A DNA stretch of 64,000 nt from a virus, in the IMG/VR virus record IMGVR_UViG_3300043418_000120, positions 1-64,000 of that record; one strand, written 5' to 3'. Within the stretch, counting starts at the first letter, position 1, and each line of letters opens with the position of its first letter. Position numbers and translations under genes: made by a program. Below, one piece after another: positions 1 through 64,000 of the stretch. The notes beneath the pieces are model-generated. The model was not told the origin of the DNA and made no database searches. It saw only the letters and a program-made list of their open reading frames with translations.

Positions 1-317
1 CTGCTGTGCAAGAATCGCACACAATCACTGACGTGAACCAGAAGAACCAAGCTAGCATCGAAGACAGCCTATACTTCCGTATCCTTCCAGATACAACTAT
101 CGGCGGTGATGCTACAACTTATGGTGGTAACTATCCTCTGGCAACAGGTAAGGGACAGTTGACATACAGTGACGATGACACTAAATACATTGACCACTCG
201 TTTACTGTTGACAACCTAGATGCGTTCAATACTGCGGTGATCAAGATCGTTATGCGCTCTCGTAACCCAGCCTTCGTGTCTAAGGTGAAAGACCTTCGTA
301 TTATTGCTACTGCCTAA
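1..317 (+). CDS. C-terminal end of a virion structural protein (5' partial)
   Basis: The frame is open to the left edge, so the gene begins upstream of the window and the internal GTG at 6 is unlikely to be its start. About 104 C-terminal residues are visible, ending in a beta-rich stretch (VIKIVMRSRNPAFVSK, then DLRIIATA). This ending resembles the last segment of large T4-superfamily structural proteins, recalled from marine myoviruses. The position just before fibre genes agrees with a baseplate or fibre role. The function of the visible part cannot be stated. The stop codon overlaps the next start by one base (TAATG). Confidence 0.55.
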   Translation, partial: AVQESHTITDVNQKNQASIEDSLYFRILPDTTIGGDATTYGGNYPLATGKGQLTYSDDDTKYIDHSFTVDNLDAFNTAVIKIVMRSRNPAFVSKVKDLRIIATA

Positions 318-538
318 TGAATATTGTCCAAACTGATGAACCACACCTAGTCAAGAATACCGAGACTGGTGTGGTCCTAAATACTAATAAGACTGCGTAT
401 GAGAACTATCTTGCTCAGCGTGCTGCTAATGAGGCCAAGCGCCAACAAGTAGCTACGATTGAGCAAGAAGTCGACCAGTTAAAGGACGACGTTGCTGAAA
501 TCAAGCATCTGTTAAAACTACTATTAGAAAAGAAATAA
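317..538 (+). CDS. Small coiled-coil protein of the tail/fibre cluster
   Basis: 73 residues. The start ATG overlaps the previous stop (TAATG), so translation is probably coupled. The C-terminal half (about residues 40-72) has a heptad pattern of Val/Ile/Leu with charged residues, ending in a leucine-rich stretch (IKHLLKLLLEKK), which predicts a coiled coil. I do not recognise a named family. Given its neighbours it may be a small virion or assembly component. Confidence 0.6.
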   Translation: MNIVQTDEPHLVKNTETGVVLNTNKTAYENYLAQRAANEAKRQQVATIEQEVDQLKDDVAEIKHLLKLLLEKK

Positions 539-539
539 A

Positions 540-878
540 ATGGCAATAGTACAAGCACTCTACATGGACCAGGGAACAGATTTTTCCACTGGTATCACAT
601 TGTATGCTGACAACGGTATTCTCCCGCTCGATCTGACTGGGTACTCGTTCAAAGCACAAATGCGAAAGTCCTACTCTTCCTCAACAGCCTATACATTTAC
701 ATGTACAATTGGGAGTCCAACTACTGGACAGATTATTCTGACGATGGATTCGGCGGTCACAACTACCGTTAAATCTGGTCGTTATCTTTATGATATCGAG
801 ATGGTGGATTCCACTGGATATAAGTCGCGTCCAGTAGAAGGCGTTGTTATCGTATCGCCTCAGATTACTCAGATCTAA
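540..878 (+). CDS. Beta-sandwich (Ig-like/BppU-type) structural protein
   Basis: 112 residues, starting directly after the preceding stop. The N-terminus (IVQALYMDQGTDF, then GYSFKAQMRKS) followed by a TGQIILTM segment and a final VEGVVIVSPQIT strand resembles the N-terminal beta-sandwich domains of phage baseplate and fibre proteins. That is a family-level resemblance, not a firm identification. It is the last gene before a minus-strand promoter (901-929) whose transcript would be antisense to it. Confidence 0.55.
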   Translation: MAIVQALYMDQGTDFSTGITLYADNGILPLDLTGYSFKAQMRKSYSSSTAYTFTCTIGSPTTGQIILTMDSAVTTTVKSGRYLYDIEMVDSTGYKSRPVEGVVIVSPQITQI

Positions 879-900
879 TCACTAGAAACCCAACACTGTT

Positions 901-929
901 ATTATACAAGATAGCAGAATTATTGTCAA
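901..929 (-). promoter_or_regulatory. Minus-strand sigma70 promoter, antisense to virion genes
   Basis: On the minus strand, TTGACA (929-924) and TATAAT (906-901) are separated by exactly 17 bp, a full consensus match. The expected transcript begins near 895-900 and runs leftward, antisense to the genes at 540-878 and beyond. Its first 17 bases, AACAGTGTTGGGTTTCT (900-884), are identical to those downstream of the + strand promoter at 51912. No minus-strand gene follows. Confidence 0.7.
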
Positions 930-935
930 ATTTAA

Positions 936-3900
936 ATGTCAAATGCTAAGGGAACAGGAATCGGCAAGGCAAGTAACCAAGTTACAAAGGTTACGGCTAC
1001 ATCTCGTTCCGAAGCCAACGCAGTTGCTCAAGACCTAAGACGCTCGGTTCAGAAAGCAGTTGCTATGCCAGCTGCAGCTGTTCGAGCAGCCATGGCACAA
1101 AACCTTTCGGGAGCTGTTGCTGCCAAGGTTGCATATGATGTTCTAAGCCGATTCCTATCGCTTATCGAATCTGGTGTTGCCATCGACAAGGCAATGCTCA
1201 AGACTACCAAAGCTGCCATTGACACTGCTCACTCTAGCGATGGTATTCTATACAAGAAGGTCACTAAAGCCTTCAATGATATCTCTCACCTCAACGATGT
1301 TCTTGTTCGCGTAGTTAGCTACAACAGAACCTTTGCTGAGGCGACACATTCTGTTGACCAACCAGCCAAGAAACTATCGAAGACAAAGCCAGACACTGCG
1401 CATTCTTCGGATGCGCGCACAGTTGTTCTTGGTAAGCTCAAATCGGAATCCCTACAACTCTCAGAGAATTTTGCCAAGGTAGTTTCCTTTAAGAGACTAG
1501 CTGCTGATCCAGTCACACTTACTGAACTGGCTCTGAAGAAAATCACCAAAGGTAATGCTGATACAGCTGCCTTGGTTGAAAGTAAAACAAAGACAATTAG
1601 TAAACCGAAGGTTGAGATAATCAACCTTGCTGAACTGAAGAAGCTGAACTTCGGTAAGGTTGCCAATGAAATTCTGAGCACAAACGATGCTCGTCGCTTG
1701 CTGTTTACCAAGAAGATCAACGACTTCATCTCTGTTCTTGAATCCAGCGATGTTCGAATGGCAGCGGCCAACTATGGCAATAGCGGTGTCGATCTTGGTC
1801 ATATCTCTGATCAATTATCACGTCTGGTCTCTTTCGTAAGACTCTTCTCTGACGCAGCAAAAGCTCAAGAAACAACGAAACGAACGCTACAAAAGCGTCT
1901 TTCTGAGACTCCAAGAGCCACTGACAGAGTGACGCATGTGATGACGTTCAACCGTCTATTCACAGACACGTCTCACTCTACAGATGTGTTTAAACGTGTT
2001 ATTTCCTACAACCGAACAAAGAACGATGTTGCGCGATCAACAGATGCTGCTAAACGCACTGTCAATAAAGGCGCATTCGTTCGAACAGCCACTTCGGTTG
2101 ACTCATATTCGCGCAAGTTTACCAAGGCGAAAGCTGATATTGGCCGAGCAACTGATTCGTTCTCACGTCTTGTTACATTCAATCGCTCGTTCAATTCGAC
2201 TGCCACTTCAACGCACTCAATTGACGTTGTCGCTTTGGTCAAGAGCTTCAACAGAACATTTACTGAAGTTCCAAAGGCAGCTGACTCATTTGTTCGTTAT
2301 GTTTCTTACAAGCGTTTCTATACCGACACAGGCGCAGCGGCTGACAGCTTCTCGAAGGTTGTTACATACAACCGCAGCAAGCAAGACATTAGCACTGCGC
2401 TAGACGCATTCGCGAAGGTTGTTGAGTTCAACCGTACAAAGAGCGATGCGTCAACAGCCTCTGATAGTTTCAGTAAGGTATTGTTTGCGCCACGTTTGCG
2501 CCAAGATACATCAAGAGCTACTGATTTAATTACCGCAAAGGTAATCACGAAACGTCTAGAGTCATTGCTGCGAGCCAGCGATGATATGCGCATTAGCAGC
2601 TTCAACCATCCAGGCACATTCCCACCAGCGGATCGCCCAAGAGTTGCTGATCAATTCCGTAAATTTGTTTCGTTCATTCGTTCAGTTACTGATGTTGCTA
2701 AAGCGCAAGAGACAATCTCTAAGTCTCAAATCAAATCTGTTGGTGACAGCATTAGCTATGTCTGGGAAGATTACAACGAAACAAGTTATATCCTTGAGTT
2801 GCTACAGGGATATACGCCAGTTAGAACGGACAAGGTTCGTACAACTGAAACAACACCTAAGACGCTATCGAAGCGCATCCCTTACCAAGTTACATACTAT
2901 CCAGATTCTACATGGACTGACTATAACGAACTGTCGCTTGGCACTACCGTTGACCAAGAGCTTGTTCAAGAAGCATGGAATGTTCCATATACATTAGACT
3001 CTGACCTTGCTCGCCCAACAGATATCTTCACAAAGGTAGTCAACTACAGCCGACCAACTGCTGAAGTAATGACAGCGCCAGATGTTATGGGTAAACAGAT
3101 TGCTCGTACTGTTGGTGACAATCGCTCTAACACGTTCAACGACTTTGCTGATATTGCTTACTCGAACGAGTACTACTCAGGAGCAGGTGGTTATGGCGCG
3201 ACCATTACAATCACCAACAACTATCCTACTTACACAGTATCAGTAACAAACGCTGGATACAATTATACAGTTGGTCAACCATTCTCCATCCTCGTTGATG
3301 GAGGCGAGCCTTGCTCATTCACCGTGGCTACCATCAACGGTAATGGTGGTATTCTAACTGTTACTGGCGTGTCGGGTAAGCCACCTGTTGTTGCCACAAC
3401 AATCAAGAGTGGTTACTGGAACGACTTCGCTGAATTGACAATGGGTCTTGGTACTCTTGATCAATACACAGCACAATACAATGGTATCGTAATTAACTAT
3501 GTCTATCCTGGTCCATTCGCTGGTCAGAATGTTGGACCCGCTGTTCCTCTTCGCCGTAGCGTTATCGGCCAAGACTTGTTGTTTACTACAACTCCACGTT
3601 CTGATGGAGATAGTGCTAAGGGCGTCGACGCAGTTGGAAAGACAATTACTAAAGACGCAAGAATCTTTGTTCCTCAAGGCTTCTGGAATGACTTCGCGGA
3701 TTTGTCGTTCGGTAATGGTAGTGGTCTAGACCAAGAGCTGATTCAAAACTTCGCAACATCGAAACCAGAAAGTGTTTCTGTTGTTGGTGCAATGTCAGTT
3801 GCTACGCTGGGTCCAACAAAACGCAACCGCGACGAAGCGTTCGCGCAAGACGCGACGCCAAAGAAACTATCTAAGGGTACATTCGCTGAGCCTCTTGGTG

Positions 3901-6152
3901 CCAACGAAACCTTTGCTAAATTCTACGCTAAGTCTGCTGGTAAGTGGACACTGCAGGTATGGAATGACTTCGTAGATTACACCCACAACTTGCTTGAGAT
4001 GTCTCTAGACAATCAAGGCAACTACGAACTGATTCTTCTGCCTGAAACACTTGCTAAGAACGTATCTAAGCAAATGGTCTTCCCTCAATATGTGTGGAGA
4101 GACTATAACGAGTTGACATTTGGTTCTACTAATGACCAAGAACTTGTTGTCACATGGGCATCTACAGATAGCAGCGATATCTCTAGAGTGATGGACGATG
4201 CTCGTCGTAGCATCCAACCCAACAAGTCTGACACAATCAGTCTCGGCGAAGACAAGAGTAAAGAAATTACACTTGGTGCCATCGGTGATTCGCGCAACCC
4301 ATCAACGTTCCGTGACTACTTGGGTCTGTTCCCAGTTGGCTATACTGGCAGCAATGCTGTTCAAGATGAAGAACTGTTGCTGAAACTACATCCAGGCGAT
4401 CGTACGGACTTTGCTAAGATTGCTGACGCAGCGCCTAAGACATTTACAAAAGTTCCAGTAATCACGGTAAAGCCTTTCTGGTCGGACTTCAACGACTTGA
4501 CGTTTGGTACAACATACGACCAAGACCTACTACAGTTCCAAGATACTGTTCGTCCTGAAACATCAGTGGCTGCTGACTTGTTCCGTCGTGTCTTTACTGC
4601 TAAACGTACGTTCGCAGATGCGGTTATGGTTAAGGACTCGATGTTGTTGTCTGTCAATGGTGGACCCCTCTTCACATTGATTGACCGCAACGTTGATGTT
4701 GCTCGCTCAGCAGAAACGCAATCTCGTTTCTTATTGAAAGGCGTTGGTAATGTTAAGTCTTACTACAGTAATTGGTACGACTTCGCCGAGCTAGAAGCAG
4801 CAACTGAACTTGCTCAATATTACTCACGCCCAATCGACTCTACTCTTGATACAGGTAAGTTGGTCGACGTTAAGAAGCAAACCTTCTACAAACAAGCTGG
4901 TCGTGTTCAGAACATTCTGAACTACTTCGACACAGACTTGTACTACGATCGCGATCTGATCCAACAATTCGCCAACGACTATGTAACTGAAATTGGTTTG
5001 GCAACAGACAACTTTATCCGTGTTATCTCGCCGAAGAAGACTGAAGTATTAACTGCTCCTGATGTTAAGTCGTTTGAGATTACTAAGAGTACTGTTGGCG
5101 ACACATCAGTAAGCGTTTGGGCAGACTATCTTGACTTGTGGTTGGCAGATACAACCAACAAAATGCCAACGTACAAGATTGATACGTTGACGGTTCGCGA
5201 AGCCCACCCAATTACATATACAAAGAAAGCTGGTTCGAATCAATACCGTATCTTTGATGACATCTTCGGTTCGTTTATTTACACAGAACTCGAAGAGTTG
5301 GGCTCTACGCCTTACCGCAATGATATTGTGTCGGTTCGTGAGACGTTCACTCGCACATTCAATGCTGGTCGTACAAAGGCTGAGCCTTTGCAAGCTGCAG
5401 ATTCTGCGCCAAAGGCACTATCCAAGGGAACAAAGGCAGAACAGCAGTGGGCTCATGATACATCAGCTAAGACATACACCAAAGTTGGTGGCGCCAATGT
5501 GTTCAATATCTGGTCAGATTTTGCTGAGCTAGATCCACAACTTGAACTGGCTCAGTACTACCCAGACTATCGCCTTGAATATCTGAAGTCGATTGACGTT
5601 CGTGTCAACAAACTGACAAAGGCTCGTAGCGATATCGCTCTATCGGCTGATGCTGCTACGTTGAAGCCAAATAAAGGGCTATCTGAAACGCCAACAATGC
5701 TCGAAGGTATTGGTAAGTTCGCCAATATCGCTCAGGTTGGTAACTCAACACTGACAAGCTGGTACGATTCTAACGAAATTACCAGCTATGACCCAACTTT
5801 GATGACGTATGGTCAGGTTAAGACTATCCGTTTCGACAAAGTTACATACTCAGACACTGTTGGACGTCAGTTCAATAAGACTGCAGGTAAGTATAAGACA
5901 AGTATCTGGACTGACTTCTTGGAGCTAGACAGCTCTCAGGATCTAGCCCAGTACTATCCACCGTATGTAACCGAAATGCTGCGCACTGCAGACGGTTCTA
6001 CAAGACGTCTAAATAAAGGATTGAGCGAAAATCCAGTGAGCGCTGACTCGGGCACGGTAAGAGTGTTTGACAATGACTCTTATTTTATTGATTCGTCGCC
6101 CTATTATGCTGAGGATTACATGTCAGATGGCATTACAACCTCAACATTCTAA
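936..6152 (+). CDS. Giant repeat-containing virion protein (fibre/adhesin-like)
   Basis: 1738 residues with two repeat types. From about residue 90 to 560 a unit of roughly 25 residues recurs about 20 times, with the pattern N-R-[TS]-F-x-[DE] ... A-x-D-[SA]-F-x-[RK]-V-[VL]-x-[FY]. From about residue 600 to the end, modules carry a WxDFxEL motif, often followed by DQEL or LAQYY. Such arrays suggest an elongated fibre or surface protein; the role is inferred from the neighbouring fibre genes. The start ATG at 936 has no clear Shine-Dalgarno, and the upstream bases form the -35 region of a minus-strand promoter. It is unlikely to be a tape measure because the tail genes are elsewhere and hydrophobic stretches are absent. 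Confidence 0.7.
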   Translation: MSNAKGTGIGKASNQVTKVTATSRSEANAVAQDLRRSVQKAVAMPAAAVRAAMAQNLSGAVAAKVAYDVLSRFLSLIESGVAIDKAMLKTTKAAIDTAHSSDGILYKKVTKAFNDISHLNDVLVRVVSYNRTFAEATHSVDQPAKKLSKTKPDTAHSSDARTVVLGKLKSESLQLSENFAKVVSFKRLAADPVTLTELALKKITKGNADTAALVESKTKTISKPKVEIINLAELKKLNFGKVANEILSTNDARRLLFTKKINDFISVLESSDVRMAAANYGNSGVDLGHISDQLSRLVSFVRLFSDAAKAQETTKRTLQKRLSETPRATDRVTHVMTFNRLFTDTSHSTDVFKRVISYNRTKNDVARSTDAAKRTVNKGAFVRTATSVDSYSRKFTKAKADIGRATDSFSRLVTFNRSFNSTATSTHSIDVVALVKSFNRTFTEVPKAADSFVRYVSYKRFYTDTGAAADSFSKVVTYNRSKQDISTALDAFAKVVEFNRTKSDASTASDSFSKVLFAPRLRQDTSRATDLITAKVITKRLESLLRASDDMRISSFNHPGTFPPADRPRVADQFRKFVSFIRSVTDVAKAQETISKSQIKSVGDSISYVWEDYNETSYILELLQGYTPVRTDKVRTTETTPKTLSKRIPYQVTYYPDSTWTDYNELSLGTTVDQELVQEAWNVPYTLDSDLARPTDIFTKVVNYSRPTAEVMTAPDVMGKQIARTVGDNRSNTFNDFADIAYSNEYYSGAGGYGATITITNNYPTYTVSVTNAGYNYTVGQPFSILVDGGEPCSFTVATINGNGGILTVTGVSGKPPVVATTIKSGYWNDFAELTMGLGTLDQYTAQYNGIVINYVYPGPFAGQNVGPAVPLRRSVIGQDLLFTTTPRSDGDSAKGVDAVGKTITKDARIFVPQGFWNDFADLSFGNGSGLDQELIQNFATSKPESVSVVGAMSVATLGPTKRNRDEAFAQDATPKKLSKGTFAEPLGANETFAKFYAKSAGKWTLQVWNDFVDYTHNLLEMSLDNQGNYELILLPETLAKNVSKQMVFPQYVWRDYNELTFGSTNDQELVVTWASTDSSDISRVMDDARRSIQPNKSDTISLGEDKSKEITLGAIGDSRNPSTFRDYLGLFPVGYTGSNAVQDEELLLKLHPGDRTDFAKIADAAPKTFTKVPVITVKPFWSDFNDLTFGTTYDQDLLQFQDTVRPETSVAADLFRRVFTAKRTFADAVMVKDSMLLSVNGGPLFTLIDRNVDVARSAETQSRFLLKGVGNVKSYYSNWYDFAELEAATELAQYYSRPIDSTLDTGKLVDVKKQTFYKQAGRVQNILNYFDTDLYYDRDLIQQFANDYVTEIGLATDNFIRVISPKKTEVLTAPDVKSFEITKSTVGDTSVSVWADYLDLWLADTTNKMPTYKIDTLTVREAHPITYTKKAGSNQYRIFDDIFGSFIYTELEELGSTPYRNDIVSVRETFTRTFNAGRTKAEPLQAADSAPKALSKGTKAEQQWAHDTSAKTYTKVGGANVFNIWSDFAELDPQLELAQYYPDYRLEYLKSIDVRVNKLTKARSDIALSADAATLKPNKGLSETPTMLEGIGKFANIAQVGNSTLTSWYDSNEITSYDPTLMTYGQVKTIRFDKVTYSDTVGRQFNKTAGKYKTSIWTDFLELDSSQDLAQYYPPYVTEMLRTADGSTRRLNKGLSENPVSADSGTVRVFDNDSYFIDSSPYYAEDYMSDGITTSTF

Positions 6153-6156
6153 ACAT

Positions 6157-6164
6157 TATAAATA
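6157..6164 (+). promoter_or_regulatory. Late promoter TATAAATA
   Basis: Exact match to the T4 late promoter core, lying just after the stop of the repeat protein and about 49 bp before the ATG at 6213. A strong Shine-Dalgarno (TAAGGAG, about 6197) follows. Confidence 0.75.
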
Positions 6165-6212
6165 AACCAGTAGAAATTTGATTCCTACCATAGATCTAAG
6201 GAGAAAAAAACA

Positions 6213-6680
6213 ATGATTTACGAAGACATGACAGCGGTTGGTCGCCTGACGATTCAGGTAATTGGACCAGACGGCACTGTTAAAGAAGAAAAACAAGTTA
6301 AGAACTTGGTTGTAGATTCTGGCAAGACATTTATTGCTGCTTCTATGTTGAAGACTACAACAAACTCGCCAGCTGCTATGACGCATATGGCTATCGGTAC
6401 AAACGGTACTGCTGCAGCTGCTGGTGATACGGCTCTGGGTGGTGAAGTTGGTACACGTGTTACGTTCTCACCTGCTGCGTCTAACGCAAGCAACGTGGTA
6501 ACATACGTTGGTACATTCCTACCTAACAACCCTGCTACTTCGCAAGGTATCCAAGAAGCTGCTATTTTCAATGGTTCTTCTGGTGGTACAATGTTGTGTC
6601 GTACAACTTTCAGCGTTGTTAACAAAGACCCAGCTGACACATTGGCTATCACTTGGACAATCACAATCAACGCGCCTTAA
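6213..6680 (+). CDS. Conserved fibre-associated structural protein
   Basis: 155 residues. The N-terminus is a beta strand pair (GRLTIQVIGPDG, then VKNLVVDSGKTFIA). It is followed by MTHMAIGTNGTAAAAGDTALGGEVG and a C-terminal sheet ending TITINAP. This layout, in particular the VKNLV..GK.FIA and MAIGT...AAGDT.L motifs, recurs in small phage proteins encoded beside tail fibres. It is preceded by a late promoter (6157) and a strong Shine-Dalgarno, so it is probably a late virion protein. The exact location in the particle is unknown. Confidence 0.65.
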   Translation: MIYEDMTAVGRLTIQVIGPDGTVKEEKQVKNLVVDSGKTFIAASMLKTTTNSPAAMTHMAIGTNGTAAAAGDTALGGEVGTRVTFSPAASNASNVVTYVGTFLPNNPATSQGIQEAAIFNGSSGGTMLCRTTFSVVNKDPADTLAITWTITINAP

Positions 6681-6694
6681 TATAAGGATTTGAT

Positions 6695-7159
6695 GTGACT
6701 GGACTAACGCTACGACAGTTAAGTAACGCAGGGGATTTCACTAAGGGATCCCCTCTTACTAATTCCGAGGGTGATCAAAACCTGATCACGTTGAAGGAAG
6801 GCGCAACTGTAACTGTGTTGGACGATCTGACGACAGCTTTTGATGGTATTACGAAGCAATTTTCATTGACATCGAACTCTATACCAGTATATGCTACAAG
6901 CCCCCACGCACTGCTGATCTCATTGGGTAACCTGATGCTTCAGCCGTACGTGGTCAACACTTATGAGCAGTATGTTTTCCCACAAGAAGTAGATGTTACG
7001 TTGAAAGGTAATTACACAATTACTGACAACATTATTACATTTACAGACGCCCCACTCTCCTCTCAGAAATTCTATGGAAGAGTACTTGGTAAGTTTGTCA
7101 ATGAGACTGATACAATTGCACGAAATATCTTCAAAGCGCTCCCAGTCGTGCTTTCCTGA
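6695..7159 (+). CDS. Putative fibre/virion protein
   Basis: 154 residues, starting at GTG 6695 with AAGGA seven bases upstream. The sequence is beta-rich (ATVTVLDDLTTAFDGITKQFSL, then SNSIPVYATSPHALLISLGN and YTITDNIITFTDAPLSSQKFYGRVLG), a pattern familiar from phage fibre modules in which a predicted value at a surface is described by short strands. It lies between two late transcription units and before the first giant fibre paralogue. I do not recognise a named family. Confidence 0.6.
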   Translation: MTGLTLRQLSNAGDFTKGSPLTNSEGDQNLITLKEGATVTVLDDLTTAFDGITKQFSLTSNSIPVYATSPHALLISLGNLMLQPYVVNTYEQYVFPQEVDVTLKGNYTITDNIITFTDAPLSSQKFYGRVLGKFVNETDTIARNIFKALPVVLS

Positions 7160-7162
7160 TCA

Positions 7163-7170
7163 ACTAAATA
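7163..7170 (+). promoter_or_regulatory. Late promoter variant ACTAAATA
   Basis: ACTAAATA, matching six of eight positions of TATAAATA, followed by AAAGAA. It lies 33 bp before the giant fibre gene at 7203, which has its own Shine-Dalgarno (CGGAGAC). The same ACTAAATA-AAAGAA string precedes the sheath gene and the NMN adenylyltransferase gene. Confidence 0.55.
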
Positions 7171-7202
7171 AAAGAACTTGGACCTAATCAACGGAGACTA
7201 AT

Positions 7203-10200
7203 ATGGCAAGAAACGTCCTACCTGATCAATATTACACATTCAATCCATCAACACGTACAATTACTCTTAGCCGTGCGGTTAAGCGTGAACAACTGTTGTT
7301 GATTACGAACGTGACAACAAATACTGTAATCTATAACTTCAGCGACCCAAACCTGAAGGCTACTAGCTATACCAACACATCAGGTGGTGTTGCGGCAAGT
7401 GGATCGGCAAGCGATGCGATTACAACTGTAGTTTTGAACTACAACACTTCATCAATGAACGCAGCCGACAAGTTGCAAATCATTGTTGACGAATACGAAA
7501 GCAAATTTGTTCCAGGCGAAACGCTAACTGACCCAGTGGGTAAGTTCCGTACTTCGGTTGGCCAAGCTCTTATCGATACCGACTTTGAATATGGCCTACA
7601 GCCAACTAAGTGGGAAATGCTAAGTCTTGTGAACAACAAGCAATCTATGTTTGTTAACTTGGACCGCCCTAACTTCGGTCGCGACCAAGCTGCAGCTACA
7701 ACTATCTCTAGCATTACTGCTACAAACGGTTCTCGCTTCATCCAAGTTACTGTCGGTTCTGCTGCTGGTTTCGCTATCGGTCAAGGTATCTTCATTCAAG
7801 ATTCTTACTGGGCTCCAGCTAACGGCTTCTTCATCATTGAAGCTCTAAGCTCAAACACTTTCACTTACCGCGCTCGCGAAACATGGGTGACTGGTTCTAC
7901 ACCAACAACAGCATTGTACGATGCTGACTTGCCAACTCAAATCTTTGACGCTCCGCAGTTCACTGGTGTTGGTTTCGGTGGTACAGTTTCTGCTGCTGTT
8001 TCTGGCCAAGCCGTTACAGTTACAACAACAAACCCACACGGCTTGTATGTTGGTAACGACATTATGATGGTCAACAACCAGAACTCTGGTACTACAGTTG
8101 CTGGTGTTGCTAACTCAACATATGGTAACCACCAAGTTGCTACAGTTCTAAACCCATTCCAGTTCGTGTACTACACTGACGCTACTGGTGGTACTGCTGG
8201 TACATTCGGTACTGACGCATTGGTTGCTAAGAACCACGGTAGCTCTATGCACCGCCCATTCGACGGTGGCGTAAACTTCTCGACAAACACTGGTTGGCAC
8301 GGTCAACAGATGATTCGTCAGACTCGTCGTTATTTCCGTTACCAATCTGGTAAGGGTATCCAATGTTCAACAGGTACTGCTCTGAAGACTCAGCTTTATG
8401 TTGACCAATTGAAGTCGTCAGGTTCTACAGTTACTGTGTTGACTAAGTTCCAACATGGTCTACAGCCAGGCATTAGCGTGAACATTGGTGGTTCAACTGA
8501 TACAGCATACAACGGCACATTTACTGTTGCTAACGTGCTTGACTCTTACCGCTTTACTTACATTGCTGGTTCTACACCTGCAAACACTGTAGCTCCAGGT
8601 AACGTATTCGCTACGATTTCTAGCTGGTACGGTGGTGTTAACCGCACAGGTATGTTTGATAACCAAAACGGTTTGTTCTTCGAATTTGATGGTCAACAAA
8701 TGTATGTTGTTCGTCGTAACTCGACTTACCAATTGGGTGGTTTCGCTTCTATCAACGCAAACAGTCACCAAGTAAACGGCTTCGCCCTAACTTCAGCTGT
8801 TGATTCTTCTGCTACTCCACAGTACAGCAAGCAATTGGCTCCTAACGACTACGTTGTTATCCGTGGTATGTCATACCGTGTTCTACACGTTATCGACGAT
8901 AGCACTTTCCACATTACTCCTCAGTACCGTGGTACATCTAACGCAACTAAAGTTGTTGTAAGCAAGACTCAAGAGTTCCGCGTGCCACAATCTCAGTGGA
9001 ACTTGGATCGTTGTGATGGTACAGGTCCATCGGGCTTCATCTTGGATCCAAACAAGATGCAAATGTACTACATCGACTACTCATGGTACGGCGCTGGTTG
9101 GGTACGTTTTGGTTTCCGTGCTGCTGATGGTAACATTGTTTACGTTCACAAGATCGTTAACAACAACCAAAACACCGAAGCCTACATGCGCTCTGGTAAC
9201 TTGCCAGCTCGTTACGAAACTAACACTTTCGCACCAAGCACAACAATCGTTTCTACTTTGAACAGTGGCGACACTTCTATCAGCGTTGCTGATACATCGA
9301 AGTTCCCATCTTCAGGTATCTTGATGGTTCGTTCAATGACTTCTACATCTGCTGGTCAGACAGAATTCATTAACTACACAAGCAAGTCGTCTAACACCTT
9401 CACAGGTCTAACACGTGGTCAAGCTGGCGCGTCATTGACGTTCACTGCTACTTCTGGTTCTACTGTGTTGTCTGGCGCTTCTACTGCTGGTGTTCAAATC
9501 GGTCAGTTCGTGTACACTGCAACTCCAGGCGAAATTCCACAAGGCGCATATGTTGTGTCGTTCGTGGCTAACACTTCAGTTACATTGAGCCGTGCTGTGA
9601 CTTCTTCTGGTTCTAAGACAGTGATCTTCGCGCCAATGGGTCAAACTGCTCAGACATTCGCTTACTCAGCGACTCGTCCAGTATCCGTTGAACTACACGC
9701 TCCATTCGTGGCAAGTACAATCCAACACTGGGGTACTTCTGTGATTATGGACGGTCGTTTCGATGACGATAAGTCGTTCGTGTTTACACGTGGTTCTACA
9801 ACAGCGTTCCCACTAGCAGCTTCGCTTGGTGTTACTAACGCTTTGATGTCGATCCGTGTTTCTCCAACTGTTTCTAACGGTAACGTGTCTTCGGTTCTTG
9901 GTTCTCGCGATCTGATCAACCGTATGCAAATGGTTCTTCGTCAGTTGGACATTTATACAAACGGTGCTGTTCTGGTAACATTGGTATTGAACGGTAAGCC
10001 TTCAACTAACAACACTTGGTTGAACCAAGGTGGTTCGAGCTTGGCTCAGTACTACATCTACGGTTCTGCTGCTACTGTGGTTGGTGGTGAAGTTATCGGT
10101 GGTTTCTATGTTAACCCTCCAGGTACTATCGGTTCAACTGCTTACACTGCTACGTCAATCGACTTGGCAATGGTTCGTGATATGGGCAACTCTATCACTG

Positions 10201-10334
10201 GTGGTGGTGCTGCTGGTACACAAACTCAGTACTACCCAGACGGTCCAGACGTGTTGACGATTATGGTGACTAACTTGACAGCTACCGCATCTAACGTATA
10301 CGGTCGTCTATCTTGGACTGAAGCTCAAGCCTAA
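7203..10334 (+). CDS. Giant fibre/structural protein, paralogue A
   Basis: 1043 residues. The N-terminus (QYYTFNPSTRT, then NKVIYNFSDPNL-like NTVIYNFSDPNL) and C-terminus (RLSWTEAQA) are nearly the same as those of the 1227-residue gene at 11842, and long central blocks are shared, including RPFDGG, RQTRRYFRYQSGKGIQ, WYGGVNRTGMFDNQNG, GPSGFILDPNKMQMYYIDYSWYGAGWVRFGF, YMRSGNLPARYE and VIMDGRFDDDKSFVF (each only partly quoted). The rest is beta-rich and Ser/Thr/Gly-rich. This type of protein is found as a virion structural protein in marine T4-like phages. A role in the long fibre or baseplate-distal adhesion device is inferred. It is under a late-type promoter. Confidence 0.7.
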   Translation: MARNVLPDQYYTFNPSTRTITLSRAVKREQLLLITNVTTNTVIYNFSDPNLKATSYTNTSGGVAASGSASDAITTVVLNYNTSSMNAADKLQIIVDEYESKFVPGETLTDPVGKFRTSVGQALIDTDFEYGLQPTKWEMLSLVNNKQSMFVNLDRPNFGRDQAAATTISSITATNGSRFIQVTVGSAAGFAIGQGIFIQDSYWAPANGFFIIEALSSNTFTYRARETWVTGSTPTTALYDADLPTQIFDAPQFTGVGFGGTVSAAVSGQAVTVTTTNPHGLYVGNDIMMVNNQNSGTTVAGVANSTYGNHQVATVLNPFQFVYYTDATGGTAGTFGTDALVAKNHGSSMHRPFDGGVNFSTNTGWHGQQMIRQTRRYFRYQSGKGIQCSTGTALKTQLYVDQLKSSGSTVTVLTKFQHGLQPGISVNIGGSTDTAYNGTFTVANVLDSYRFTYIAGSTPANTVAPGNVFATISSWYGGVNRTGMFDNQNGLFFEFDGQQMYVVRRNSTYQLGGFASINANSHQVNGFALTSAVDSSATPQYSKQLAPNDYVVIRGMSYRVLHVIDDSTFHITPQYRGTSNATKVVVSKTQEFRVPQSQWNLDRCDGTGPSGFILDPNKMQMYYIDYSWYGAGWVRFGFRAADGNIVYVHKIVNNNQNTEAYMRSGNLPARYETNTFAPSTTIVSTLNSGDTSISVADTSKFPSSGILMVRSMTSTSAGQTEFINYTSKSSNTFTGLTRGQAGASLTFTATSGSTVLSGASTAGVQIGQFVYTATPGEIPQGAYVVSFVANTSVTLSRAVTSSGSKTVIFAPMGQTAQTFAYSATRPVSVELHAPFVASTIQHWGTSVIMDGRFDDDKSFVFTRGSTTAFPLAASLGVTNALMSIRVSPTVSNGNVSSVLGSRDLINRMQMVLRQLDIYTNGAVLVTLVLNGKPSTNNTWLNQGGSSLAQYYIYGSAATVVGGEVIGGFYVNPPGTIGSTAYTATSIDLAMVRDMGNSITGGGAAGTQTQYYPDGPDVLTIMVTNLTATASNVYGRLSWTEAQA

Positions 10335-10341
10335 TGTAAAA

Positions 10342-11397
10342 ATGACAACTCAACTTTCTTTACCACAAAATGGTTTAAGAGTTGGTAATCAAATCGTGGC
10401 TGATGGCGACTCTGTCGCTCTCGGTCACGACGTTGGGGTAGAAAATAATCTACGTGTCGGCAACACTGTTTATGCGAACCGTGTTGCCACACCATTTGTA
10501 ACAGCGAAGCATAAGATTCTTAATGCTCCGCTTGTTATTGATTGTAACTACACTAAACATAACATTACCCTCTGCGCAAGCCCAAGAGGTATTACGTTTA
10601 ACAACGTTCCACCTACGACAGATGGCAACTTTGTTGTAACGGTCTACCTGAACCAAGATTCGGTTGGTGGTAGAGTTATGACTTGGCCAACAAATATCAC
10701 ATGGCCAAACACTGGTCAGACGGCAAACGCCCCCATCCTCCCTATCCTTCAGACATACTCCTACAAAGTGGATGTGTTTGAATTTGTCACATTTGATGGT
10801 GGCTCGAATTGGTACGCATATCAATTGAACCCACTAGTGACAAGCCCAGACGTGAGTGCTATTCAATACGCATTGATGAATAGTCAGCTCTCCAATTTCT
10901 CTGGAAGCATTGTTCAAGTCAAGCAGGTGCTATCGACAGCCCAACTAAACTTCGGCAGCGGTGGTGTTTACCTTGACGTTATGACTATGCAGTTCCGACC
11001 AAAATATAAAGCATCTAGACTGATGATATCTGCTGAGTTGAAACACGGCACAGGTACATCATCATACTCATCAGACTTTATGTTTACACTTGGCACTACA
11101 CCTTTACCTAACTATGGTAGTGGTGGCGCTATCAGTAACGCTAACGAAGCGCAAGCTGTTCACTTCGGTGGATACCAACAGGCTACTGATACAAACCATG
11201 TTGAATTTAAACAAGGTACAATTTTCTACGACCACGGCGCAGATCCAGGCACAATCCTTGACCTACGTTTGAGAGGTCGTCATGCTGACGCATGGGCAGC
11301 GCAAGGTATTATCTTGAATCGTTCGTGGGGCGCGCCCAACGGGCAGTATACTGCATATAACTGCTCATCATTTACAATTATGGAATATCTACCATGA
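10342..11397 (+). CDS. Tail fibre protein with knob-type C-terminal domain
   Basis: 351 residues. The N-terminus contains a short repeat (GLRVGNQIVADGDSV, then NNLRVGNTVYANRV) typical of fibre attachment regions. The C-terminal 170 residues carry the pattern VKQV...FGSGGVYLDVMTMQFRPKYKASRLMISAEL, later ILDLRLRGRH, NRSWG and a terminal SSFTIMEYLP. This matches the widespread phage fibre receptor-end domain in which a strand ending in a S-x-[FI]-T-[IL]-x-E motif closes the chain. Its stop overlaps the next gene (ATGA), which is a predicted tail assembly chaperone, supporting the fibre call. Confidence 0.7.
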   Translation: MTTQLSLPQNGLRVGNQIVADGDSVALGHDVGVENNLRVGNTVYANRVATPFVTAKHKILNAPLVIDCNYTKHNITLCASPRGITFNNVPPTTDGNFVVTVYLNQDSVGGRVMTWPTNITWPNTGQTANAPILPILQTYSYKVDVFEFVTFDGGSNWYAYQLNPLVTSPDVSAIQYALMNSQLSNFSGSIVQVKQVLSTAQLNFGSGGVYLDVMTMQFRPKYKASRLMISAELKHGTGTSSYSSDFMFTLGTTPLPNYGSGGAISNANEAQAVHFGGYQQATDTNHVEFKQGTIFYDHGADPGTILDLRLRGRHADAWAAQGIILNRSWGAPNGQYTAYNCSSFTIMEYLP

Positions 11398-11810
11398 TAT
11401 ATGACTATACTGACATCATCATTGCTACTAGCAAAGTGGCTGCTGAGAAACAAGTTGCCTATCATTTTGTTGATGAGGTTACCACTGCAGAACAATTCAA
11501 AGAACGTATTCGTTTCTATGATGGTGAAGACTGGTTGATTCCTAACTGGGAAGATGAACAGCCATTGACATGGGAAGAAATGGTTGTGCGTATCGACGAT
11601 ACCCAACTACAAACAGCCCTGAATAAATGTAAAGACGAAGCCCGTAAGCTGTTGTCTGAATCAGACTGGGCAGCGACAATTGATGTTCAGCAGCAATTAG
11701 AGAACCCTCTAGAATGGTTGGCATATAGAGAAGAAGTAAGACGATTGTTCGTCAATCCTGTAGCCAACCCTGTGTTCCCAACGAAACCACTGTCTCGTTG
11801 GAGCATATAA
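11394..11810 (+). CDS. Tail fibre assembly chaperone-like protein
   Basis: 138 residues. The C-terminal half carries the signature ARKLLSESDWAATIDV, then NPLEWLAYREEVRRLF and NPVFPTKPLSRWS, which fits the phage tail assembly chaperone family (Phage_tail_APC type: LLxxTDW ... W..YR..LR ... FP..P). Such proteins fold or trimerise the fibre encoded next to them and are usually not part of the virion. It overlaps the preceding fibre gene by four bases (ATGA), so the two are translationally coupled. The identification rests on the motif, not on a search. Confidence 0.7.
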   Translation: MIYDYTDIIIATSKVAAEKQVAYHFVDEVTTAEQFKERIRFYDGEDWLIPNWEDEQPLTWEEMVVRIDDTQLQTALNKCKDEARKLLSESDWAATIDVQQQLENPLEWLAYREEVRRLFVNPVANPVFPTKPLSRWSI

Positions 11811-11813
11811 ATA
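11806..11813 (+). promoter_or_regulatory. Late promoter TATAAATA
   Basis: Exact T4-type late core overlapping the stop codon of the chaperone gene, 29 bp before the ATG of the 1227-residue fibre paralogue at 11842, which has a Shine-Dalgarno (CGGAG). Confidence 0.75.
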
Positions 11814-11841
11814 ACATAAAGAATACATAACGGAGCATTCC

Positions 11842-14800
11842 ATGGCTAAGAAAGTCTTAACAGAACAGTACTATACCTTTTCGCCTTCAACACGTACAGT
11901 TGTTATCCCGAAGTCGATTCAGCGCGAGTACCTGATTCTTGTTACCAACGTAACACAGAACAAGGTTATCTACAATTTCAGCGACCCCAACTTAACAGCT
12001 ACCAACTATACTGTTAACAACGGCGTTACAACAATTGCCCTGAACTACAACACAACAACGATGTCTGCAACTGACTCGTTGCAGTTTGTGTACGATGACA
12101 CCATTCAGGAAATGGCGCCAGCCGAAGCTCAGGTTGACTCCGTTGGCAAGATGCGCGTCTCTGAACCAGAATCGTTGATCGATACTGACTTTGAATATGG
12201 CACACAACCAACTAAGTGGGAAAACCTTGCTACGTTGAACGGTCGTCCATCTTTCTTTGTTGACTACCAAGCTCCAATCGCAGTGGCTGACGTTCGCGCA
12301 ACGAACGGTAGCAAGACTATGGCTCTTTGGGCTACGTATACTGCTGGTACTGGCAACGGCACATCTGTTCTTCTTTCTTCTACATTCACAGGTTCAGGCA
12401 CTGCGTTCTTGACGCAAGTGTTCCCTGGATATGCTCTTTACAACGCAAGCGATGTGTTGATTGGTACTGTCTCTTCAGTTGAAAGCGACACCTCTCTAAC
12501 GCTACAAGCTAACGCTGCCGTTGCTATTACTGGCGCGGCTTTCCGTATCGCTCCTCAAGTGTTGCCTGCTGTTGGTAACCCAATTCAAGTTCAAGACACA
12601 TTGCTACCAGCTGCTAACGGTGGTTTCTTGATCGAAGCATCGGCACCAGATATCGGTAACAGCCGTTGGGTTCTGTCATATCGCGGCACTTCTAACTTCA
12701 CTGGCACAACTGGTTCAATCTTCAACACTGGTTCTACATTGACATATGCTGGTCAGTTCTATTCTAACTCAGCAATCTCATTGTCAGCTGTTGGTGTTTA
12801 TAGCGCAACTGCTGCTGGTTCAGCTGCTAACGACATCTTGTTGGTTGTTACATCAGCAAGAAACCACGGTCTATCGGTCGGTAACCTAGTTTATTTGACT
12901 GGTACTGCTACTGTTTCTTTGGGCACTCAGCCTGGAGGCGCATCATATACCGTTGTTGCTGTATACAGCCCAACTAAGTTTGGTGTTATCATGGCTGCTG
13001 GTTCATCAGTTCCAACAATCTCTGCTATCAACACTCTGACTGCTTATGTTCGTAACGAAGCAACGTTCTCTCACCGTCCATATGATGGCGGTGTTCGTTT
13101 CTCTACTAACAATAACAGCCACAACTATCAAGCACTTCGCCAGACTCGTCGTTATTTCCGTTACCAATCTGGTAAAGGTATTCAGTTCTCTACTGGCGCT
13201 GTTCTACGTCCAAACTTCTCGATTGACGGTTTGACTTATAACGCTGGTACTGGTGCTATCACTGCTACTACAAAAGAGTACCACAACTTGCAGCCAGGAG
13301 ATACGTTTAACGTCTTCGGCGCAAACGAAACACAATACAACGGTAACTTCACAATCGTTGACGTTAACAGCCGTTACGAATTTACATACATTCCTCTGTC
13401 AACACCAAGCGCAACAGCTGCTTCTGGTTTCCCACAGATTGCCATTACTACATGGCGTGGCGCTTCTTGCCGTCTAGGTATGTTCGACCAACAGAACGGT
13501 TTCTACTTTGAGTATGATGGTGTTCAACTATCTGCTGTTAAGCGTAGCTCCGTTACTCAGTTGTCTGGTCTTGTTGCGACAACAAACGGTTCCGACCAAG
13601 TTGTTTCAGTAACAACATTGGGCACTGGTAAGCAAACAAAGTTCACAAAGCAATTGGTTCCAGGCGAATGGGTTGTTATTCGTGGCCAATCTTACCGTGT
13701 TATGGAGGTTATCAATGACCAACGTATCCGTATCAACCCAGAGTACCGTGGTTCTTCATTGACTGCTGGTGTTATCTGTAAGACTGTTGACTCTAAGTAT
13801 CCACAAAATACATGGAACATCGATCGTGCTGACGGTTATGGTCCATCGGGCTTTACGCTTGACTTGAACAAGATGCAAATGTTCTATGCTGATTACGCAT
13901 GGTACGGTGCTGGCGCAATCCGCTTCGGTTTCAAGAACCAGACTGGTAACATTACATACTGCCACAAGATTATCAACTCTAACGTGAACACTCGTTCATA
14001 CATGCGCTCTGGTAACTTGCCAGCTCGTTATGAAGTTAATACCTTTGTGCCATACACAGCTCTAGCTGCTGATTTTACATCAGGCTCAACAACTCTAACT
14101 GTTGCTAGCACTGCCGACTTCCCATCTTCAGGTACTCTGTTGATTGGCGATCCAGGACGTGACGCTGCCGACGCTGCTCTAACAGGTGGCGCTCCAGGAA
14201 CTGGCGATTACTTTGAGTATGTTACTTACTCAAGCAAGACAGATACTACGTTCACAATTAGCCAACGTGGTGGTGGACTTGGTATGACTGGCACTACCTT
14301 TGCTGGCTACCGCTCTAACTACTTCGTAACAAGTGGTGGTACAGTTACAACTACATCAGGTTCTAACACAGTAACAACGTCAAAGGCGTTTACTGTTAAC
14401 AGCCCAGGCAACTCTCTGAACATGGCGCCAATCGGCTCATATGTAACTGGTACAAACATTCCAGAAAACACATTCATCGCTGGTTACAACTCTGTAACAT
14501 CGACAATCGAATTGAGCCAAGCTGCTACTGGTTCGGGTGCGATTACTGACTTCATCATCTACTCGATGGCGAATACTACAGGTGGCGCTAACAACTCTGG
14601 TGGTCTACACACTTACTCAGCGACTGGCCCAACAATCCCTGTGTATCTACACAGCCAAGCCTTTGCTCCTACAGCTAACCACTGGGGTTGCTCGGTGATT
14701 ATGGACGGTAGATACGATGACGATAAGTCTTTGGTGTTTACTGCTGGTAACTCTGCTTATGTTACTAACTACACATCAAGCGCGAACGCTGCGATCAGCT

Positions 14801-15525
14801 TGCGTATGGCTCCGTCAGTTGACTCTGGCGCGACAGGTCTATTGGGTGTGAAGGAAATTATCAACCGCATGCAGTTGAAGCTGAACTCTCTTGGTGTTAC
14901 ATCAAACGGCGCGTTCTTCGTTCGCGTTATCTTGAATCCTAAGTTTGTTACAAACGCTCCAACATTCCAAGCAGTTGGTGGTTCTAGCTTGTCACAAATT
15001 GCTTACCACCCATCGGGCACACAAATCTCTGGTGGTGAAACTGTGTTCGCGTTCTACTCTGACGCTGGCGGTGGTGGTAACAACTACACAACAACCAGCT
15101 TCGACTTGACACAAGTTCGTGACTTGGGCAACTCAGTTCTTGGTGGTGGTACTTCTAACACATTGAACTTGACATCAAGCGCGTCGCCAAACGCTGGCTT
15201 CTACCCAGACGGTCCAGACATTATCACTATCGTTGCGTCGAACGTTCTGACTCCAGTAACAATCGCCCCAACAACAGTTACTGTAGGTTCTCCAGTTACA
15301 ACTCTATCAGATACTACTGGTTTCGACGTGAACTGGGTTGTAACTGCTAACGGCGGTGGTGGTGTACCAATTGGTTCTATTGTTAAGTCAGTAACGCCAA
15401 ACGCTGGTGGTAACTTTACCGTGGCATTCTCAAAGAACGCTACTTCTGCGATCAACGGTACTCTGGTAATTTCACCTCCAGGCAACATCGCTGCTCGTCT
15501 ATCATGGACAGAGGCTCAGGCTTAA
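11842..15525 (+). CDS. Giant fibre/structural protein, paralogue B
   Basis: 1227 residues, paralogous along its length to the gene at 7203. Shared landmarks are QYYTFSPSTRT near residue 9, IYNFSDPNL near 46, IDTDFEYGTQPTKWE, HRPYDGGVRF, RQTRRYFRYQSGKGIQ, GPSGFTLDLNKMQMFYADYAWYGAG, YMRSGNLPARYE, VIMDGRYDDDKS and the terminal RLSWTEAQA (quoted in part). It is about 180 residues longer through extra beta-rich insertions, for example around residues 150-230 and near the C-terminus (TIAPTTVTVG). The tandem arrangement with a fibre and chaperone between the paralogues suggests duplication of a fibre unit. Expression is from its own late promoter. Confidence 0.7.
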   Translation: MAKKVLTEQYYTFSPSTRTVVIPKSIQREYLILVTNVTQNKVIYNFSDPNLTATNYTVNNGVTTIALNYNTTTMSATDSLQFVYDDTIQEMAPAEAQVDSVGKMRVSEPESLIDTDFEYGTQPTKWENLATLNGRPSFFVDYQAPIAVADVRATNGSKTMALWATYTAGTGNGTSVLLSSTFTGSGTAFLTQVFPGYALYNASDVLIGTVSSVESDTSLTLQANAAVAITGAAFRIAPQVLPAVGNPIQVQDTLLPAANGGFLIEASAPDIGNSRWVLSYRGTSNFTGTTGSIFNTGSTLTYAGQFYSNSAISLSAVGVYSATAAGSAANDILLVVTSARNHGLSVGNLVYLTGTATVSLGTQPGGASYTVVAVYSPTKFGVIMAAGSSVPTISAINTLTAYVRNEATFSHRPYDGGVRFSTNNNSHNYQALRQTRRYFRYQSGKGIQFSTGAVLRPNFSIDGLTYNAGTGAITATTKEYHNLQPGDTFNVFGANETQYNGNFTIVDVNSRYEFTYIPLSTPSATAASGFPQIAITTWRGASCRLGMFDQQNGFYFEYDGVQLSAVKRSSVTQLSGLVATTNGSDQVVSVTTLGTGKQTKFTKQLVPGEWVVIRGQSYRVMEVINDQRIRINPEYRGSSLTAGVICKTVDSKYPQNTWNIDRADGYGPSGFTLDLNKMQMFYADYAWYGAGAIRFGFKNQTGNITYCHKIINSNVNTRSYMRSGNLPARYEVNTFVPYTALAADFTSGSTTLTVASTADFPSSGTLLIGDPGRDAADAALTGGAPGTGDYFEYVTYSSKTDTTFTISQRGGGLGMTGTTFAGYRSNYFVTSGGTVTTTSGSNTVTTSKAFTVNSPGNSLNMAPIGSYVTGTNIPENTFIAGYNSVTSTIELSQAATGSGAITDFIIYSMANTTGGANNSGGLHTYSATGPTIPVYLHSQAFAPTANHWGCSVIMDGRYDDDKSLVFTAGNSAYVTNYTSSANAAISLRMAPSVDSGATGLLGVKEIINRMQLKLNSLGVTSNGAFFVRVILNPKFVTNAPTFQAVGGSSLSQIAYHPSGTQISGGETVFAFYSDAGGGGNNYTTTSFDLTQVRDLGNSVLGGGTSNTLNLTSSASPNAGFYPDGPDIITIVASNVLTPVTIAPTTVTVGSPVTTLSDTTGFDVNWVVTANGGGGVPIGSIVKSVTPNAGGNFTVAFSKNATSAINGTLVISPPGNIAARLSWTEAQA

Positions 15526-15526
15526 T

Positions 15527-16282
15527 ATGTCAGCACCTACTACACGAGAAGGCTTTACCGACTACTGCCTGCGCAAGCTAGGTGCGCCAGTAGTCGAGAT
15601 TAACGTCGACGACGATCAAGTTTCCGATCGCGTCGACGAAGCCCTACAATACTACAACGAATACCACTATGATGGTGTCGAGCGTATCTACCTGAAGCAC
15701 CAAATCACTCAGGATGATATTGACAATGGGTCTATCCCATTGAGCGACCTAATCATTGGTGTTCGTAATATCTTCCCAGTCACTGGTGACAACACAGCAA
15801 GCAGCGGATCTTCTGGTCTATTCAACTTGCAGTATCAGTTGCGCCTGAACGACTTGTATGACTTGACTAATACTAGTATTGTTTATTACAGCACGGTTCG
15901 CGATTATATTGCTACTCTTGACTTGATGCTCAATGGCACTAAGCCTTTGCGCTTCAACAAGCATCAGAATCGTTTATCTATTGACATGAACTGGGCGCAG
16001 AGCGTCGTGGTTGGGCAATACCTAATCGTTGACTGCTACCGTGCTCTTGATCCAGTAACATGGACTGACGTGTGGAATGATATGTGGTTGAAGCGTTATG
16101 CGACAGCTCTAATCAAGAAGCAATGGGCAACTAATATCAAGAAGTTCTCTGGTATTGCTCTTCCAGGTGGTGTTACGCTTGATGGCGATAAGCTATACGC
16201 TGAGGCTACTGAAGAGATCCACGCTCTTGAAGACCAGATGCAAACAAACTACTCACTACCACCTGACTTCATGCTAGGCTAA
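15527..16282 (+). CDS. gp13: Neck protein gp13
   Basis: 251 residues. The N-terminus (FTDYCLRKLGAPVVEINVDDDQVSDRVDEALQYYNEYHYDG, quoted in part) is the characteristic start of T4-type gp13, and the gene is first in the conserved order 13-14-15-17. gp13 and gp14 form the neck that closes the filled head and connects it to the tail through the portal. It starts one base after the preceding stop, with no promoter of its own visible, so it probably reads through from the late promoter at 11806. Confidence 0.85.
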   Translation: MSAPTTREGFTDYCLRKLGAPVVEINVDDDQVSDRVDEALQYYNEYHYDGVERIYLKHQITQDDIDNGSIPLSDLIIGVRNIFPVTGDNTASSGSSGLFNLQYQLRLNDLYDLTNTSIVYYSTVRDYIATLDLMLNGTKPLRFNKHQNRLSIDMNWAQSVVVGQYLIVDCYRALDPVTWTDVWNDMWLKRYATALIKKQWATNIKKFSGIALPGGVTLDGDKLYAEATEEIHALEDQMQTNYSLPPDFMLG

Positions 16283-16283
16283 A

Positions 16284-17033
16284 ATGGCACGTAACGTATA
16301 CTTCACCCAAGGCACTCGTAGTGAACAATATCTCGTTGAGGACTTAATCGTCGAGTCCTTGAGAATTTATGGTCAGGATGTATTCTACATTCCTCGAGTT
16401 CTAGTCAACAAGGACATCGTCTTTGGTGAAGACGTGCTGTCTAAATTTGAAGCAGCCTACCAAATCGAAATGTATTTCGAGAACGTAGACGACATGGGTG
16501 GGCAAGGTGCATTCCTACAAAAGTTTGGTCTTGAGATTGAGAAGTCTGCCACTCTTGTTTGTGCTCGACGCACTTGGGAACAGCTGATCGGACGCCACGG
16601 CGTTACTCGCATCCCTTCACGTCCAGCTGAAGGCGACCTAATCTATTTCCCACTGACAAAGAGATTGTTTGAAGTGCGCTTTGTTGAGCACGAAGATCCA
16701 TTCTATCAGTTGGGTAAGCTATATGTGTTCAAGCTGAAGATTGAAACATTCCAGTACGCCAGCGAGAAGCTGGAAACTGGTATCGGAGAGATCGATGCTA
16801 TCGAAGGCAACTTCTCTTATGACCAACCTTATGTGAGAACAGAGGCTGGCGATTTCCTTGACACTGAAGCTGGCGAAGACGTTATCGTTGAGGACGCTGC
16901 CGATCCTGAGACTGACTACTCAAACAATGAAGACTTTGAGAAGCCAGCAGCTTACATCAAACCACCATCGACACCCGCATCATTGATTGACTTCAGCGAA
17001 GCTAATCCATTCGGAGACGTAACCGATGCTTAA
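16284..17033 (+). CDS. gp14: Neck protein gp14
   Basis: 249 residues. The protein begins ARNVYFTQGTRSEQYLVEDLIVESL and contains YGQDVFYIPR and an FGEDVLSKFEAAYQIEMY segment, which are gp14 hallmarks. The C-terminal tail is acidic. It sits directly between genes 13 and 15 as in T4. gp14 is the second neck-ring protein and acts with gp13 in head completion. Its end overlaps the start of gene 15 by eight bases. Confidence 0.85.
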   Translation: MARNVYFTQGTRSEQYLVEDLIVESLRIYGQDVFYIPRVLVNKDIVFGEDVLSKFEAAYQIEMYFENVDDMGGQGAFLQKFGLEIEKSATLVCARRTWEQLIGRHGVTRIPSRPAEGDLIYFPLTKRLFEVRFVEHEDPFYQLGKLYVFKLKIETFQYASEKLETGIGEIDAIEGNFSYDQPYVRTEAGDFLDTEAGEDVIVEDAADPETDYSNNEDFEKPAAYIKPPSTPASLIDFSEANPFGDVTDA

Positions 17034-17808
17034 TCATCCACACTTCTATCACGGTACGGTTAGAAACAGTATTGTCGTATTCGGCAAGATGTTCAGCGAC
17101 TTGTATATCAAGCGCGATAACAAAGACGGAACACCAAACCAATTCGTCAAGGTGCCAATCACATACGGTCCAAAGGAAAAGTGGCTCGTTCGTTCAGAAG
17201 AAGATCCAGAGTTGAACCGTCCAGTTGAGATTGTTCTGCCAAGACTATCCTTTGAGATTACTGACTTCTCTTACGACACTCAGCGCAAGCTACACTCCCT
17301 CAACAGACTTGTTGTTGAAGATCCAACGGATGGCACAAAGCGCAAGGAGCAGTTTGCTCCAGTTCCATACAACTTGACAATTCAGTTGTATCTAATTTCC
17401 AAGACTCAAGAAGACGCACTTCAAGTTGTTGAGCAAATCTTGCCTTTCTTCACACCACATTATAATCTTACTGTCAATCTAGACCCAGAGATGGGCTACA
17501 GCTTCGACGTTCCAACAGTGCTAAATAGTGTATCGCTCACCGACGACTACGAAGGTGCCTTTGAAACTAAACGAACTGTTGTATACACACTAACATTCAC
17601 AATGAAGACTCAGATGTTTGGCCCAGTGGCTACATCGAATGTTATCAAAACTGTTAACTCTAATATCAATCAGACAACAACAGATAAAATGGATGTTACT
17701 ACAACGAAGACGCTTGCGACTTATACTGCCAGCGTCTCCCCTGACACTACACCGATTGGTACTGATCCAATCCCAGTTGATGAGGCTTGGACACTAGGCG
17801 GATTTTAA
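17026..17808 (+). CDS. gp15: Tail sheath stabiliser / tail terminator gp15
   Basis: 260 residues. The N-terminus (HFYHGTVRNSIVVFGKMFSDLYI) and the segment YGPKEKWLVR...LPRLSFEITDFSYD are typical of gp15, the ring protein that caps the tail tube and sheath and joins the neck. Gene order confirms this. The stop overlaps the terminase start by one base (TAATG). T4 has gene 16 (small terminase) between 15 and 17; nothing is present here. Confidence 0.85.
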   Translation: MLNHPHFYHGTVRNSIVVFGKMFSDLYIKRDNKDGTPNQFVKVPITYGPKEKWLVRSEEDPELNRPVEIVLPRLSFEITDFSYDTQRKLHSLNRLVVEDPTDGTKRKEQFAPVPYNLTIQLYLISKTQEDALQVVEQILPFFTPHYNLTVNLDPEMGYSFDVPTVLNSVSLTDDYEGAFETKRTVVYTLTFTMKTQMFGPVATSNVIKTVNSNINQTTTDKMDVTTTKTLATYTASVSPDTTPIGTDPIPVDEAWTLGGF

Positions 17809-19391
17809 TGGCAACAGGTTATAATGCAAACCCCAATCTAAAACCAATTGGGGTACAAGTTGATTGGACCCAAGACACTTTTCAAGAATATTTGAAGTGC
17901 TCTCAGGATCCAGTTTACTTCATCGACAATTATTGTTACATCGTCACCATTGACCATGGTCTTCAGCCATTCAAATTGTATGAATGTCAGAAGGAGAAGG
18001 TCAAACTCATCCATGACAACCGTAAGGTAATTCTTATGGAGGGTCGTCAACAAGGTAAGACTACTACGTCCGCTGCCTACATTCTCTGGTACACAATCTT
18101 CAACGACGCAAAGAACGTAGCTATTCTGGCTAACAAGGCGTCCACATCACGCGAAATTCTTTCTCGTTATCAGTTGATGTACGAGAACTTGCCTCTATGG
18201 ATGCAGCAAGGTATCAAGACATGGAACAAGGGCGACTTGGAATTAGAGAACGGCTCAAAGGTATTTACGGCAGCTACGACAGCTGCTGGTATTCGTTCTA
18301 AGTCTGTTAACTTGTTGTATATCGACGAAGCAGCTATTATTCCTAACAACGTTGCCGAAGCCTTCTTTACCTCTGTCTACCCAACTATTTCCGCTGGTAC
18401 GACATCTAAGATCCTTATTACATCAACACCACTTGGCTACAACCACTTCTGGAAATTCTGGAATGATGCTGAGAAAGGTCGCAATGACTTTGTTCCTATG
18501 TTCATCCCTTACTGGAAAATTCCAGGGCGTGATGCTAAGTGGGCTGATGAACAGAAGCGTCAGCTTGGTGAGTTGAAGTACAACCAAGAAGTTGAATGTA
18601 AGTTCCTTGGTTCTAGCTTGACATTGGTCGACGCAAGTACAATTGCAAAACTATCCCCAGATGAAATTATACATAGTAAGGATGGTCTAGACTTGACTGA
18701 GTTCCCAAAGAAGGGACACCAGTACTGTGTTGTGGCTGACGTAGCGAAGGGTGTGGGTGGTGACTACTCAGCCTTTGTTATTGTTGACATGACAGAAGCG
18801 CCATACAAGATGGTGGGTAAATATAGACATAACAAAATTTCGCCTCTGTTGTATCCAAACGTAATCCACAAGGTTGCGTGTGACTACAACGATGCATATG
18901 TATTGGTTGAAATCAACATCAGCGAGCAGGTGGCTTACATTCTCCACGACGAACTGATGTATGAAAACTTAATCTTCGTGAACCGTACTGCCAATGGACA
19001 GGTTGTCTCTGGTGGTTTCGGTGGTGGTAAGACTCAATTTGGTGTGGTGACTGACAAAAAGGTCAAGCGCACTGGATGCCACAACTTCAAGAGTCTGATT
19101 GAAGAAAATAAACTGATTGTAAACGATATCGACACTATCTCTGAGATCTCAACGTTCATTGAAACAAAGGGCTCTTACTCAGCGGATGAAGGATATCATG
19201 ATGACTTGGTTATGCCATTGGTATTATTTGGCTGGTTGACATCTAACTCATACTTCAAGGAATTGAGTATCAAAGACCATAATCTGAGAAGACTTATGTA
19301 CGAGAAGCAGATGTTAGCGATTGAAGAGGAGCTGACTCCCTTTGGATTCATCGATGATGGTCGTCCAGACGAGGTGCTTCAGAATTTCTGA
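17808..19391 (+). CDS. gp17: Terminase large subunit gp17
   Basis: 527 residues from the ATG at 17808, chosen because it overlaps the gp15 stop; an upstream TTG at 17787 is less likely. It pumps DNA into the prohead using ATP and cuts the concatemer. The Walker A motif GRQQGKTT is at about 79-86, Walker B LLYIDEA at 169-175 and the C-terminal RNase H-like nuclease has ADVAKGVGGDYSAF (Asp311, Asp319), VEIN near 368-371 and HDDLV near 464. All key residues are present. The length is somewhat less than T4 gp17 (610). The expected small-subunit gene does not precede it. Confidence 0.93.
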   Translation: MATGYNANPNLKPIGVQVDWTQDTFQEYLKCSQDPVYFIDNYCYIVTIDHGLQPFKLYECQKEKVKLIHDNRKVILMEGRQQGKTTTSAAYILWYTIFNDAKNVAILANKASTSREILSRYQLMYENLPLWMQQGIKTWNKGDLELENGSKVFTAATTAAGIRSKSVNLLYIDEAAIIPNNVAEAFFTSVYPTISAGTTSKILITSTPLGYNHFWKFWNDAEKGRNDFVPMFIPYWKIPGRDAKWADEQKRQLGELKYNQEVECKFLGSSLTLVDASTIAKLSPDEIIHSKDGLDLTEFPKKGHQYCVVADVAKGVGGDYSAFVIVDMTEAPYKMVGKYRHNKISPLLYPNVIHKVACDYNDAYVLVEINISEQVAYILHDELMYENLIFVNRTANGQVVSGGFGGGKTQFGVVTDKKVKRTGCHNFKSLIEENKLIVNDIDTISEISTFIETKGSYSADEGYHDDLVMPLVLFGWLTSNSYFKELSIKDHNLRRLMYEKQMLAIEEELTPFGFIDDGRPDEVLQNF

Positions 19392-19403
19392 AAATGCTGA
19401 TTT

Positions 19404-19411
19404 ACTAAATA
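19404..19411 (+). promoter_or_regulatory. Late promoter variant ACTAAATA
   Basis: ACTAAATA followed by AAAGAA, 61 bp before the tail sheath ATG, in the short gap after the terminase stop. It has the same form as the elements at 7163 and 58120. Confidence 0.55.
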
Positions 19412-19471
19412 AAAGAATGAAACAAGGGTTGTTATAACAACGACAAATAATCGTATCAAGGAGACATAGCC

Positions 19472-21550
19472 ATGCCATTTCAAGTTTCTCCAGGAGTTTC
19501 AGTTGTAGAGAAGGATCTCTCACTGGTAATTCCTCAAATTGCAGCGTCAATCGGTGCAACAGCAGGATTCTTCCGCTGGGGACCTGCCGAGCAGCCAATT
19601 ACACTTTCTAATGAGAGTGATTTGGCAACAACATTCGGAACACCAAAAGGTGTTAACGACTTCGTTGCGCGCTCGTTCTTTACAGCTGCCAACTTCCTAT
19701 CATATTCAAGCAATATGGTAGTTATCCGCGCACTTCCATACACTACTGGTGTGTCTGACGCAAAGAATGCTTTGTCTGAAGACGTAACTGGCATCACTAT
19801 TAAAAGCAGCGATGATTACCTATCTAATTGGTACGGTACTACTTCAACTGCTACTACATGGGTTGCTCGTTATCCAGGCGCTATGGGTAACTCGCTAAAA
19901 GTTTCTGTTGCCGATGCTGACTCATTCAGCAACGTTGCTACAGGTACTATCTCATCTACTCAATCTTCAACTGCTCTAGCAATCACTGGTGGTGCTATCA
20001 CTACTCAAGCTGCTGTTGGTACTGTTGTGCAATTCTGGTCTGGCGCTGCTGGTACTGGTACATTGTTGGGTACATCTTCTATCGCTGCTATCGCTTCTGC
20101 TACTGCCGCTACACTGACAAGCAACCCTAACGTAACTGGTGTTACTTCTATCGTGTTCCGTTGGGAATATGCTGATCAATTCGTCCAAGCTCCAGGCACT
20201 TCTGCTTATGCTGCTGGTAACGGTTTGGCTGCTGCTAAAGACGAAATGCACATTGTTGTTGTTGACCGTCTTGGTTACTTCAGCGGCGTTCAAGGTACTG
20301 TTCTAGAAAAGTATGCGTTCCTATCAAAGGCATCTGATGCTGTTTTGAACGATGGCACTGCCAACTACTACAAGACTCAATTGAACCGCAACTCTGATTA
20401 TATCTGGGACTTGCGCGAAATCGACGCTATCGTTACATCAACATACTTGAACACAACTTCTGCTTCTGCGTTCGGCGTTTCTATCTCTGCCCAAGGCATG
20501 AACGGTAACGTAGTATTCAAGACAATGAAGCGTCCATATACAACTTACCTTGGTTACAACCTGACAGAATCTTCTGGCGCTATTGCTATCCAAACAAACG
20601 GTAAGGGTATTGATGGTTTTACAGTATCGTCTAAGGCTCACGATGCTAACATCAAGTCTGGTTTGATCGCTGCTTTTGGTCTTCTAACTAACACAGAAAA
20701 CGTTGACGTTGGTCTGATTGCTGTTGGTGAAGTTGAATCTGTTGTTGCTAACTATGTCATCAACAGCGTTGCTGAAGTGCGCAAAGACTGTATCGCATTC
20801 GTGTCAGCTGCTGTTGACTCAGGTACTGCTTTGACTGTTGCTACTAAGTCTTCTGACTTCAATAACCTAGTTGCTTACCGCACTGCTTCTACTTATGCTG
20901 TGAACGTATCAAGCTCTTATGCTTCTATGGACTCTGGCTACAAGTATATGTACGACAAGTACAACGACAAGTATACTTACGTCCCATTGAACGGCGACAT
21001 CGCTGGTCTATGTGCTCGTACTGACTACAAAGCTGACCCATGGTTCTCTCCAGGTGGTTACAACCGTGGCGTTATCAAGAACGTTGTTAAGTTGGCGTAC
21101 AACCCAAGCCAAGCTGAACGTGACACATTGTACAAGAATGGTATCAACCCAGTTGTTACATTCCCAGGACAAGGCACAGTTCTATTCGGCGACAAAACAT
21201 TGTTGACTAAGCCAAGTGCGTTTGATCGTATCAACGTTCGTCGCTTGTTCATCATCCTAGAAAAGTCTATCTCTACTGCTTCTAAGTACCAACTGTTCGA
21301 ATTTAACGATGGTTTCACTCGTGCTCAGTTCCGTAACTTGGTTGAACCGTTCCTACGTGACGTTCAAGGTCGTCGTGGTATCTATGACTTCAAGGTTGTT
21401 TGCGATGAATCAAATAACACAGGTCAAATTATCGACACGAACCAATTCGTTGCTGATATCTACATCAAGCCAGCTCGCTCTATCAACTTCATTACATTGA
21501 ACTTTGTTGCTGCTAGAACAAGCGTGAACTTTGAAGAGATCGGTGGATAA
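19472..21550 (+). CDS. gp18: Tail sheath protein gp18
   Basis: 692 residues with a strong Shine-Dalgarno (AAGGAGAC). The N-terminus (FQVSPGVSVVEKDLSLVIP) and the following IGATAGFFRWGPAEQP are classical for T4-type sheath proteins. The C-terminal conserved domain contains WFSPGGYNRG, NPVVTFPGQGTVLFGDKTL, FDRINVRRLFIILEKSI and a final ARTSVNFEEIGG (quoted in part). The protein forms the contractile sheath around the gp19 tube. A variable Ala/Thr-rich insertion occupies roughly residues 145-245. It is preceded by a late-type promoter. Confidence 0.94.
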   Translation: MPFQVSPGVSVVEKDLSLVIPQIAASIGATAGFFRWGPAEQPITLSNESDLATTFGTPKGVNDFVARSFFTAANFLSYSSNMVVIRALPYTTGVSDAKNALSEDVTGITIKSSDDYLSNWYGTTSTATTWVARYPGAMGNSLKVSVADADSFSNVATGTISSTQSSTALAITGGAITTQAAVGTVVQFWSGAAGTGTLLGTSSIAAIASATAATLTSNPNVTGVTSIVFRWEYADQFVQAPGTSAYAAGNGLAAAKDEMHIVVVDRLGYFSGVQGTVLEKYAFLSKASDAVLNDGTANYYKTQLNRNSDYIWDLREIDAIVTSTYLNTTSASAFGVSISAQGMNGNVVFKTMKRPYTTYLGYNLTESSGAIAIQTNGKGIDGFTVSSKAHDANIKSGLIAAFGLLTNTENVDVGLIAVGEVESVVANYVINSVAEVRKDCIAFVSAAVDSGTALTVATKSSDFNNLVAYRTASTYAVNVSSSYASMDSGYKYMYDKYNDKYTYVPLNGDIAGLCARTDYKADPWFSPGGYNRGVIKNVVKLAYNPSQAERDTLYKNGINPVVTFPGQGTVLFGDKTLLTKPSAFDRINVRRLFIILEKSISTASKYQLFEFNDGFTRAQFRNLVEPFLRDVQGRRGIYDFKVVCDESNNTGQIIDTNQFVADIYIKPARSINFITLNFVAARTSVNFEEIGG

Positions 21551-21551
21551 T

Positions 21552-21559
21552 CCTAAATA
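21552..21559 (+). promoter_or_regulatory. Late promoter variant CCTAAATA
   Basis: CCTAAATA followed by AAGAAA, directly after the sheath stop and 21 bp before the tube gene ATG. It is a weaker match to TATAAATA but has the same context as the ACTAAATA elements. Confidence 0.45.
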
Positions 21560-21579
21560 AAGAAACAGGAGAGAAATAA

Positions 21580-22182
21580 ATGGCAAATATTGATGCATTC
21601 AAAGCCAATCTGCTTGGGGGTGGTGCTCGTGCGAACCAGTTCTTCGTACAACTAACATTCCCAACTTATGTGGCAGGTGGAGCACTACTGAGCAGCAAAG
21701 CGCAATTCGTATGTAAAGGCGCGCAGCTTCCAGGCTCAACCATCGACAATACACCAGTAAACTTCCGTGGTCGCCAAGTAAACTTGGCTGGTGAGCGTAC
21801 GTTCGCCCCATGGACAATTACTATTCTTAACGACAACGACTTCGCATTGCGTAACGCAATGGAGGCGTGGATGAATGGTATCAACGACGTGGCTAATAAC
21901 ACAGGTCGTTTGGCACCTACTCAGTACCAAGTTGACTTGGACGTGTATCAATTGGATCGCAACGGCGCTCCAGTTAAGCACTATAAGTTTGTTGATGCTT
22001 ACCCAACTGAAGTGTCTGCTATCGAATTGAACTTCGATACAAACAACCAGATTGAAGAGTTCACAACAACCTTCCAATACAACTACTGGACATCTGAGTC
22101 TAGCACAAATGGATTCGGTGGCTTGATCACTGGTTCTACTAATATCAACATTGGTGGAATTAACGTACCGTTGAATCTGTAA
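21580..22182 (+). CDS. gp19: Tail tube protein gp19
   Basis: 200 residues, close to the family length. The motifs NQFFVQLTFP, FVCKGAQLPGSTI, VNFRGRQVNLAGERTF, WTITILNDNDFALRNAMEAWM and EEFTTTFQYNYW are those of the T4 gp19 tail tube family. It forms the inner tube of the contractile tail. It follows the sheath gene in the canonical order and has a Shine-Dalgarno (AGGAGAG). Confidence 0.94.
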   Translation: MANIDAFKANLLGGGARANQFFVQLTFPTYVAGGALLSSKAQFVCKGAQLPGSTIDNTPVNFRGRQVNLAGERTFAPWTITILNDNDFALRNAMEAWMNGINDVANNTGRLAPTQYQVDLDVYQLDRNGAPVKHYKFVDAYPTEVSAIELNFDTNNQIEEFTTTFQYNYWTSESSTNGFGGLITGSTNINIGGINVPLNL

Positions 22183-22204
22183 TTATTGAGTGAGTGGAGA
22201 TAGT

Positions 22205-23791
22205 ATGCAATTTTTTGGTTTTGAGATTAAGCGTAAGAAGCAAGAGGACTATCTTGAATCAGTAGTTAATCCTACGGTTGAAGATGGTTCTACCCTTGTT
22301 GCGAGTCAGGCTGGTTACTATGCCCAGACTCTCAACATGGACACTGTTATCCAAAGCGACACCGATCTCATCAAGAAGTATCGTGAAATTTCTGGCTTCG
22401 TTGAAGTCGACGCTGCCGTTGAAGATATTATCAACGAAGCAATCGTAGTCGAAGGCAACGAAAAGCCAGTTCAGTTGAATCTAGACAACATCAAACTCTC
22501 GGACAATGTGAAGACAATCTTCCACCAAGAGTTTGATAATGTCCTAGGTTTGCTTGGTTTTCATATCAAGGGTCATGACATTTTCCGTACATGGTATGTC
22601 GATGGTCGTACGCACTATCAGGTGTTGCTTGATCCAGAGAACCCTAAAGACGGTATCAAAGAGCTACGATATGTAGATGCTCTTAAGATCCGCAAGGTTA
22701 AAGAAGTTGTCAAAGAACGCGATCGTTCTACTGGCACAGACGTCATTAAACAGACCAAAGAGTATTACATCTACAATGAAAAGGGTGTGATTACTTCTAC
22801 TCAACAAGGTACACGCCTTTCGGCTGACTCTGTTGTTTCAGCTACTTCTGGTCTAGTAGACTTGGGTAAGAATATGGTTCTTAGCCACCTACACAAAGCA
22901 ATTAAACCAACGAATCAATTGAAAATGATTGAAGACTCGTTGGTCATTTATCGTGTAAGCCGTGCGCCTGAACGTCGTATTTTCTACATCGACGTAGGTA
23001 ACTTACCAAAAATCAAAGCAGAACAATACATTCGTGACATCATGAATAAGTATCGTAATAAACTTGTTTACGATGCTAACACTGGTGAGATTAAAGACGA
23101 CCGTAAGCATATGTCTATGCTTGAGGACTTCTGGATGCCTCGTCGCGAAGGTGGTAAGGGTACTGAAATTACTACACTTCCAGGCGGCCAATCATTGGGT
23201 CAACTAGAAGACGTCCAGTACTTTAAGAAGAAATTGTATCAAGCATTGAACGTGCCTATGTCTCGCCAAGAGCAAGACGGTGGTGGTTTCAACCTTGGAC
23301 GTGGTTCTGAAATTTCCCGTGATGAAGTTAAGTTTGCGAAGTTTATTGATAGACTACGTATGCGCTTCTCACAGTTGTTCTTGAACATTCTGCGTGTTCA
23401 GTTGGTTGTTAAGGGTGTTATTCGTGAAGAAGAGTGGGATGAACTTGCTTCTCTTATTCGCTTCGACTTCAAGAAAGACAACTACTACGCTGAACTTAAA
23501 GAATCTGAAATTATCAACGGTCGTGTTGCTATGATTACAGCAATGGACCCATTTGTTGGAAAATACTATTCTAAACAATACATCCAATCTAAGATCCTAC
23601 GTATGAATGACGAAGAGATTGAAGAGATCGAAAAGCAAATTGAAACTGAACGCGATACTGACATGGATCTAGCTGATCACCAAGGCACTCTAGCTGGTGT
23701 GACACAGACAGCCCAACAGGTATACCTACAAAAGAACGCGCCACCTGAAACTCAAGAGGCGTCGCCAACTAACCAACAAGGAGCCAAATAA
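22205..23791 (+). CDS. gp20: Portal vertex protein gp20
   Basis: 528 residues from ATG 22205, chosen because TGGAGA lies at a suitable distance; an in-frame GTG at 22190 is upstream of it. The portal is the dodecameric channel for DNA entry and the initiator of prohead assembly. Family landmarks are KYREISGFVEVDAAVEDIINEAIV, FRTWYVDGRTHYQ, RIFYIDVGNLPKIKAEQYI, DFWMPRREGGKGTEITTLPGG and FNLGRGSEISRDEVKFAKFI (quoted in part). The C-terminal tail is acidic and Gln-rich. The stop overlaps the next ATG by one base. Confidence 0.94.
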   Translation: MQFFGFEIKRKKQEDYLESVVNPTVEDGSTLVASQAGYYAQTLNMDTVIQSDTDLIKKYREISGFVEVDAAVEDIINEAIVVEGNEKPVQLNLDNIKLSDNVKTIFHQEFDNVLGLLGFHIKGHDIFRTWYVDGRTHYQVLLDPENPKDGIKELRYVDALKIRKVKEVVKERDRSTGTDVIKQTKEYYIYNEKGVITSTQQGTRLSADSVVSATSGLVDLGKNMVLSHLHKAIKPTNQLKMIEDSLVIYRVSRAPERRIFYIDVGNLPKIKAEQYIRDIMNKYRNKLVYDANTGEIKDDRKHMSMLEDFWMPRREGGKGTEITTLPGGQSLGQLEDVQYFKKKLYQALNVPMSRQEQDGGGFNLGRGSEISRDEVKFAKFIDRLRMRFSQLFLNILRVQLVVKGVIREEEWDELASLIRFDFKKDNYYAELKESEIINGRVAMITAMDPFVGKYYSKQYIQSKILRMNDEEIEEIEKQIETERDTDMDLADHQGTLAGVTQTAQQVYLQKNAPPETQEASPTNQQGAK

Positions 23792-23991
23792 TGGACCAAG
23801 ATATCAGAGACCTAATTGATTCTATCATCGATGAAAATCCAGTTGAATCAGAGAAGATTTTTAGCAACCTAATGACCAACCGCATTGCCGATCGCATTGA
23901 CGTACAGCGTCAAGAAGTTGCCAACAGTTACTTCAACCCAGTTGCTGAAGTAGAAGAAGAAGAGACAGAAGAAGCAAATGAAGCTGAATGA
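23791..23991 (+). CDS. Prohead core protein, gp67-like by position
   Basis: 66 residues, highly acidic at the C-terminus (EVEEEETEEANEAE), located between portal and protease where T4 encodes core protein gp67. The body is predicted alpha-helical. Prohead core peptides are typically cleaved by gp21 during maturation. The assignment is from position, size and charge; there is no diagnostic motif. It overlaps both neighbours (1 base upstream, 14 bases downstream), indicating coupled translation. Confidence 0.6.
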   Translation: MDQDIRDLIDSIIDENPVESEKIFSNLMTNRIADRIDVQRQEVANSYFNPVAEVEEEETEEANEAE

Positions 23992-24532
23992 TTTTGTAAA
24001 GAAATTGTATAGTGACAAAGGAAACTACGGAAACGTAGTTTCTGTCTCGTCGCATTACGACCACCAAATCATTGAGAACGCTGAGGGCGAGTTTTTCGTC
24101 AACGGCATTCTAGCAGAATCAGTAGATTCTTTAGACGAGGCCAAGAGATACGTAGAAGTACAAGAATTAGCAAGTAAAACTAAAATCAAACTATACGAAG
24201 ACATCTCAGAAACCAAACTAGCAGGCATCATTAAGAAACACCACGACACTAAGATTACAACAAAATTAGTAGAATCATATCTTACTCTTGCCTCGTCTAA
24301 AGTATTTACAATCGACCCAGTTCTCCTTGAGATGAGAACAACATACAAAACTTCTAACATCTTTGAAGACAAGATTGACTTCAAGTTGAATGATGGTAAA
24401 CAAGTTGCCATTAGCGAAGAGACTGTAACGAAGATTGCGACACTACTAAATAAGTCTAATCATAAGGAAGAGATTATTGAGTACATGCGCGAAAGTACTG
24501 ATAATTTCCTGGCAGTAGTCAGACAACTATAA
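23978..24532 (+). CDS. Prohead core protein, gp68-like by position
   Basis: 184 residues beginning KLNDFVKKLYSDKGNYGNVVSV. It occupies the T4 gene 68 position (portal, 67, 68, 21). The middle is helical and charged, and the last third (KQVAISEETVTKIATLLNKSNHKEEIIEYM) resembles conserved C-terminal segments of proteins found at this place in T4-like phages of non-enteric hosts. A scaffold-core function is inferred from position only. Confidence 0.55.
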   Translation: MKLNDFVKKLYSDKGNYGNVVSVSSHYDHQIIENAEGEFFVNGILAESVDSLDEAKRYVEVQELASKTKIKLYEDISETKLAGIIKKHHDTKITTKLVESYLTLASSKVFTIDPVLLEMRTTYKTSNIFEDKIDFKLNDGKQVAISEETVTKIATLLNKSNHKEEIIEYMRESTDNFLAVVRQL

Positions 24533-24541
24533 GGATAAGCC

Positions 24542-24967
24542 ATGGCTGTCACAAAAACAATTCTAAAAAATACAAACCTTGAGACTATCATCAAGGTTGG
24601 TGGCACATCAGGTACTGCTAACATTACGTTGGCAACTGATTGTCTTGCTGGCTCTCAAGAACTAGATGGCGCTACTCAGGTAGCAAACATCACTGGTTAC
24701 ATGGTATCGGGCTTACTGACATCAGCAATTACTGTTACTCGCAATGCCCAACCTCTAATGACATTCGCTCCAGAAAACAGCGGTGTTCTAGATTTCCAAG
24801 GTCAAGGTTTTGCTGATACAACAAACAACACTTCTGACTTGGCTGTTACAATCGGCACAGCAGAAGCGCATATCTTTATCAAGATCCGCAAAGTAAGCGG
24901 ATACAAGCCTAAAGTAGAAACTGCTACATTCGGTGGTGGTGATAACCCAGCGGTAGCAGGAGCGTAA
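24542..24967 (+). CDS. Conserved beta-rich head-cluster protein
   Basis: 141 residues, starting MAVTKTILKNTNLETIIKVGG, with Shine-Dalgarno AAGGA. The composition is beta-rich with many Thr, Ala and Gly residues and a Gly-rich terminus (FGGGDNPAVAGA). Related short proteins lie between portal and protease in other marine T4-like phages, as far as I recall. It could be a head decoration or completion protein. It has no clear T4 counterpart. Confidence 0.55.
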   Translation: MAVTKTILKNTNLETIIKVGGTSGTANITLATDCLAGSQELDGATQVANITGYMVSGLLTSAITVTRNAQPLMTFAPENSGVLDFQGQGFADTTNNTSDLAVTIGTAEAHIFIKIRKVSGYKPKVETATFGGGDNPAVAGA

Positions 24968-24968
24968 G

Positions 24969-25622
24969 ATGAAACTAATTAGAGAAGTCTTTGAACAGAC
25001 CAGCTTTATCGTCGAGGAAAAGCTCGGCAAAGGTAAGACGTACTTTATCGAAGGCGTCTTCCTTCAATCAAATTTGAAGAACCGTAACGGTCGTATGTAC
25101 CCAGAGTCCACAATGGACCGTGAGGTAAACCGTTACTTGAAAGAAGCAATCAAGTCGAACCGTGCGTACGGCGAACTTGGTCACCCAGACACACCATCTA
25201 TCAACTTGGATCGTGTGTCGCATCTTATTGTTGACCTCCGCAAAGAAGGCACTAACTGGATGGGTAAAGCAAAGATTTTGGACACACCAATGGGCAATAT
25301 CGCTAAGGGATTGCTGGATGGTGGTGCGAATTTAGGTGTATCAAGCCGAGCGCTTGGTTCACTGAAAATGAATAATGAGGGTATCAACGTTGTTCAAGAT
25401 GACTTTATGTTGTCGACAGCAGCAGATATCGTCGCCGACCCAAGCGCTCCAGATGCCTTCGTTCGTGGCATTATGGAGGGAGTAGAGTGGGTATATGTTG
25501 ATGGAAAGTATGTGGAAAAGCAGATCGAAGAAGCAAAGAGAGCTATCATGGCGACCCCTTCTAAGAGATTAAACGAGCAGTCGCTCATCCAGTTTCGAAA
25601 GTTTTTAACTTCTTTGAAGTAA
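24969..25622 (+). CDS. gp21: Prohead core scaffold protease gp21
   Basis: 217 residues, the usual size. It is the serine protease that digests the scaffold and trims the capsid protein. Family features are FLQSNLKNRNGRMYP near residues 31-45, catalytic histidine in AYGELGHPD (His72), the Ser of LGVSSRALG (Ser125/126) and the downstream D-F-M-L-S-T-A-A-D-I-V-ADPSAPDAFV region. It starts one base after the previous stop. A late promoter for the scaffold gene follows. Confidence 0.93.
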   Translation: MKLIREVFEQTSFIVEEKLGKGKTYFIEGVFLQSNLKNRNGRMYPESTMDREVNRYLKEAIKSNRAYGELGHPDTPSINLDRVSHLIVDLRKEGTNWMGKAKILDTPMGNIAKGLLDGGANLGVSSRALGSLKMNNEGINVVQDDFMLSTAADIVADPSAPDAFVRGIMEGVEWVYVDGKYVEKQIEEAKRAIMATPSKRLNEQSLIQFRKFLTSLK

Positions 25623-25635
25623 GAATTTAATTCTT

Positions 25636-25643
25636 ATAAATAG
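25636..25643 (+). promoter_or_regulatory. Late promoter TATAAATA
   Basis: Exact late core 51 bp upstream of the scaffold gene ATG (25694), in the gap after gene 21. This gives scaffold and capsid genes their own strong late start. Confidence 0.75.
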
Positions 25644-25693
25644 AATCTAACGAAACGAATCGGACATAACCTACTAAAAACAGGAGACTATAA

Positions 25694-26707
25694 ATGTCAG
25701 TTGAACAGAAAATTGCACAATTGCTAGCTGAATCTAAAAAACTTGAACAACAAGCTGAAGAAGTTGTTGTTGAAGAAGTTGAAGAACTTGACGAGACAGC
25801 AGCATCAGAAACAATCAAAACCAAAGCTCCAGCAGCTGGTGGTGGCGATAACCCAGACAATGCTAAGAATGCTCCAGCTAAAAAGCCAGAAGCAGGTACT
25901 AGCAAAGACAACTCTAAGTCAGGTCAAGGCGGTAACGGTGGTACGCCATCGGGCTTGCCAGTTAAAGACCCAGCTACATACAAAGCACCAGTTGTTGACG
26001 TAAAAGAAGACGTGGCAGCTTTGGTTGATGGTGAAGACCTATCAGAAGAGTTCAAAGAAAAAGCAGCTACTATTTTTGAAGCAGCTGTAGTATCTCGTAT
26101 CAAGACAGAAATTGTCAAGATCCAAGAGCAATATGACGCACAGCTCGTAGAAGAGTTCGTGAAGATTAAAGAGGAAATTGTTGAAAAGGTTGATGGATAC
26201 CTCGGCTATGTTGTCGAGCAGTGGATGAAAAATAATGAACTTGCCCTCGAAAGCGGTATCAAGTCAGAGCTAGCTGAGTCCTTCATTGAAGGTATGAAGC
26301 GTGTATTCCAAGAACACTACGTTGATATTCCTGCAGAAAAGTACGATGTACTTGGTGCTTTGGAAGAAGAAGTTGGTGAGTTGGAAAGCAAACTGAACGA
26401 ATCCGTTAATGCAAACATTGAAATGAGCAAACAAATCGCAGAAATGCAACGCGCTGGTATCATCGCTGATTTGAGTGAAGGTCTAACCGTTACTGAATCA
26501 GAGAAGTTCGAAGCTCTAGCAGAAGATATCGTTTGCGAAGACGTGGCTACTTACACTAAGAAGCTACAAACTATTCGTGAATCATACTTCAAGCACGCAG
26601 CTCCAGTTGCTAAGACTGAAGTGTCGAGCGAACCAGCCGCTGAAGAGCAAATGATCTCTGAATCAGTTGCCCAATATGCTGCAGCGTTTGCCAAACTAAG
26701 CAAATAA
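25694..26707 (+). CDS. gp22: Prohead scaffold protein gp22
   Basis: 337 residues. It is acidic and mostly alpha-helical, with a low-complexity Gly/Pro/Lys stretch (residues about 45-95) and long coiled-coil segments after residue 110, as expected of the major scaffold that shapes the T4-type prohead and is degraded by gp21. The gene position directly before the major capsid gene is diagnostic. The Shine-Dalgarno is CAGGAGAC. Confidence 0.88.
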   Translation: MSVEQKIAQLLAESKKLEQQAEEVVVEEVEELDETAASETIKTKAPAAGGGDNPDNAKNAPAKKPEAGTSKDNSKSGQGGNGGTPSGLPVKDPATYKAPVVDVKEDVAALVDGEDLSEEFKEKAATIFEAAVVSRIKTEIVKIQEQYDAQLVEEFVKIKEEIVEKVDGYLGYVVEQWMKNNELALESGIKSELAESFIEGMKRVFQEHYVDIPAEKYDVLGALEEEVGELESKLNESVNANIEMSKQIAEMQRAGIIADLSEGLTVTESEKFEALAEDIVCEDVATYTKKLQTIRESYFKHAAPVAKTEVSSEPAAEEQMISESVAQYAAAFAKLSK

Positions 26708-26734
26708 ATTTAAAACCTTTTCAGGAGAAAAACT

Positions 26735-28090
26735 ATGATGTTAAGAGAAGACCTCGTTAAAAAGTGGAACCCAATCCTTGAGCATGAAAGCATGCCAAGC
26801 ATTCAGGACAAGTATCGTAAAGAAGTTACGGCTGTTCTACTAGAGAACCAAGAAAAAGCATTGCGTGAAGAACGCAGCGCATTGTTTGAAACTGTTCCAG
26901 CTAACGCTAACTATAACGGTTCAAGCACTAACCCAGACACAGGCGGTGTTGCTAAGTACGATCCAATCTTGATCAACTTGGTACGTCGTTCAGCTCCACA
27001 AATGATCGCTTATGACATTTGCGGTGTTCAACCTATGACTGGCCCAACTGGCTTGATCTTCGCAATGAAGAGCCGTTACGGTAGCCAAGGCGGTACAGAA
27101 GCATTCTACAACGAAGCAGATACAGAGTTCTCTGGTGCTGACTTGGGTGCTAACACTAACCAAACAGCTATCTCTGGTAGCAACTGGTTCAACACAGTTA
27201 ACCAAGCTGGCGGTATGACTACTGCTCAAGCTGAAGGTGGCTACAGCTCATCATCAACTGGTGCGTCTCCAGCTTCAGATCCAGGTCCTGGTTCTACTAC
27301 GTTCAACCAAATGGCATTCAGCATCGAAAAGACTAGCGTAACAGCTAAGTCACGTGCTTTGAAGGCTGAGTACTCAATCGAATTGGCACAAGACTTGAAG
27401 TCAGTGCACGGTTTGGATGCTGAGTCTGAGTTGAGCAACATTCTGTCAACAGAAATCTTGGCTGAAATCAACCGTGAAGTTATCCGTACTGTGTATTACA
27501 CAGCTAAGAGCGGTGCTGCTTCTGGTACAGTTACAACAGCTGGTGTGTTTGACTTGGATACTGACTCTAACGGTCGTTGGTCTGTTGAAAAGTTCAAGGG
27601 TCTATTGTTCCAAATCGAACGCGATGCGAACGCTATTGCCCAAGAAACACGTCGTGGTAAGGGTAACTTCATCCTGTGTTCATCTGACGTTGCGTCAGCT
27701 CTGTCTATGGCTGGTGTTCTTGACTACGCTCCTGCTTTGTCTACAAACTTGACAGTTGATGACACAGGTAACACTTTCGCTGGTGTGTTGAACGGTAAGT
27801 ACAAAGTGTACATCGATCCATACGCATCTAACGGTGGTGCTAACGACCAGTTCTACGTTGTTGGTTACAAAGGCGCTTCTGCTTTTGACGCTGGCGTGTT
27901 CTACTGCCCATACGTTCCATTGCAAATGGTTCGCGCTGTTGACCCTAACACCTTCCAACCTAAGATTGGTTTCAAGACTCGTTACGGCATGGCTGCTAAC
28001 CCATTCGCGCAAGGTACTACTTTGGCTACATCGATTGGTTCAAACAACAACGTGTACTACCGTCGCGTTCGTGTACAGAACATTCTGTAA
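26735..28090 (+). CDS. gp23: Major capsid protein gp23
   Basis: 451 residues with Shine-Dalgarno CAGGAGAA. Conserved gp23 landmarks are LVRRSAPQMIAYDICGVQPMTGPTGLIFAMKSRY, FSIEKTSVTAKSRALKAEYSIELAQDLKSVHGLDAE and the C-terminal CPYVPLQMVRAVDPNTFQPKIGFKTRYGM (quoted in part). The protein builds the hexamers of the HK97-fold head; the N-terminal about 60 residues are probably removed by gp21. A stable UUCG terminator follows at 28122. Confidence 0.95.
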   Translation: MMLREDLVKKWNPILEHESMPSIQDKYRKEVTAVLLENQEKALREERSALFETVPANANYNGSSTNPDTGGVAKYDPILINLVRRSAPQMIAYDICGVQPMTGPTGLIFAMKSRYGSQGGTEAFYNEADTEFSGADLGANTNQTAISGSNWFNTVNQAGGMTTAQAEGGYSSSSTGASPASDPGPGSTTFNQMAFSIEKTSVTAKSRALKAEYSIELAQDLKSVHGLDAESELSNILSTEILAEINREVIRTVYYTAKSGAASGTVTTAGVFDLDTDSNGRWSVEKFKGLLFQIERDANAIAQETRRGKGNFILCSSDVASALSMAGVLDYAPALSTNLTVDDTGNTFAGVLNGKYKVYIDPYASNGGANDQFYVVGYKGASAFDAGVFYCPYVPLQMVRAVDPNTFQPKIGFKTRYGMAANPFAQGTTLATSIGSNNNVYYRRVRVQNIL

Positions 28091-28121
28091 TTGATGAAGC
28101 TGGCATAGACCAGTGCTTTAC

Positions 28122-28146
28122 AAGGGGACTTCGGTCCCCTTTTTTA
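28122..28146 (+). terminator. Rho-independent terminator after gene 23
   Basis: Perfect 8-bp stem AAGGGGAC/GTCCCCTT closed by a TTCG tetraloop and followed by a run of T. It ends the long late transcription unit behind the major capsid gene. Confidence 0.9.
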
Positions 28147-28185
28147 TTGCCTTATTGTAAAGGGGCTTTGTGAAATTCCCTTTTC

Positions 28186-28193
28186 TATAAATA
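28186..28193 (+). promoter_or_regulatory. Late promoter TATAAATA
   Basis: Exact late core 17 bp before the HNH gene ATG, with GAAAGGAG as Shine-Dalgarno between. It indicates that the HNH gene is expressed independently of the capsid gene. Confidence 0.7.
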
Positions 28194-28209
28194 ATAGAAA
28201 GGAGTTTAT

Positions 28210-28500
28210 ATGCAAGAATGCCCAATATGTAAAAAAGAATTTAAGAAAAGGTCAAATAAGATTTTTTGTTCTAGAAGATGCAAGAACATAAATCGAATGA
28301 AGCCATGGGTTCGACACAAAAAGGATAATTGTGAAGAGTGTGGATTCATACCCAAACATAAGTGCCAACTTGACGTTGACCACATAGATGGCGATAAGGA
28401 AAATAATAATTCCTTAAATTACAAAACACTTTGTGCAAACTGTCATAGGTTGAAGACATTTCTTTGTGGCGACTTTTACTCTAAGGAATACAGATCTTAA
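28210..28500 (+). CDS. Free-standing HNH endonuclease
   Basis: 96 residues. An N-terminal zinc finger (Cys4, Cys7, Cys20, Cys24) and a second Cys set (CEEC at 41-44, CANC at 75-78) frame the HNH core DVDHIDGDKENNNSLNYKTLC...H (His58, Asn67 and His79). This is the layout of small HNH homing-type nucleases that insert between phage structural genes. It lies after the gene 23 terminator and has its own late promoter. The minus-strand promoter at 28531 would produce RNA antisense to it. Whether it is mobile cannot be judged from one sequence. Confidence 0.85.
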   Translation: MQECPICKKEFKKRSNKIFCSRRCKNINRMKPWVRHKKDNCEECGFIPKHKCQLDVDHIDGDKENNNSLNYKTLCANCHRLKTFLCGDFYSKEYRS

Positions 28501-28530
28501 CATCATTCCTATCAGAAACCCAACACGGTT

Positions 28531-28559
28531 ATTATACAAGGTTCCCTCTTATTGGTCAA
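28531..28559 (-). promoter_or_regulatory. Minus-strand sigma70 promoter, antisense to HNH and capsid end
   Basis: Minus strand TTGACC (28559-28554), 17 bp, TATAAT (28536-28531). The initial transcribed sequence (28530-28514) is AACCGTGTTGGGTTTCT, one base different from the identical pair at 900-884 and 51941-51957. The RNA would be antisense to the HNH gene, and possibly to the end of gene 23. Confidence 0.7.
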
Positions 28560-28566
28560 ATAAATA
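28559..28566 (+). promoter_or_regulatory. Possible late promoter AATAAATA
   Basis: AATAAATA, seven of eight positions of TATAAATA, 18 bp before the ATG at 28585. It touches the -35 element of the minus-strand promoter, so the early antisense and late sense starts are arranged back to back. Confidence 0.45.
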
Positions 28567-28584
28567 GTGGAACAAGGAGATCCT

Positions 28585-29145
28585 ATGACAACACCAACAG
28601 TACCTGCTGAGTGGAAAACGAAAATCCCAGATAACATCAATCCATTGTCACCAAGTGGCTTCAAGTTTAAGATTGCGAAGCTGCCACAATTGGAATTTTT
28701 CTGCCAGACAGTCAACCTACCTGCCATCACATTGGGCGAACCAATGTTCGGAACACCGTTCACGCCTATCCCAATTCCAGGTGAAACGCTTACGTTCGGA
28801 GACCTGACAGTCCAATTCCTAGTCGACGAAGACATGCATAACTTTCGAGCACTTCAGGGCTGGCTCTATGGTTTGGGCTTCCCAACAGATTACCAACAGT
28901 ATGTGAACTTCCAAAAGCTAGACACCGTTGTTGGTGGCACAGCTGGTGGTACGGACTTGACCCGTAACTACTCAGACGCTTCGCTCTTTATTTTGACAAA
29001 TAATAACAGTGAGAATATAATTGTAAACTTCAAGAACATGTTCCCAACATCTCTTGAAAGCCTTACATTTTCGGGCGTCGAATCTGACGTCAACTACCTG
29101 ATCGGTAGTGCTACCTTTAAATTTACGTATTACGAATTCACATAA
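28585..29145 (+). CDS. Tail tube-fold structural protein (position of cyanophage-type gp3)
   Basis: 186 residues from the ATG at 28585, selected because AAGGAG is seven bases upstream; an in-frame GTG at 28567 would place that motif inside the gene. Motifs SGFKFKIAKLPQLEFFCQTVNLPAITLGEP, IPIPGETLTFGDLTVQFLVDEDMHNF and a final FKFTYYEF (quoted in part) resemble tail-tube-like proteins (gp19/gp54 fold). In related phages the gene between 23 and uvsY is often called gp3, a tail completion protein. The family and exact role remain uncertain; a virion tail component is likely. Confidence 0.65.
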   Translation: MTTPTVPAEWKTKIPDNINPLSPSGFKFKIAKLPQLEFFCQTVNLPAITLGEPMFGTPFTPIPIPGETLTFGDLTVQFLVDEDMHNFRALQGWLYGLGFPTDYQQYVNFQKLDTVVGGTAGGTDLTRNYSDASLFILTNNNSENIIVNFKNMFPTSLESLTFSGVESDVNYLIGSATFKFTYYEFT

Positions 29146-29160
29146 TACAATGGAGTTGTT

Positions 29161-29598
29161 ATGAATCTTGAACAATTGATGGAAAGTTGGAAGAATGACT
29201 GTGTGATTGACGACAATCATCTCGGCGAAGCCTCAACAGATTCTCCCAACCTTCATTCGAAATATATCGGCTACTTGGTCAACTTTAAGCTGAAGCTAGC
29301 AAAGACCAAGGGTGAGTACAACATGCTTAGAAAGAACAAATTCCGCTACTATCGCGGCGAGCTTGGTCGTCAAGAGTTAGAAGACCTTGGATGGATTCAG
29401 TGGCAAGGCGTCAAGCCTTTGAAGAATGAGATGGACGAATTCCTCTCTGGTGACACTGACCTTGTTCAAATGGAACAAAAAGTAGAATATCTAAATACAA
29501 TTGTGATGTTCCTTGAATCGGTCATGGGACAAATCCGCTCACGAGATTTCCAGATTAAGAATGGAATTGAGTGGAAGAAATTTCTAGTTGGAATGTAA
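29161..29598 (+). CDS. uvsY: UvsY recombination mediator
   Basis: 145 residues, the T4 UvsY size (137). The pattern NLEQLMESWKNDCVIDDNHLGE, the central KNKFRYYRGELGR, and MEQKVEYLNTIVMFLESVMGQIRSRDFQIKNGIEW (quoted in part) match UvsY, which loads the UvsX recombinase on gp32-coated single-stranded DNA. The gene lies directly upstream of uvsW as in T4, with the stop overlapping the uvsW start (TAATG). Confidence 0.88.
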   Translation: MNLEQLMESWKNDCVIDDNHLGEASTDSPNLHSKYIGYLVNFKLKLAKTKGEYNMLRKNKFRYYRGELGRQELEDLGWIQWQGVKPLKNEMDEFLSGDTDLVQMEQKVEYLNTIVMFLESVMGQIRSRDFQIKNGIEWKKFLVGM

Positions 29599-31085
29599 TG
29601 AAAATATACGTAGAACAAGTTGATGATGTAAATATCCGTGTGTTCTCTGAATGGGGAATTGAACAGGAGTTGAGTGCGTTCTTCACATTCGAAGTGCCAG
29701 GAGCTAAGTTTACTCCAAAGTATAAGGCTCGACTGTGGGACGGTAAGATTCGCTTGTATAATCTACAGCGTAAGACCCTACTTGCTGGTCTCTATAACTA
29801 CGTCAAGGAATTTGCTAACCGCAATGGTTACCAGTTCATTGATGCACCAAACGCATCATACAAGAAACTCCCAGTAAACGACTACACATACGAAGAGGTC
29901 GAGAACTTCGCTGAAGACCTCCAACTCTCAGCACGTGGCGAGCCAATTGATATTCGTGACTACCAGATTGAAGCGATTCAGAAGGGTATGAATGAACATC
30001 GTTGTTTGCTTCTATCACCTACCGCATCTGGTAAATCCCTAATCCTTTACACTCTCATGCGTCACTACGTTGGCGAAGGGAAGAAGTGTATTCTGATTGT
30101 TCCAACCACATCGTTGGTTGAACAGATGTATGCTGACTTTGAAGAATACTCAAGCGTAAACCTATGGCGCGTCTCTAAGAACTGCCAAAAGTTGTACAGC
30201 GGTTTCACTAAAGACATTACATCACCTGTGTTGATTACAACATGGCAGTCTATCTACAAGCAACCAAAGGCTTGGTTCGATCAGTTTGATGTTTGTTTCG
30301 GCGACGAGGCTCACCAATTCAAAGCAGCATCATTGAACACTGTCATGGAAAAGATGACATCAATTCCTTACCGCATTGGTACAACAGGAACATTAGATGG
30401 TAAGCAAGTTCACCGTCTTGTTCTTGAGGGCATGTTTGGTCCAGTGCACCGTGTGACAACTACTAAGGCATTGATGGACACAAACCGAGTTGCCCAACTA
30501 AATATTACATGTCTACTGCTGAAATATGACGAGGAAACCCGTAAAGCGCGCAAGAATAATTTATACCAAGACGAGATGGACTTTCTAGTCAAGAACTCAA
30601 AGCGTAATCGTTTCATCGTAAATCTTGCGAAATCATTAAAAGGCAACACCCTTGTTCTGTTTCAGTATGTAGATAAACACGGTAAGGTTCTTTACGACAT
30701 GTGTAAAGATTTTCCTGATCGTGAAGTTCACATTGTTCACGGCGATATCAAAGTAGATGAGCGTGAATCAATCCGTCACAAAGCAGCAAAGCATGACAAC
30801 ATGCTGGTGTTCGCTTCTTATGGTACATTCTCAACAGGTGTTAACATGCCTTCGATTGAGAACGTAATCTTCGCTAGTCCTAGCAAATCTAAGATCCGCA
30901 ACTTACAGTCTATCGGTCGTGGCTTGCGCCTGAACGAAGGTAAGACACACTGTAACTTGTATGACATTGCTGATGACTTGACTCATAAGGCGTGGAAGAA
31001 CCACACATTGGGCCACTTCATGGAGCGTGTTAAGTTGTATTCAGAAGAACAATTTAAAAGCAAGATTGTAGAGGTGGATCTATGA
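29598..31085 (+). CDS. uvsW: UvsW DNA/RNA helicase
   Basis: 495 residues from the ATG at 29598, which overlaps the uvsY stop; T4 UvsW has 503. An N-terminal substrate-binding domain (about 1-110) precedes the superfamily 2 core: SPTASGKS at 140-147 (motif I), GDEAH at 235-239 (motif II), IGTTGTL (motif III) and QSIGRGLRL near 440 (motif VI). UvsW resolves branched and R-loop structures and shifts replication from origin to recombination mode. All helicase motifs are intact. Confidence 0.93.
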   Translation: MKIYVEQVDDVNIRVFSEWGIEQELSAFFTFEVPGAKFTPKYKARLWDGKIRLYNLQRKTLLAGLYNYVKEFANRNGYQFIDAPNASYKKLPVNDYTYEEVENFAEDLQLSARGEPIDIRDYQIEAIQKGMNEHRCLLLSPTASGKSLILYTLMRHYVGEGKKCILIVPTTSLVEQMYADFEEYSSVNLWRVSKNCQKLYSGFTKDITSPVLITTWQSIYKQPKAWFDQFDVCFGDEAHQFKAASLNTVMEKMTSIPYRIGTTGTLDGKQVHRLVLEGMFGPVHRVTTTKALMDTNRVAQLNITCLLLKYDEETRKARKNNLYQDEMDFLVKNSKRNRFIVNLAKSLKGNTLVLFQYVDKHGKVLYDMCKDFPDREVHIVHGDIKVDERESIRHKAAKHDNMLVFASYGTFSTGVNMPSIENVIFASPSKSKIRNLQSIGRGLRLNEGKTHCNLYDIADDLTHKAWKNHTLGHFMERVKLYSEEQFKSKIVEVDL

Positions 31086-31528
31086 GAGATTATAGAGTTA
31101 TCCGCATGAAGACAGGGGAGTCCTATTTGTGTATTGTGGACGAAGAAACCCACGATGAAATCACATTTTTATTCCCTCTTGTTGTCAATACCCACACTAT
31201 TCCAGTAGCTGACAACGTTCTCCGCGAAATCCACTCTACAACTGTTATGTGTCCTTTTACTGAAGAACGCCACTTTATGATGAAGCAGAGTGAGATATCC
31301 TTCACAAAGCCAATGGGCGAGAAGGCTATCACCTACTACATCGAAATGCTGAACACTCATGAGGAGATTGATACGCTCAAAGCCTACTCTCTTCATGACA
31401 TCATTGAAGATATCGAAATCGATGACGAGCTAGATGATAAGACTAGAGCTTTACTCAACAGCATGGAAGAAATTGAGAATGAGACTGACGATCCTACTGC
31501 CCTGACTGGCAATAAGACACTACATTGA
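31082..31528 (+). CDS. Sm-like small beta-barrel protein
   Basis: 148 residues. The first 90 residues (YRVIRMKTGESYLCIV, then TFLFPLVV and MCPFTEERHFMMKQSEISFTKPM) have the strand-turn-strand order of Sm-like proteins found in cyanophages and relatives (I.L.TGE.....V ... NPL.V ... W.P......I....V). The C-terminus is acidic. It overlaps uvsW by four bases (ATGA). A second protein of the same type is at 41119. An RNA-binding role is only an inference from the fold. Confidence 0.5.
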   Translation: MRDYRVIRMKTGESYLCIVDEETHDEITFLFPLVVNTHTIPVADNVLREIHSTTVMCPFTEERHFMMKQSEISFTKPMGEKAITYYIEMLNTHEEIDTLKAYSLHDIIEDIEIDDELDDKTRALLNSMEEIENETDDPTALTGNKTLH

Positions 31529-31535
31529 AATATAT

Positions 31536-31564
31536 TTGACAACTACTCAGTTGTCAGGTATAAT
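31536..31564 (+). promoter_or_regulatory. Sigma70 promoter for gene 55
   Basis: TTGACA (31536-31541), 17 bp, TATAAT (31559-31564), 31 bp before the gene 55 ATG. The spacer ends in CAGG like many early promoters in this window. Confidence 0.8.
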
Positions 31565-31594
31565 GGTATATTATTTAAAACTTGGAGTAAATAT

Positions 31595-32179
31595 ATGACG
31601 ACCCCAACGATTTCGCCGAAAGCGAAGCCACACTATGTTAGCAATGCCGATTTTCTTGAGGCGATGAAAGCCTATCGAGAAAAGGTTCTAGAAGCAGCTG
31701 CAGCTGGAGAAGAGAAGCCAAGAGTTCCTGAGTACATCGGTGAATGCTTGTTTAAGATCGCTACTCATCTATCCTACAAACATAACTTTATCAATTACAC
31801 CTATCGTGAGGACATGATCCTCGATGGCGTGGAGAATTGCTTACAGTACATTAGCAATTTCGATCCCACTAAGTCAAGTAACCCCTTCGCTTACTTCACT
31901 CAAATCATTTACTATGCGTTCATTCGAAAAATTCAAAAAGAAAAGAAACAAACATACATCAAGAACCGTATGATCATGGAGATCCCATTCGAAATGTTCG
32001 AGCTACAAGAACAGGACGAGGGTGGCGAATACTCAAACTCTATGATGGATTATCTACGCAACAACAACGATTCTGACTACAACCTACCAAAGAAGAAGCC
32101 TGTGAAGAAGCGTGCTCTTTCATCACTAGAAGTGTTCTTTGAAGAAAATGGAGATGTGACTGATGAAGACAATGTATAA
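31595..32179 (+). CDS. gp55: Late transcription sigma factor gp55
   Basis: 194 residues (T4 gp55 has 185). The central segment FDPTKSSNPFAYFTQIIYYAFIRKIQKEKKQ is the sigma region 2-like core of gp55, which directs host RNA polymerase to TATAAATA late promoters. The C-terminus carries SSLEVFFEE, a hydrophobic/acidic tail of the type that contacts the gp45 sliding clamp. It is read from a near-perfect sigma70 promoter, in keeping with early or middle expression before late transcription. The Shine-Dalgarno is TTGGAG. Confidence 0.93.
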   Translation: MTTPTISPKAKPHYVSNADFLEAMKAYREKVLEAAAAGEEKPRVPEYIGECLFKIATHLSYKHNFINYTYREDMILDGVENCLQYISNFDPTKSSNPFAYFTQIIYYAFIRKIQKEKKQTYIKNRMIMEIPFEMFELQEQDEGGEYSNSMMDYLRNNNDSDYNLPKKKPVKKRALSSLEVFFEENGDVTDEDNV

Positions 32180-32342
32180 AGTAACTTACCGTTCAAGTGG
32201 CTCTCCCGATGTGGAGTTTCGCTGGTTCACTACCACTGAAGAAGCAGCTGACTTCGCAGGTAAATTGGGGGATCGTTTCATTGAGATGAAAGAGTACAGC
32301 CAACCAGAGAATTATCCACCAGCAGAATTGGATTTTAGTTAA
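32163..32342 (+). CDS. Small protein between genes 55 and 47
   Basis: 59 residues from ATG 32163 (GGAGA eight bases upstream), beginning MKTMYKVTYRSSGSPDVEFRWF and ending PPAELDFS. It overlaps the gene 55 end by 17 bases and its stop overlaps the gene 47 ATG (TAATG). A small protein sits at this place in other T4-like genomes, often near the gene called 47.1 or 46.1, but I do not recognise the family. Confidence 0.7.
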   Translation: MKTMYKVTYRSSGSPDVEFRWFTTTEEAADFAGKLGDRFIEMKEYSQPENYPPAELDFS

Positions 32343-33409
32343 TGAGAGTAGCAATTATTACAGACCAGCACTTCGGTGCTCGCAATGACAGCGTTGCGTT
32401 TTTGAATTTCTATGAAAAGTTCTATGACAATGTGTTCTTCCCAACACTTGAACAGACGGGCATTGACACTGTTCTTATTCTTGGTGACACATTTGATCGA
32501 CGTAAGTATGTGAACTTCTATGCTCTTCAGCGAGCAAAGGAAATGTTCTTTGATAAACTAGCAGCTGCGAATATCCGCGTGTATATGTTGGCTGGTAATC
32601 ATGACACCTACTACAAGAACACCAATGAGGTGAACTCGCCAGACTTATTGCTTCGTGAGTATTCTAACATCTCCGTGATCGATCGTCCGCAAACAATTCA
32701 TCTAGACTACGGCAACACCAATGCTGATGTGTTGATGCTACCTTGGATTTGTGCTGATAACTATGCTGAGTCGATGGCTGAATTGACAAACACAACAGCT
32801 ACTCTGTGTATGGGTCACTTAGAGTTGGCTGGCTTCGCAATGTACCGTGGGATGGATTCGCATGAAGGAATGGATAAAAACATTTTCGATAAGTTTGATC
32901 GGGTGTTCTCTGGTCATTATCATCATAAGTCTGATGATGGACATATCTTCTATCTCGGAAACCCTTACGAGCTTACGTGGCAGGACTATAACGATCCCCG
33001 AGGATTCCACTTGTTCGATCCAAACACAAGAGAGCTCGAGTTCGTACGAAATCCTTATACAATGTTCACGCGAATCGAATACGACGATAAAGAACAAGAG
33101 CCAATCAACCTTGACTCACTGGATCTGAAAGAACAGTATGTGAAATTGGTTGTGGTCAATAAGACTGACTACTATAAATTTGACCAATTTACTCAGAAGC
33201 TGTATAATAAGGGCTGTCATGAAGTCAAGATCGTTGAGAACTTCTCTGAGTATGAAGAAGGCGCGATTGATGGTGACATCAACTTAGAAGATACCATGTC
33301 GGTGTTGGATAACTACATTGATTCGATTCAGACAGAGTCTGATAAAGAACGAATCAAACAGTATATGAAAACTTTGTATACTGAAGCTGTGAATGTGGAG
33401 GTCGTTTGA
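32342..33409 (+). CDS. gp47: Recombination nuclease subunit gp47 (SbcD/Mre11-like)
   Basis: 355 residues (T4 339). The calcineurin-like metallophosphoesterase motifs are complete: ITDQHFG (Asp8, His10), LILGDTFDRR, LAGNHD, MGHLEL and FSGHYHH. With gp46 it forms the Mre11/Rad50-type complex that resects ends and degrades host DNA for phage recombination. Translation is coupled to its neighbours on both sides. Confidence 0.94.
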   Translation: MRVAIITDQHFGARNDSVAFLNFYEKFYDNVFFPTLEQTGIDTVLILGDTFDRRKYVNFYALQRAKEMFFDKLAAANIRVYMLAGNHDTYYKNTNEVNSPDLLLREYSNISVIDRPQTIHLDYGNTNADVLMLPWICADNYAESMAELTNTTATLCMGHLELAGFAMYRGMDSHEGMDKNIFDKFDRVFSGHYHHKSDDGHIFYLGNPYELTWQDYNDPRGFHLFDPNTRELEFVRNPYTMFTRIEYDDKEQEPINLDSLDLKEQYVKLVVVNKTDYYKFDQFTQKLYNKGCHEVKIVENFSEYEEGAIDGDINLEDTMSVLDNYIDSIQTESDKERIKQYMKTLYTEAVNVEVV

Positions 33410-35118
33410 TTATTTTTGAATCAGTTGAGTGGGCAAACTTTTTGTCTACTGGCAACAAAGCAAACAAAGTAATTCTGAACCGCTCATCATCAACATTGAT
33501 TGTTGGTAAGAACGGCGAAGGTAAGAGCACGATCCTTGACGCCTTGTGCTTTGGTTTGTTTGGTAAACCTTTCCGCGATATTAACAAGCCACAGTTGATC
33601 AACAGTATCAATGGCAAGAACTGTTCCGTTACTGTTGAGTTCAGTGTGGCTGGTAAGTCATACAAAATCATCAGAGGTATGAAGCCAACAGTGTTTCAGA
33701 TTATCTGTAACGGCGAGGTTATCAACCAAGACGCAGCAGCTAAAGATTACCAAAAGGTTCTTGAGCAACAAATTTTAAAGCTGAACTACAAGACATTCAC
33801 GCAAGTGGTTATCTTGGGTTCAGCCTCTTTTGTTCCATTCATGCAGTTGCCTGGAGGTCAGCGTCGTGATGTTATTGAAGACATTCTTGACATCCGTGTG
33901 TTTAGTACCATGAACACATTATTGAAGCAACGCATGCAGGAGACTAAAGATGAGATTGCGTCAACTGAAGCAGCACTCGCGCTGGCGCGTGAGAGGGTTG
34001 TTGCTCAACAGAAAACCATTACTCTCTTGCAAGAAAGTCGAGCGAGTAATGTTTCAGCTGTATCGAAAAAGATTGAAGATAATGTGGTCGCTATCGAAAC
34101 CAGCTCTCAACACATTGATGTTCTCAATGAAGACATTGAGAAACTTAAACAGAGCATCGAAGACAGGAAGACTGTACTTGACGACATCGAGAAAGCCAAG
34201 AGAATTGCTCAGAGCAAGACGAGTAAGATATCTGACCTCTCCTCAACCGTGGAGTTTTTCAAAGGCAACGATGCGTGCCCACAGTGTGAGCAGGGTATCC
34301 CGCATGATCACAAGTCCAGAATTATTGACCAAATCACAGTAGAGATGGGTAAGAATGAGCAGATGGTTGAGGAGTTGTCCGCAGCAATGATCAAACTCAA
34401 TGCTCGTCTTGAACACATCAACGCTGTTCAGGAACAGATTACTGACAAGAACATTGAAGTGTCAACAGCCAACCAAACCGTTACTGTTCTGAACAAACTC
34501 AATAAGCAGCTGGCAGCTGAACTTGAAGAGATGAAGAAAGACACTGGTAATGTGGACGATGAGAAGGCTAAGTTGAAAGAGATGGCAGCTGCTGCTATCG
34601 CACACTTGGATCGTAAGACACAGTTGATTGACAAGCGTCAGTATGAAGAAGTTGCTGGATTGTTGCTGAAAGACTCAGGAATTAAAACAACAATTATCCG
34701 TGAGTATCTGCCTGTGATGAACAAGCTGATCAACAAATATCTGACAGCCATGGACTTCTATGTTCACTTTGAGCTTGACGAAACCTTTACCGAAAGTATC
34801 AAGGCTCGTCACCGCGATGAGTTTACTTACGCAAGTTTCTCTGAGGGTGAGAAGATGCGTATTGACTTGGCTATCCTGTTCACATGGCGTCAAGTAGCTA
34901 AGATGAAGAACAGCGTCAACACCAACCTGTTGATTCTTGATGAGATCTTTGACTCAAGCCTTGACGTAGCAGGAACAGATTATTTCTTGTCTCTGATGAA
35001 CGCTATGGGCGAACATACTAATGTGTTTGTTATCAGCCACAAGGGCGATCAGCTGTTTGACAAGTTCCACTCAGTAATTAAGTTCGAAAAGCATAACGAA
35101 TTTTCTGTGATTGCTTGA
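33406..35118 (+). CDS. gp46: Recombination nuclease subunit gp46 (SbcC/Rad50-like)
   Basis: 570 residues (T4 560). The start is a TTG at 33406 overlapping the gp47 stop, with GGAG seven bases upstream. Walker A is VGKNGEGKS (about 33-41), a coiled-coil arm follows with the zinc hook CPQCEQG (about 287), and the C-terminus has FSEGEKMRIDLA (signature) and LLILDEIFD (Walker B). It is the ATPase partner of gp47. The next gene's -35 element overlaps its stop codon. Confidence 0.94.
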   Translation: MIIFESVEWANFLSTGNKANKVILNRSSSTLIVGKNGEGKSTILDALCFGLFGKPFRDINKPQLINSINGKNCSVTVEFSVAGKSYKIIRGMKPTVFQIICNGEVINQDAAAKDYQKVLEQQILKLNYKTFTQVVILGSASFVPFMQLPGGQRRDVIEDILDIRVFSTMNTLLKQRMQETKDEIASTEAALALARERVVAQQKTITLLQESRASNVSAVSKKIEDNVVAIETSSQHIDVLNEDIEKLKQSIEDRKTVLDDIEKAKRIAQSKTSKISDLSSTVEFFKGNDACPQCEQGIPHDHKSRIIDQITVEMGKNEQMVEELSAAMIKLNARLEHINAVQEQITDKNIEVSTANQTVTVLNKLNKQLAAELEEMKKDTGNVDDEKAKLKEMAAAAIAHLDRKTQLIDKRQYEEVAGLLLKDSGIKTTIIREYLPVMNKLINKYLTAMDFYVHFELDETFTESIKARHRDEFTYASFSEGEKMRIDLAILFTWRQVAKMKNSVNTNLLILDEIFDSSLDVAGTDYFLSLMNAMGEHTNVFVISHKGDQLFDKFHSVIKFEKHNEFSVIA

Positions 35119-35143
35119 CTTTAATTCGGTTCTAGGGTATAAT
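35115..35143 (+). promoter_or_regulatory. Early sigma70 promoter (ttaattcgg type)
   Basis: TTGACT, 17-bp spacer beginning TTAATTCGG, TATAAT at 35138. The -35 element overlaps the gene 46 stop. The same spacer start recurs in the cassette promoters between 42.9 and 50.4 kb. Confidence 0.8.
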
Positions 35144-35166
35144 CAATGCTTAAACAGGAGAAGAAG

Positions 35167-35313
35167 ATGCCCTTTAAAACCGACTCTGAATTAGCCGAAT
35201 TTTTAGATTTTTTGGCCGACCTTTCGTTAAGCGGCGAGACTTTTGAAATCTGTCTCGGTGCGCTTAAACTTCAAACGGCTCTTAAAGAAGCCTACGGCGA
35301 AAACCTAATTTAA
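35167..35313 (+). CDS. Small early protein, paralogue of the gene at 47438
   Basis: 48 residues, start with AGGAGAAG upstream. It shares TDSELAEFL, then DLSL-x-x-x-TFE, AL-[KR]-LQT-x-LK and AYG with the 48-residue protein encoded at 47438-47584, so the two are clearly paralogues. It is predicted alpha-helical and acidic, with no known function. It has its own promoter (35115) and terminator (35321), making it a one-gene unit. Confidence 0.8.
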   Translation: MPFKTDSELAEFLDFLADLSLSGETFEICLGALKLQTALKEAYGENLI

Positions 35314-35320
35314 GTCAATA

Positions 35321-35343
35321 CCCCTACGGACAGTAGGGGTTTT
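35321..35343 (+). terminator. Cassette terminator
   Basis: CCCCTAC, 5-base loop GGACA, GTAGGGG, then TTTT. It is the first member of the cassette series with the same CCCTAC/GTAGGG stem, followed at once by a promoter (35346). Confidence 0.85.
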
Positions 35344-35345
35344 GG

Positions 35346-35374
35346 TTTACTTTAAATAGATGTTCAGGTATAAT
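35346..35374 (+). promoter_or_regulatory. Early sigma70 promoter
   Basis: TTTACT, 17 bp ending CAGG, TATAAT at 35369. It immediately follows the cassette hairpin and drives the HD hydrolase gene. Confidence 0.8.
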
Positions 35375-35398
35375 CAAGCTATGGAAAGGGGAAATGAT

Positions 35399-35845
35399 AT
35401 GAGAAAAGGCGAAATGTTAGACAAGGCTCTGTTACTTGCTACCAACTCTCACCATGGGCAGTTCGACAAGGGTGGCGCTCCCTACATTCTCCACCCAATC
35501 AAGGTTATGCACTACATCAAGTCTGACGATGAAGAACTGATGTGTATGGCTCTCCTACATGATGTTGTAGAGGACTGTGACGTTACCTTTGTGGACTTGG
35601 AAGCCATCGGCATGAGCAAGCGTGTTATTGATGCTGTTCGCTGCTTGACTAAGCAACGTGGCCAAACCCTTGCTGAGTACAAGGAGGTCATCTTCTCGAG
35701 CCGTGACGCGATGCGTGTCAAGATGGCTGACTTACGACACAACAGCGATATCCGTCGTCTGAAGGGCGTGACTGAGAAGGATCTGGTTCGTATGGAAAAG
35801 TACCATAGGTTCTATCTTGAGATCCAAGCAAAACTGGCTGAGTGA
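35399..35845 (+). CDS. SpoT/MESH1-like HD hydrolase (probable (p)ppGpp hydrolase)
   Basis: 148 residues from the ATG at 35399 (AAGGGG eight bases upstream; ATG 35381 lies too close to the transcript start). Motifs HHGQFDKGGAPYILHPIKV, ALLHDVVEDC (His54-Asp55) and VKMADLRHN (Asp111) match the metal-binding HD domain of RelA/SpoT and the single-domain MESH1 enzymes. The stand-alone HD domain without a synthetase or TGS domain suggests alarmone or NADPH-type hydrolysis. The phage role, for example blocking the stringent response, is inferred. A one-gene unit under an early promoter. Confidence 0.8.
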   Translation: MRKGEMLDKALLLATNSHHGQFDKGGAPYILHPIKVMHYIKSDDEELMCMALLHDVVEDCDVTFVDLEAIGMSKRVIDAVRCLTKQRGQTLAEYKEVIFSSRDAMRVKMADLRHNSDIRRLKGVTEKDLVRMEKYHRFYLEIQAKLAE

Positions 35846-35851
35846 AAGTGC

Positions 35852-35880
35852 TTGACATTTATTCAGCTTTGATGTATAAT
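35852..35880 (+). promoter_or_regulatory. Sigma70 promoter
   Basis: TTGACA, 17 bp starting TTTATT, TATAAT at 35875, in the gap after the HD gene and 28 bp before the ATG at 35908. There is no stem-loop before it. Confidence 0.85.
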
Positions 35881-35907
35881 TGATCCATCTTAACAAGGAG
35901 TTTATAG

Positions 35908-36621
35908 ATGAAACGTGCAATTGTGCCAGTTCTACTGGCGATGATGCTTGCTATGTCAGGCGTCGCAGATGCCAAAGGTGGTGGTAGTTCTGGTGGCGGT
36001 GGTCACGGAGGTGGTGGTGGTGGTCATGCCAGTTCAGCTGGTGGTCGCTCGTCTTCAAGTTTCTCTTCGGCTGGTTCTTCAGCAGGTAAGGGTGGTTATA
36101 ACTCAGGTTCGTATGCTGCTGCGCGACCTGCTGCTCCAGCTCCAGCAGCCCCTACTGCTCGTACCACAACTACAACTACATCGACAACAACTCACACCCG
36201 AACAGCTGGTGGTGGTATGGTTGGTGGTGGAATGTATTACGGTGGGATGGGTATGGGTTACGGATACTCGAACGGTTTACTGACTGGTTTGATTATCGGT
36301 AACATGATGCACCCACATAACACTGTTGTTTACACTGGCGGTGGTCAGTACAGTAACAACGCACTGTTGTATCCTGATGGTCGTGTTGTTAATCAACAAG
36401 GTTATCAAGTAGGTACATATCAGAATGGGCAGTTTACTGCTATGAATGGTGGAATGGTTGCTCAACAAGCACCAGCTGATGCTTTGAACAGCGCACCACA
36501 ACAAGTCGCACAGCCTGTGATCATTAAGTCTGGTCCATCCGCTGGCGATATTATCGGCATGATTTTGCTTGGCTTTATCTGTGTCATCTTGTTCATTATC
36601 TTGATTGGAATTATTGTATGA
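35908..36621 (+). CDS. Secreted or membrane-anchored glycine-rich protein
   Basis: 237 residues. Residues 1-22 form a clear signal peptide (KRAIVPVLLAMMLAMSGVADA). Then comes a Gly/Ser/His-rich stretch (about 24-60), an Ala/Pro and Thr run (70-100), a Gly/Met/Tyr-rich part and a C-terminal membrane helix of about 22 residues (IIGMILLGFICVILFIILIGIIV). Such a layout suggests export to the periplasm with a C-terminal anchor. The family is unknown. The following gene, also a membrane protein, overlaps by four bases, so they probably act together. Confidence 0.7.
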   Translation: MKRAIVPVLLAMMLAMSGVADAKGGGSSGGGGHGGGGGGHASSAGGRSSSSFSSAGSSAGKGGYNSGSYAAARPAAPAPAAPTARTTTTTTSTTTHTRTAGGGMVGGGMYYGGMGMGYGYSNGLLTGLIIGNMMHPHNTVVYTGGGQYSNNALLYPDGRVVNQQGYQVGTYQNGQFTAMNGGMVAQQAPADALNSAPQQVAQPVIIKSGPSAGDIIGMILLGFICVILFIILIGIIV

Positions 36622-36968
36622 GTTCACTTGCTATCGTTGCTGTTTTTCTTTTCCTACTAATTATTGTAGTTCTTATCATTCGGGAGACTTCTATGTGGAA
36701 TTATTACGACGTTGGTCCTGACGAAGAAGTCACGACAACCACAACTACAACCACGACAACAACTGTTGATGAAGGTTCTGGTTACGCGCAACCTGCCCGT
36801 CCGCTGGGTCTGAATGTCAATGGCATTCCTATCGTTGGCATGCTTCAACGTCAGTACGAAGGCACCACGCCTTATGTTATTGATCCAGTCGACAAGGATA
36901 AGGTTTTCCTGAACACCCGCGATGATATCTACGAAGATGGCGCTGGTAAAGTCTGGGGATTAGTCTAA
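36618..36968 (+). CDS. Membrane protein with polythreonine linker
   Basis: 116 residues. An N-terminal membrane helix (residues 2-22) is followed by an uninterrupted run of eleven threonines near residues 39-49 and a soluble C-terminal domain (NGIPIVGMLQRQYEGTTPYVID). The Thr run mirrors the Thr-rich linker of the gene before it. It overlaps that gene by ATGA and the next by one base (TAATG). I do not recognise the family; partner function with the glycine-rich protein is inferred. Confidence 0.65.
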   Translation: MSSLAIVAVFLFLLIIVVLIIRETSMWNYYDVGPDEEVTTTTTTTTTTTVDEGSGYAQPARPLGLNVNGIPIVGMLQRQYEGTTPYVIDPVDKDKVFLNTRDDIYEDGAGKVWGLV

Positions 36969-37288
36969 TGAAGTATCCTCCCATAGGTTGGGAGGATGTG
37001 AATATTACCACCAATGATTATGCCATTGGTGGTAAACTCATTACAGCAAGCATATCCGTCGACGAACTAAGATACGAAGAGATAATCAGTAAGCCAAATG
37101 GTAGAGAAGAAATACGTAAGGCTCTTGTTGAACAGCTTGCGCAAGAAATGTTAAATAGGTCATTGGTTGAGATTAACCAAAGAGATGATCCGCTGACACT
37201 TACGAAAGTAATCGTCGCCCGTGCTTATGTTGCCCCCGACTCAACCGTTAAAATCCTACGCACAATTGCGAACAATAAAATATTATGA
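36968..37288 (+). CDS. Unrecognised soluble protein
   Basis: 106 residues beginning MKYPPIGWEDVNITTNDYAIGG. A helical centre (GREEIRKALVEQLAQEMLNRS) is followed by a beta segment (LTKVIVARAYVAP). It is translationally coupled at both ends (TAATG, ATGA) to neighbours in this accessory unit. No motif indicates its role. Confidence 0.65.
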   Translation: MKYPPIGWEDVNITTNDYAIGGKLITASISVDELRYEEIISKPNGREEIRKALVEQLAQEMLNRSLVEINQRDDPLTLTKVIVARAYVAPDSTVKILRTIANNKIL

Positions 37289-37452
37289 CAGATGAAGAAG
37301 TAGTTACCTACTACAACGACATGGTTGACTACTTCGGCAGTCTCCCAAACTTTGAGCATGAGCCAATTCGTTTCGCTTACTATGTGCGCCTATTTAAATA
37401 CATGAGAGAACGAAATGAACGTGTCCCTGATAACAACGACAACGAGACCTGA
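37285..37452 (+). CDS. Small acidic protein
   Basis: 55 residues beginning MTDEEVVTYYNDMVDYFGSL and ending in a polar tail (RERNERVPDNNDNET). The start overlaps the preceding stop (ATGA) and the end overlaps the next gene by 38 bases in another frame. No family recognised; the Tyr-rich helix suggests a protein-binding role at most. Confidence 0.6.
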   Translation: MTDEEVVTYYNDMVDYFGSLPNFEHEPIRFAYYVRLFKYMRERNERVPDNNDNET

Positions 37453-37714
37453 GGGTGTTAAGTGGTGGAACGAAGCAGACCCAACTGCTTCAGCTGCGTA
37501 TGGTGAGTTTATTAACAGTCACCCAGCAGTAATTGAACGCGAAGTTCAGAATGTTGATGAGAATACCATCATTGCGCGCATCGTATTGCCTGATGCTGCT
37601 TCGCTTGGTGAGTTCTTACTAGATCTTCACGCAACACCATTCTACATCTCACGACAGCTGTATAACAAAGAGAATGGCATTGTTCAGCTGCCTAGCTACT
37701 CATTTACATCGTAA
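37415..37714 (+). CDS. Unrecognised protein
   Basis: 99 residues beginning MNVSLITTTTRPEGVKWW. The sequence reads like a small alpha/beta domain with IIARIVLPDAASLGEFL in the middle. It ends the + strand accessory unit and its last 11 bases overlap tail-to-tail with the minus-strand gene 37704-38798. No function can be assigned. Confidence 0.6.
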   Translation: MNVSLITTTTRPEGVKWWNEADPTASAAYGEFINSHPAVIEREVQNVDENTIIARIVLPDAASLGEFLLDLHATPFYISRQLYNKENGIVQLPSYSFTS

Positions 37715-38798
37715 AGGGATTGTTGGGGTTGTAGTAATCATTGGGGTTGAAATCCGCAATAATCTCATGGGCATCATTGAATGCCTCCCCGATGATTCTG
37801 TATTTGTACACATTGGTCAGGCTACCTGTCTTGACCTTGTTTAGAAAATAGTCTTCATCTTTATTGAATGCGAAGATATCCTGCTTCGCAATGTTCTTGT
37901 AATCTTTCCAGCTAGGAATGATTCTAACATCAGGATTACTGACACTCCACAACTGGAAATCGTCAGTCTCATAAAAATGTTTCATATGTTGTCTGTCCCA
38001 TTCCTTGTTGATACCAGTGGCTTGGGATGGGATGGTCAGCATATAGATTCGGTAGTGAACATTCTGCCACTTGAATCCGAAATTATACCACCAGAAGAAA
38101 TCGCTGTTCTTCTCTAGATCTAGTCCATAGGCTTTGGCCGATGCCAGAATGCCATCAATCATCAGATACGAAACTCTGGTGTCTTGGATCTTTCGATTCA
38201 CATACTCAAACATAACTTCTCTGTTGAACTTTGCGTTCAGCATATCAGCGCCATCAGTAATAAGATAGTTGCGCATCATGTCACTACCAAACAGTTGATC
38301 GTTCAACTCGCCAGTTACGATGATTGCTTTACCATCAAAGACCCATGGCGTATACTCACTGCTGATCAATTCAAAGTTTGGTAGCACATAGTCATGATAG
38401 AAGTTTGGGTTCTCCATCATTGACTTAGAATTCATGACAATCTTAATCTTGCCCTTCAGTTGAGCAATGCTGTAGTTGCGTAGGAAAGACACTAGGATGT
38501 TTGTGCTATCAATACCACCACTCCAGTATACTTTCAAAGGCTTGCCCGTTGCTTCTGATAAGTCAAACAATTCCTTTGCTCTGTTGTCACAACAATCAGT
38601 GTACGATAGATTGGTTGTTCTGAGTGTTGGTAGCTTACATGTGTCGGCAATTGATAGACGCAACGGTTGCTGGAATGTTTCAGTTCTATCACAGACACCA
38701 ACAGCCAGTGGTAGGTAACGATAGAGCTTACGCCACTCTTCAATGTTGTCAAGTTTCTCCGTGACAATCAGAGGGTTGTAGTAGTATAACGATTTCAT
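37704..38798 (-). CDS. PP-loop (asparagine synthase-like) ATP pyrophosphatase
   Basis: 364 residues on the minus strand. The PP-loop VYWSGGIDSTNILVSFL is at residues 90-106, with SGGIDS at 93-98 as in asparagine synthetase B and related amidoligases that activate a substrate by adenylation. GELNDQLFGSD near residue 165 matches the second conserved segment of these enzymes (G.G.DELFG). The glutaminase domain that normally precedes it in AsnB is absent, so a different amine donor or a partner is needed. It overlaps the upstream minus-strand gene by four bases (ATGA). The substrate is unknown; modification of a small molecule, peptide or nucleobase is possible. Confidence 0.72.
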   Translation of the reverse strand: MKSLYYYNPLIVTEKLDNIEEWRKLYRYLPLAVGVCDRTETFQQPLRLSIADTCKLPTLRTTNLSYTDCCDNRAKELFDLSEATGKPLKVYWSGGIDSTNILVSFLRNYSIAQLKGKIKIVMNSKSMMENPNFYHDYVLPNFELISSEYTPWVFDGKAIIVTGELNDQLFGSDMMRNYLITDGADMLNAKFNREVMFEYVNRKIQDTRVSYLMIDGILASAKAYGLDLEKNSDFFWWYNFGFKWQNVHYRIYMLTIPSQATGINKEWDRQHMKHFYETDDFQLWSVSNPDVRIIPSWKDYKNIAKQDIFAFNKDEDYFLNKVKTGSLTNVYKYRIIGEAFNDAHEIIADFNPNDYYNPNNPFTM

Positions 38799-39439
38799 GA
38801 TAGATACGAGTTGGTCCAGAACTCTCGAAGCATATATTCCTTTGCTTTGTTTATCTGTTCTTGTGTATCACACTGATTGATTTTGTCTTTCCATTTGTCA
38901 GCCAATGCTTGAATGCGAAACTTGACATTGGTATCTGAATCAATCTGTAGCTTGAGTTCTTTATACGCATGCTCAACTGGCTTCATCATAACCTTTGCGT
39001 ACTCTTCAATACACTTGGTATAGTAACCTTCTTCTGGCTTACACATATCCAGTTGTTGTGTAGCAATCAAAGTGAACGGCTCCCAGCTTCTTCGGTTCGT
39101 TCTTGCTAACGCATGTTCGGTATGTGTTTCCCAAATGGCAAAGGCATTTTGTCTTGCTCTTGCTATCTCGCGGTTCTTGATCCAATCAGGTGTAACATCA
39201 GCAACGTTGCGCTCTTTGAGTTTGATTCCTGTTGGCGCCAAGTCAAGCACCCAAACCTTTGAGTGAAAGAAGTTTCGGTTCTGAAAATTCTTGAAGTGGG
39301 GAGAATTCATTTCCGTCAATCCGAACACCATTGAGTCAGCAATGCCAGCTGAGATGGCATGGGCAGTTACAGGGCGTGGTGAGAATGTGTACACGCAGAG
39401 GTTCTCTGCGCTGACAATGAGATACTTCATGTCAATCAT
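38795..39439 (-). CDS. Partner protein of the minus-strand PP-loop operon
   Basis: 214 residues on the minus strand, first in a two-gene unit; the initiation region has AAAGG six bases before the ATG. The N-terminal half (KYLIVSAENLCVYTFSP, then IADSMVFGLTEM) is beta/alpha and the C-terminal half is a charged helical region with KFRIQALADKWKDKINQ. No known family is recognised. Tight coupling (ATGA) to the PP-loop gene suggests a common pathway. Confidence 0.6.
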   Translation of the reverse strand: MIDMKYLIVSAENLCVYTFSPRPVTAHAISAGIADSMVFGLTEMNSPHFKNFQNRNFFHSKVWVLDLAPTGIKLKERNVADVTPDWIKNREIARARQNAFAIWETHTEHALARTNRRSWEPFTLIATQQLDMCKPEEGYYTKCIEEYAKVMMKPVEHAYKELKLQIDSDTNVKFRIQALADKWKDKINQCDTQEQINKAKEYMLREFWTNSYLS

Positions 39440-39523
39440 GGTAAGCCTTTGGGAATTTGAAACAGGTCGAAGAGTAATGGTTATCGAACAGCATCTTGTA
39501 AGTCATCAAAATCATATGTGGAA

Positions 39524-39531
39524 TATTTAGT
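39524..39531 (-). promoter_or_regulatory. Candidate late promoter of the minus-strand operon
   Basis: The minus strand reads ACTAAATA, the same variant as at 7163 and 19404, about 85 bp before the start of the 214-residue gene. It overlaps the first base of the + strand -35 element at 39531. Confidence 0.45.
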
Positions 39532-39559
39532 TGACAAATATATACATGACAGGTATAAT
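39531..39559 (+). promoter_or_regulatory. Sigma70 promoter of the oxygenase/Acb1-like operon
   Basis: TTGACA (39531-39536), 17 bp ending CAGG, TATAAT (39554-39559), with GAAAGGA before the ATG at 39586. Confidence 0.85.
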
Positions 39560-39585
39560 TGTCGTAATGAATTGAAAGGACACCA

Positions 39586-40209
39586 ATGAGAGAACCAGTC
39601 GTACAACCGATCTTTCCAACACCAATCACAATCTCCCAAATCGAACGCGACTTCACACCCGAAGAACGACAGTTCTTTGCCAGCCAGAACAGCAACCAAG
39701 CAAAGAACGTTGGTAATAGAATGGGCAAGGATAACTACGTGTTGAATCAACCAGCTCTTGCTGGCATCAAGCAAGAAATTGATGGTGTCCTGAAGCAATA
39801 TGTTGACAACATCATGAATCCAATCAGCAAGGACATTGAACTTTATGTCACACAGTCATGGTTGAACTACACAAAGGCTGGTGAATGGCACCACAAACAT
39901 ACACATTCTAACAGTGTAATCAGCGGTGTGTTCTATGTTGCTGCCGATGAGAATCTTGATAAGATTTGTTTCATTAATGACACTTACCGTACCATCAAAA
40001 TTCCAGCTGTTGAGAACAATCATTTCAACGCAGACACATGGTACTTCACAGTTAAAACAGGGTTGCTTGTCCTGTTCCCATCACACCTACAACACATGGT
40101 TGAGATGAAAGAAAGCAAGCATAAGAACACCCGAATCAGCCTTGCGTTTAACACATTCATTCGCGGCACCTTGGGTCAGAACAACGCACTAACGGAATTG
40201 AAATTATGA
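39586..40209 (+). CDS. 2OG-Fe(II) dioxygenase
   Basis: 207 residues. The segment WHHKHTHSNSVISGVFYV (about 101-118) contains the metal-binding histidines and the SGVxY motif of the putative 2OG-Fe(II) oxygenase family common in T4-like and marine phages. The second part, LVLFPSHLQHMVEM followed by RISLAFNTF, supplies the distal His and the 2-oxoglutarate-binding Arg. Substrates of phage members are unproven; nucleic acid or protein hydroxylation is usually proposed. It is first in a unit with the Acb1-like gene, overlapping it by four bases. Confidence 0.82.
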   Translation: MREPVVQPIFPTPITISQIERDFTPEERQFFASQNSNQAKNVGNRMGKDNYVLNQPALAGIKQEIDGVLKQYVDNIMNPISKDIELYVTQSWLNYTKAGEWHHKHTHSNSVISGVFYVAADENLDKICFINDTYRTIKIPAVENNHFNADTWYFTVKTGLLVLFPSHLQHMVEMKESKHKNTRISLAFNTFIRGTLGQNNALTELKL

Positions 40210-40685
40210 TGTTGAAAGAGATGCAAAAGTTTGCTAAGCACATGCATGGCACCTACGTGGCGTTTCAAGTTGATGCTCTAAGCGCAGCCAAACTTGATCA
40301 CTTCTGCCAGACACGATTGGGTTTAGGTCATGACAGAGTTCACGCTAGCAAGTACCACACAACAGTCATCTACTCACGTAGCCCTGTTCCTGATGCTGAA
40401 GACTTGTCCGAAAAGACAAGCGCATGGGGGAAGGCTATCGGCTATGACATTTTCCAAACAAACGGCGAGCGCTGTCTTGTTATGCTTGTTGAATGCGAAG
40501 ATGCTACTAACCTAAATGCTGCTCTCGGTCGTCGTGGTGCAACTTCAGACTTTCCAACATACAATGCGCACATCACATTGAGCTATGCATTCAACGGCGA
40601 CGAGCGCGAGCTGCCTTTGCCTGACTTCAGAATCACATACGATCGTGTTGTCGTTGAACCACTTGACCCTTTACACATAGATTAA
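40206..40685 (+). CDS. acb1: 2H phosphodiesterase, Acb1-like anti-CBASS protein
   Basis: 159 residues. Two H-x-T motifs, KYHTTVIYSR (His51) and YNAHITLSY (His122), with the HGTYVAFQVD start and spacing of about 70 residues, match the 2H phosphoesterase family that includes T4 gp57B. That protein, Acb1, cleaves cyclic oligonucleotides made by CBASS defence enzymes. The size (T4 152) and motif flanks fit well. Early expression from the promoter at 39531 suits an anti-defence function. The identification is by motif; activity is inferred from the family. Confidence 0.75.
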   Translation: MMLKEMQKFAKHMHGTYVAFQVDALSAAKLDHFCQTRLGLGHDRVHASKYHTTVIYSRSPVPDAEDLSEKTSAWGKAIGYDIFQTNGERCLVMLVECEDATNLNAALGRRGATSDFPTYNAHITLSYAFNGDERELPLPDFRITYDRVVVEPLDPLHID

Positions 40686-40687
40686 AT

Positions 40688-40900
40688 ATGAATGAAATTA
40701 AAGAACAACTGCAAGAGTTACATGTAGCAGTAGTGGAACTTAAGACTGAGCGTGATCAACTACGCGAGCGTGTTGCTTATCTTGAGAAGCTCAACCTAAT
40801 CCTTGCTGAGAAACATTCAACATACCCATCACCATCCCCACTGGGACCAAACACTTGGCCAACACAACAGCCATGGGTTGTAGGTCCAACAATTGACTAA
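40688..40900 (+). CDS. Small coiled-coil protein
   Basis: 70 residues. Residues 1-42 (MNEIKEQLQELHVAVVELKTERDQLRERVAYLEKLNLI, quoted in part) form a leucine-rich heptad coiled coil, and the rest is a Pro-rich tail. It starts two bases after the Acb1-like gene, so it is probably co-transcribed. A partner or oligomerising function is possible; no family recognised. Confidence 0.6.
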   Translation: MNEIKEQLQELHVAVVELKTERDQLRERVAYLEKLNLILAEKHSTYPSPSPLGPNTWPTQQPWVVGPTID

Positions 40901-40907
40901 GGAAACT

Positions 40908-41117
40908 ATGACAGATCCAGTATACATTGATCCACTTGTTCGTCTCAAACAAGAGCGCGAATTGAAGAAGGCAAAGAAGAAAGTCCGCAAGGAAGTTGCC
41001 TTGAAAGTAGGAGACAAAATGGCACGCAAGCTCGTGAAGCATGCGGCTAACAAAGTAATGAGCGACGCTTCATTTGAACAACGCATCATGAAGAAATCAG
41101 CAGCGAGAGGTGGATAA
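40908..41117 (+). CDS. Small basic protein
   Basis: 69 residues from the ATG at 40908 (AAGGA five bases upstream, preferred to TTG 40893). It is strongly basic and helical (ELKKAKKKVRKEVALKVGDKMARKLVKH, quoted in part), so binding to nucleic acid or to an acidic protein is plausible. No motif is recognised. It overlaps nothing downstream but is one base from the next start. Confidence 0.6.
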   Translation: MTDPVYIDPLVRLKQERELKKAKKKVRKEVALKVGDKMARKLVKHAANKVMSDASFEQRIMKKSAARGG

Positions 41118-41118
41118 G

Positions 41119-41415
41119 ATGACGATTATGATTTTACATTTGATCACAGGTGAAGATGTCATCGGTGATGTAACACCAGCCAACGGTGTTCTTGAAGTTA
41201 AGAACGCATGTACCATTGGACCACGTCAAGATCCAAACACAGGGCAAGTGAAGATTGGCCTTGCACCCTTTAATCCTTACACTGAAGACAAGACGATTGT
41301 GATTTACCCACATGCTGTTGTGTCCGATGCTGTTCCTGCTCAGGAAATTGTCAACTCATACAATCAAGTGTATGGCGCTGGCATTCAAGTTGTGAGTTCA
41401 CTCGCAGGTCTATAA
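41119..41415 (+). CDS. Sm-like small beta-barrel protein
   Basis: 98 residues from ATG 41119 (AGGTGGA upstream; GTG 41110 is an alternative). The start TIMILHLITGEDVIGDV, the short NACTIGPRQDP loop and LAPFNPYTEDKTIVIYPHAVV fit the Sm-like fold described from cyanophage-type proteins (TGEDVIGDV in Sm1, the I-x-I-x-x-x-x-V strand in Sm2). A comparable protein is encoded after uvsW (31082). A role in RNA metabolism is inferred only. Confidence 0.55.
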   Translation: MTIMILHLITGEDVIGDVTPANGVLEVKNACTIGPRQDPNTGQVKIGLAPFNPYTEDKTIVIYPHAVVSDAVPAQEIVNSYNQVYGAGIQVVSSLAGL

Positions 41416-41418
41416 GCA

Positions 41419-41742
41419 ATGGCTAATGTCTATCGTCTAAAAGAATGTCCGCATTGTGGTGCTGAGCATCGCAAGCGTGGACCCTACTGTTCTCGTAGTT
41501 GTGGCAACCACCGCACATATACTGAATCGCAGAAGGAAGACAAACGTGTTGCAATGCGCAAGTTTATGAACAGTGAGAATGAAGTTGCTGAGAAGCAACG
41601 CTGGCTGATCACACAACAACGCAGAGCTGACGGACGGACAGAGGCTGAGCTCTACGCAGAGATGGAAGAGTATGGTGTGATACCACCAACGGATATAGGC
41701 TTCAGCTACGAGAAGGACGCTGACGGCGATATCTGGTTCTAA
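41419..41742 (+). CDS. Zinc-finger protein
   Basis: 107 residues. CPHCGAEHRKRGPYCSRSCGNHR near residues 9-31 is a two-pair Cys zinc ribbon of the sort found in small HNH and phage regulatory proteins, but no HNH core follows. The C-terminal part is a charged helix ending IGFSYEKDADGDIWF. It is the last gene before a cassette terminator. Function unknown. Confidence 0.65.
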   Translation: MANVYRLKECPHCGAEHRKRGPYCSRSCGNHRTYTESQKEDKRVAMRKFMNSENEVAEKQRWLITQQRRADGRTEAELYAEMEEYGVIPPTDIGFSYEKDADGDIWF

Positions 41743-41764
41743 AACCAAAGACTTACATTTCGAT

Positions 41765-41828
41765 AACCCTACCATGTGTAGGGTTTTTCACATTGGTGCT
41801 TGCCTTTAATTCCGAACAGAGGTATAAT
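41765..41828 (+). promoter_or_regulatory. Cassette: terminator hairpin plus early promoter
   Basis: Hairpin AACCCTAC, loop CATGT, GTAGGGTT and T-run at 41765-41788, then TTGCCT (41800), a 17-bp spacer beginning TTAATTCCG and TATAAT (41823-41828). TCAATCTATTGA overlaps the expected transcription start. Confidence 0.85.
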
Positions 41829-41858
41829 CAATCTATTGAAAGACGAAAAGGATACGAT

Positions 41859-42275
41859 ATGATGAAGGCTGGCGTTTACTACATTGGTGACCTGTGCTAC
41901 GTGATGCATGATTGCTGGGATGAGTTCTGTGACCTTACTATCAAAGGCAATGAGTGCCTGAGTGGTGAGTTTACTATGAAGGATGGTCGCCGTTTCGCTA
42001 CCTACTCTACCAAGTATGGTGATGGTTTGTACCCAACAAACGTAGGCGCTAACCTTTCCGTTGATGCTGGTCTGATTGGTTGTATCCTTGTCAGCGACAT
42101 CCGTGACCCTGAAGCTACCGAAGCAGCAATGAAGTCTCTCGGCACTATCGTCGAGTTCGGTACTGACTTTGTTACTGGTGGTTCGCGCGAGACAGGTACA
42201 ATACAGTTTGGTCGTGTTGTTGTTGAGACAGGCGATTTTTATGATGATGAGGAAGATGAGTATGACTGCGAATAA
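41859..42275 (+). CDS. Conserved phage protein of unknown function
   Basis: 138 residues from the ATG at 41859 (AAAGGA upstream), a start compatible with the promoter at 41800; earlier in-frame codons lie upstream of the transcript start. KAGVYYIGDLCYVM near the N-terminus, followed by a glycine/aspartate-rich beta region, matches a family seen widely in phages of several hosts, without known function. The C-terminus is strongly acidic (DDEEDEYDCE). Confidence 0.7.
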   Translation: MMKAGVYYIGDLCYVMHDCWDEFCDLTIKGNECLSGEFTMKDGRRFATYSTKYGDGLYPTNVGANLSVDAGLIGCILVSDIRDPEATEAAMKSLGTIVEFGTDFVTGGSRETGTIQFGRVVVETGDFYDDEEDEYDCE

Positions 42276-42582
42276 TGCGTTGATGGTTGAACAACTTGGT
42301 CTGTTGGCTGAGAAGGGCGTGATGGTTCAAATGCGCAGCCGATTTGAGTATGAGGTGTTTGGTTTCTACAAGAGCAACAGCGTTGTTGTGAACCTGCCTA
42401 TGCAAACAGTAACAGCACGCTACGGTGAAGTTGATGAGTTTGCTGCTGAAGGTTTGTTTGATGCTTTGGTTGAACTCAACTACAGCTGGTGGTCGCGCAG
42501 CCATGCACGCTACGATGGTTGGTCCCGCCCATCCCCTGAGTGGGAAAAGTTGTTCGAAGCTGCTGGTCTCGAGGTCGATTGA
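42262..42582 (+). CDS. Unrecognised early protein
   Basis: 106 residues from ATG 42262, overlapping the previous gene by 14 bases. It reads as an alpha/beta protein, with MVQMRSRFEYEVFGFYKSNS and a Trp-rich end (SWWSRSHARYDGWSRPSPEWEKL). No family recognised. Promoter 42579 overlaps its end. Confidence 0.6.
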   Translation: MTANNALMVEQLGLLAEKGVMVQMRSRFEYEVFGFYKSNSVVVNLPMQTVTARYGEVDEFAAEGLFDALVELNYSWWSRSHARYDGWSRPSPEWEKLFEAAGLEVD

Positions 42583-42607
42583 CTTTAATTAGCAGCTCAG
42601 GTATAAT
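42579..42607 (+). promoter_or_regulatory. Early promoter without a stem-loop
   Basis: TTGACT, 17-bp spacer TTAATT...CAGG, TATAAT (42602-42607). The -35 element overlaps the end of the preceding coding sequence, so no terminator fits here. Confidence 0.8.
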
Positions 42608-42630
42608 TGTTGATCATTGAAAGGATTGTT

Positions 42631-42942
42631 ATGTCTAATTTTATTACTTTTTCCACAAATACCACAGCTGTTCCTGTAGAGGCTGGTGGAATTTTGAATG
42701 GGTATAAGCTCAACTCTATTCTACACAGTGGTCGCAAAATTTCTCTAGCGCAGAACGCCTATTACTACATCCCATACACAAACACAATTGTGTCTTTCCG
42801 CGGATCAAAGGCCAAAGCGATGGTTCGTAGCGATGACGGCAAGTACAGTTTCATCGAGAAATTTACTGACCGCAAAGGGCACTGGACTTTTAAGGTTGAT
42901 TCAGCCATGGTTCACGAGGCTGCGCTGACCATGTTCCGATAA
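42631..42942 (+). CDS. Unrecognised early protein
   Basis: 103 residues from ATG 42631 (AAAGGA upstream). The first half is beta-rich (FITFSTNTTAVPVEAGGI, GYKLNSILHSGRKISL). The rest includes NTIVSFRGSKAKAMV and SFIEKFTDRKGHWTFKVD. No motif known to me. One-gene unit between two promoters; its TAA is the first codon of the following cassette. Confidence 0.6.
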   Translation: MSNFITFSTNTTAVPVEAGGILNGYKLNSILHSGRKISLAQNAYYYIPYTNTIVSFRGSKAKAMVRSDDGKYSFIEKFTDRKGHWTFKVDSAMVHEAALTMFR

Positions 42943-42990
42943 CCCTACAGCTCGTAGGGGCTTTACTTTAATTCGGATTCGAGGTATAAT
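42943..42990 (+). promoter_or_regulatory. Cassette: terminator hairpin plus early promoter
   Basis: CCCTAC, loop AGCTC, GTAGGG at 42943-42959, then TTTACT (42962), spacer TTAATTCGGATTCGAGG, TATAAT (42985). The leader TCAATCTATTG follows. Confidence 0.88.
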
Positions 42991-43022
42991 CAATCTATTG
43001 TGAGAAAAGAAAGGTTTTGATT

Positions 43023-43229
43023 ATGGGTTTCGAGTCTGTTGTGTTGGCTAAGGTTCGTGAAGTGTTGGTTGCTGTTCCTAGCTACCAAGCAAATTTTGTG
43101 AACGGTACGCTGTTCGTTGAGTGCTCTGTCCGTGACGCTATCCGTCTCGAGACAGCTCTGCTTGAGAAATTGCGCTGCGGCATCATCCTGAGTCGCGTTG
43201 GTGATGAGTCTGCGTTTGACTTTGTTTAA
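43023..43229 (+). CDS. Small early protein
   Basis: 68 residues from ATG 43023 (AAAGG nine bases upstream). It reads MGFESVVLAKVREVLVAVPSY, then NGTLFVECSVRDAIRLETALLEKL. A small alpha/beta domain is likely; no family recognised. Confidence 0.6.
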   Translation: MGFESVVLAKVREVLVAVPSYQANFVNGTLFVECSVRDAIRLETALLEKLRCGIILSRVGDESAFDFV

Positions 43230-43238
43230 GGGGCTGGT

Positions 43239-43385
43239 ATGAGAGTTTCGTTTCGTAATGTCCGTATCAATGAACTGTTCAGCTGCAATGGTAACCTATA
43301 CTACAAAAAGTCAAGCCGTACAGCTGTGCTGATGTCAGCCAACCGTACATTCTATATGTCACAACATGACAACTGTCTGATCTGA
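43239..43385 (+). CDS. Small basic protein
   Basis: 48 residues with AAGGGG upstream. The sequence starts MRVSFRNVRINELFSCNG, contains GNLYYKKSSRTAVLM and ends SQHDNCLI. It lies nine bases after the previous stop, so probably in the same operon. The pattern of a short beta hairpin with Asn-Tyr-Tyr-Lys-Lys is seen in small phage proteins but not named. Confidence 0.6.
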   Translation: MRVSFRNVRINELFSCNGNLYYKKSSRTAVLMSANRTFYMSQHDNCLI

Positions 43386-43392
43386 GGTGCTT

Positions 43393-43656
43393 ATGACAAT
43401 CAAAATGTATAAGAGTGAGTATGTGAGTAAAGAAGAAACCGCTCGCCAATGTGTTGTCGCTGAACAAGTGGCCATCGAGTTTCAGGAAGAGTTTGCTGCT
43501 ATGTGTGAGAAGTATAAGGTAGAATTCTCTGTTCGTGAAAAGACTAGCGGATATAGCACCTACGTGGAAGGCATTGATGTCGACTTTGATGGCATTTATG
43601 AAGATGGCACAACCGTTCGTCCATACTTTACCATTCAGTTTGGTAGCACAATCTAA
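43393..43656 (+). CDS. Unrecognised early protein
   Basis: 87 residues from ATG 43393 (AGGTG upstream; GTG 43387 is possible). Helix EETARQCVVAEQVAIEFQEEFAAMCEKY is followed by a beta region with a VDFDGIYEDG loop. No family recognised. It is in the operon started at 42962. Confidence 0.6.
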   Translation: MTIKMYKSEYVSKEETARQCVVAEQVAIEFQEEFAAMCEKYKVEFSVREKTSGYSTYVEGIDVDFDGIYEDGTTVRPYFTIQFGSTI

Positions 43657-43665
43657 GGAATCAAA

Positions 43666-43848
43666 ATGAACATCCAAACTGTAGCAGAAAATCTGCGTAA
43701 CACAATCGCGGGCAAGAAGGCGATGTTGGCTGGCATCAAAGACAACGGCAAAGAAGGATATTATATACTGTCGCATATGCTGAGTATGAACATTGAAGAG
43801 TTGGAGAAAATTCTGGCTGATGTTGACCAATGTTTGGTGGAGCAGTGA
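43666..43848 (+). CDS. Small helical protein
   Basis: 60 residues, predicted all-helical (VAENLRNTIAGKKAMLAG, then MLSMNIEELEKILADVDQC), with AAGGAATC upstream. The stop overlaps the HNH gene start (TGATG), indicating coupled translation. Function unknown. Confidence 0.6.
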   Translation: MNIQTVAENLRNTIAGKKAMLAGIKDNGKEGYYILSHMLSMNIEELEKILADVDQCLVEQ

Positions 43849-44186
43849 TGACCCTGACTGACTTGGTCTCTCGTCAAGGCAACAAGTGCTACTACTGCAG
43901 TTGCGAAATGAATCAGACTAAGAAGTCACCGAATCAAGCTACGGTTGAGCACTTGGTTGACAAGTGGTCTAGCCCAAAGCATCGTAAGATTGAATGCACT
44001 TCTAACCTAGTCGCTGCTTGCTTTCAGTGTAACAATAGTCGTGGTGCGGCTCGTAATAGAATTGCTCGCGACTACTACAAAACGCAAGCTGCCAAGAAGA
44101 GTATGAAACTGGCGGTGGCGTCTATCTCGAGTCGTCAATTGTATTCGTTGTTTGGTCCAGTACCACAAACCCTATTCGTCATGTAA
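43848..44186 (+). CDS. HNH endonuclease domain protein
   Basis: 112 residues from the ATG at 43848 that overlaps the previous stop. CYYCSCEM (Cys14, Cys17), TVEHLVDK (His35), NLVAACFQCNNSRG (Asn53, Cys58, Cys61) form an HNH core with a structural zinc knuckle. It resembles phage-encoded HNH proteins embedded in early operons rather than intron homing enzymes. The RNA ligase gene follows after nine bases, suggesting co-expression. Confidence 0.78.
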   Translation: MTLTDLVSRQGNKCYYCSCEMNQTKKSPNQATVEHLVDKWSSPKHRKIECTSNLVAACFQCNNSRGAARNRIARDYYKTQAAKKSMKLAVASISSRQLYSLFGPVPQTLFVM

Positions 44187-44195
44187 GGAATTGAA

Positions 44196-45221
44196 ATGCG
44201 TAAACTTGCTAAGATTGTTAAGATCGACAACCTGACACCCATCGATGGTGCTGATAAAATTGAAGTTGCCACTGTTGGTGGTTGGAAAGTTGTAGCCCAG
44301 AAGGGTCTATACAACGTTGGCGACTTGGCTGTGTATTTTGAGATTGACTCATGGATTCCAACCGAGTTGGCACCATTCTTGTCTAAGGGCAAAGAGCCTC
44401 GTGAGTTTGAAGGTGTCAAGGGCGAACGCCTAAAGACTATCAAGCTGCGTGGGCAGTTGTCACAAGGTTTGTTGATGCCACTGTCTGAAGTAATTTCTAT
44501 TGCTGGTTGCTGGTCACCAATCCAAGAGGGCGATGATGTTACAGAGTACTTGAACATCAAGAAGTGGGAAAAGCCAATGAATGCTCAGTTGGCAGGTGTG
44601 TGTCGTGGTAATTTTCCATCACTGATTCCAAAGACTGATCAAGAGCGTGTTCAAAACTTGAAGAAGGAAATTGGTGCTGCTCAGAACGATGTGTTTGAAG
44701 TCACTGAAAAGTGCGAAGGTTCTTCAATGACTGTGTACCAAATGGTTGTTGAAGGTGAGATGACATTCGGTGTGTGTTCACGTAACATGGACTTGAAGGA
44801 AACTGAAGGTAACTCTTTCTGGGCTACTGCGCGCAAGGATGACATTGAAGCAAAGATGCGTGCTGTTGATGAGTTCTGGTCATTCGCAATTCAAGGTGAG
44901 TTGATTGGTCCAGGCATTCAAGGTAACATCTATGGATTGAAAGAACCAAAGTTTGTTGTGTTTGATGTGTACGACATTCAAGCAGGTGAATACTTGCCAC
45001 CAGATGCTCGTCGTGAGTTGATTGCTGGTATGGGGTTGAACCATGTGCCAGTGTTGAACGAACGCTATGTGTTGACTCAAACCGTTGATGAGATCATCGC
45101 TTCTGCTGAAGGTCAATCGACCATTGCCAAGGTAGAGCGCGAAGGTATTGTGTTCAAGCAAGCCATGGGTGGATTCTCATTCAAAGCGATCAGCAACGCC
45201 TATCTTTTGGGCGAAAAGTAA
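44196..45221 (+). CDS. RNA ligase, DraRnl (Rnl5/DRB0094) type
   Basis: 341 residues. The N-terminal about 110 residues form an OB-fold module (KLAKIVKIDNLTPIDGADKIEVATV, then GDLAVYFEIDSWIP). The nucleotidyltransferase domain has motif I EKCEGSS (catalytic Lys172), FGVCSRNMDLKE (motif III region), FAIQGELIGPGI, EGIVFK (motif IV) and FSFKAISNAYLL (motif V). This order is that of the DRB0094-type RNA ligases that seal nicked RNA duplexes. In a phage it could repair tRNAs or rRNA cut by host defences; that is inference. Confidence 0.88.
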   Translation: MRKLAKIVKIDNLTPIDGADKIEVATVGGWKVVAQKGLYNVGDLAVYFEIDSWIPTELAPFLSKGKEPREFEGVKGERLKTIKLRGQLSQGLLMPLSEVISIAGCWSPIQEGDDVTEYLNIKKWEKPMNAQLAGVCRGNFPSLIPKTDQERVQNLKKEIGAAQNDVFEVTEKCEGSSMTVYQMVVEGEMTFGVCSRNMDLKETEGNSFWATARKDDIEAKMRAVDEFWSFAIQGELIGPGIQGNIYGLKEPKFVVFDVYDIQAGEYLPPDARRELIAGMGLNHVPVLNERYVLTQTVDEIIASAEGQSTIAKVEREGIVFKQAMGGFSFKAISNAYLLGEK

Positions 45222-45274
45222 CCCTACCATCAGTAGGGTTACTGGTTTACTTTAATTCAGAACTCAGGTATAAT
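45221..45274 (+). promoter_or_regulatory. Cassette: terminator hairpin plus early promoter
   Basis: ACCCTAC, loop CATCA, GTAGGGT (45221-45239), TTTACT (45246), spacer TTAATTCAGAACTCAGG, TATAAT (45269). The TAA of the RNA ligase gene runs into the stem. Confidence 0.88.
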
Positions 45275-45300
45275 CAATCTATTGAAACAAAGGAATGATC

Positions 45301-45666
45301 ATGAACGACAACTACAGTATCCCCTCCTATACATTTGCTCGCTCTGGCGCTATCACCCGCGAGTTTCTGGCCAACTTACCTTTCCGTCTCTTCAAGGACA
45401 GCGACTATCTGGCATTCGCAGGCGTCGAGAGCCCAGTACCTTTGATCGCTGAGGTCGAAGGCGACTTTGAAAGTTTCATCGTGATTGTTGACGGTGATAC
45501 TGCTGAGATGTACGTTGCCAATGAAGATGGTGCATTTGATATTGTGGATGCTGTTGGGTTCATCTCAGAGTTACAGTATGGCCCAACCAAGGATGAGTTG
45601 ATTCGTGAAGCGCGCATCAAAATCAATGAGTTGCAAGCAACCCTGCGTAAACTGGAAGCCCAATGA
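45301..45666 (+). CDS. Unrecognised acidic early protein
   Basis: 121 residues from the second of two ATGs (45301), the one at normal spacing from AAAGGA. Beta-rich centre (VPLIAEVEGDFESFIVIVDGDTAEMYVANEDGAFDIV, quoted in part) and a C-terminal amphipathic helix (ELIREARIKINELQATLRKLEAQ). No family recognised. It overlaps the next gene by ATGA. Confidence 0.6.
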   Translation: MNDNYSIPSYTFARSGAITREFLANLPFRLFKDSDYLAFAGVESPVPLIAEVEGDFESFIVIVDGDTAEMYVANEDGAFDIVDAVGFISELQYGPTKDELIREARIKINELQATLRKLEAQ

Positions 45667-46004
45667 TCTACGCATCCTTCAAGAAGCGCAAGCCACGTAA
45701 ACCCAACGCGGAACAGCGTGCTCTAGCAAAGTCATGGTCTGACATGGTAGCGCAGTACGAGCCCAAGAAACCTATTGCCCCATCCAAGGACACAGGATTC
45801 GTGTACAAGCTCAATGCGCCTGTTGGTCGCGAGACGCCTAAGATCCCATCACGCGCAACGGCTGGTGGTAATGGTTCATGGCGTCCCAACCCTGTCTACA
45901 CAGGCGACAAGATCAAGGGCATCGGCACAATGCACAAGAGCAACGCAGTGCCAGTGTTCAGCGACGAGGAAGCCCAAGACATTGCTAAGATGCGCCGAGG
46001 ATAA
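45663..46004 (+). CDS. Conserved basic phage protein
   Basis: 113 residues. The pattern KKRKPRKPNAEQRALAKSWSDM, then FVYKLNAPVGRETPKIPSRATAGG and PVYTGDKIKGIGTMHKSNAVPVF is a recurrent layout of a small phage protein without function (Pro-Gly-Arg-Glu near IPS, a YTG motif and a terminal MHKSN-AVP). Basic N-terminus. Coupled to the preceding gene. Confidence 0.7.
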   Translation: MIYASFKKRKPRKPNAEQRALAKSWSDMVAQYEPKKPIAPSKDTGFVYKLNAPVGRETPKIPSRATAGGNGSWRPNPVYTGDKIKGIGTMHKSNAVPVFSDEEAQDIAKMRRG

Positions 46005-46052
46005 CCCTACTGTTCGTAGGGGCTTTACTTTAATTCGGATTCGCGGTATAAT
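46003..46052 (+). promoter_or_regulatory. Cassette: terminator hairpin plus early promoter
   Basis: AACCCTAC, loop TGTTC, GTAGGGG, then TTTACT (46024), spacer TTAATTCGGATTCGCGG, TATAAT (46047). The leader has TCAATCCATTGA. Confidence 0.88.
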
Positions 46053-46082
46053 CAATCCATTGAAACAGAAAAGGAAAACAAA

Positions 46083-46277
46083 ATGACTAAGCTCCCTCGC
46101 AACGTGGTGTCTGTAACTGTGGTTGATGGCGTAACCTTTACCGTGTACAAGTCTCGCAAGACTCCAAAGTCTACATGGCGCTCTGGCAAAGTCAGCCGTA
46201 CTGGTTCAACAGGTACATCTGGTTTTGCTATTGGTTTCCCAAGCCGCTCTACCATCGGTGGTGGTGTTCAGGAATGA
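46083..46277 (+). CDS. Small Ser/Thr/Gly-rich protein
   Basis: 64 residues with AAAAGGA upstream. Beta start (NVVSVTVVDGVTFTVYKSRKTPKSTW) and a Ser/Thr/Gly C-terminus (RTGSTGTSGFAIGFPSRSTIGGG). No family recognised. It overlaps the next start by ATGA. Confidence 0.6.
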   Translation: MTKLPRNVVSVTVVDGVTFTVYKSRKTPKSTWRSGKVSRTGSTGTSGFAIGFPSRSTIGGGVQE

Positions 46278-46453
46278 CTGTGGGTACAGACAACCAAACC
46301 TATGAGCAAGGCGTTGCCGATGCTCAGCTTGACCTGATGGGTGGTTGGGTTGATGAACACACAACAGCACAGGAAGTCATAGACCAACTGACAATTGCTG
46401 TTGGTGCCAGCCAAGAGTACATTCAGGGCTACTTGACTGTGGTTGGCGTATAA
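46274..46453 (+). CDS. Small acidic protein
   Basis: 59 residues from ATG 46274, which overlaps the previous stop. Helical: YEQGVADAQLDLMGGWVDE, then EVIDQLTIAVGASQEYIQGYL. Ends at the TAA that opens the next cassette. Function unknown. Confidence 0.6.
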   Translation: MTVGTDNQTYEQGVADAQLDLMGGWVDEHTTAQEVIDQLTIAVGASQEYIQGYLTVVGV

Positions 46454-46501
46454 CCCTACTACTCGTAGGGGCTTTACTTTAATTCGGTTCTAGAGTATAA
46501 T
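46452..46501 (+). promoter_or_regulatory. Cassette: terminator hairpin plus early promoter
   Basis: CCCTAC, loop TACTC, GTAGGG, then TTTACT (46473), spacer TTAATTCGGTTCTAGAG, TATAAT (46496). Followed by TCAATCTATTGA and AAAGGA. Confidence 0.88.
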
Positions 46502-46527
46502 CAATCTATTGAAACAAAGGAATGATT

Positions 46528-46722
46528 ATGACAGTCATCAAGGCAACTTCTTACGGTGAGATTGGTATTGACCCTGAAGCAAGTCCAGGCAACGGACAGT
46601 TCTACGCCATGACTTATGATGGCGAACTCAATGCCTGTGGTTACGAAACCGCAGAGGAAGCGTGGGCTGAACTTGAGTATGTCGCCTGTGGTATTGAAGA
46701 CGCTGTGTTGGAGGAAGTATGA
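46528..46722 (+). CDS. Small acidic protein
   Basis: 64 residues from the second ATG (46528), at the spacing used by other cassette leaders. It begins TVIKATSYGEIGIDPEASPG and has a helical acidic end (ETAEEAWAELEYVACGIEDAVLEEV). Coupled by ATGA to the following gene. Function unknown. Confidence 0.6.
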   Translation: MTVIKATSYGEIGIDPEASPGNGQFYAMTYDGELNACGYETAEEAWAELEYVACGIEDAVLEEV

Positions 46723-47003
46723 GTTTGCCAAAGTTAAAAGTCAAGCTGATGTTGCGCGATCCCAGCTGGACGCCTATCTTTGAGGATGGCAACCCATGGG
46801 CTGTGAACAAAGACAGCTACCTGATTGAGCAAGAACGCGAAGTTGAGGTTGTTCAGCTTAACCTTAACACTGGTGGCATGCGCATCCGCTGGAATGAGCC
46901 TGACGCCACCAAGAAGAAAGGCTACGTGGTTGAGAGCTGTGACATATCCATCGACCACTTCTACAAGCACTACCACATCATCCAGATGCCAGAACGCACA
47001 TAA
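46719..47003 (+). CDS. Unrecognised early protein
   Basis: 94 residues, predicted beta-rich with charged strands (LPKLKVKLMLRDPSWTPIF, then SYLIEQEREVEVVQLNLNTGGMRIRW). It ends in an aromatic segment (HFYKHYHIIQMPERT). Second gene of its transcription unit. No family recognised. Confidence 0.6.
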   Translation: MSLPKLKVKLMLRDPSWTPIFEDGNPWAVNKDSYLIEQEREVEVVQLNLNTGGMRIRWNEPDATKKKGYVVESCDISIDHFYKHYHIIQMPERT

Positions 47004-47051
47004 CCCTACTGTTCGTAGGGGCTTTACTTTAATTCGGTTCTAGAGTATAAT
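47002..47051 (+). promoter_or_regulatory. Cassette: terminator hairpin plus early promoter
   Basis: CCCTAC, loop TGTTC, GTAGGG, then TTTACT (47023), spacer TTAATTCGGTTCTAGAG, TATAAT (47046). The promoter part is identical to those at 46473 and 49330. Confidence 0.88.
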
Positions 47052-47078
47052 CAATCTATTGAAAGACGAAAGGTTGAT

Positions 47079-47363
47079 ATGTCCCGCTCTTATAACCCAC
47101 TTGATTACATCCCCCACTTGATCGTCGGCTGCATCATCGCTATGCCTCTGTTCCTGTTTGTGTGTGCTATTGATCAAGGCTTTGGCTCCGATAAGGTTTT
47201 GGACACGTACTCAGGTCAGAAGTCAGTTTGTACTCGCTACCAGTTCAATAGCAGCTTGAAGGTTACCCAGTGTGTTGAGCGTGTGATGGTTGCTGCTACC
47301 TGTAAGAAGATTGAGCACACAGGTCCCGTGTTTGGTGTGTTCACCAATGAGCGTTGCGAATAA
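47079..47363 (+). CDS. Single-span membrane protein
   Basis: 94 residues. A membrane helix occupies about residues 12-31 (HLIVGCIIAMPLFLFVCAI). The remainder is a small domain with five cysteines (SVCTRYQF, TQCVERVM, ATCKKIE, ERCE) that could form disulfides outside the membrane. One-gene unit between two cassettes. Function unknown. Confidence 0.65.
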   Translation: MSRSYNPLDYIPHLIVGCIIAMPLFLFVCAIDQGFGSDKVLDTYSGQKSVCTRYQFNSSLKVTQCVERVMVAATCKKIEHTGPVFGVFTNERCE

Positions 47364-47411
47364 CCCTACAACCTGTAGGGGCTTTACTTTAATTCGGAAC
47401 TCAGGTATAAT
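47362..47411 (+). promoter_or_regulatory. Cassette: terminator hairpin plus early promoter
   Basis: CCCTAC, loop AACCT, GTAGGG, TTTACT (47383), spacer TTAATTCGGAACTCAGG, TATAAT (47406). Confidence 0.88.
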
Positions 47412-47437
47412 CAATCTATTGAAACAAAGGGCTGATT

Positions 47438-47584
47438 ATGAAAAACTACGTGTTTGTGACTGATTCTGAACTCGCTGAATTCTTGAAAAAATTGGGTGAC
47501 CTGTCGCTTGAGGCTGATACCTTTGAAGTGGCGTTGGCTGCTTTGCGTCTTCAAACTTTGTTGAAAACCGCTTACGGTGTGTGA
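47438..47584 (+). CDS. Small early protein, paralogue of the gene at 35167
   Basis: 48 residues. TDSELAEFLKKLGDLSLEADTFE and ALRLQTLLKTAYG align with the protein at 35167-35313 with a similar length and end. Both genes sit alone behind a cassette-type promoter, so gene and promoter may have been copied together 12 kb apart. Predicted helical; function unknown. Confidence 0.78.
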   Translation: MKNYVFVTDSELAEFLKKLGDLSLEADTFEVALAALRLQTLLKTAYGV

Positions 47585-47591
47585 GTGAATA

Positions 47592-47646
47592 AACCCTACT
47601 ACCCGTAGGGTTATCGCTTTACAATAATTCGGATTGGTAGTATAAT
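47592..47646 (+). promoter_or_regulatory. Cassette: terminator hairpin plus early promoter
   Basis: AACCCTAC, loop TACCC, GTAGGGTT, then TTTACA (47618), spacer ATAATTCGGATTGGTAG, TATAAT (47641). The hairpin starts seven bases after the stop rather than in it. Confidence 0.86.
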
Positions 47647-47672
47647 CAATCTATTGAAACAAAAGGCTGACT

Positions 47673-48062
47673 ATGTACTCGTTCTCTCCACTCGCTTCTA
47701 TCCCTGCTTGCCATGATGGTTTCGGCATCATCGTTGCTCTGTGTATCTTCATCACAGTTATCGTTCTGATGAACGAAGCCGAGCTGTTCTTTCAGTGGTT
47801 CTTTGTGGCTACTGTGACATGTGTACTTGCTTACTTTGTGTCCTACAGCTGGACTGACCAGACGCCCAAAACCTTTGTGAATGAGAAGGTGACAGCTACC
47901 TTTGTCAGCTTTGAGGCTGAGGGCTACAAAGAGAAGTCAGGCAAGAGCTACGTAGACAAGCACTTCACCTATGTTGTGTACAATGTCAACGGCTCCAACG
48001 TCCTGTTGTCTGCTACTCCTGGCCAAACCTATCCACAATCTGTCATCCTGTACAAGAACTAA
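47673..48062 (+). CDS. Two-span membrane protein
   Basis: 129 residues. Two membrane helices at about residues 17-35 (FGIIVALCIFITVIVLM) and 40-58 (FFQWFFVATVTCVLAYFVSY) are followed by a soluble beta domain (KVTATFVSFEAEGYKEKSG, then VYNVNGSNVLLSATPG). One-gene unit. No family recognised; an inner-membrane location is predicted. Confidence 0.65.
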   Translation: MYSFSPLASIPACHDGFGIIVALCIFITVIVLMNEAELFFQWFFVATVTCVLAYFVSYSWTDQTPKTFVNEKVTATFVSFEAEGYKEKSGKSYVDKHFTYVVYNVNGSNVLLSATPGQTYPQSVILYKN

Positions 48063-48063
48063 T

Positions 48064-48113
48064 AACCCTACAGGCTGTAGGGGCTTTACTTTAATTCGGA
48101 ACTCAGGTATAAT
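48064..48113 (+). promoter_or_regulatory. Cassette: terminator hairpin plus early promoter
   Basis: CCCTAC, loop AGGCT, GTAGGG, then TTTACT (48085), spacer TTAATTCGGAACTCAGG, TATAAT (48108), leader TCAATCCATTGA. Confidence 0.88.
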
Positions 48114-48143
48114 CAATCCATTGAAACAGAAAAGGAAATCGAA

Positions 48144-48332
48144 ATGAAACCTACAACATGGGAAGTTTGTTTTGACTATGGCCCACATATGAGTGATACA
48201 GTAAAGGTCAAGGCCAGTTCAGAAGACGAAGCCATTGCCAAAGTAGAGAAGGCGGCAGAGAAAAAAGGTCGCAGTATTGATATCAACTGGGCGAAATCAG
48301 CAGAGCAAGGTGTGGCGGAGGAATACGCATGA
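48144..48332 (+). CDS. Small protein with DUF-like alpha/beta fold
   Basis: 62 residues: TWEVCFDYGPHMSDTVKVKASSEDEAIAKVEKAAEKKG. The beta hairpin followed by an A-[SA]-S-E-[DE]-E-A-I-A-K-[VA] helix is typical of small domains that many phages encode (for example, strands then 'A.s.deAi..a'). No function known. Coupled by ATGA to the next gene. Confidence 0.62.
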   Translation: MKPTTWEVCFDYGPHMSDTVKVKASSEDEAIAKVEKAAEKKGRSIDINWAKSAEQGVAEEYA

Positions 48333-48565
48333 TTGAGTACAAAACCGCTGAGGAAGCAATCGCAGCCAACATCAAGGCGATGGGTGATGACGGTTTCATT
48401 GAGTTTAATGGAATGAACTGCAACGACTACCTTGATGACGATGAGATGTTCTGCGATGGCTGGGATGGTGTTGATCGCCGCTGTGACTGTGGCAACCGCA
48501 GAGTCAGCTGGACAACTGAGCAGGACAGCAAGGGCAATTGGTCAGCTTACGCGGAGGCATACTGA
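48329..48565 (+). CDS. Unrecognised small protein with Cys cluster
   Basis: 78 residues. Acidic, with Cys residues at CNDYLDDDEMFCDGWD and CDCGN that could bind a metal. The N-terminal helix (EYKTAEEAIAANIKAMG) precedes them. The stop overlaps the following ATG (TGATG). Function unknown. Confidence 0.6.
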   Translation: MIEYKTAEEAIAANIKAMGDDGFIEFNGMNCNDYLDDDEMFCDGWDGVDRRCDCGNRRVSWTTEQDSKGNWSAYAEAY

Positions 48566-48804
48566 TGGTGGGTCTAAAAGAATGGTTTGAAGCCAAAGCC
48601 TATAAGCCCAAGTATGAGTTTGGTGCTCGTGTGATTGGCAAGTACCGTAAGATGCCCTTTGTTGGTTGTGTGGGCACAGATGGCATCCGTTCAGAGGAGG
48701 AAGGACCAATCCTAACTGTTACGCTGGACCTGCCTCTGATGGTAGATGGCATACCTCGAACTGTGTTAATTGTCAAGCACAAAGATGTAAAACCCTACAA
48801 GTAG
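48565..48804 (+). CDS. Unrecognised small protein ending in a cassette
   Basis: 79 residues from ATG 48565, which overlaps the previous stop (GGAGG upstream). Beta-rich (FGARVIGKYRKMPFVGCVG, then ILTVTLDLPLMVDGIP). Its last codons (KPYK, stop) are encoded by the 5' arm of the cassette hairpin (CCCTAC), so the gene ends inside the cassette. Confidence 0.6.
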   Translation: MVGLKEWFEAKAYKPKYEFGARVIGKYRKMPFVGCVGTDGIRSEEEGPILTVTLDLPLMVDGIPRTVLIVKHKDVKPYK

Positions 48805-48844
48805 TAGGGGAATGGTTTACAATAATTCGGATTGGAGGTATAAT
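48791..48844 (+). promoter_or_regulatory. Cassette: terminator hairpin plus early promoter
   Basis: AACCCTAC, loop AAGTA, GTAGGGG, then TTTACA (48816), spacer ATAATTCGGATTGGAGG, TATAAT (48839). The upstream stop codon TAG is within the loop/stem. Confidence 0.85.
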
Positions 48845-48870
48845 CAATCTATTGAAACGAAGGAATGACA

Positions 48871-49032
48871 ATGGAATACATTATACTTACTGACAGCCGT
48901 TCTGACGCCCTTGCTGGTGATGTGACTTGGCACCTGTCCCAAGGCTGGGAATTGGTTGGTGGTGTAAGCCTTTCCGTTGCTCCAGGTGGCTGGACTTCAT
49001 ACGCTCAGGCTATGAAGAAGGACTCAAAATGA
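48871..49032 (+). CDS. DUF1737-like small protein
   Basis: 53 residues, the length of this family. EYIILTDSRSDALAGDVTWHLSQGWELVGGVSLS and the terminal YAQAMKK fit the DUF1737 pattern (L...V...L..GWE..GG.S......YAQAM). Members are widespread in bacteria and phages without known function. AAGGA precedes the start and the stop overlaps the next gene by ATGA. Confidence 0.7.
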   Translation: MEYIILTDSRSDALAGDVTWHLSQGWELVGGVSLSVAPGGWTSYAQAMKKDSK

Positions 49033-49310
49033 CTGTTACAATCGCTCTGAACACGCTCCCTCCAGGCATGGAATTTGACTGGGAAGGCAACCCTCGCTAC
49101 AAGAAAAGTTGGTATCAGGTGTTTGAGTGTACCGATGCTACTGACCACTGGAGCTATGACGCCTCCAAGCTGTTGTTTGAGTCAGACTGCCTAGCCAAGT
49201 CGCACAGCTTTGCCTATGACACATGGCTCAAGGACGAGGCTAAAATCTTCACAATCATCCAAGCCTGTGATGAGTCATGCCGTGGTGGCTATGGCTTTGA
49301 TGAGTATTAA
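49029..49310 (+). CDS. Unrecognised acidic protein
   Basis: 93 residues from ATG 49029, which overlaps the preceding stop. Aromatic and acidic, with TLPPGMEFDWEGNPRY and WSYDASKLLFESDCLAKSHSFAYDTWLKDEAKIF (quoted in part). Second gene of its unit. No family recognised. Confidence 0.6.
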   Translation: MTVTIALNTLPPGMEFDWEGNPRYKKSWYQVFECTDATDHWSYDASKLLFESDCLAKSHSFAYDTWLKDEAKIFTIIQACDESCRGGYGFDEY

Positions 49311-49358
49311 CCCTACTACTCGTAGGGGCTTTACTTTAATTCGGTTCTAGAGTATAAT
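49309..49358 (+). promoter_or_regulatory. Cassette: terminator hairpin plus early promoter
   Basis: CCCTAC, loop TACTC, GTAGGG, then TTTACT (49330), spacer TTAATTCGGTTCTAGAG, TATAAT (49353). Identical in hairpin and promoter to the 46452 cassette. Confidence 0.88.
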
Positions 49359-49384
49359 CAATCTATTGAAACAAAGGAACCGAA

Positions 49385-49477
49385 ATGACTGATTATGAAA
49401 AGCCCCTTCTTGAAGACATGACTGATACCGTTGTGCTCTATGTGTTGTGTGCTATCTTGATCATGGTGGTGATGTAA
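49385..49477 (+). CDS. 30-residue membrane peptide
   Basis: The frame encodes 30 residues: a polar N-terminus (TDYEKPLLEDMTD) and one membrane helix (TVVLYVLCAILIMVVM). It is placed like every other first gene of a cassette, with AAAGGAA before the ATG, and its stop overlaps the next start (TAATG). These features support a real small gene. Confidence 0.6.
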   Translation: MTDYEKPLLEDMTDTVVLYVLCAILIMVVM

Positions 49478-49779
49478 TGTTCAGTTTCTTCAAATCCAAA
49501 CCTACCAAGCCAGCGATCCCAGAGATTATGCGTCGCTACCGCTACACATGCTCATGCGGCGAGCACACTGACCTTGAGTGGTGCCCTGCCTGTGGTATCC
49601 GTAACACATACAAGTGGAACGGCAGCAAGGGCTATCCAACCCGCGCAAAGGCGTCGCCAGCGATCACTACCTCGTCCTCGGACAGCTACGTGGACATGAG
49701 CTCGTCCTTCAGCAGCTACAGCAGCTCGGACAGCTCATGCTCTAGTGACGGTGGCAGCTGCTCGGGTGGTGGCGAATAA
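49477..49779 (+). CDS. Zinc-ribbon protein with serine-rich tail
   Basis: 100 residues from ATG 49477, which overlaps the previous stop. CSCGEHTDLEWCPACG (about residues 29-44) is a CxC...CxxC zinc ribbon. The last 35 residues are almost all Ser, Asp and Gly (SYVDMSSSFSSYSSSDSSC), a low-complexity tail with two cysteines. No family recognised. Confidence 0.62.
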   Translation: MFSFFKSKPTKPAIPEIMRRYRYTCSCGEHTDLEWCPACGIRNTYKWNGSKGYPTRAKASPAITTSSSDSYVDMSSSFSSYSSSDSSCSSDGGSCSGGGE

Positions 49780-49827
49780 CCCTACAGCTCGTAGGGGCTT
49801 TACTTTAATTCGGATTGGTAGTATAAT
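49778..49827 (+). promoter_or_regulatory. Cassette: terminator hairpin plus early promoter
   Basis: CCCTAC, loop AGCTC, GTAGGG, then TTTACT (49799), spacer TTAATTCGGATTGGTAG, TATAAT (49822). The leader is the same GTGAGAAAAGAAAGG type as that after the cassette at 42943. Confidence 0.88.
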
Positions 49828-49858
49828 CAATCTATTGTGAGAAAAGAAAGGTTTTGAT

Positions 49859-50008
49859 ATGATTCGCGTTGTTACTGGTTTCCTGATTGTGTTTGGTGCT
49901 GTGGGTGGTCTTGATAATGCTACTGACTCTAACCTGTTGCCCTTGGTAGCTATCGCGGTTGCTGGCTTGGCCATCATGGCAGCTGGTCTGAGCAAGGTGA
50001 CCAAATGA
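49859..50008 (+). CDS. Small two-span membrane protein
   Basis: 49 residues with AAAGG upstream. Two hydrophobic segments, VVTGFLIVFGAVGGL and LLPLVAIAVAGLAIMAAGL, separated by a polar DNATDSN turn. This is a recurring small phage protein type (MIR...G.LIV.GAVGGLDN). Function unknown. Coupled by ATGA to the next gene. Confidence 0.65.
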   Translation: MIRVVTGFLIVFGAVGGLDNATDSNLLPLVAIAVAGLAIMAAGLSKVTK

Positions 50009-50148
50009 GCTACATCCTGATCACTCCAACGGGCAAGACCTATACCTTCTACCTGAAGGCTGTCGCACAAACGTATCTGCAAGCCTATGGTGGTACACTG
50101 ATTACCCCTACCACTGGTAAGGTCATTTCCGAAACTGCTTGCGCATAA
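50005..50148 (+). CDS. Small protein whose C-terminus is cassette-derived
   Basis: 47 residues starting at ATG 50005, overlapping the previous stop. The N-terminus (SYILITPTGKTYTFYLKAVAQTYLQAYGG) is followed by TPTTGKVISETACA. The last 14 codons correspond to a decayed cassette hairpin (CCCCTACC...GTAAGGT) and to the promoter -35 region. The TAA stop is the TAA of the conserved TAATTCGG spacer. The same C-terminal motif occurs in the next gene. Confidence 0.65.
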   Translation: MSYILITPTGKTYTFYLKAVAQTYLQAYGGTLITPTTGKVISETACA

Positions 50149-50167
50149 TTCGGATCTAGAGTATAAT
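50139..50167 (+). promoter_or_regulatory. Degenerate cassette promoter
   Basis: TTGCGC, 17-bp spacer ATAATTCGGATCTAGAG, TATAAT (50162-50167). The -35 element is weak and is part of the preceding coding sequence. The ATG of the next gene begins eight bases after the -10 box. Confidence 0.7.
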
Positions 50168-50174
50168 CAATCCT

Positions 50175-50378
50175 ATGATGAACGAAATTAGAATTGAACG
50201 TGCCTTCGGGATGGATAAGCTGGGTCGCGATGTACCTGTGGGCTTTGACATCTATGTGGATGGCAACTGGGGCAACCGTTTCCGCACCCTGCGTGAGTGC
50301 AAGGTAGCGCTCGCTGCTGATGGCATCCAGTATAACCCTACCATGCGTAAGGTTATTTCCGAAAGTGCTTTACGTTAA
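50175..50378 (+). CDS. Small protein, possibly from a leaderless mRNA
   Basis: 67 residues (or 66 from ATG 50178). The N-terminal part (RIERAFGMDKLGRDVPVGFDIYVDGNWGNRFRTLRECKVAL, quoted in part) is an independent small domain. The C-terminus NPTMRKVISESALR is encoded by the decayed cassette and matches the end of the previous gene. There is no Shine-Dalgarno, and the ATG lies at the expected transcription start, so translation would be leaderless or from read-through RNA. Confidence 0.62.
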   Translation: MMNEIRIERAFGMDKLGRDVPVGFDIYVDGNWGNRFRTLRECKVALAADGIQYNPTMRKVISESALR

Positions 50379-50397
50379 TTCGGTTTCGACGTATAAT
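50369..50397 (+). promoter_or_regulatory. Degenerate cassette promoter
   Basis: TTTACG, spacer TTAATTCGGTTTCGACG, TATAAT (50392). The -35 element is inside the 3' end of the preceding gene. The leader (TTACTCTATTGATTTGA...) nearly matches that of the gene at 61898. Confidence 0.75.
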
Positions 50398-50427
50398 TAC
50401 TCTATTGATTTGAAAGAAAGACTGAAA

Positions 50428-51351
50428 ATGACTAATACCGTGAAGACCTCTGTTTCGTTTGATAAAGTTTCTGGCAAGTACACTGTTCAGATTGGTGATC
50501 AAAAGCCTTTCAAGACTGCCAAGAAGAGCCATATTGAATGGAAATTCAAGCAGGTCACAGGTATGGACATGGACTATGACTCTATCGTGGCTGGTGAGGT
50601 TGAGGCTAAGCAAGCCAAGGACAATAAGTTCGGTATCAACGCTCGCTTCGCCTTTGTTGAGCAGCTGGTCTCAATGGTTGCTGACGGTGTTCAGCCTAGT
50701 GCCGTGATCACTGGTGAGGGTGGTCTGGGTAAGACTCACACTGTTACTAAGACGCTGGCTGCTAAGGGCTACACCGATATCTCCGATTTGAGTGAGTTCG
50801 CAGTTGGCTCAACTCTGGCTCGTAAGTCATTCAAGACAATCAAGGGCTTCTCAACCGCAAAGGGCTTGTACCGCACTCTGTTTGAGAACAATAAGTCAGT
50901 TATCGTGTTTGACGACTGCGACGCTGTGCTCAAGGATCCAGTTGCTCTCAATGTGTTGAAGTCAGCCCTGGACAGCTACGGCAAGCGCATTATCAGCTGG
51001 AACGCTGAGTCGGGTGATGACCTGCCTCGTAGCTTCAACTTTGAGGGTCGTGTGATTTTCATCTCCAACATGGACCAATCTAAAATCGACCAAGCAATTC
51101 GTAGCCGCTCGATGATGATTGACCTGAGCATGACTACCGAGCAGAAGATTGACCGTATGGAAACAATTGCTGCTAGCCCTGACTTCATGCCTGAGTATTC
51201 AGCTGAGATCAAGCAAGATGCATTGAACCTGATCCGTGAACTCAAGGACGACGCCAAGGAAATCAGCCTGCGTACGCTTATCGCAATCAGCAAGGTGCGC
51301 GCAGCTAACAAAGAATGGAAAGCTCTGGCAGAATACATGCTGGTAGCCTAA
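50428..51351 (+). CDS. AAA+ family ATPase
   Basis: 307 residues from ATG 50428, placed 31 bases after the -10 box; longer in-frame starts lie upstream of the promoter. N-terminal about 75 residues form a separate domain. The ATPase has Walker A TGEGGLGKTH (95-104), Walker B SVIVFDDCDAV (157-167), a sensor-1 segment VIFISNMD and an arginine-rich IRSRSMMIDL. It resembles phage P-loop ATPases of unknown role rather than a known helicase or clamp loader. Its leader matches that of the VWA gene at 61898. Confidence 0.78.
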   Translation: MTNTVKTSVSFDKVSGKYTVQIGDQKPFKTAKKSHIEWKFKQVTGMDMDYDSIVAGEVEAKQAKDNKFGINARFAFVEQLVSMVADGVQPSAVITGEGGLGKTHTVTKTLAAKGYTDISDLSEFAVGSTLARKSFKTIKGFSTAKGLYRTLFENNKSVIVFDDCDAVLKDPVALNVLKSALDSYGKRIISWNAESGDDLPRSFNFEGRVIFISNMDQSKIDQAIRSRSMMIDLSMTTEQKIDRMETIAASPDFMPEYSAEIKQDALNLIRELKDDAKEISLRTLIAISKVRAANKEWKALAEYMLVA

Positions 51352-51389
51352 TCAGTACTACGTTTAACCGAAGACAGAAAGAGAATATT

Positions 51390-51590
51390 ATGAAGAATTT
51401 TGACATGACTACAGTAAGCACTAAGCTCGCTCTTGACATTATGACTGGAGTAAAGGTTGATATGGAGAAGGTACAAGAGCAGTACGCATTAGGCAACTAC
51501 ACTACAATCAAGTTGATCGATCGAGTGATTAGCAAGGTAGAGAGTCTAACAGAGGCAGAGGTTGCTCCTGAGGGCACTACCATTCAGTGA
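51390..51590 (+). CDS. Small acidic helical protein
   Basis: 66 residues from ATG 51390 (GAAAGAG upstream). Helical, with TKLALDIMTGVKVDMEKVQEQY and IKLIDRVISKVESL. It follows the ATPase gene by 38 bases and is the last coding sequence before the gene-poor RNA-rich region. Function unknown. Confidence 0.6.
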   Translation: MKNFDMTTVSTKLALDIMTGVKVDMEKVQEQYALGNYTTIKLIDRVISKVESLTEAEVAPEGTTIQ

Positions 51591-51664
51591 CACGCCGACC
51601 TGAGGCAGCTGCGCTGCTTTGTAGCGGAGTCTAATAAATAGCGTTCGCTCTCGCTACAGGCGTG
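51591..51664 (+). ncRNA. Candidate structured RNA (three-way junction)
   Basis: Starts directly after the 66-residue gene. An outer stem CACGCC (51591-51596)/GGCGTG (51659-51664) encloses GCAGC-TGC-GCTGC and a longer hairpin TGTAGCG...CGCTACA. Three nested stems within 74 bases suggest a folded RNA element, perhaps a 3' end structure or a regulatory RNA. No known ribozyme core was found by eye. Confidence 0.4.
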
Positions 51665-51753
51665 GTTGGGTGTGTTCGTCTTAACCTGTTCGGTATCTTG
51701 CACGCACAAATACCCCTTCGTAAATGACCCATCCTGCAGCATAAATGTCAAGT

Positions 51754-51778
51754 AAAACCTACGTTCGGAAGGGTTTTT
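51754..51778 (+). terminator. Terminator
   Basis: AAAACC...GGTTTT stem with short loop and T-run at 51754-51778. It ends the unit containing the AAA+ ATPase. The 90 bases before it, after the structured element, hold no gene that I can support. Confidence 0.6.
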
Positions 51779-51780
51779 CA

Positions 51781-51809
51781 TTGACTTTTTCGTCAAAAAA
51801 GACTATAAT
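51781..51809 (+). promoter_or_regulatory. Sigma70 promoter of a transcript with no clear gene
   Basis: TTGACT, 17 bp, TATAAT (51804-51809), directly after a terminator. The next 100 bases contain only a 13-codon frame (ATG 51868) without a good Shine-Dalgarno. The product may be a small RNA. Confidence 0.65.
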
Positions 51810-51911
51810 CACAGAGTGATTATGTGGTAGCCCCTTACCCCTTTGGACAGCATAAGAGTGGTTACATATGGAGGTATTGGTGGAAGCCTTGGTGGATGTT
51901 CGGAGATAGTC

Positions 51912-51940
51912 TTGACATATATTCCCATATGCTGTATAAT
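51912..51940 (+). promoter_or_regulatory. Sigma70 promoter with shared initial transcribed sequence
   Basis: TTGACA, 17 bp, TATAAT (51935-51940), then AACAGTGTTGGGTTTCT (51941-51957), identical to the start of the minus-strand RNA at 900 and one base off that at 28530. The leader is about 95 bases and includes a near repeat (ACTCCATGAGAA and ACTCCATGGAGAA) before the ATG at 52042. Confidence 0.8.
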
Positions 51941-52041
51941 AACAGTGTTGGGTTTCTGAATGATGTAATGGTAACAGTAGTCAGTAGATGACTTACTCCA
52001 TGAGAATCAGATGAACAGTTGACTGACTCCATGGAGAAACG

Positions 52042-52215
52042 ATGAAAGGTTTGGCAATGGAACTGAGCATGCTAGAGGTTATGATGTATGTAGGCAACTA
52101 CATGGATATGAATGACATGACAAGCATAAGACACATTACTGCTAGGGATCTAGAACGAATGGCAGAAGACTTGGAAATTTCCGTGGGAGCACTAGTGGAT
52201 ATACTTGACGCTTGA
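52042..52215 (+). CDS. Small methionine-rich acidic protein
   Basis: 57 residues (MKGLAMELSMLEVMMYVGNYMDMNDM at the start, quoted in part) with nine methionines. GGAGA is five bases before the ATG. The C-terminal half (RHITARDLERMAEDLEISVGALVDILDA) looks like a small helical bundle similar to the DNA-recognition part of short regulators, but that is weak. Own promoter at 51912; the next promoter overlaps its stop. Confidence 0.6.
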   Translation: MKGLAMELSMLEVMMYVGNYMDMNDMTSIRHITARDLERMAEDLEISVGALVDILDA

Positions 52216-52240
52216 CATTTATGGGAGAATCAGGTATAAT
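52212..52240 (+). promoter_or_regulatory. Sigma70 promoter
   Basis: TTGACA overlapping the preceding stop, 17 bp ending CAGG, TATAAT (52235-52240). It would drive the long chain of small genes starting at 52389. Confidence 0.85.
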
Positions 52241-52285
52241 TGCTTGACATATAAGGGGGTAGGGTCACTGGAGACGAAGTTAATT

Positions 52286-52330
52286 TCGGGTCCCCTTGGA
52301 GTTGGTCGGGTCCCCTTCGGCTTGACCCGC
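52286..52330 (+). repeat. Tandem TCGGGTCCCCTT repeat with hairpin in a leader
   Basis: TCGGGTCCCCTT occurs at 52286-52297 and 52306-52317. The second copy can pair with GACCCG (52324-52329), and the GGGG/GGGTC upstream (about 52253-52265) could pair with GACCC/CCCC. This lies in the 150-base leader between the promoter at 52212 and the gene at 52389, so it may act as an attenuator or a structured leader. Confidence 0.45.
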
Positions 52331-52388
52331 CCCAATTATTTCTTTAATCCCTAAAAAGATTCCCCTGATCCAAAGCTGAAGATTTCCG

Positions 52389-52649
52389 ATGAAAGTCGCT
52401 GAAAAAATCGCTGCAAAAATTTTTGAGCTGCAAAGCTGTTTGGAAGATATTATGGAAAAGTACTTGGTAAAGGCTCAACACTATGACATGGCGGTTGGCT
52501 TGGAGGTTTGGTTGGTTCGAGAGGCAACACCCCAGACAGAGTTTTATGGCAAGAAGTATTGGTTGGTTACAACTAATCCGGACAAGGTGGTGGCAGACGA
52601 TGGCTACCTTCGAATTATCCCCGACAGCAAACTGGAGCCAGCTCCATGA
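52389..52649 (+). CDS. Unrecognised early protein
   Basis: 86 residues. The first half is helical (KVAEKIAAKIFELQSCLEDIMEKYLVKAQ, quoted in part), then TEFYGKKYWLVTTNPDKVV. It opens a chain of about 20 short genes that overlap by ATGA or TAATG. No family recognised. Confidence 0.6.
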   Translation: MKVAEKIAAKIFELQSCLEDIMEKYLVKAQHYDMAVGLEVWLVREATPQTEFYGKKYWLVTTNPDKVVADDGYLRIIPDSKLEPAP

Positions 52650-52825
52650 GTGACCACAATTTCAACCGAAAGCTGAACACCGTGGGCATGTTCATTTACT
52701 GTGGCAAATGTGGTTTGGTTCGCCTAGGAAATAAGGCAACACAAAAAGCGATTACCAAGCCTTGTGGTGGTTTACGAGATTTGGATGACGAAGCCTACTT
52801 GAAGGTAAAGGGAACGAAGCGATGA
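52646..52825 (+). CDS. Small zinc-binding protein
   Basis: 59 residues starting inside the previous stop (ATGA). YCGKCGLVRLG near residues 18-28 is a Cys-x-x-Cys knuckle and a third Cys (CGG) follows; rest is basic (KATQKAITK, KVKGTKR). Predicted metal-binding protein of unknown role. Confidence 0.58.
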   Translation: MSDHNFNRKLNTVGMFIYCGKCGLVRLGNKATQKAITKPCGGLRDLDDEAYLKVKGTKR

Positions 52826-52989
52826 TAGATGTAATTGTTTGGCTGCTCATTGGGGCAATTGGTATGTTGATTGGCTCAATCGTGGGAGTCTATTTTGATA
52901 ACGGTTCGGTTAGCCCCGATTGCTGGATTGGACTGGCCATTGTTTGGGGCTTGCCCCTTTGTGGTTGTGCTTGCGAACTTGGGGATTAA
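52822..52989 (+). CDS. Small two-span membrane protein
   Basis: 55 residues. Helices VIVWLLIGAIGMLIGSIVGVYF and WIGLAIVWGLPLCGCACEL are hydrophobic and separated by a polar loop. Starts overlapping the preceding stop. Function unknown. Confidence 0.58.
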   Translation: MIDVIVWLLIGAIGMLIGSIVGVYFDNGSVSPDCWIGLAIVWGLPLCGCACELGD

Positions 52990-52990
52990 C

Positions 52991-53128
52991 ATGGCAGATA
53001 TTACGGTAGGTACGATAATTTTGGCGATTGCTATTGGCTCTATGTATGGAGCAGCCGTTGGTTGGATGTTCTTTGGCGGTATGCTGATACTCTTTGGCTT
53101 GGTTCAGGTTATTGTGGGTAAGAAATGA
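52991..53128 (+). CDS. Small membrane protein
   Basis: 45 residues from ATG 52991, with TTGGGGAT upstream. Almost all hydrophobic (VGTIILAIAIGSMYGAAVGWMFFGGMLILFGLVQVIV, quoted in part), with a short basic end. Predicted inner-membrane peptide with two helices. Confidence 0.55.
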   Translation: MADITVGTIILAIAIGSMYGAAVGWMFFGGMLILFGLVQVIVGKK

Positions 53129-53141
53129 TTGGAACAATCTA

Positions 53142-53276
53142 ATGATTTGGTTGTTATTGGTTATCTTCATACTCCCTCTCTGCTGTATAGCTGCTTGGTT
53201 TGTGGCTGTGAGTAAGGCGAGTGATGATCGATATGAGCGTGAGCTGGATAGAATTTATGGTAGGAGACGGAAATGA
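53142..53276 (+). CDS. Small membrane protein with basic tail
   Basis: 44 residues from ATG 53142. One membrane helix (IWLLLVIFILPLCCIAAWFVAV) and a charged cytoplasmic tail (RYERELDRIYGRRRK). The Shine-Dalgarno is weak; translation may depend on the upstream genes. Overlaps the next start by ATGA. Confidence 0.55.
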   Translation: MIWLLLVIFILPLCCIAAWFVAVSKASDDRYERELDRIYGRRRK

Positions 53277-53647
53277 TGGATAATTTTGAAAAATGGTTCT
53301 TTGAGGGTGAGGAATTCTCCCTTCGTGCTGAGCGTTTCTATGAATCCTTGGAGGCTATGGAGTCTCCAGCGGCAAAGGAAGCTAACTTGGTTCTTTGGCT
53401 GAAGGCTGCGTTTGAAGCTGGCTATGCTGCTGGGTATGTGTCTGGAGTTGATGCTACGGAAAAATCCGTTGCCCTTCGGGAAAATGCCTTGGCTGGAGAG
53501 GAGAACCACGCAGGGGATGGAGGATACTCTATTGGTAACCGAGAAGACCATGATGCGTTTGTTATGCTGCGACTTGGTCTGGCATCAAAGCAGGAGTTGG
53601 CTGAGTACTATCGTAAACTTGATGCTGGCGAGTGGCCACTGTCATGA
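53273..53647 (+). CDS. Unrecognised acidic protein
   Basis: 124 residues, ATG ATG start with AGGAGACGG upstream. Helical and acidic; the centre has AKEANLVLWLKAAFEAGYAAGYVSG, a pattern of small residues common in phage proteins of this sort (AFEAGY). Ends VMLRLGLASKQELAEYYRKLDAGEWPLS. Function unknown. Confidence 0.62.
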   Translation: MMDNFEKWFFEGEEFSLRAERFYESLEAMESPAAKEANLVLWLKAAFEAGYAAGYVSGVDATEKSVALRENALAGEENHAGDGGYSIGNREDHDAFVMLRLGLASKQELAEYYRKLDAGEWPLS

Positions 53648-53943
53648 GAACAATTTACAAATATCCATTGACCGTTGACCACCTACAGGTTATCGAGGCT
53701 CCACTGCCAGCTCGAGTGTTATCTGTTAAGAACCAGAACGGTACACTGTGCGCTTGGGTTCAGGTGGACACTACTTGTACTGGACCAGGATGGTGGCCAC
53801 GTGAGCGCGAGTTTATGATTCTGGCAACTGGTCAAGAGATGCCTAACGAATGGGTCATGGAAGACTACCACTTTATTGACACCGTGTTGGTGGGCGACTT
53901 GGTTTGGCATGTGTACTGTAAGAATTATAAGGAAGAGTTGTGA
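53644..53943 (+). CDS. Conserved protein of a widespread unnamed family
   Basis: 99 residues from ATG 53644 (ATGA overlap). TIYKYPLTVDHLQVIEAPLPARVLSVKNQNGTLCAWVQVD (quoted in part), a GTG-like ATGQE turn, then FIDTVLVGDLVWHVY. This is a recurrent hypothetical family in phages and bacteria (KYPL...Q.I..P.....L.V..Q.G..C.W..V ... W.H.F). No function known. Confidence 0.7.
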   Translation: MRTIYKYPLTVDHLQVIEAPLPARVLSVKNQNGTLCAWVQVDTTCTGPGWWPREREFMILATGQEMPNEWVMEDYHFIDTVLVGDLVWHVYCKNYKEEL

Positions 53944-54227
53944 ATACTGAACTGATCAATGGAATCTCCAAGAAGGCAATTGAGCAAGTGAATGCTGAGT
54001 GTCCTGGACTTGGACCGACTGACTGGATCGAAGTGTACAATCGAATGTTCGCAGAGCTGGTTGTTCAGGAATGTGCTGCTCAGTGTGAAGTTGTAGCCGA
54101 TGGAGCTGATGCTGTTGCTAAGGGATCCTTCGTGACTGATGCTGGTCGTATGCTTCATGAGGGTATGTGGGGTGGTGCTAAGAATTGTGCTGCCAGAATT
54201 AAGAATCGTTTTGGGGATACTGAATGA
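53940..54227 (+). CDS. Unrecognised protein
   Basis: 95 residues from a GTG at 53940 that overlaps the previous stop. NTELINGISKKAIEQVNAE starts it; LVVQECAAQCEVVADGADAVAKGSF and ARIKNRFG follow. The sequence FAELVVQEC resembles a common short helical phage family. No function known. Confidence 0.62.
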   Translation: MNTELINGISKKAIEQVNAECPGLGPTDWIEVYNRMFAELVVQECAAQCEVVADGADAVAKGSFVTDAGRMLHEGMWGGAKNCAARIKNRFGDTE

Positions 54228-54430
54228 TACTTGCTACAATCGGATATGTGTTTGTGTTGCTCGTTGCGCTTTATTTTACAGCTGTGACACTTGCCTTTGG
54301 CTTTGGTACTCTGTTGATGAGTAATGAGATCGATCCAGTTGCTTGGGTATTCGCATCTATCACAGCTGCTCTTTGGTTTACCGTTTGGCAGCTTGCTCCG
54401 TTCACTGTATCGTTTACGGTTACTACATGA
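54224..54430 (+). CDS. Small two-span membrane protein
   Basis: 68 residues, two hydrophobic helices (TIGYVFVLLVALYFTAVTLAFGFGTLL and VFASITAALWFTVWQLAPF). ATGA overlap with the previous gene. Predicted inner-membrane protein; function unknown. Confidence 0.6.
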   Translation: MILATIGYVFVLLVALYFTAVTLAFGFGTLLMSNEIDPVAWVFASITAALWFTVWQLAPFTVSFTVTT

Positions 54431-54732
54431 TGGATGATCCATTCAAGATTGATCGAGACGCCCAGCTTGCTCCAGGCGTTACGTATGGCGATGCTCTAGA
54501 TGCAGCTGCTCTTGAGCTGGCCAAGGAAATTGATAAAGAAGTGATTCATATGATGACGAAAGTAAAAGAGCCCTGCCTAGAATGTGGTGAAGAGTCCGAC
54601 TGGATTCGACATACTCAGTTCGCTGGCGACCATCCGTACTGCGATAAGCATGCTCGACTAGAGAAAGACTTCGGCGAGGATGACTCCTACGCATTTTGGT
54701 CAAAGATTGTACACCCACCAAAGGAAATGTGA
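54427..54732 (+). CDS. Zinc-binding protein
   Basis: 101 residues from ATG 54427, which overlaps the previous stop. CLECGEESDWIRHTQFAGDHPYCDKHARLEK is a Cys-x-x-Cys plus CDKH metal site. The N-terminus is acidic. Function unknown. Confidence 0.6.
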   Translation: MMDDPFKIDRDAQLAPGVTYGDALDAAALELAKEIDKEVIHMMTKVKEPCLECGEESDWIRHTQFAGDHPYCDKHARLEKDFGEDDSYAFWSKIVHPPKEM

Positions 54733-54947
54733 TGAATTGGAAAATTGTTATTGGATTGTTTGTAGGCTTGCTTACTATGTCTTTCGTAAGCCTGTGGGCG
54801 TACTTGGTTGGCGCCTTCTGTGCTGCTAATTTTGATATGTCTCAGTGGGATCCGTTTGGTCGTTTCATGCTGGGTGTTCTAGGTGGTGGCGCAGCTGCTG
54901 TCAGTGGATGTGTTATGTTCGTAGCTGTTGTTGAGAGCCGACCATGA
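54732..54947 (+). CDS. Small two-span membrane protein
   Basis: 71 residues from ATG 54732 (TGATG overlap). NWKIVIGLFVGLLTMSFVSLWAYLVGAF and RFMLGVLGGGAAAVSGCVMFVAVV are membrane helices. Overlaps the next gene by ATGA. Function unknown. Confidence 0.6.
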   Translation: MNWKIVIGLFVGLLTMSFVSLWAYLVGAFCAANFDMSQWDPFGRFMLGVLGGGAAAVSGCVMFVAVVESRP

Positions 54948-55339
54948 CTGCCTTCAGAAAATTTATTACCGATGCTATCGAAAAACATTCAGTTGCTCCG
55001 ACACGTGAGGAAACGGCAACGCTTGTTCTTCGCGAAGTGCTACAATATGTTTACGATGTCTTTGGTGCAAGTAAAGATTCGGAGAACAACACAGCTTACG
55101 GACATGGGTATCATGATGGTATCGATGCTGCGCAGACTCTCATTGGAAACATCCTTGAAGTTATCCCGCGCAGGTTTCTTCGTGGCGACCGTGTTCGCGC
55201 AACGATGAATGCTGGTTTCCACAAAGGTGCTTGTGGTGTTGTTGAGTTCGTTGAGCCATCATATAATCGTGTATGGGTTCTTCGCGATAATGCATCAACT
55301 CCAGTGTACTACCATCCTGACGAGTTGGAGTTCGAATAA
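54944..55339 (+). CDS. Unrecognised protein with KOW-like C-terminus
   Basis: 131 residues. The N-terminal two-thirds are helical. The last 50 residues (FLRGDRVRATMNAGFHKGACGVVEFVEPSYNRVWVL, quoted in part) show G-D-x-V...G..G.V......V.V, the pattern of KOW/SH3-like barrels, ending YYHPDELE. The fold assignment is by eye. Stop overlaps the next start (TAATG). Confidence 0.6.
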   Translation: MTAFRKFITDAIEKHSVAPTREETATLVLREVLQYVYDVFGASKDSENNTAYGHGYHDGIDAAQTLIGNILEVIPRRFLRGDRVRATMNAGFHKGACGVVEFVEPSYNRVWVLRDNASTPVYYHPDELEFE

Positions 55340-55518
55340 TGGCTAGACCTTACATTCCAGAACCTTCTCTTGAGACTCAGGCTCGCTCGATTCTGAAGCG
55401 GATCGCCGAGTTCTTGGGATGTAAGGTTACAATCGAATTTCGGTATCGCGATGGAACCCACCACTGCGCGACCTTTGACTACAGGGAAGACCTTACTGGT
55501 GGTAAGGTTATTCCTTGA
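55339..55518 (+). CDS. Small basic protein
   Basis: 59 residues starting in the previous stop. ARPYIPEPSLETQARSILKRIAEFLGCKVTIEFRYRDG (quoted in part), then HHCATFDYREDL. Ends where the next promoter begins (TTGACA overlaps the stop). Function unknown. Confidence 0.6.
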   Translation: MARPYIPEPSLETQARSILKRIAEFLGCKVTIEFRYRDGTHHCATFDYREDLTGGKVIP

Positions 55519-55543
55519 CATTTATTGTTATTAGAGGTATAAT
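55515..55543 (+). promoter_or_regulatory. Sigma70 promoter
   Basis: TTGACA, 17 bp TTTATT...AGAGG, TATAAT (55538-55543), 24 bp before the ATG at 55567. Confidence 0.85.
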
Positions 55544-55566
55544 TAAGTTTTTAAGATGGAGTTGAT

Positions 55567-55995
55567 ATGAAAGAGTTTACATTTGGGACGAAGTCCTGGC
55601 ACCTGTATCTGGCAAATTTTGGTCAGGATAGTTTCTCCCGAATCACGAAGGGCGACGAGACTGACCTGTGTTCCTATACGCGCCGAGTGCTTGCTGGTTT
55701 GTTCTGGTTCAGCGTCGCTGCGATTTTGATCACAACAGCAGCTACCGTTACCCTGTTGGGTTTCTATGACATCGCGATGTGGTTGTTTACTGATATTCCA
55801 CGCATGGATGTGTTTGGTGTTATCGTCTCAATAATTTTAGTCTCAGTCACAATTCTCTTGACAATCTATGGTATCAAATATTTTATCGATACCCGAGATA
55901 TCAAAATCATTCCAAGCATTCCTGAGGATTCATTCGTTGGTCTGACATATAAGCGTGTTAAGAACAAGACTTGTTTCAAAATTAAATTCCAGTAA
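55567..55995 (+). CDS. Two-span membrane protein
   Basis: 142 residues. FTFGTKSWHLYLANFG is a signature seen in hypothetical proteins of many phages. Two helices follow at about 41-66 (VLAGLFWFSVAAILITTAATV) and 82-107 (VFGVIVSIILVSVTILLTIYGI), then a basic C-terminal domain. Predicted inner-membrane protein under its own promoter. Confidence 0.68.
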   Translation: MKEFTFGTKSWHLYLANFGQDSFSRITKGDETDLCSYTRRVLAGLFWFSVAAILITTAATVTLLGFYDIAMWLFTDIPRMDVFGVIVSIILVSVTILLTIYGIKYFIDTRDIKIIPSIPEDSFVGLTYKRVKNKTCFKIKFQ

Positions 55996-56004
55996 GAGGT
56001 TGGT

Positions 56005-56433
56005 ATGGATACAGATAAAGATTTCGATGACGGTAACTGGATGCTCAACTATCCAAAGATCGCCGAGTCCAATAATTTTGCTCCCGTAGTTCGGATGCTT
56101 GCCATCGATCTTCAGAAGTGTCCATACCTTTCCGTGGGCGACTTTCTCAAGAACATGAGCGACATCGGTCTTAATGAGTTGATGGAGCTGTCTGGCGATA
56201 AGGCTGAGATGGATGAGGCTACGCTAGAGCAGATGATGATTCTGACATTGATGTTGTCTCGAGCCGAAGGTTCAGAAGACTTTAATATGGACGAGACTGG
56301 TCGACAGGTTGGCGTACTTCGTATGCTGATTACCTGCGAGTCGTTGGCTCGTAAAGGTTTGATTCGTGTGTTCCATGAGAACATGACATTGGGTACAGAT
56401 ATGGGCGACAAGCCTGTGGCGGAGAAATTATGA
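56005..56433 (+). CDS. Unrecognised helical acidic protein
   Basis: 142 residues with AAGAGG upstream. Mostly helical (APVVRMLAIDLQKC, then GLNELMELSGDKAEMDEATLEQMMILTLMLSRAEG, quoted in part). ATGA overlap with the following gene. No family recognised; it is a type of helical accessory protein common in phage early operons. Confidence 0.6.
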   Translation: MDTDKDFDDGNWMLNYPKIAESNNFAPVVRMLAIDLQKCPYLSVGDFLKNMSDIGLNELMELSGDKAEMDEATLEQMMILTLMLSRAEGSEDFNMDETGRQVGVLRMLITCESLARKGLIRVFHENMTLGTDMGDKPVAEKL

Positions 56434-56609
56434 CAGCACCAGCATGGAAGAAGCGTAAGATTGAGACTGAGCGAGTTCGTCGAATGACCAAGGAAGAGTT
56501 CATGATTGAGTGGGTATTCCTTCGCGCAAGTTTCCGTGAAGACTTCTCAGGTACAGCTGCTGCTCGTGCTGCTGAGGAAGTCTGGAACGAAATCCAAAAG
56601 AGAAAATAA
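56430..56609 (+). CDS. Small basic protein
   Basis: 59 residues starting in the previous stop. Basic N-terminus ([22 protein letters not shown]) and a helical rest ([23 protein letters not shown]). It could bind nucleic acid; no family recognised. Confidence 0.58.
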
Positions 56610-56610
56610 T

Positions 56611-56955
56611 ATGTTCGAGTTTCGATGGTATAATAATGGTGCTCTTCGTCAACTACAGTACCGAGTGTATCAGAATGTAACTGTTTATGCTGGCATTCCT
56701 AGTCATCAGTTCAAAACAGACACTGCTAAGATGGAGTGGTCAGGCTGGAAGGTTGTTCCTGAACATTATGAGCCATCTGTAACTATCGACGCTGCTCTTG
56801 TCGCTAAACTTCGTGATGAGACTGACTGTCCGATGATGCATTGTAAGAAGGCTCTAGTAATTTGTAACGGCGACTTTGCTGCTGCTAAAGAGTATCTTCG
56901 TAGTGGACGCCTTACAAGTTTCCAACTGACAACAATGAGAGAAAGAATTTCGTGA
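56611..56955 (+). CDS. Protein with an EF-Ts-type UBA-like domain
   Basis: 114 residues from ATG 56611. Residues about 61-97 ([37 protein letters not shown], quoted in part) match the N-terminal UBA/TS-N domain of elongation factor Ts (LVKxLRxxTGxxMMDCKKAL...GDIExAxxWLR), with MMHCKKAL and NGDF particularly clear. In EF-Ts this domain binds EF-Tu. The first 60 residues are an unrelated beta domain. An effect on host EF-Tu is an inference. Confidence 0.7.
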
Positions 56956-57071
56956 AGTGGTATGACTATTTAAAATCGAACAAGCAACACACAGCTGGTG
57001 AAGATTTGGCAGATTCAGTTGCCCTCTTCATCATTTTGGGTCTTGTGATGTTCATGGTCTTTGGAACATAA
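56952..57071 (+). CDS. 39-residue membrane peptide
   Basis: Starts at GTG 56952 in the previous stop (GTGA). Polar N-terminus [22 protein letters not shown] and one helix [16 protein letters not shown]. Short but tightly coupled to its neighbours and in frame to a stop two bases before the next start. Probably a real small gene. Confidence 0.55.
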
Positions 57072-57072
57072 T

Positions 57073-57285
57073 ATGAAACAAGTAAAATACTGTACAGATT
57101 GTAAGTGGTCGAAACCCGAAATCAATTCAGAGTGGAACCTTCGTTGCGCTCACCCTGAGGTTAATGCTCGAGACCCTTGGGCTTTGTCTGCTAAAGTGAT
57201 TGGCGGGACATCTTGTCGCGAGGAACGCGAAGTTCGCTGGTTTGCCACTTGTGGTATGAAAGGTAAGTTATGGATGGCCAAGTAA
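57073..57285 (+). CDS. Cysteine-rich zinc-binding protein
   Basis: 70 residues from ATG 57073. CTDCKWSKPE, LRCAHPEVN, GTSCREER and FATCGMKGKLW give five cysteines in a pattern (C.DCKWS...RC.HP...G..C..ER...CG..GK.W) found in a widespread family of small phage proteins. Metal binding is likely; function unknown. Confidence 0.7.
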   Translation: MKQVKYCTDCKWSKPEINSEWNLRCAHPEVNARDPWALSAKVIGGTSCREEREVRWFATCGMKGKLWMAK

Positions 57286-57641
57286 CACTGTTGCTGATAT
57301 TCCTGTTGTTTACAAAACACTTCATTGTAGACTTTCCTCTTCAGACAGAATATCAATGGCGTAACAAGGGAACCTACCTGCATCCAGGTGGTTTGCTACA
57401 TGCTAGTTGTCATGCTGGTGCGACACTGATGTGTTTCGCTTGGTATGCTCCGCTTGCTGCTTACTTCTTAGCTGCGATTGACTTCTTTGTTCACTATCAC
57501 ATTGACTGGGCGAAGATGAACATTAATGCTAAGTATGGTTGGAAGGCTGACTCTCACCCTGAGTTCTGGTATTTACTTGGACTCGATCAGTTCTTACATG
57601 CGGTAACATACATTGGGTTGGTCTATCTAGTAACACCATAA
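57270..57641 (+). CDS. DUF3307-like membrane protein
   Basis: 123 residues from ATG 57270, overlapping the previous gene by 16 bases. LLLIFLLFTKHFIVDFPLQTEYQWRNKG (quoted in part), HASCHAGATLMCF, then HYHIDWAKMN and LDQFLHAVTYIGLVYL. The H-x-x-x-DF-x-LQ, H...H...H and HxxxD positions fit the DUF3307 family of membrane proteins with conserved histidines. Function unknown. Preceded by no separate promoter. Confidence 0.72.
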   Translation: MDGQVTLLLIFLLFTKHFIVDFPLQTEYQWRNKGTYLHPGGLLHASCHAGATLMCFAWYAPLAAYFLAAIDFFVHYHIDWAKMNINAKYGWKADSHPEFWYLLGLDQFLHAVTYIGLVYLVTP

Positions 57642-57651
57642 GGAGTGTGAC

Positions 57652-57795
57652 ATGAAGTACAGTAAAGATATGATTATGCAGGTTCGTGAATTGATGGAAC
57701 GTCACTGCGATGTCGTTGCTATTGCTCACCGCCTTAACTTTGATGTTTCTGATGTTCAGACAATCATCGAAATCATAAAACAAGTTGTTACTTGA
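57652..57795 (+). CDS. Small helical protein, HTH-like
   Basis: 47 residues, AAGGAG upstream. KYSKDMIMQVRELMERHCDVVAIAHRLNFDVSDVQTIIEII (quoted in part) has the spacing of a helix-turn-helix (VVAIAHRLNFDVSDVQ). It overlaps the next start. A DNA-binding role is suggested but not shown. Confidence 0.58.
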   Translation: MKYSKDMIMQVRELMERHCDVVAIAHRLNFDVSDVQTIIEIIKQVVT

Positions 57796-58091
57796 TGGGA
57801 CTACGATATAGAAACCGAGTTGGCACTAAGGATGCTTGGATAAACATTTCCAAGTCTGGTGTGTCGACTTCGTTTAAGTTTGGTGATGACATTACTGTCA
57901 ACAGCAAGCAAGGAACTACTGTCAATCTTGGTGGTGGTTTCTACTGGAAGTCAAGCAAACCAAAAAGTAAACGATTAGACTTACCTTCTGGTGAGATGTC
58001 TGACATGACATTTACCATCATCAGCGGCATCTTCGCATGCCTTGGATGGGCGTTGTTCTTTTTGTTCGTATATTTTTGTTTTTTCGCTTGA
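57795..58091 (+). CDS. DUF4236-type protein with C-terminal membrane helix
   Basis: 98 residues from ATG 57795 in the previous stop (TGATG). MGLRYRNRVGTKDAWINISKSGVSTSFKFGDDITVNSKQGTTVNLGG (quoted in part) matches DUF4236 (G..FR.......NISKSG.S.S.G.....VN..G......G). A membrane helix ends the chain (FTIISGIFACLGWALFFLFVYF). Function of the family is unknown. Confidence 0.72.
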   Translation: MGLRYRNRVGTKDAWINISKSGVSTSFKFGDDITVNSKQGTTVNLGGGFYWKSSKPKSKRLDLPSGEMSDMTFTIISGIFACLGWALFFLFVYFCFFA

Positions 58092-58116
58092 CATTAAACT
58101 CAAGTTCAGGTATAAT
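58088..58116 (+). promoter_or_regulatory. Early sigma70 promoter
   Basis: TTGACA overlapping the preceding stop, 17 bp ending CAGG, TATAAT (58111-58116). It is followed four bases later by a late promoter element, so the NMN adenylyltransferase gene may be read early and late. Confidence 0.85.
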
Positions 58117-58119
58117 TGA

Positions 58120-58127
58120 ACTAAATA
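58120..58127 (+). promoter_or_regulatory. Late promoter variant ACTAAATA
   Basis: ACTAAATA-AAAGAA, the same string as upstream of the sheath gene, directly after the early -10 box. A 7-bp hairpin (AGAGACT 58134-58140 / AGTCTCT 58148-58154) follows in the leader. Confidence 0.45.
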
Positions 58128-58171
58128 AAAGAAAGAGACTGGCAGTCAGTCTCTAAATTCTAGGAGCTAGA

Positions 58172-59143
58172 ATGAAAACAGGTATCTTCATCGGGCGCTT
58201 TCAACCCGCTCACCAAGGTCATGTCCACGCTCTGGGCATCGCATCTACCCAAGTAGATAAACTCTACATCCTCGTCGGTTCAGCCAATGCTTGCCGATCA
58301 ATCAAAAACCCTTGGACATTTTCAGAACGTGCTGCTCGCTTGCGTCAAAAGTTGCGCAACGAAGGTATCAGCAACTTTGAGATTGTTCCACTGAACGACC
58401 ACCCCTACAACGATTCGCAATGGATCGCCGATGTTCGAGCAACAGCTGAACATTATGACATGGGCGCACCAACACTGTTCGGCCACATGAAAGACGGTAA
58501 CGATTACTTGCGTTGGTTTCCTGACTGGAAATTCCGCGACATCGAAGCACAGTACAACATGAACGCAACTCAGATTCGTCAACGCATGTTTGAGTTGAAA
58601 GATCCTGACATGCCCGAAACCGTTCGCGCCGACTACGCTTACTACGAGAAAGAGAAGGCTACATTTGGAAACTACCCATTCCCCGAAACACTCAACTTCA
58701 ACTGCTCTGACGCTGTCCTCGAGTGTCAAGGTCACGTTCTGCTCATCCAACGCAAGTTTGCTCCAGGCGCAGGTAGTTGGGCGCTCCCAGGAGGCTTTCG
58801 TAATCAACGTGAGACTTTTCTCGACTGTGCCATCCGAGAGTTGCAAGAAGAAACCAACGTAAGAGTGCCAGAGAAAGTTCTTCGCGGTTCAATCGTTAAG
58901 ACTGAATTGTTCGATGACCCTCGTCGCTCGTTCGGCATCCCTCGCAACAGCTTGGCTGTGTACATGCGAATCAGCCCTAATCCTGATGGTAGCATGCCAC
59001 GAGCCAACGGTGCCGATGACGCTGCCGAATGCCGCTGGGTGTCCTTGACAGACGCTCTCAACAAGTATGAGTTGTATGACGACCATGCTGCTATCATCTC
59101 GAAAATCACTGGTGTCATGCCTTTACCAGCTTTCGTGAAATAA
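58172..59143 (+). CDS. nadM: Bifunctional NMN adenylyltransferase/Nudix hydrolase
   Basis: 323 residues. The N-terminal domain has GRFQPAHQGH (residues 8-17, HxGH-type) and NATQIRQR (131-138), the signature motifs of NadM-type nucleotidyltransferases that make NAD+ from NMN and ATP. The C-terminal Nudix domain has GGFRNQRETFLDCAIRELQEET (207-228, the GX5EX7REUXEE box), typical of ADP-ribose pyrophosphatases. The fusion is known from Synechocystis, Francisella and some large phages. It works with NadV, whose gene follows. Shine-Dalgarno AGGAG. Confidence 0.9.
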   Translation: MKTGIFIGRFQPAHQGHVHALGIASTQVDKLYILVGSANACRSIKNPWTFSERAARLRQKLRNEGISNFEIVPLNDHPYNDSQWIADVRATAEHYDMGAPTLFGHMKDGNDYLRWFPDWKFRDIEAQYNMNATQIRQRMFELKDPDMPETVRADYAYYEKEKATFGNYPFPETLNFNCSDAVLECQGHVLLIQRKFAPGAGSWALPGGFRNQRETFLDCAIRELQEETNVRVPEKVLRGSIVKTELFDDPRRSFGIPRNSLAVYMRISPNPDGSMPRANGADDAAECRWVSLTDALNKYELYDDHAAIISKITGVMPLPAFVK

Positions 59144-59147
59144 GTGC

Positions 59148-59176
59148 TTGACATTTATTTCAAATTAAGGTATAAT
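59148..59176 (+). promoter_or_regulatory. Sigma70 promoter of nadV
   Basis: TTGACA, 17 bp TTTATTTCAAATTAAGG, TATAAT (59171-59176), with AAGGAG before the ATG at 59207. Confidence 0.85.
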
Positions 59177-59206
59177 AAACTGTAACAACAAAGTAAGGAG
59201 CTTACT

Positions 59207-60607
59207 ATGAAACTCGCTAAAAACATTCTTCTGAACACTGACAGCTACAAAGTCTCGATGTTCAAACAGTATCCCGCTGGCACAACTGGTGTCTACTCTT
59301 ACATTGAGAGTCGTGGCGGTCGTTATGATGAAACCCTGATGTTTGGTCTCCAAGCATTCATTAAGGAATACCTCTGTGTCCCAATCACCCAAGCCGATAT
59401 TGATGTTGCAGATGAAATTCTTACAGCCCACGGCGAGCCGTTTAATCGTGAGGGCTGGCAATACATCCTTGATAAGCACCAAGGCTTCTTGCCTTTGGTC
59501 ATTCGTGCTGTACCTGAAGGTACTGTGGTCCCTGTCTCGAATGTACTGGCGACTGTCGAAAACACAGACCCAGAGTGTTTCTGGTTAACAACTTATCTTG
59601 AGACTGCCTTGCTCCGTGCCGTTTGGTATGGTACTACTGTGGCTACTCAATCTTACACAATCAAGAAAGTGATTCTTGACTACTTGGAGAAAACTGGTGA
59701 TCCATCAGCTATTGATTTTAAATTGCACGATTTTGGTGCTCGTGGTGTTTCTAGCATGGAGTCTGCAGGCTTGGGTGGTGCAGCCCACTTGGTTAATTTT
59801 ATGGGTACTGATACTATCACTGGCATTCTGTACGCTCGTGAATATTATGGGGCTGGTATTGCTGGATTCTCCATTCCAGCCGCAGAGCACAGTACAATCA
59901 CTTCTTGGGGTCGTGACAACGAAGTAAAAGCCTATGAAAACATGCTTACTCAGTTTGCTCGTCCTGGCTCAATCGTTGCTGTTGTATCAGATTCTTATGA
60001 TGTTTACAACGCTGCGTCAAAACTCTGGGGAGAGCAACTTCGTGAACAAGTTGTTGCTAGTGGCGCAACTGTTGTTATTCGTCCTGACTCAGGCGATCCT
60101 GTTGAAGTTAATCGTAAGCTGATTGAAATTTTGGGAGCAAAGTTTGGATACACAACAAACGCAAAAGGATTCAAAGTCCTTAACAATGTTCGACTTATCC
60201 AAGGGGATGGGGTCAATGAAATGTCCATCCGAACTATTCTTGGTACATTCATGGCGTTGGGATGGTCAGCTGACAACATTGCCTTCGGTATGGGCGGTGC
60301 ATTGTTACAACAAGTCGATCGAGACACCCAACGATTTGCGATGAAGTGTTCTTCTATCAAGGTTGATGGAATCTGGATCAATGTTCAGAAAGATCCTGTT
60401 ACTGACAGCGGTAAGAAGTCAAAGGCTGGTCGCGTTACCTTGTGGACCAACTCTGGTGGTGAGTTTGCTTCGGCAGTAACTCCACCTACTGGTTGGAGCG
60501 ACAAAGGTATCGGTGGCTGGACAGATGCTCTGGTGCCTGTGTACTGGAACGGTAACTTGAGCAAAGATTATACTTTCGCTGAAGTTCGAGCAAATGCTCG
60601 CAAATAA
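59207..60607 (+). CDS. nadV: Nicotinamide phosphoribosyltransferase NadV
   Basis: 466 residues, normal length. It makes NMN from nicotinamide and PRPP. Family features include LLNTDSYKVSMFKQYP near the N-terminus, YSYIESRGG, LHDFGARGVSSMESAGLGGAAHLVNFMGTDT, SIPAAEHSTITSWG, VVSDSYDVYNA, VIRPDSGDP, RLIQGDGV and AFGMGGALLQQVDRDTQ (quoted in part), containing the phosphoribosyl- and nicotinamide-binding residues. With the NadM/Nudix gene before it, the phage carries a two-step NAD+ salvage path. Confidence 0.94.
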   Translation: MKLAKNILLNTDSYKVSMFKQYPAGTTGVYSYIESRGGRYDETLMFGLQAFIKEYLCVPITQADIDVADEILTAHGEPFNREGWQYILDKHQGFLPLVIRAVPEGTVVPVSNVLATVENTDPECFWLTTYLETALLRAVWYGTTVATQSYTIKKVILDYLEKTGDPSAIDFKLHDFGARGVSSMESAGLGGAAHLVNFMGTDTITGILYAREYYGAGIAGFSIPAAEHSTITSWGRDNEVKAYENMLTQFARPGSIVAVVSDSYDVYNAASKLWGEQLREQVVASGATVVIRPDSGDPVEVNRKLIEILGAKFGYTTNAKGFKVLNNVRLIQGDGVNEMSIRTILGTFMALGWSADNIAFGMGGALLQQVDRDTQRFAMKCSSIKVDGIWINVQKDPVTDSGKKSKAGRVTLWTNSGGEFASAVTPPTGWSDKGIGGWTDALVPVYWNGNLSKDYTFAEVRANARK

Positions 60608-60620
60608 ATGAAAATACCCC

Positions 60621-60649
60621 TTGACTTTAATAGAGTCTTGGGGTATAAT
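60621..60649 (+). promoter_or_regulatory. Sigma70 promoter inside an inverted repeat
   Basis: TTGACT, 17 bp, TATAAT (60644-60649). TACCCC (60615-60620) and GACT (60623-60626) are complementary to AGTC (60634-60637) and GGGGTA (60640-60645), so the promoter lies within a hairpin-forming repeat that could also end the nadV transcript. Confidence 0.7.
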
Positions 60650-60681
60650 TGTGGTTGATTTTGATTTGAAAGATTTTTGTA

Positions 60682-61779
60682 ATGTCACATTTTTTCCGTA
60701 ACGGTAACACTTTCCGCATCGCCGACGACAACGCTCTCGATATTCATAAGCACTTACCTGTTGGTAATTACACTGTGAAGCAGGATCCATTTGGCAACTT
60801 CTTCTTGGAGATGATTGACTCATTCCCCAAGCCAAAGAAGCTGTATGGTAACACGGTTCGTCATGCCGATCGTATCATCCAGACATTCTTGTCTCGCGAT
60901 GTGTCGACAGGTGTTCTGTTGAACGGTGAGAAGGGTTCTGGTAAGACTTTGCTTGCTAAGCAGTTGGGCATTGTCTGTGCTGCTATGGACATCCCTACCA
61001 TCGTTATCAACAACGACTGGCACGGTGATGGTTTTAACAAACTGATCCAAGACATCGATCAGCCTTGCGTTATCTTGTTCGACGAGTTCGAGAAGGTTTA
61101 CGGTGAGGAAGAACAACAAGCCATCTTGACATTAATGGACGGTGTGTTCCCAACCAAGAAGTTGTTTGTTCTGACTTGTAATGACAAGTGGCGCATCAAC
61201 TCTCATATGCGTAACCGTCCAGGTCGTTTGTTCTACATGTTAGAATTCCGTGGTTTGGATGTTGACTTCATCACTGAGTACTGCGAAGATAACTTGGACG
61301 ACAAGTCTCACATCAACCGCATCTGTCAGTTGTCAGCCTTGTTTGCTGAATTCAACTTCGACATGTTGAAGGCTCTTGTTGAGGAAATGAACCGCTACCA
61401 AGAAGACCCTCGTGCTGCTATGGAGATGTTGAATGCCAAGCCAGAGTACGATGGTGGTTCTAAGTACAATGTGGCGGTGTTGCATAACGGCAAGCCTGTC
61501 GAAAAGGTAAACCCATCTACTTGGGAAGGCAACCCACTGTCAACCAGCAAGGTTCGTGTCTACTTCTCAGCTCCACCTGCTGTGGCTAAGAAGCGTAAGG
61601 ACAACGATGGCATCGAGTTGGAAGCCGACGAAGACGACTGGAACGATATCTCAGTTGGTCAAACCGAACTGGTCCAAGTCCTCCCACAGGAAGGCAAGTT
61701 CATCTACAAGACTGGTGAGACAGTCGTTACCCTGACTAAGCATCAGGACGTAAAGTTCGTCCATTGGGACGCTCTTTAA
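60682..61779 (+). CDS. CobS/MoxR-like AAA+ ATPase
   Basis: 365 residues. N-terminal region of about 70 residues, then Walker A NGEKGSGKTL (81-90), Walker B CVILFDEFEK (129-138), sensor-1 VLTCNDKWRINS and the arginine-rich HMRNRPGRLFYMLEF. An acidic tail follows (residues about 310-330, ADEDDWND). AAA+ ATPases of this sort next to a VWA/metallopeptidase gene resemble the CobS-CobT pair, annotated in several T4-like phages. It is followed by a double terminator and the VWA gene. Substrate unknown. Confidence 0.75.
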   Translation: MSHFFRNGNTFRIADDNALDIHKHLPVGNYTVKQDPFGNFFLEMIDSFPKPKKLYGNTVRHADRIIQTFLSRDVSTGVLLNGEKGSGKTLLAKQLGIVCAAMDIPTIVINNDWHGDGFNKLIQDIDQPCVILFDEFEKVYGEEEQQAILTLMDGVFPTKKLFVLTCNDKWRINSHMRNRPGRLFYMLEFRGLDVDFITEYCEDNLDDKSHINRICQLSALFAEFNFDMLKALVEEMNRYQEDPRAAMEMLNAKPEYDGGSKYNVAVLHNGKPVEKVNPSTWEGNPLSTSKVRVYFSAPPAVAKKRKDNDGIELEADEDDWNDISVGQTELVQVLPQEGKFIYKTGETVVTLTKHQDVKFVHWDAL

Positions 61780-61782
61780 GAT

Positions 61783-61840
61783 AACCCTACAGATTGTAAG
61801 GGTTTGCAAGCCCCTACAGGCGGTAATCCTGTAGGGGCTT
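61783..61840 (+). terminator. Double terminator
   Basis: First a cassette-like hairpin (AACCCTAC, loop AGATT, GTAAGGGTT, 61783-61804), then a perfect 13-bp stem AAGCCCCTACAGG (61808-61820)/CCTGTAGGGGCTT (61828-61840). The second 3' arm runs into the -35 element of the next promoter. Confidence 0.85.
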
Positions 61841-61867
61841 TACATTTAATCAAGATTCAGGTATAAT
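61839..61867 (+). promoter_or_regulatory. Sigma70 promoter of the VWA/peptidase gene
   Basis: TTTACA, 17 bp TTTAATCAAGATTCAGG, TATAAT (61862-61867). The leader up to the ATG at 61898 nearly equals that of the AAA+ gene at 50428. Confidence 0.8.
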
Positions 61868-61897
61868 TACTCTATTGATTTGATAAGAAGACTGATA

Positions 61898-64000
61898 ATG
61901 ACGAAAATTACCAATGACCTCGCTACTCGCCTGTTGGCTCAAGAAAACTTGATGATCAACCGCGCACCCGTCAAGACTGCATCTTTCAACGTACTGCACC
62001 GAATCTTGACTCTGCCAATGTGGCAAAACATGACTCCCGAGATCGAGGAGATGTTGAAGGCTCACGAAGTTGGCCACGCCCTTTACACTGACGAATCGAT
62101 CTTCGCAGGACATCAAACTAAAAACCCAAAACTGCCTTTCGGCTACCTGAACATCCTTGAAGATGCGCGCATCGAGAAATTGATGAAGCGTAAGTATCCT
62201 GGCTTGCGTAAAGTATTCACGCAAGGTTATGTTGAATTGAACAACCGCGACTTCTTCGGTCTCATGGGTAAGCCTCGTAAGCTGCAGTTGATCGATCGTA
62301 TCAACCTGTGGTTCAAAGTTGGATACGCGTCTGGTGTCAAATTTTCTGTCGCTGAGAAGTACTTGGTCGAGAAGGCTGAGAAGATGGAAACCATCAGCGA
62401 TGTCGTTGACTTGGCTAAGACTATCTACGCATTCTCATTGCGCGAAAAGCAAAAAGCCCTTGATGCTTTGAAGAGTTCTGCTGACTACAAGAAATTGAAA
62501 GAAGAAGAGAAGAAAGACATCGAGGAAGACCTCGAACTAGAAGCTCTGATGGACGAAGATGAGAAATTCTTTGACGATGACGATTGGTCCAGCTCACCTC
62601 CCGAATATACAGAACCAGACGAAGATACGCCTGAGGAAGACCTCGAGCAAGTAAAGGTTCGTAGCAATGAGACAGCTGCTGGTGACAGTTATGAGGCTGA
62701 TGTAGATGGCGAAACCCTTGACACCGACATGTCTCAAGAAGACTTGAAAGAGTTAGAATCTGTTACCAACAAAGCCTTTGACGAAAAGCTCGCCACTGCT
62801 GCTGACACAAGCACTGAGTATGTCTACTTGGGTTTGCCCGACACATCTAAGATGAATGCGAAGGTAGACTACAAGACTGTCGTTCGTGAAACCAATGCTC
62901 TCTTGGATGGTAAGAAACATCAATTCCACATCACTTCTTACTACAAAGAGTACGAAGATTTTAAGGTTGAGAACAGCCGTGTCGTCAACTATCTCTACAA
63001 AGAATTTGAGATGAAGAAGGCTGCTTCTGCTTACAAGCGCACCTCTACTGCAAAGACTGGTGTTCTTGATGTGGCGAAGATTGCTTCTTACCGAATCCGC
63101 GAAGACTTGTTCAAGCAAATTACTATCACCAAAGATGGTCAGAAGCATGGCATGTTGTTTACGATCGACTGGTCAGGTTCTATGAACGAATACTTGCACG
63201 AAACTGTCAAGCAAGTTATCTCATTGGCAACCTTCTGCTATCGTGCCAAGATTCCGTTCGAAGTATATGCATTCAGCGACAACGTCGATGGTGGCAGTCG
63301 TTATGACGACTACCGTGGTAGCATCGATCTTGATTCTACTTACGATAAAGGTAAGTTTGTTATCGATCAACGATTCCAAATGTTGGAGTTCTTCAGTCAC
63401 CGCATGACCGTGAGCGAGTTCAATACTATGTGCCGTAACTTGTTTGTTATGTCGCGTTCGGATGATGCTCGTCAATGGGTGCCTTCTCGCGATAAAGATA
63501 TGCAGAATGTTGCACTATATTCTCACCCTGCGAAGTACCAATTGAACGGCACACCTTTGAATGAAGCGATGGTTTGGTTCTACAACTACTGTGGCGAATT
63601 CAAGCGTAACAACCAAGTTGAGAAGTTGACATTGATCAAATTGACCGATGGCGATGCTCACGGTTTCCAACGCTACATTACTGATCGTAATGACCGTGGC
63701 GCTTGGGATTCTCGTTACATTGAGAGAACTCGTTATGCTTACAACGAAGTCGAACGTCAACATGTTCGCTACAAGATTGAGACTTTGTTGCAAGACGATG
63801 TTACCAAGAAGACTTACAACTACACACCAGAAGATGCTACTAACATTATCTGCAAAATGATCCAAGATCGTTATGAAGCTGCTGTTGTTGGTTATCACGT
63901 AGTTGGTTCTGGTCGCCGTGAGTTGACTTACACTTTACAACGCTACCGCATTGCTGACGAAAAGACTGCTCGCGAGGCTTTGGCCATCGACATCCGTAAG
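61898..64000 (+). CDS. CobT-like VWA protein with HEXXH metallopeptidase motif (3' partial)
   Basis: At least 701 residues; the frame is open at the right edge. The N-terminus carries KAHEVGHALYTDES, an HEXXH zinc site (His56-His60), followed by NILEDARIEKLMKRKYPG (about 85-102), whose EDARIE supplies the third ligand in this class. A long acidic low-complexity stretch (about 190-270) leads to a VWA domain with the MIDAS motif FTIDWSGSM (Asp424, Ser426, Ser428) and LIKLTDGDAHG. The architecture is like CobT-type partners of CobS AAA+ ATPases. It probably forms a chaperone or protease with the ATPase encoded at 60682. In T4-like phages such proteins are called peptidase or CobT; the role is unknown. 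Confidence 0.78.
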   Translation, partial: MTKITNDLATRLLAQENLMINRAPVKTASFNVLHRILTLPMWQNMTPEIEEMLKAHEVGHALYTDESIFAGHQTKNPKLPFGYLNILEDARIEKLMKRKYPGLRKVFTQGYVELNNRDFFGLMGKPRKLQLIDRINLWFKVGYASGVKFSVAEKYLVEKAEKMETISDVVDLAKTIYAFSLREKQKALDALKSSADYKKLKEEEKKDIEEDLELEALMDEDEKFFDDDDWSSSPPEYTEPDEDTPEEDLEQVKVRSNETAAGDSYEADVDGETLDTDMSQEDLKELESVTNKAFDEKLATAADTSTEYVYLGLPDTSKMNAKVDYKTVVRETNALLDGKKHQFHITSYYKEYEDFKVENSRVVNYLYKEFEMKKAASAYKRTSTAKTGVLDVAKIASYRIREDLFKQITITKDGQKHGMLFTIDWSGSMNEYLHETVKQVISLATFCYRAKIPFEVYAFSDNVDGGSRYDDYRGSIDLDSTYDKGKFVIDQRFQMLEFFSHRMTVSEFNTMCRNLFVMSRSDDARQWVPSRDKDMQNVALYSHPAKYQLNGTPLNEAMVWFYNYCGEFKRNNQVEKLTLIKLTDGDAHGFQRYITDRNDRGAWDSRYIERTRYAYNEVERQHVRYKIETLLQDDVTKKTYNYTPEDATNIICKMIQDRYEAAVVGYHVVGSGRRELTYTLQRYRIADEKTAREALAIDIRK

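Follow-up and report, generated by a model that had tools for sequence, protein, structure and literature searches.

The window comprises the first 64 kb (64,000 nucleotides) of a viral record totalling 173,880 bp, the genome of a 174-kb T4-like phage labelled G000; other G and L numbers denote its relatives. T4-type family matches were obtained for the capsid protein, sheath, terminase, scaffold and gp46, and gp23 matched phrog_138 (E=3e-164); by gp23, sheath, terminase and gp46, G000 belongs to the T4-type phages. The nearest named phages by capsid protein were Methylophilales phage Melnitz (64%) and cyanomyoviruses (62-63%). Between gp46 (33406-35118) and a peptidase gene (61898-64213) lies a hyperplastic region of small, non-core genes (35119-61897, + strand; 27 kb), which houses the cassettes of the window. 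Its genes were called with a simple purpose-made gene caller, and one to a few small genes occupied each unit between cassettes in the array region. An HNH endonuclease-like gene was observed at 43848-44186, within the small-gene region. Rfam and tRNA scans of the 64-kb window gave no hits, and DNA-level searches against named phages returned no match for the cassette region or for the cassette consensus.

Anatomy of the cassettes

The hairpin CCCTAC-N5-GTAGGG occurred 18 times in the window with at most two mismatches, against 0.69 expected (highest of 100 shuffles, 3), and 13 times exactly. Across the whole G000 genome the exact hairpin was counted 16 times, and the reversed control pattern was absent. 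All 14 cassette sites listed in an earlier note on this DNA were present in the sequence, and a weakened copy that the list had omitted was found at 50336-50397 (CCCTAC-CATGC-GTAAGG, TTTACG-17-TATAAT; + strand, as are all the window copies located here). Within 7 kb (42.9-49.9 kb), 11 hairpins precede TTTAC(T/A)-17-TATAAT and then a leader, CAATC(T/C)ATTG. A perfect hairpin was located no more than 20 nt upstream in 20 of the 61 promoter-like sites of G000 (1.4 in shuffles), and the genome thus combines hairpins with sigma-70-like promoters between genes.

Eight copies in the window are compact, with GC alone (2 nt) separating the stem from the -35 box. They lie at 42943-42990 (CCCTAC-AGCTC-GTAGGG, GC, TTTACT-17-TATAAT, behind a TAA stop at 42940-42942), 46005-46052 (loop TGTTC), 46454-46501 (loop TACTC), 47004-47051 (loop TGTTC), 47364-47411 (loop AACCT, in which an A-T pair is able to close a 3-nt loop), 48066-48113 (loop AGGCT), 49311-49358 (loop TACTC) and 49780-49827 (loop AGCTC). 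The copy at 45222-45274, behind an RNA ligase gene, has an 11-bp extended hairpin (AGTAACCCTAC..GTAGGGTTACT, loop CATCA) and TTTACT-17-TATAAT. The copy at 47594-47646 (loop TACCC, 7 nt to TTTACA-17-TATAAT) is predicted to drive gene 47673-48062, and that at 48793-48844 has the loop AAGTA and 6 nt to TTTACA-17-TATAAT.

Three copies departed in layout from those of the array. The cassette at 35322-35374, behind gp46 and one small ORF, has an 8-bp stem (ACCCCTAC/GTAGGGGT) and 7 nt to TTTACT-17-TATAAT. A classical form at 41767-41828 has a hairpin with a T-tract (GTAGGGTTTTTC) and a weaker promoter, TTGCCT-17-TATAAT, 16 nt on. At 61785-61867, ahead of the peptidase gene, an imperfect hairpin (CCCTAC..GTAAGG) is followed by a second, longer one (AAGCCCCTACAG..CTGTAGGGGCTT) that abuts TTTACA-17-TATAAT; the earlier note had listed the imperfect one.

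The single design which that note ascribed to all copies therefore held as a stop, hairpin, promoter and leader unit, with the exception of the layouts at 35322, 41767 and 61785. Its merging of the upstream TAA with the stem applied to 8 of the 14 listed copies (42943, 45222, 46005, 46454, 47004, 47364, 49311 and 49780), but at 48066 the stop codon lies 3 nt ahead of the stem, at 47594 the stop is a TGA that precedes the hairpin by 9 nt, and at 48793 it is a TAG falling within the hairpin. Likewise, a -35 box directly behind the hairpin was found in the eight compact copies; in the others it lies 6-7 nt or more away, and the claim failed at 41767, where TTGCCT lies 16 nt behind. The stem was constant in all 11 array copies, as had been proposed, and loop length was five in every + strand CCCTAC/GTARGG hairpin when loops of 3-8 were permitted.

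In G000, an upstream hairpin accompanied 14 of 16 TTTAC sites and 5 of 38 TTGAC sites (p=3e-7). The idea that TTTAC took the place of TTGAC so as to provide a U-tract was considered and rejected: many promoters with TTTAC but no hairpin occur in G003, G004 and G025, and shared descent explains the association equally well.

Copies in relatives and their descent

The hairpin-plus-promoter pattern matched 20 IMG/VR stretches; 16 of the 20 underlying records were searched whole and contained 1 to 5 such hairpins each. Among the matches listed, the loci share proteins with G000 and the unit was met only in related uncultured phages. A pattern search of 84,980 bacterial and archaeal genomes gave 0 matches. 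The 61 distinct copies of the clade mostly consist of TAA or a similar A-rich run, CCC(T/C)AC, 5 bases and GT(A/G)GGG. Hairpins upstream of the -35 box were found in 12 of 48 promoter-like sites in G003 (shuffles 0.5) and in 8 of 45 in G025 (shuffles 0.7). In every relative examined, the orthologue of gene 47673-48062 was preceded by a promoter together with a hairpin, intact or degraded, whose stem followed lineage (CCCTAC, ACCCCAC or CCCTCA). In G018 and its near relatives, the hairpin is followed by a normal T-tract and the promoter lies about 16 nt beyond; the compact form may have arisen from terminators of this type by loss of the ~16-nt distance.

Across the 11 array copies of G000, the stem and the -10 box were identical; similarity was 90-94% in the leader and the spacer's first half, but 42% in the loop and 49% in the spacer's second half. 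The loops had been described as varying freely. This was contradicted by the loops AGCTC, TGTTC and TACTC, each present in two of the 11 copies: the three identical pairs compare with 0.07 expected (p=3e-4), or with 0.65 if column composition is kept (p=0.03). As read off the alignment, a stretch of about 72 bp is identical in copies 46454 and 49311. For several pairs of loop, spacer and leader variants all four combinations occur in G000, and these four-gamete violations indicate recombination of segments between copies, inside the cassettes. Chimeric stems (CCCTAC..TGAGGG and CCCTCA..GTAGGG), in which only the 4 outer pairs remain, were present in G003 and G025. Judging from the aligned copies, the cassettes are related by descent and mosaic, and their loops are inherited in families.

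An alternative is that the units are ordinary terminators and promoters, alike through selection for a consensus and devoid of any role in exchange, the genes around them being scrambled by homing endonucleases or illegitimate recombination. Hairpin-less promoters of G003, G004 and G025 also contain the 5' spacer TTTAATTC, along with a portion of the leader, so part of the similarity between cassettes is shared promoter consensus; the HNH endonuclease-like gene also fits this explanation. The ~72-bp identity, the shared loops and the mosaic combinations argue for copying and descent over convergence, and the chimeric stems also stand against selection for a consensus. With the breakpoint data below included, this alternative is considered rather unlikely.

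A loop is inverted at one orthologous site (TTCGT/ACGAA), and one genome carries the loops ACTCG and CGAGT in two of its copies. Together with the chimeric arms and the lineage-wide stem dialects, these inverted loops hint that the hairpin might mainly be a recombination or copying structure, with arms kept perfect and a loop turned over by strand switching or exchange between copies. Cassettes within one genome would then be homogenised while genes flow through. This is regarded as improbable.

Termination and gene order

The cassette stem amounts to about -8 kcal/mol. The classical copies at 41767 and 108613 had nT values of 3.8 and 4.3, and the tail of the compact copies, GCTTTACTTTAATTC, one of 1.15, a weak U-tract. 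By the usual rules for intrinsic terminators, the compact copies are expected to be weak. Such a weak U-tract behind a strictly kept stem would also suit a structure at the 3' end or for processing, or one that blocks ribosomes or RNA polymerase from entering the promoter region, in place of a terminator. Classical U-tracts do occur behind the same stem (41767 and 108613 in G000; G018 and G026a), which makes the hairpin of a terminator type in the clade, and a consensus terminator scan rated 8 + strand array copies terminator-like. A non-terminating hairpin is accordingly held to be doubtful, and the compact hairpins are putative terminators; the insulation that the earlier note ascribed to each unit is likewise putative.

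The distance between gp46 and the peptidase gene was about 330-350 bp in G003 and G004 vs 27 kb in G000. Small genes of the 27-kb region recur in relatives in other orders. Gene order in this region was almost wholly scrambled between relatives, with few adjacencies kept whether a cassette was present or not; as nearly everything is scrambled, G000 alone cannot separate cassette junctions from others. Breakpoints across 15 contigs fell at 20 of 68 cassette junctions (29%) and at 122 of 1207 other junctions (10%; OR 3.7, p=2e-5), and the cassette figure compared with 16% for junctions within 5 kb (OR 2.3, p=0.005) and with 20% for junctions within 2 kb (OR 1.6, p=0.07), the events being non-independent in all three comparisons, so that the excess is support and not proof. 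An excess of the kind expected if cassettes mark synteny breakpoints was seen genome-wide and, more moderately, within 5 kb, and it faded within 2 kb. The excess speaks against a consensus without any exchange role; the scrambling of junctions lacking a cassette speaks for it. In G019, a whole extra gene separates the cassette from the stop codon upstream of it, the two being near-adjacent in G017, whereas L018, compared with L026, gained a small ORF with no cassette, an insertion in keeping with the consensus alternative. The earlier note's proposal that genes are shuffled as modules agrees with the recombined copies and the scrambled gene order of relatives, but enrichment of breakpoints over nearby junctions is moderate.

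The cassette is, with good probability, a compact terminator-then-promoter boundary unit that serves both termination and module exchange. Each unit would bound transcription units in a variable, probably early-expressed part of the genome. The upstream transcript would carry the hairpin at its 3' end, where it is most likely a 3'-end structure or an intrinsic terminator, and a host sigma-70-type promoter with the phage-wide spacer and leader would follow immediately. Where the unit is at its most compact, the TAA ahead of the stem would be the upstream stop and the -35 box (TTTACTTT) would overlap the position of the U-tract. The promoters would be used early in infection.

The sequence shared between cassettes (up to ~72 bp) would offer short homology to a phage recombination system at otherwise unrelated junctions, and modules of 1 to 3 genes could be exchanged, duplicated or lost with expression kept intact. 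On these sequence patterns a role of the cassettes in gene swapping is likely, with exchange probably proceeding by homologous recombination, and recombination at cassettes may be what scrambled the region. In T4, homology down to 50 bp can suffice for recombination, and conserved intergenic signals of T4-like phages could mediate the acquisition of foreign genes (PMC4177764). The G000 cassettes are similar in length to this 50 bp; T4-like recombination in G000 is an assumption. The findings suggest that composite terminator/promoter cassettes extend beyond cultured enteric T4-like phages to an uncultured clade, in a more compact layout. Eleven mosaic copies in 7 kb would provide a natural test system for the swapping of accessory genes with retention of expression control.

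Comparison with known systems

The PeSL (promoter early stem-loop) cassettes of T4-type phages, reportedly described by Arbiol et al. in 2010 and Comeau et al. in 2014, are said to be composites of a hairpin and an early promoter between small genes, with a proposed role in gene shuffling. The PeSL layout used for comparison was derived from the RB49 sequence itself: intergenic regions of RB49, read directly, contained many promoters with a stem around the -10 box, e.g., TTGACATGCAAAGGGAGTATGCTATAATACTCCC. In counts covering whole genomes or large parts of them, RB49 had hairpins bracketing the -10 box at 12 of 88 promoter-like sites (shuffles 0.4) and T4 at 4 of 48 (shuffles 0). G000 had 2 of 61 such sites, vs 20 of 61 with the hairpin upstream of the -35 box, and is therefore not of the -10-bracketing kind. 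By hairpin position in these sequences, the two layouts are distinct.

The earlier note had regarded the units as PeSLs with a different sequence, and this does not stand, as the layout differs too. RB49-type PeSLs that diverged in sequence alone would match in phage type, in kind of composite element and in kind of genome region; hairpin position makes this explanation very improbable. Passages of PMC4503421 cite PeSL work on T4-type phages. Both systems place composites of hairpin and promoter between small genes in the hyperplastic region of a T4-type phage, but in G000 the hairpin lies upstream of the -35 box, is often fused to a stop codon, and recurs in 11 copies in 7 kb.

Stenotrophomonas phage DLP6, a named phage, has two sites of the form AAGCCCC..GGGGCTTTACT-N-TATAAT. 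Their hairpin lies immediately before or overlaps TTTACT, as at the compact junction of G000, but there are only two sites, the stem is longer, TAA is not fused to it and no array was seen. Passages of the DLP6 paper (PMC5349666) give predicted promoters and terminators and mention no such composite. Bidirectional intrinsic terminators, with an A-tract, a GC stem and a T-tract, are matched by the G018 form, AATAACCC(T/C)AC-N5-GT(A/G)GGGTTTT, which has the same stem. The compact copies differ from ordinary terminators in that GC and the -35 box take the place of the T-tract and the TAA of the A-rich run doubles as a stop codon. In the G000 unit, the known strategy of composite terminator/promoter cassettes takes a new layout.

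Conserved gene pairs

At 43848-45221 of the window, an RNA ligase gene adjoined an HNH endonuclease-like gene. This adjacency was kept in 11 of the 11 relatives possessing both genes, and the pair was one of the few conserved within the scrambled region of small genes (35119-61897). A nicotinamide phosphoribosyltransferase gene and a nicotinamide-nucleotide adenylyltransferase/Nudix-like gene, apparently a NAD salvage pair, were present at 58172-60607, and stayed neighbours in most relatives (21/27).

Loop orientation in the cassette hairpins

Before the orthologue of the small gene at 47673, the hairpin loop was TTCGT in some phages (viral contigs G018, 56118; G023, 15395; G024, 4607) vs. its reverse complement, ACGAA, in others (G019, 12554; G021, 3986). 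This contrast at one orthologous site is an apparent loop inversion. Within contig G027, hairpins had loop ACTCG (3772) and loop CGAGT (9837), with an identical left flank at both.

ORF-poor stretch and promoters with a common leader

ORFs were short and sparse at 51590-53273 of the window; tRNA and Rfam scans returned zero matches in this stretch, and three promoter-like sites were found within it. Immediately 3' of TATAAT, four promoters had in common the leader AACAGTGTTGGGTTT, in its CTGAAT form in two of the four: window 51941 (+ strand) and 900 (- strand), and, in the whole viral record, G000:C1 126838 (+) and 98650 (-). Beyond the leader, their sequences were unrelated.
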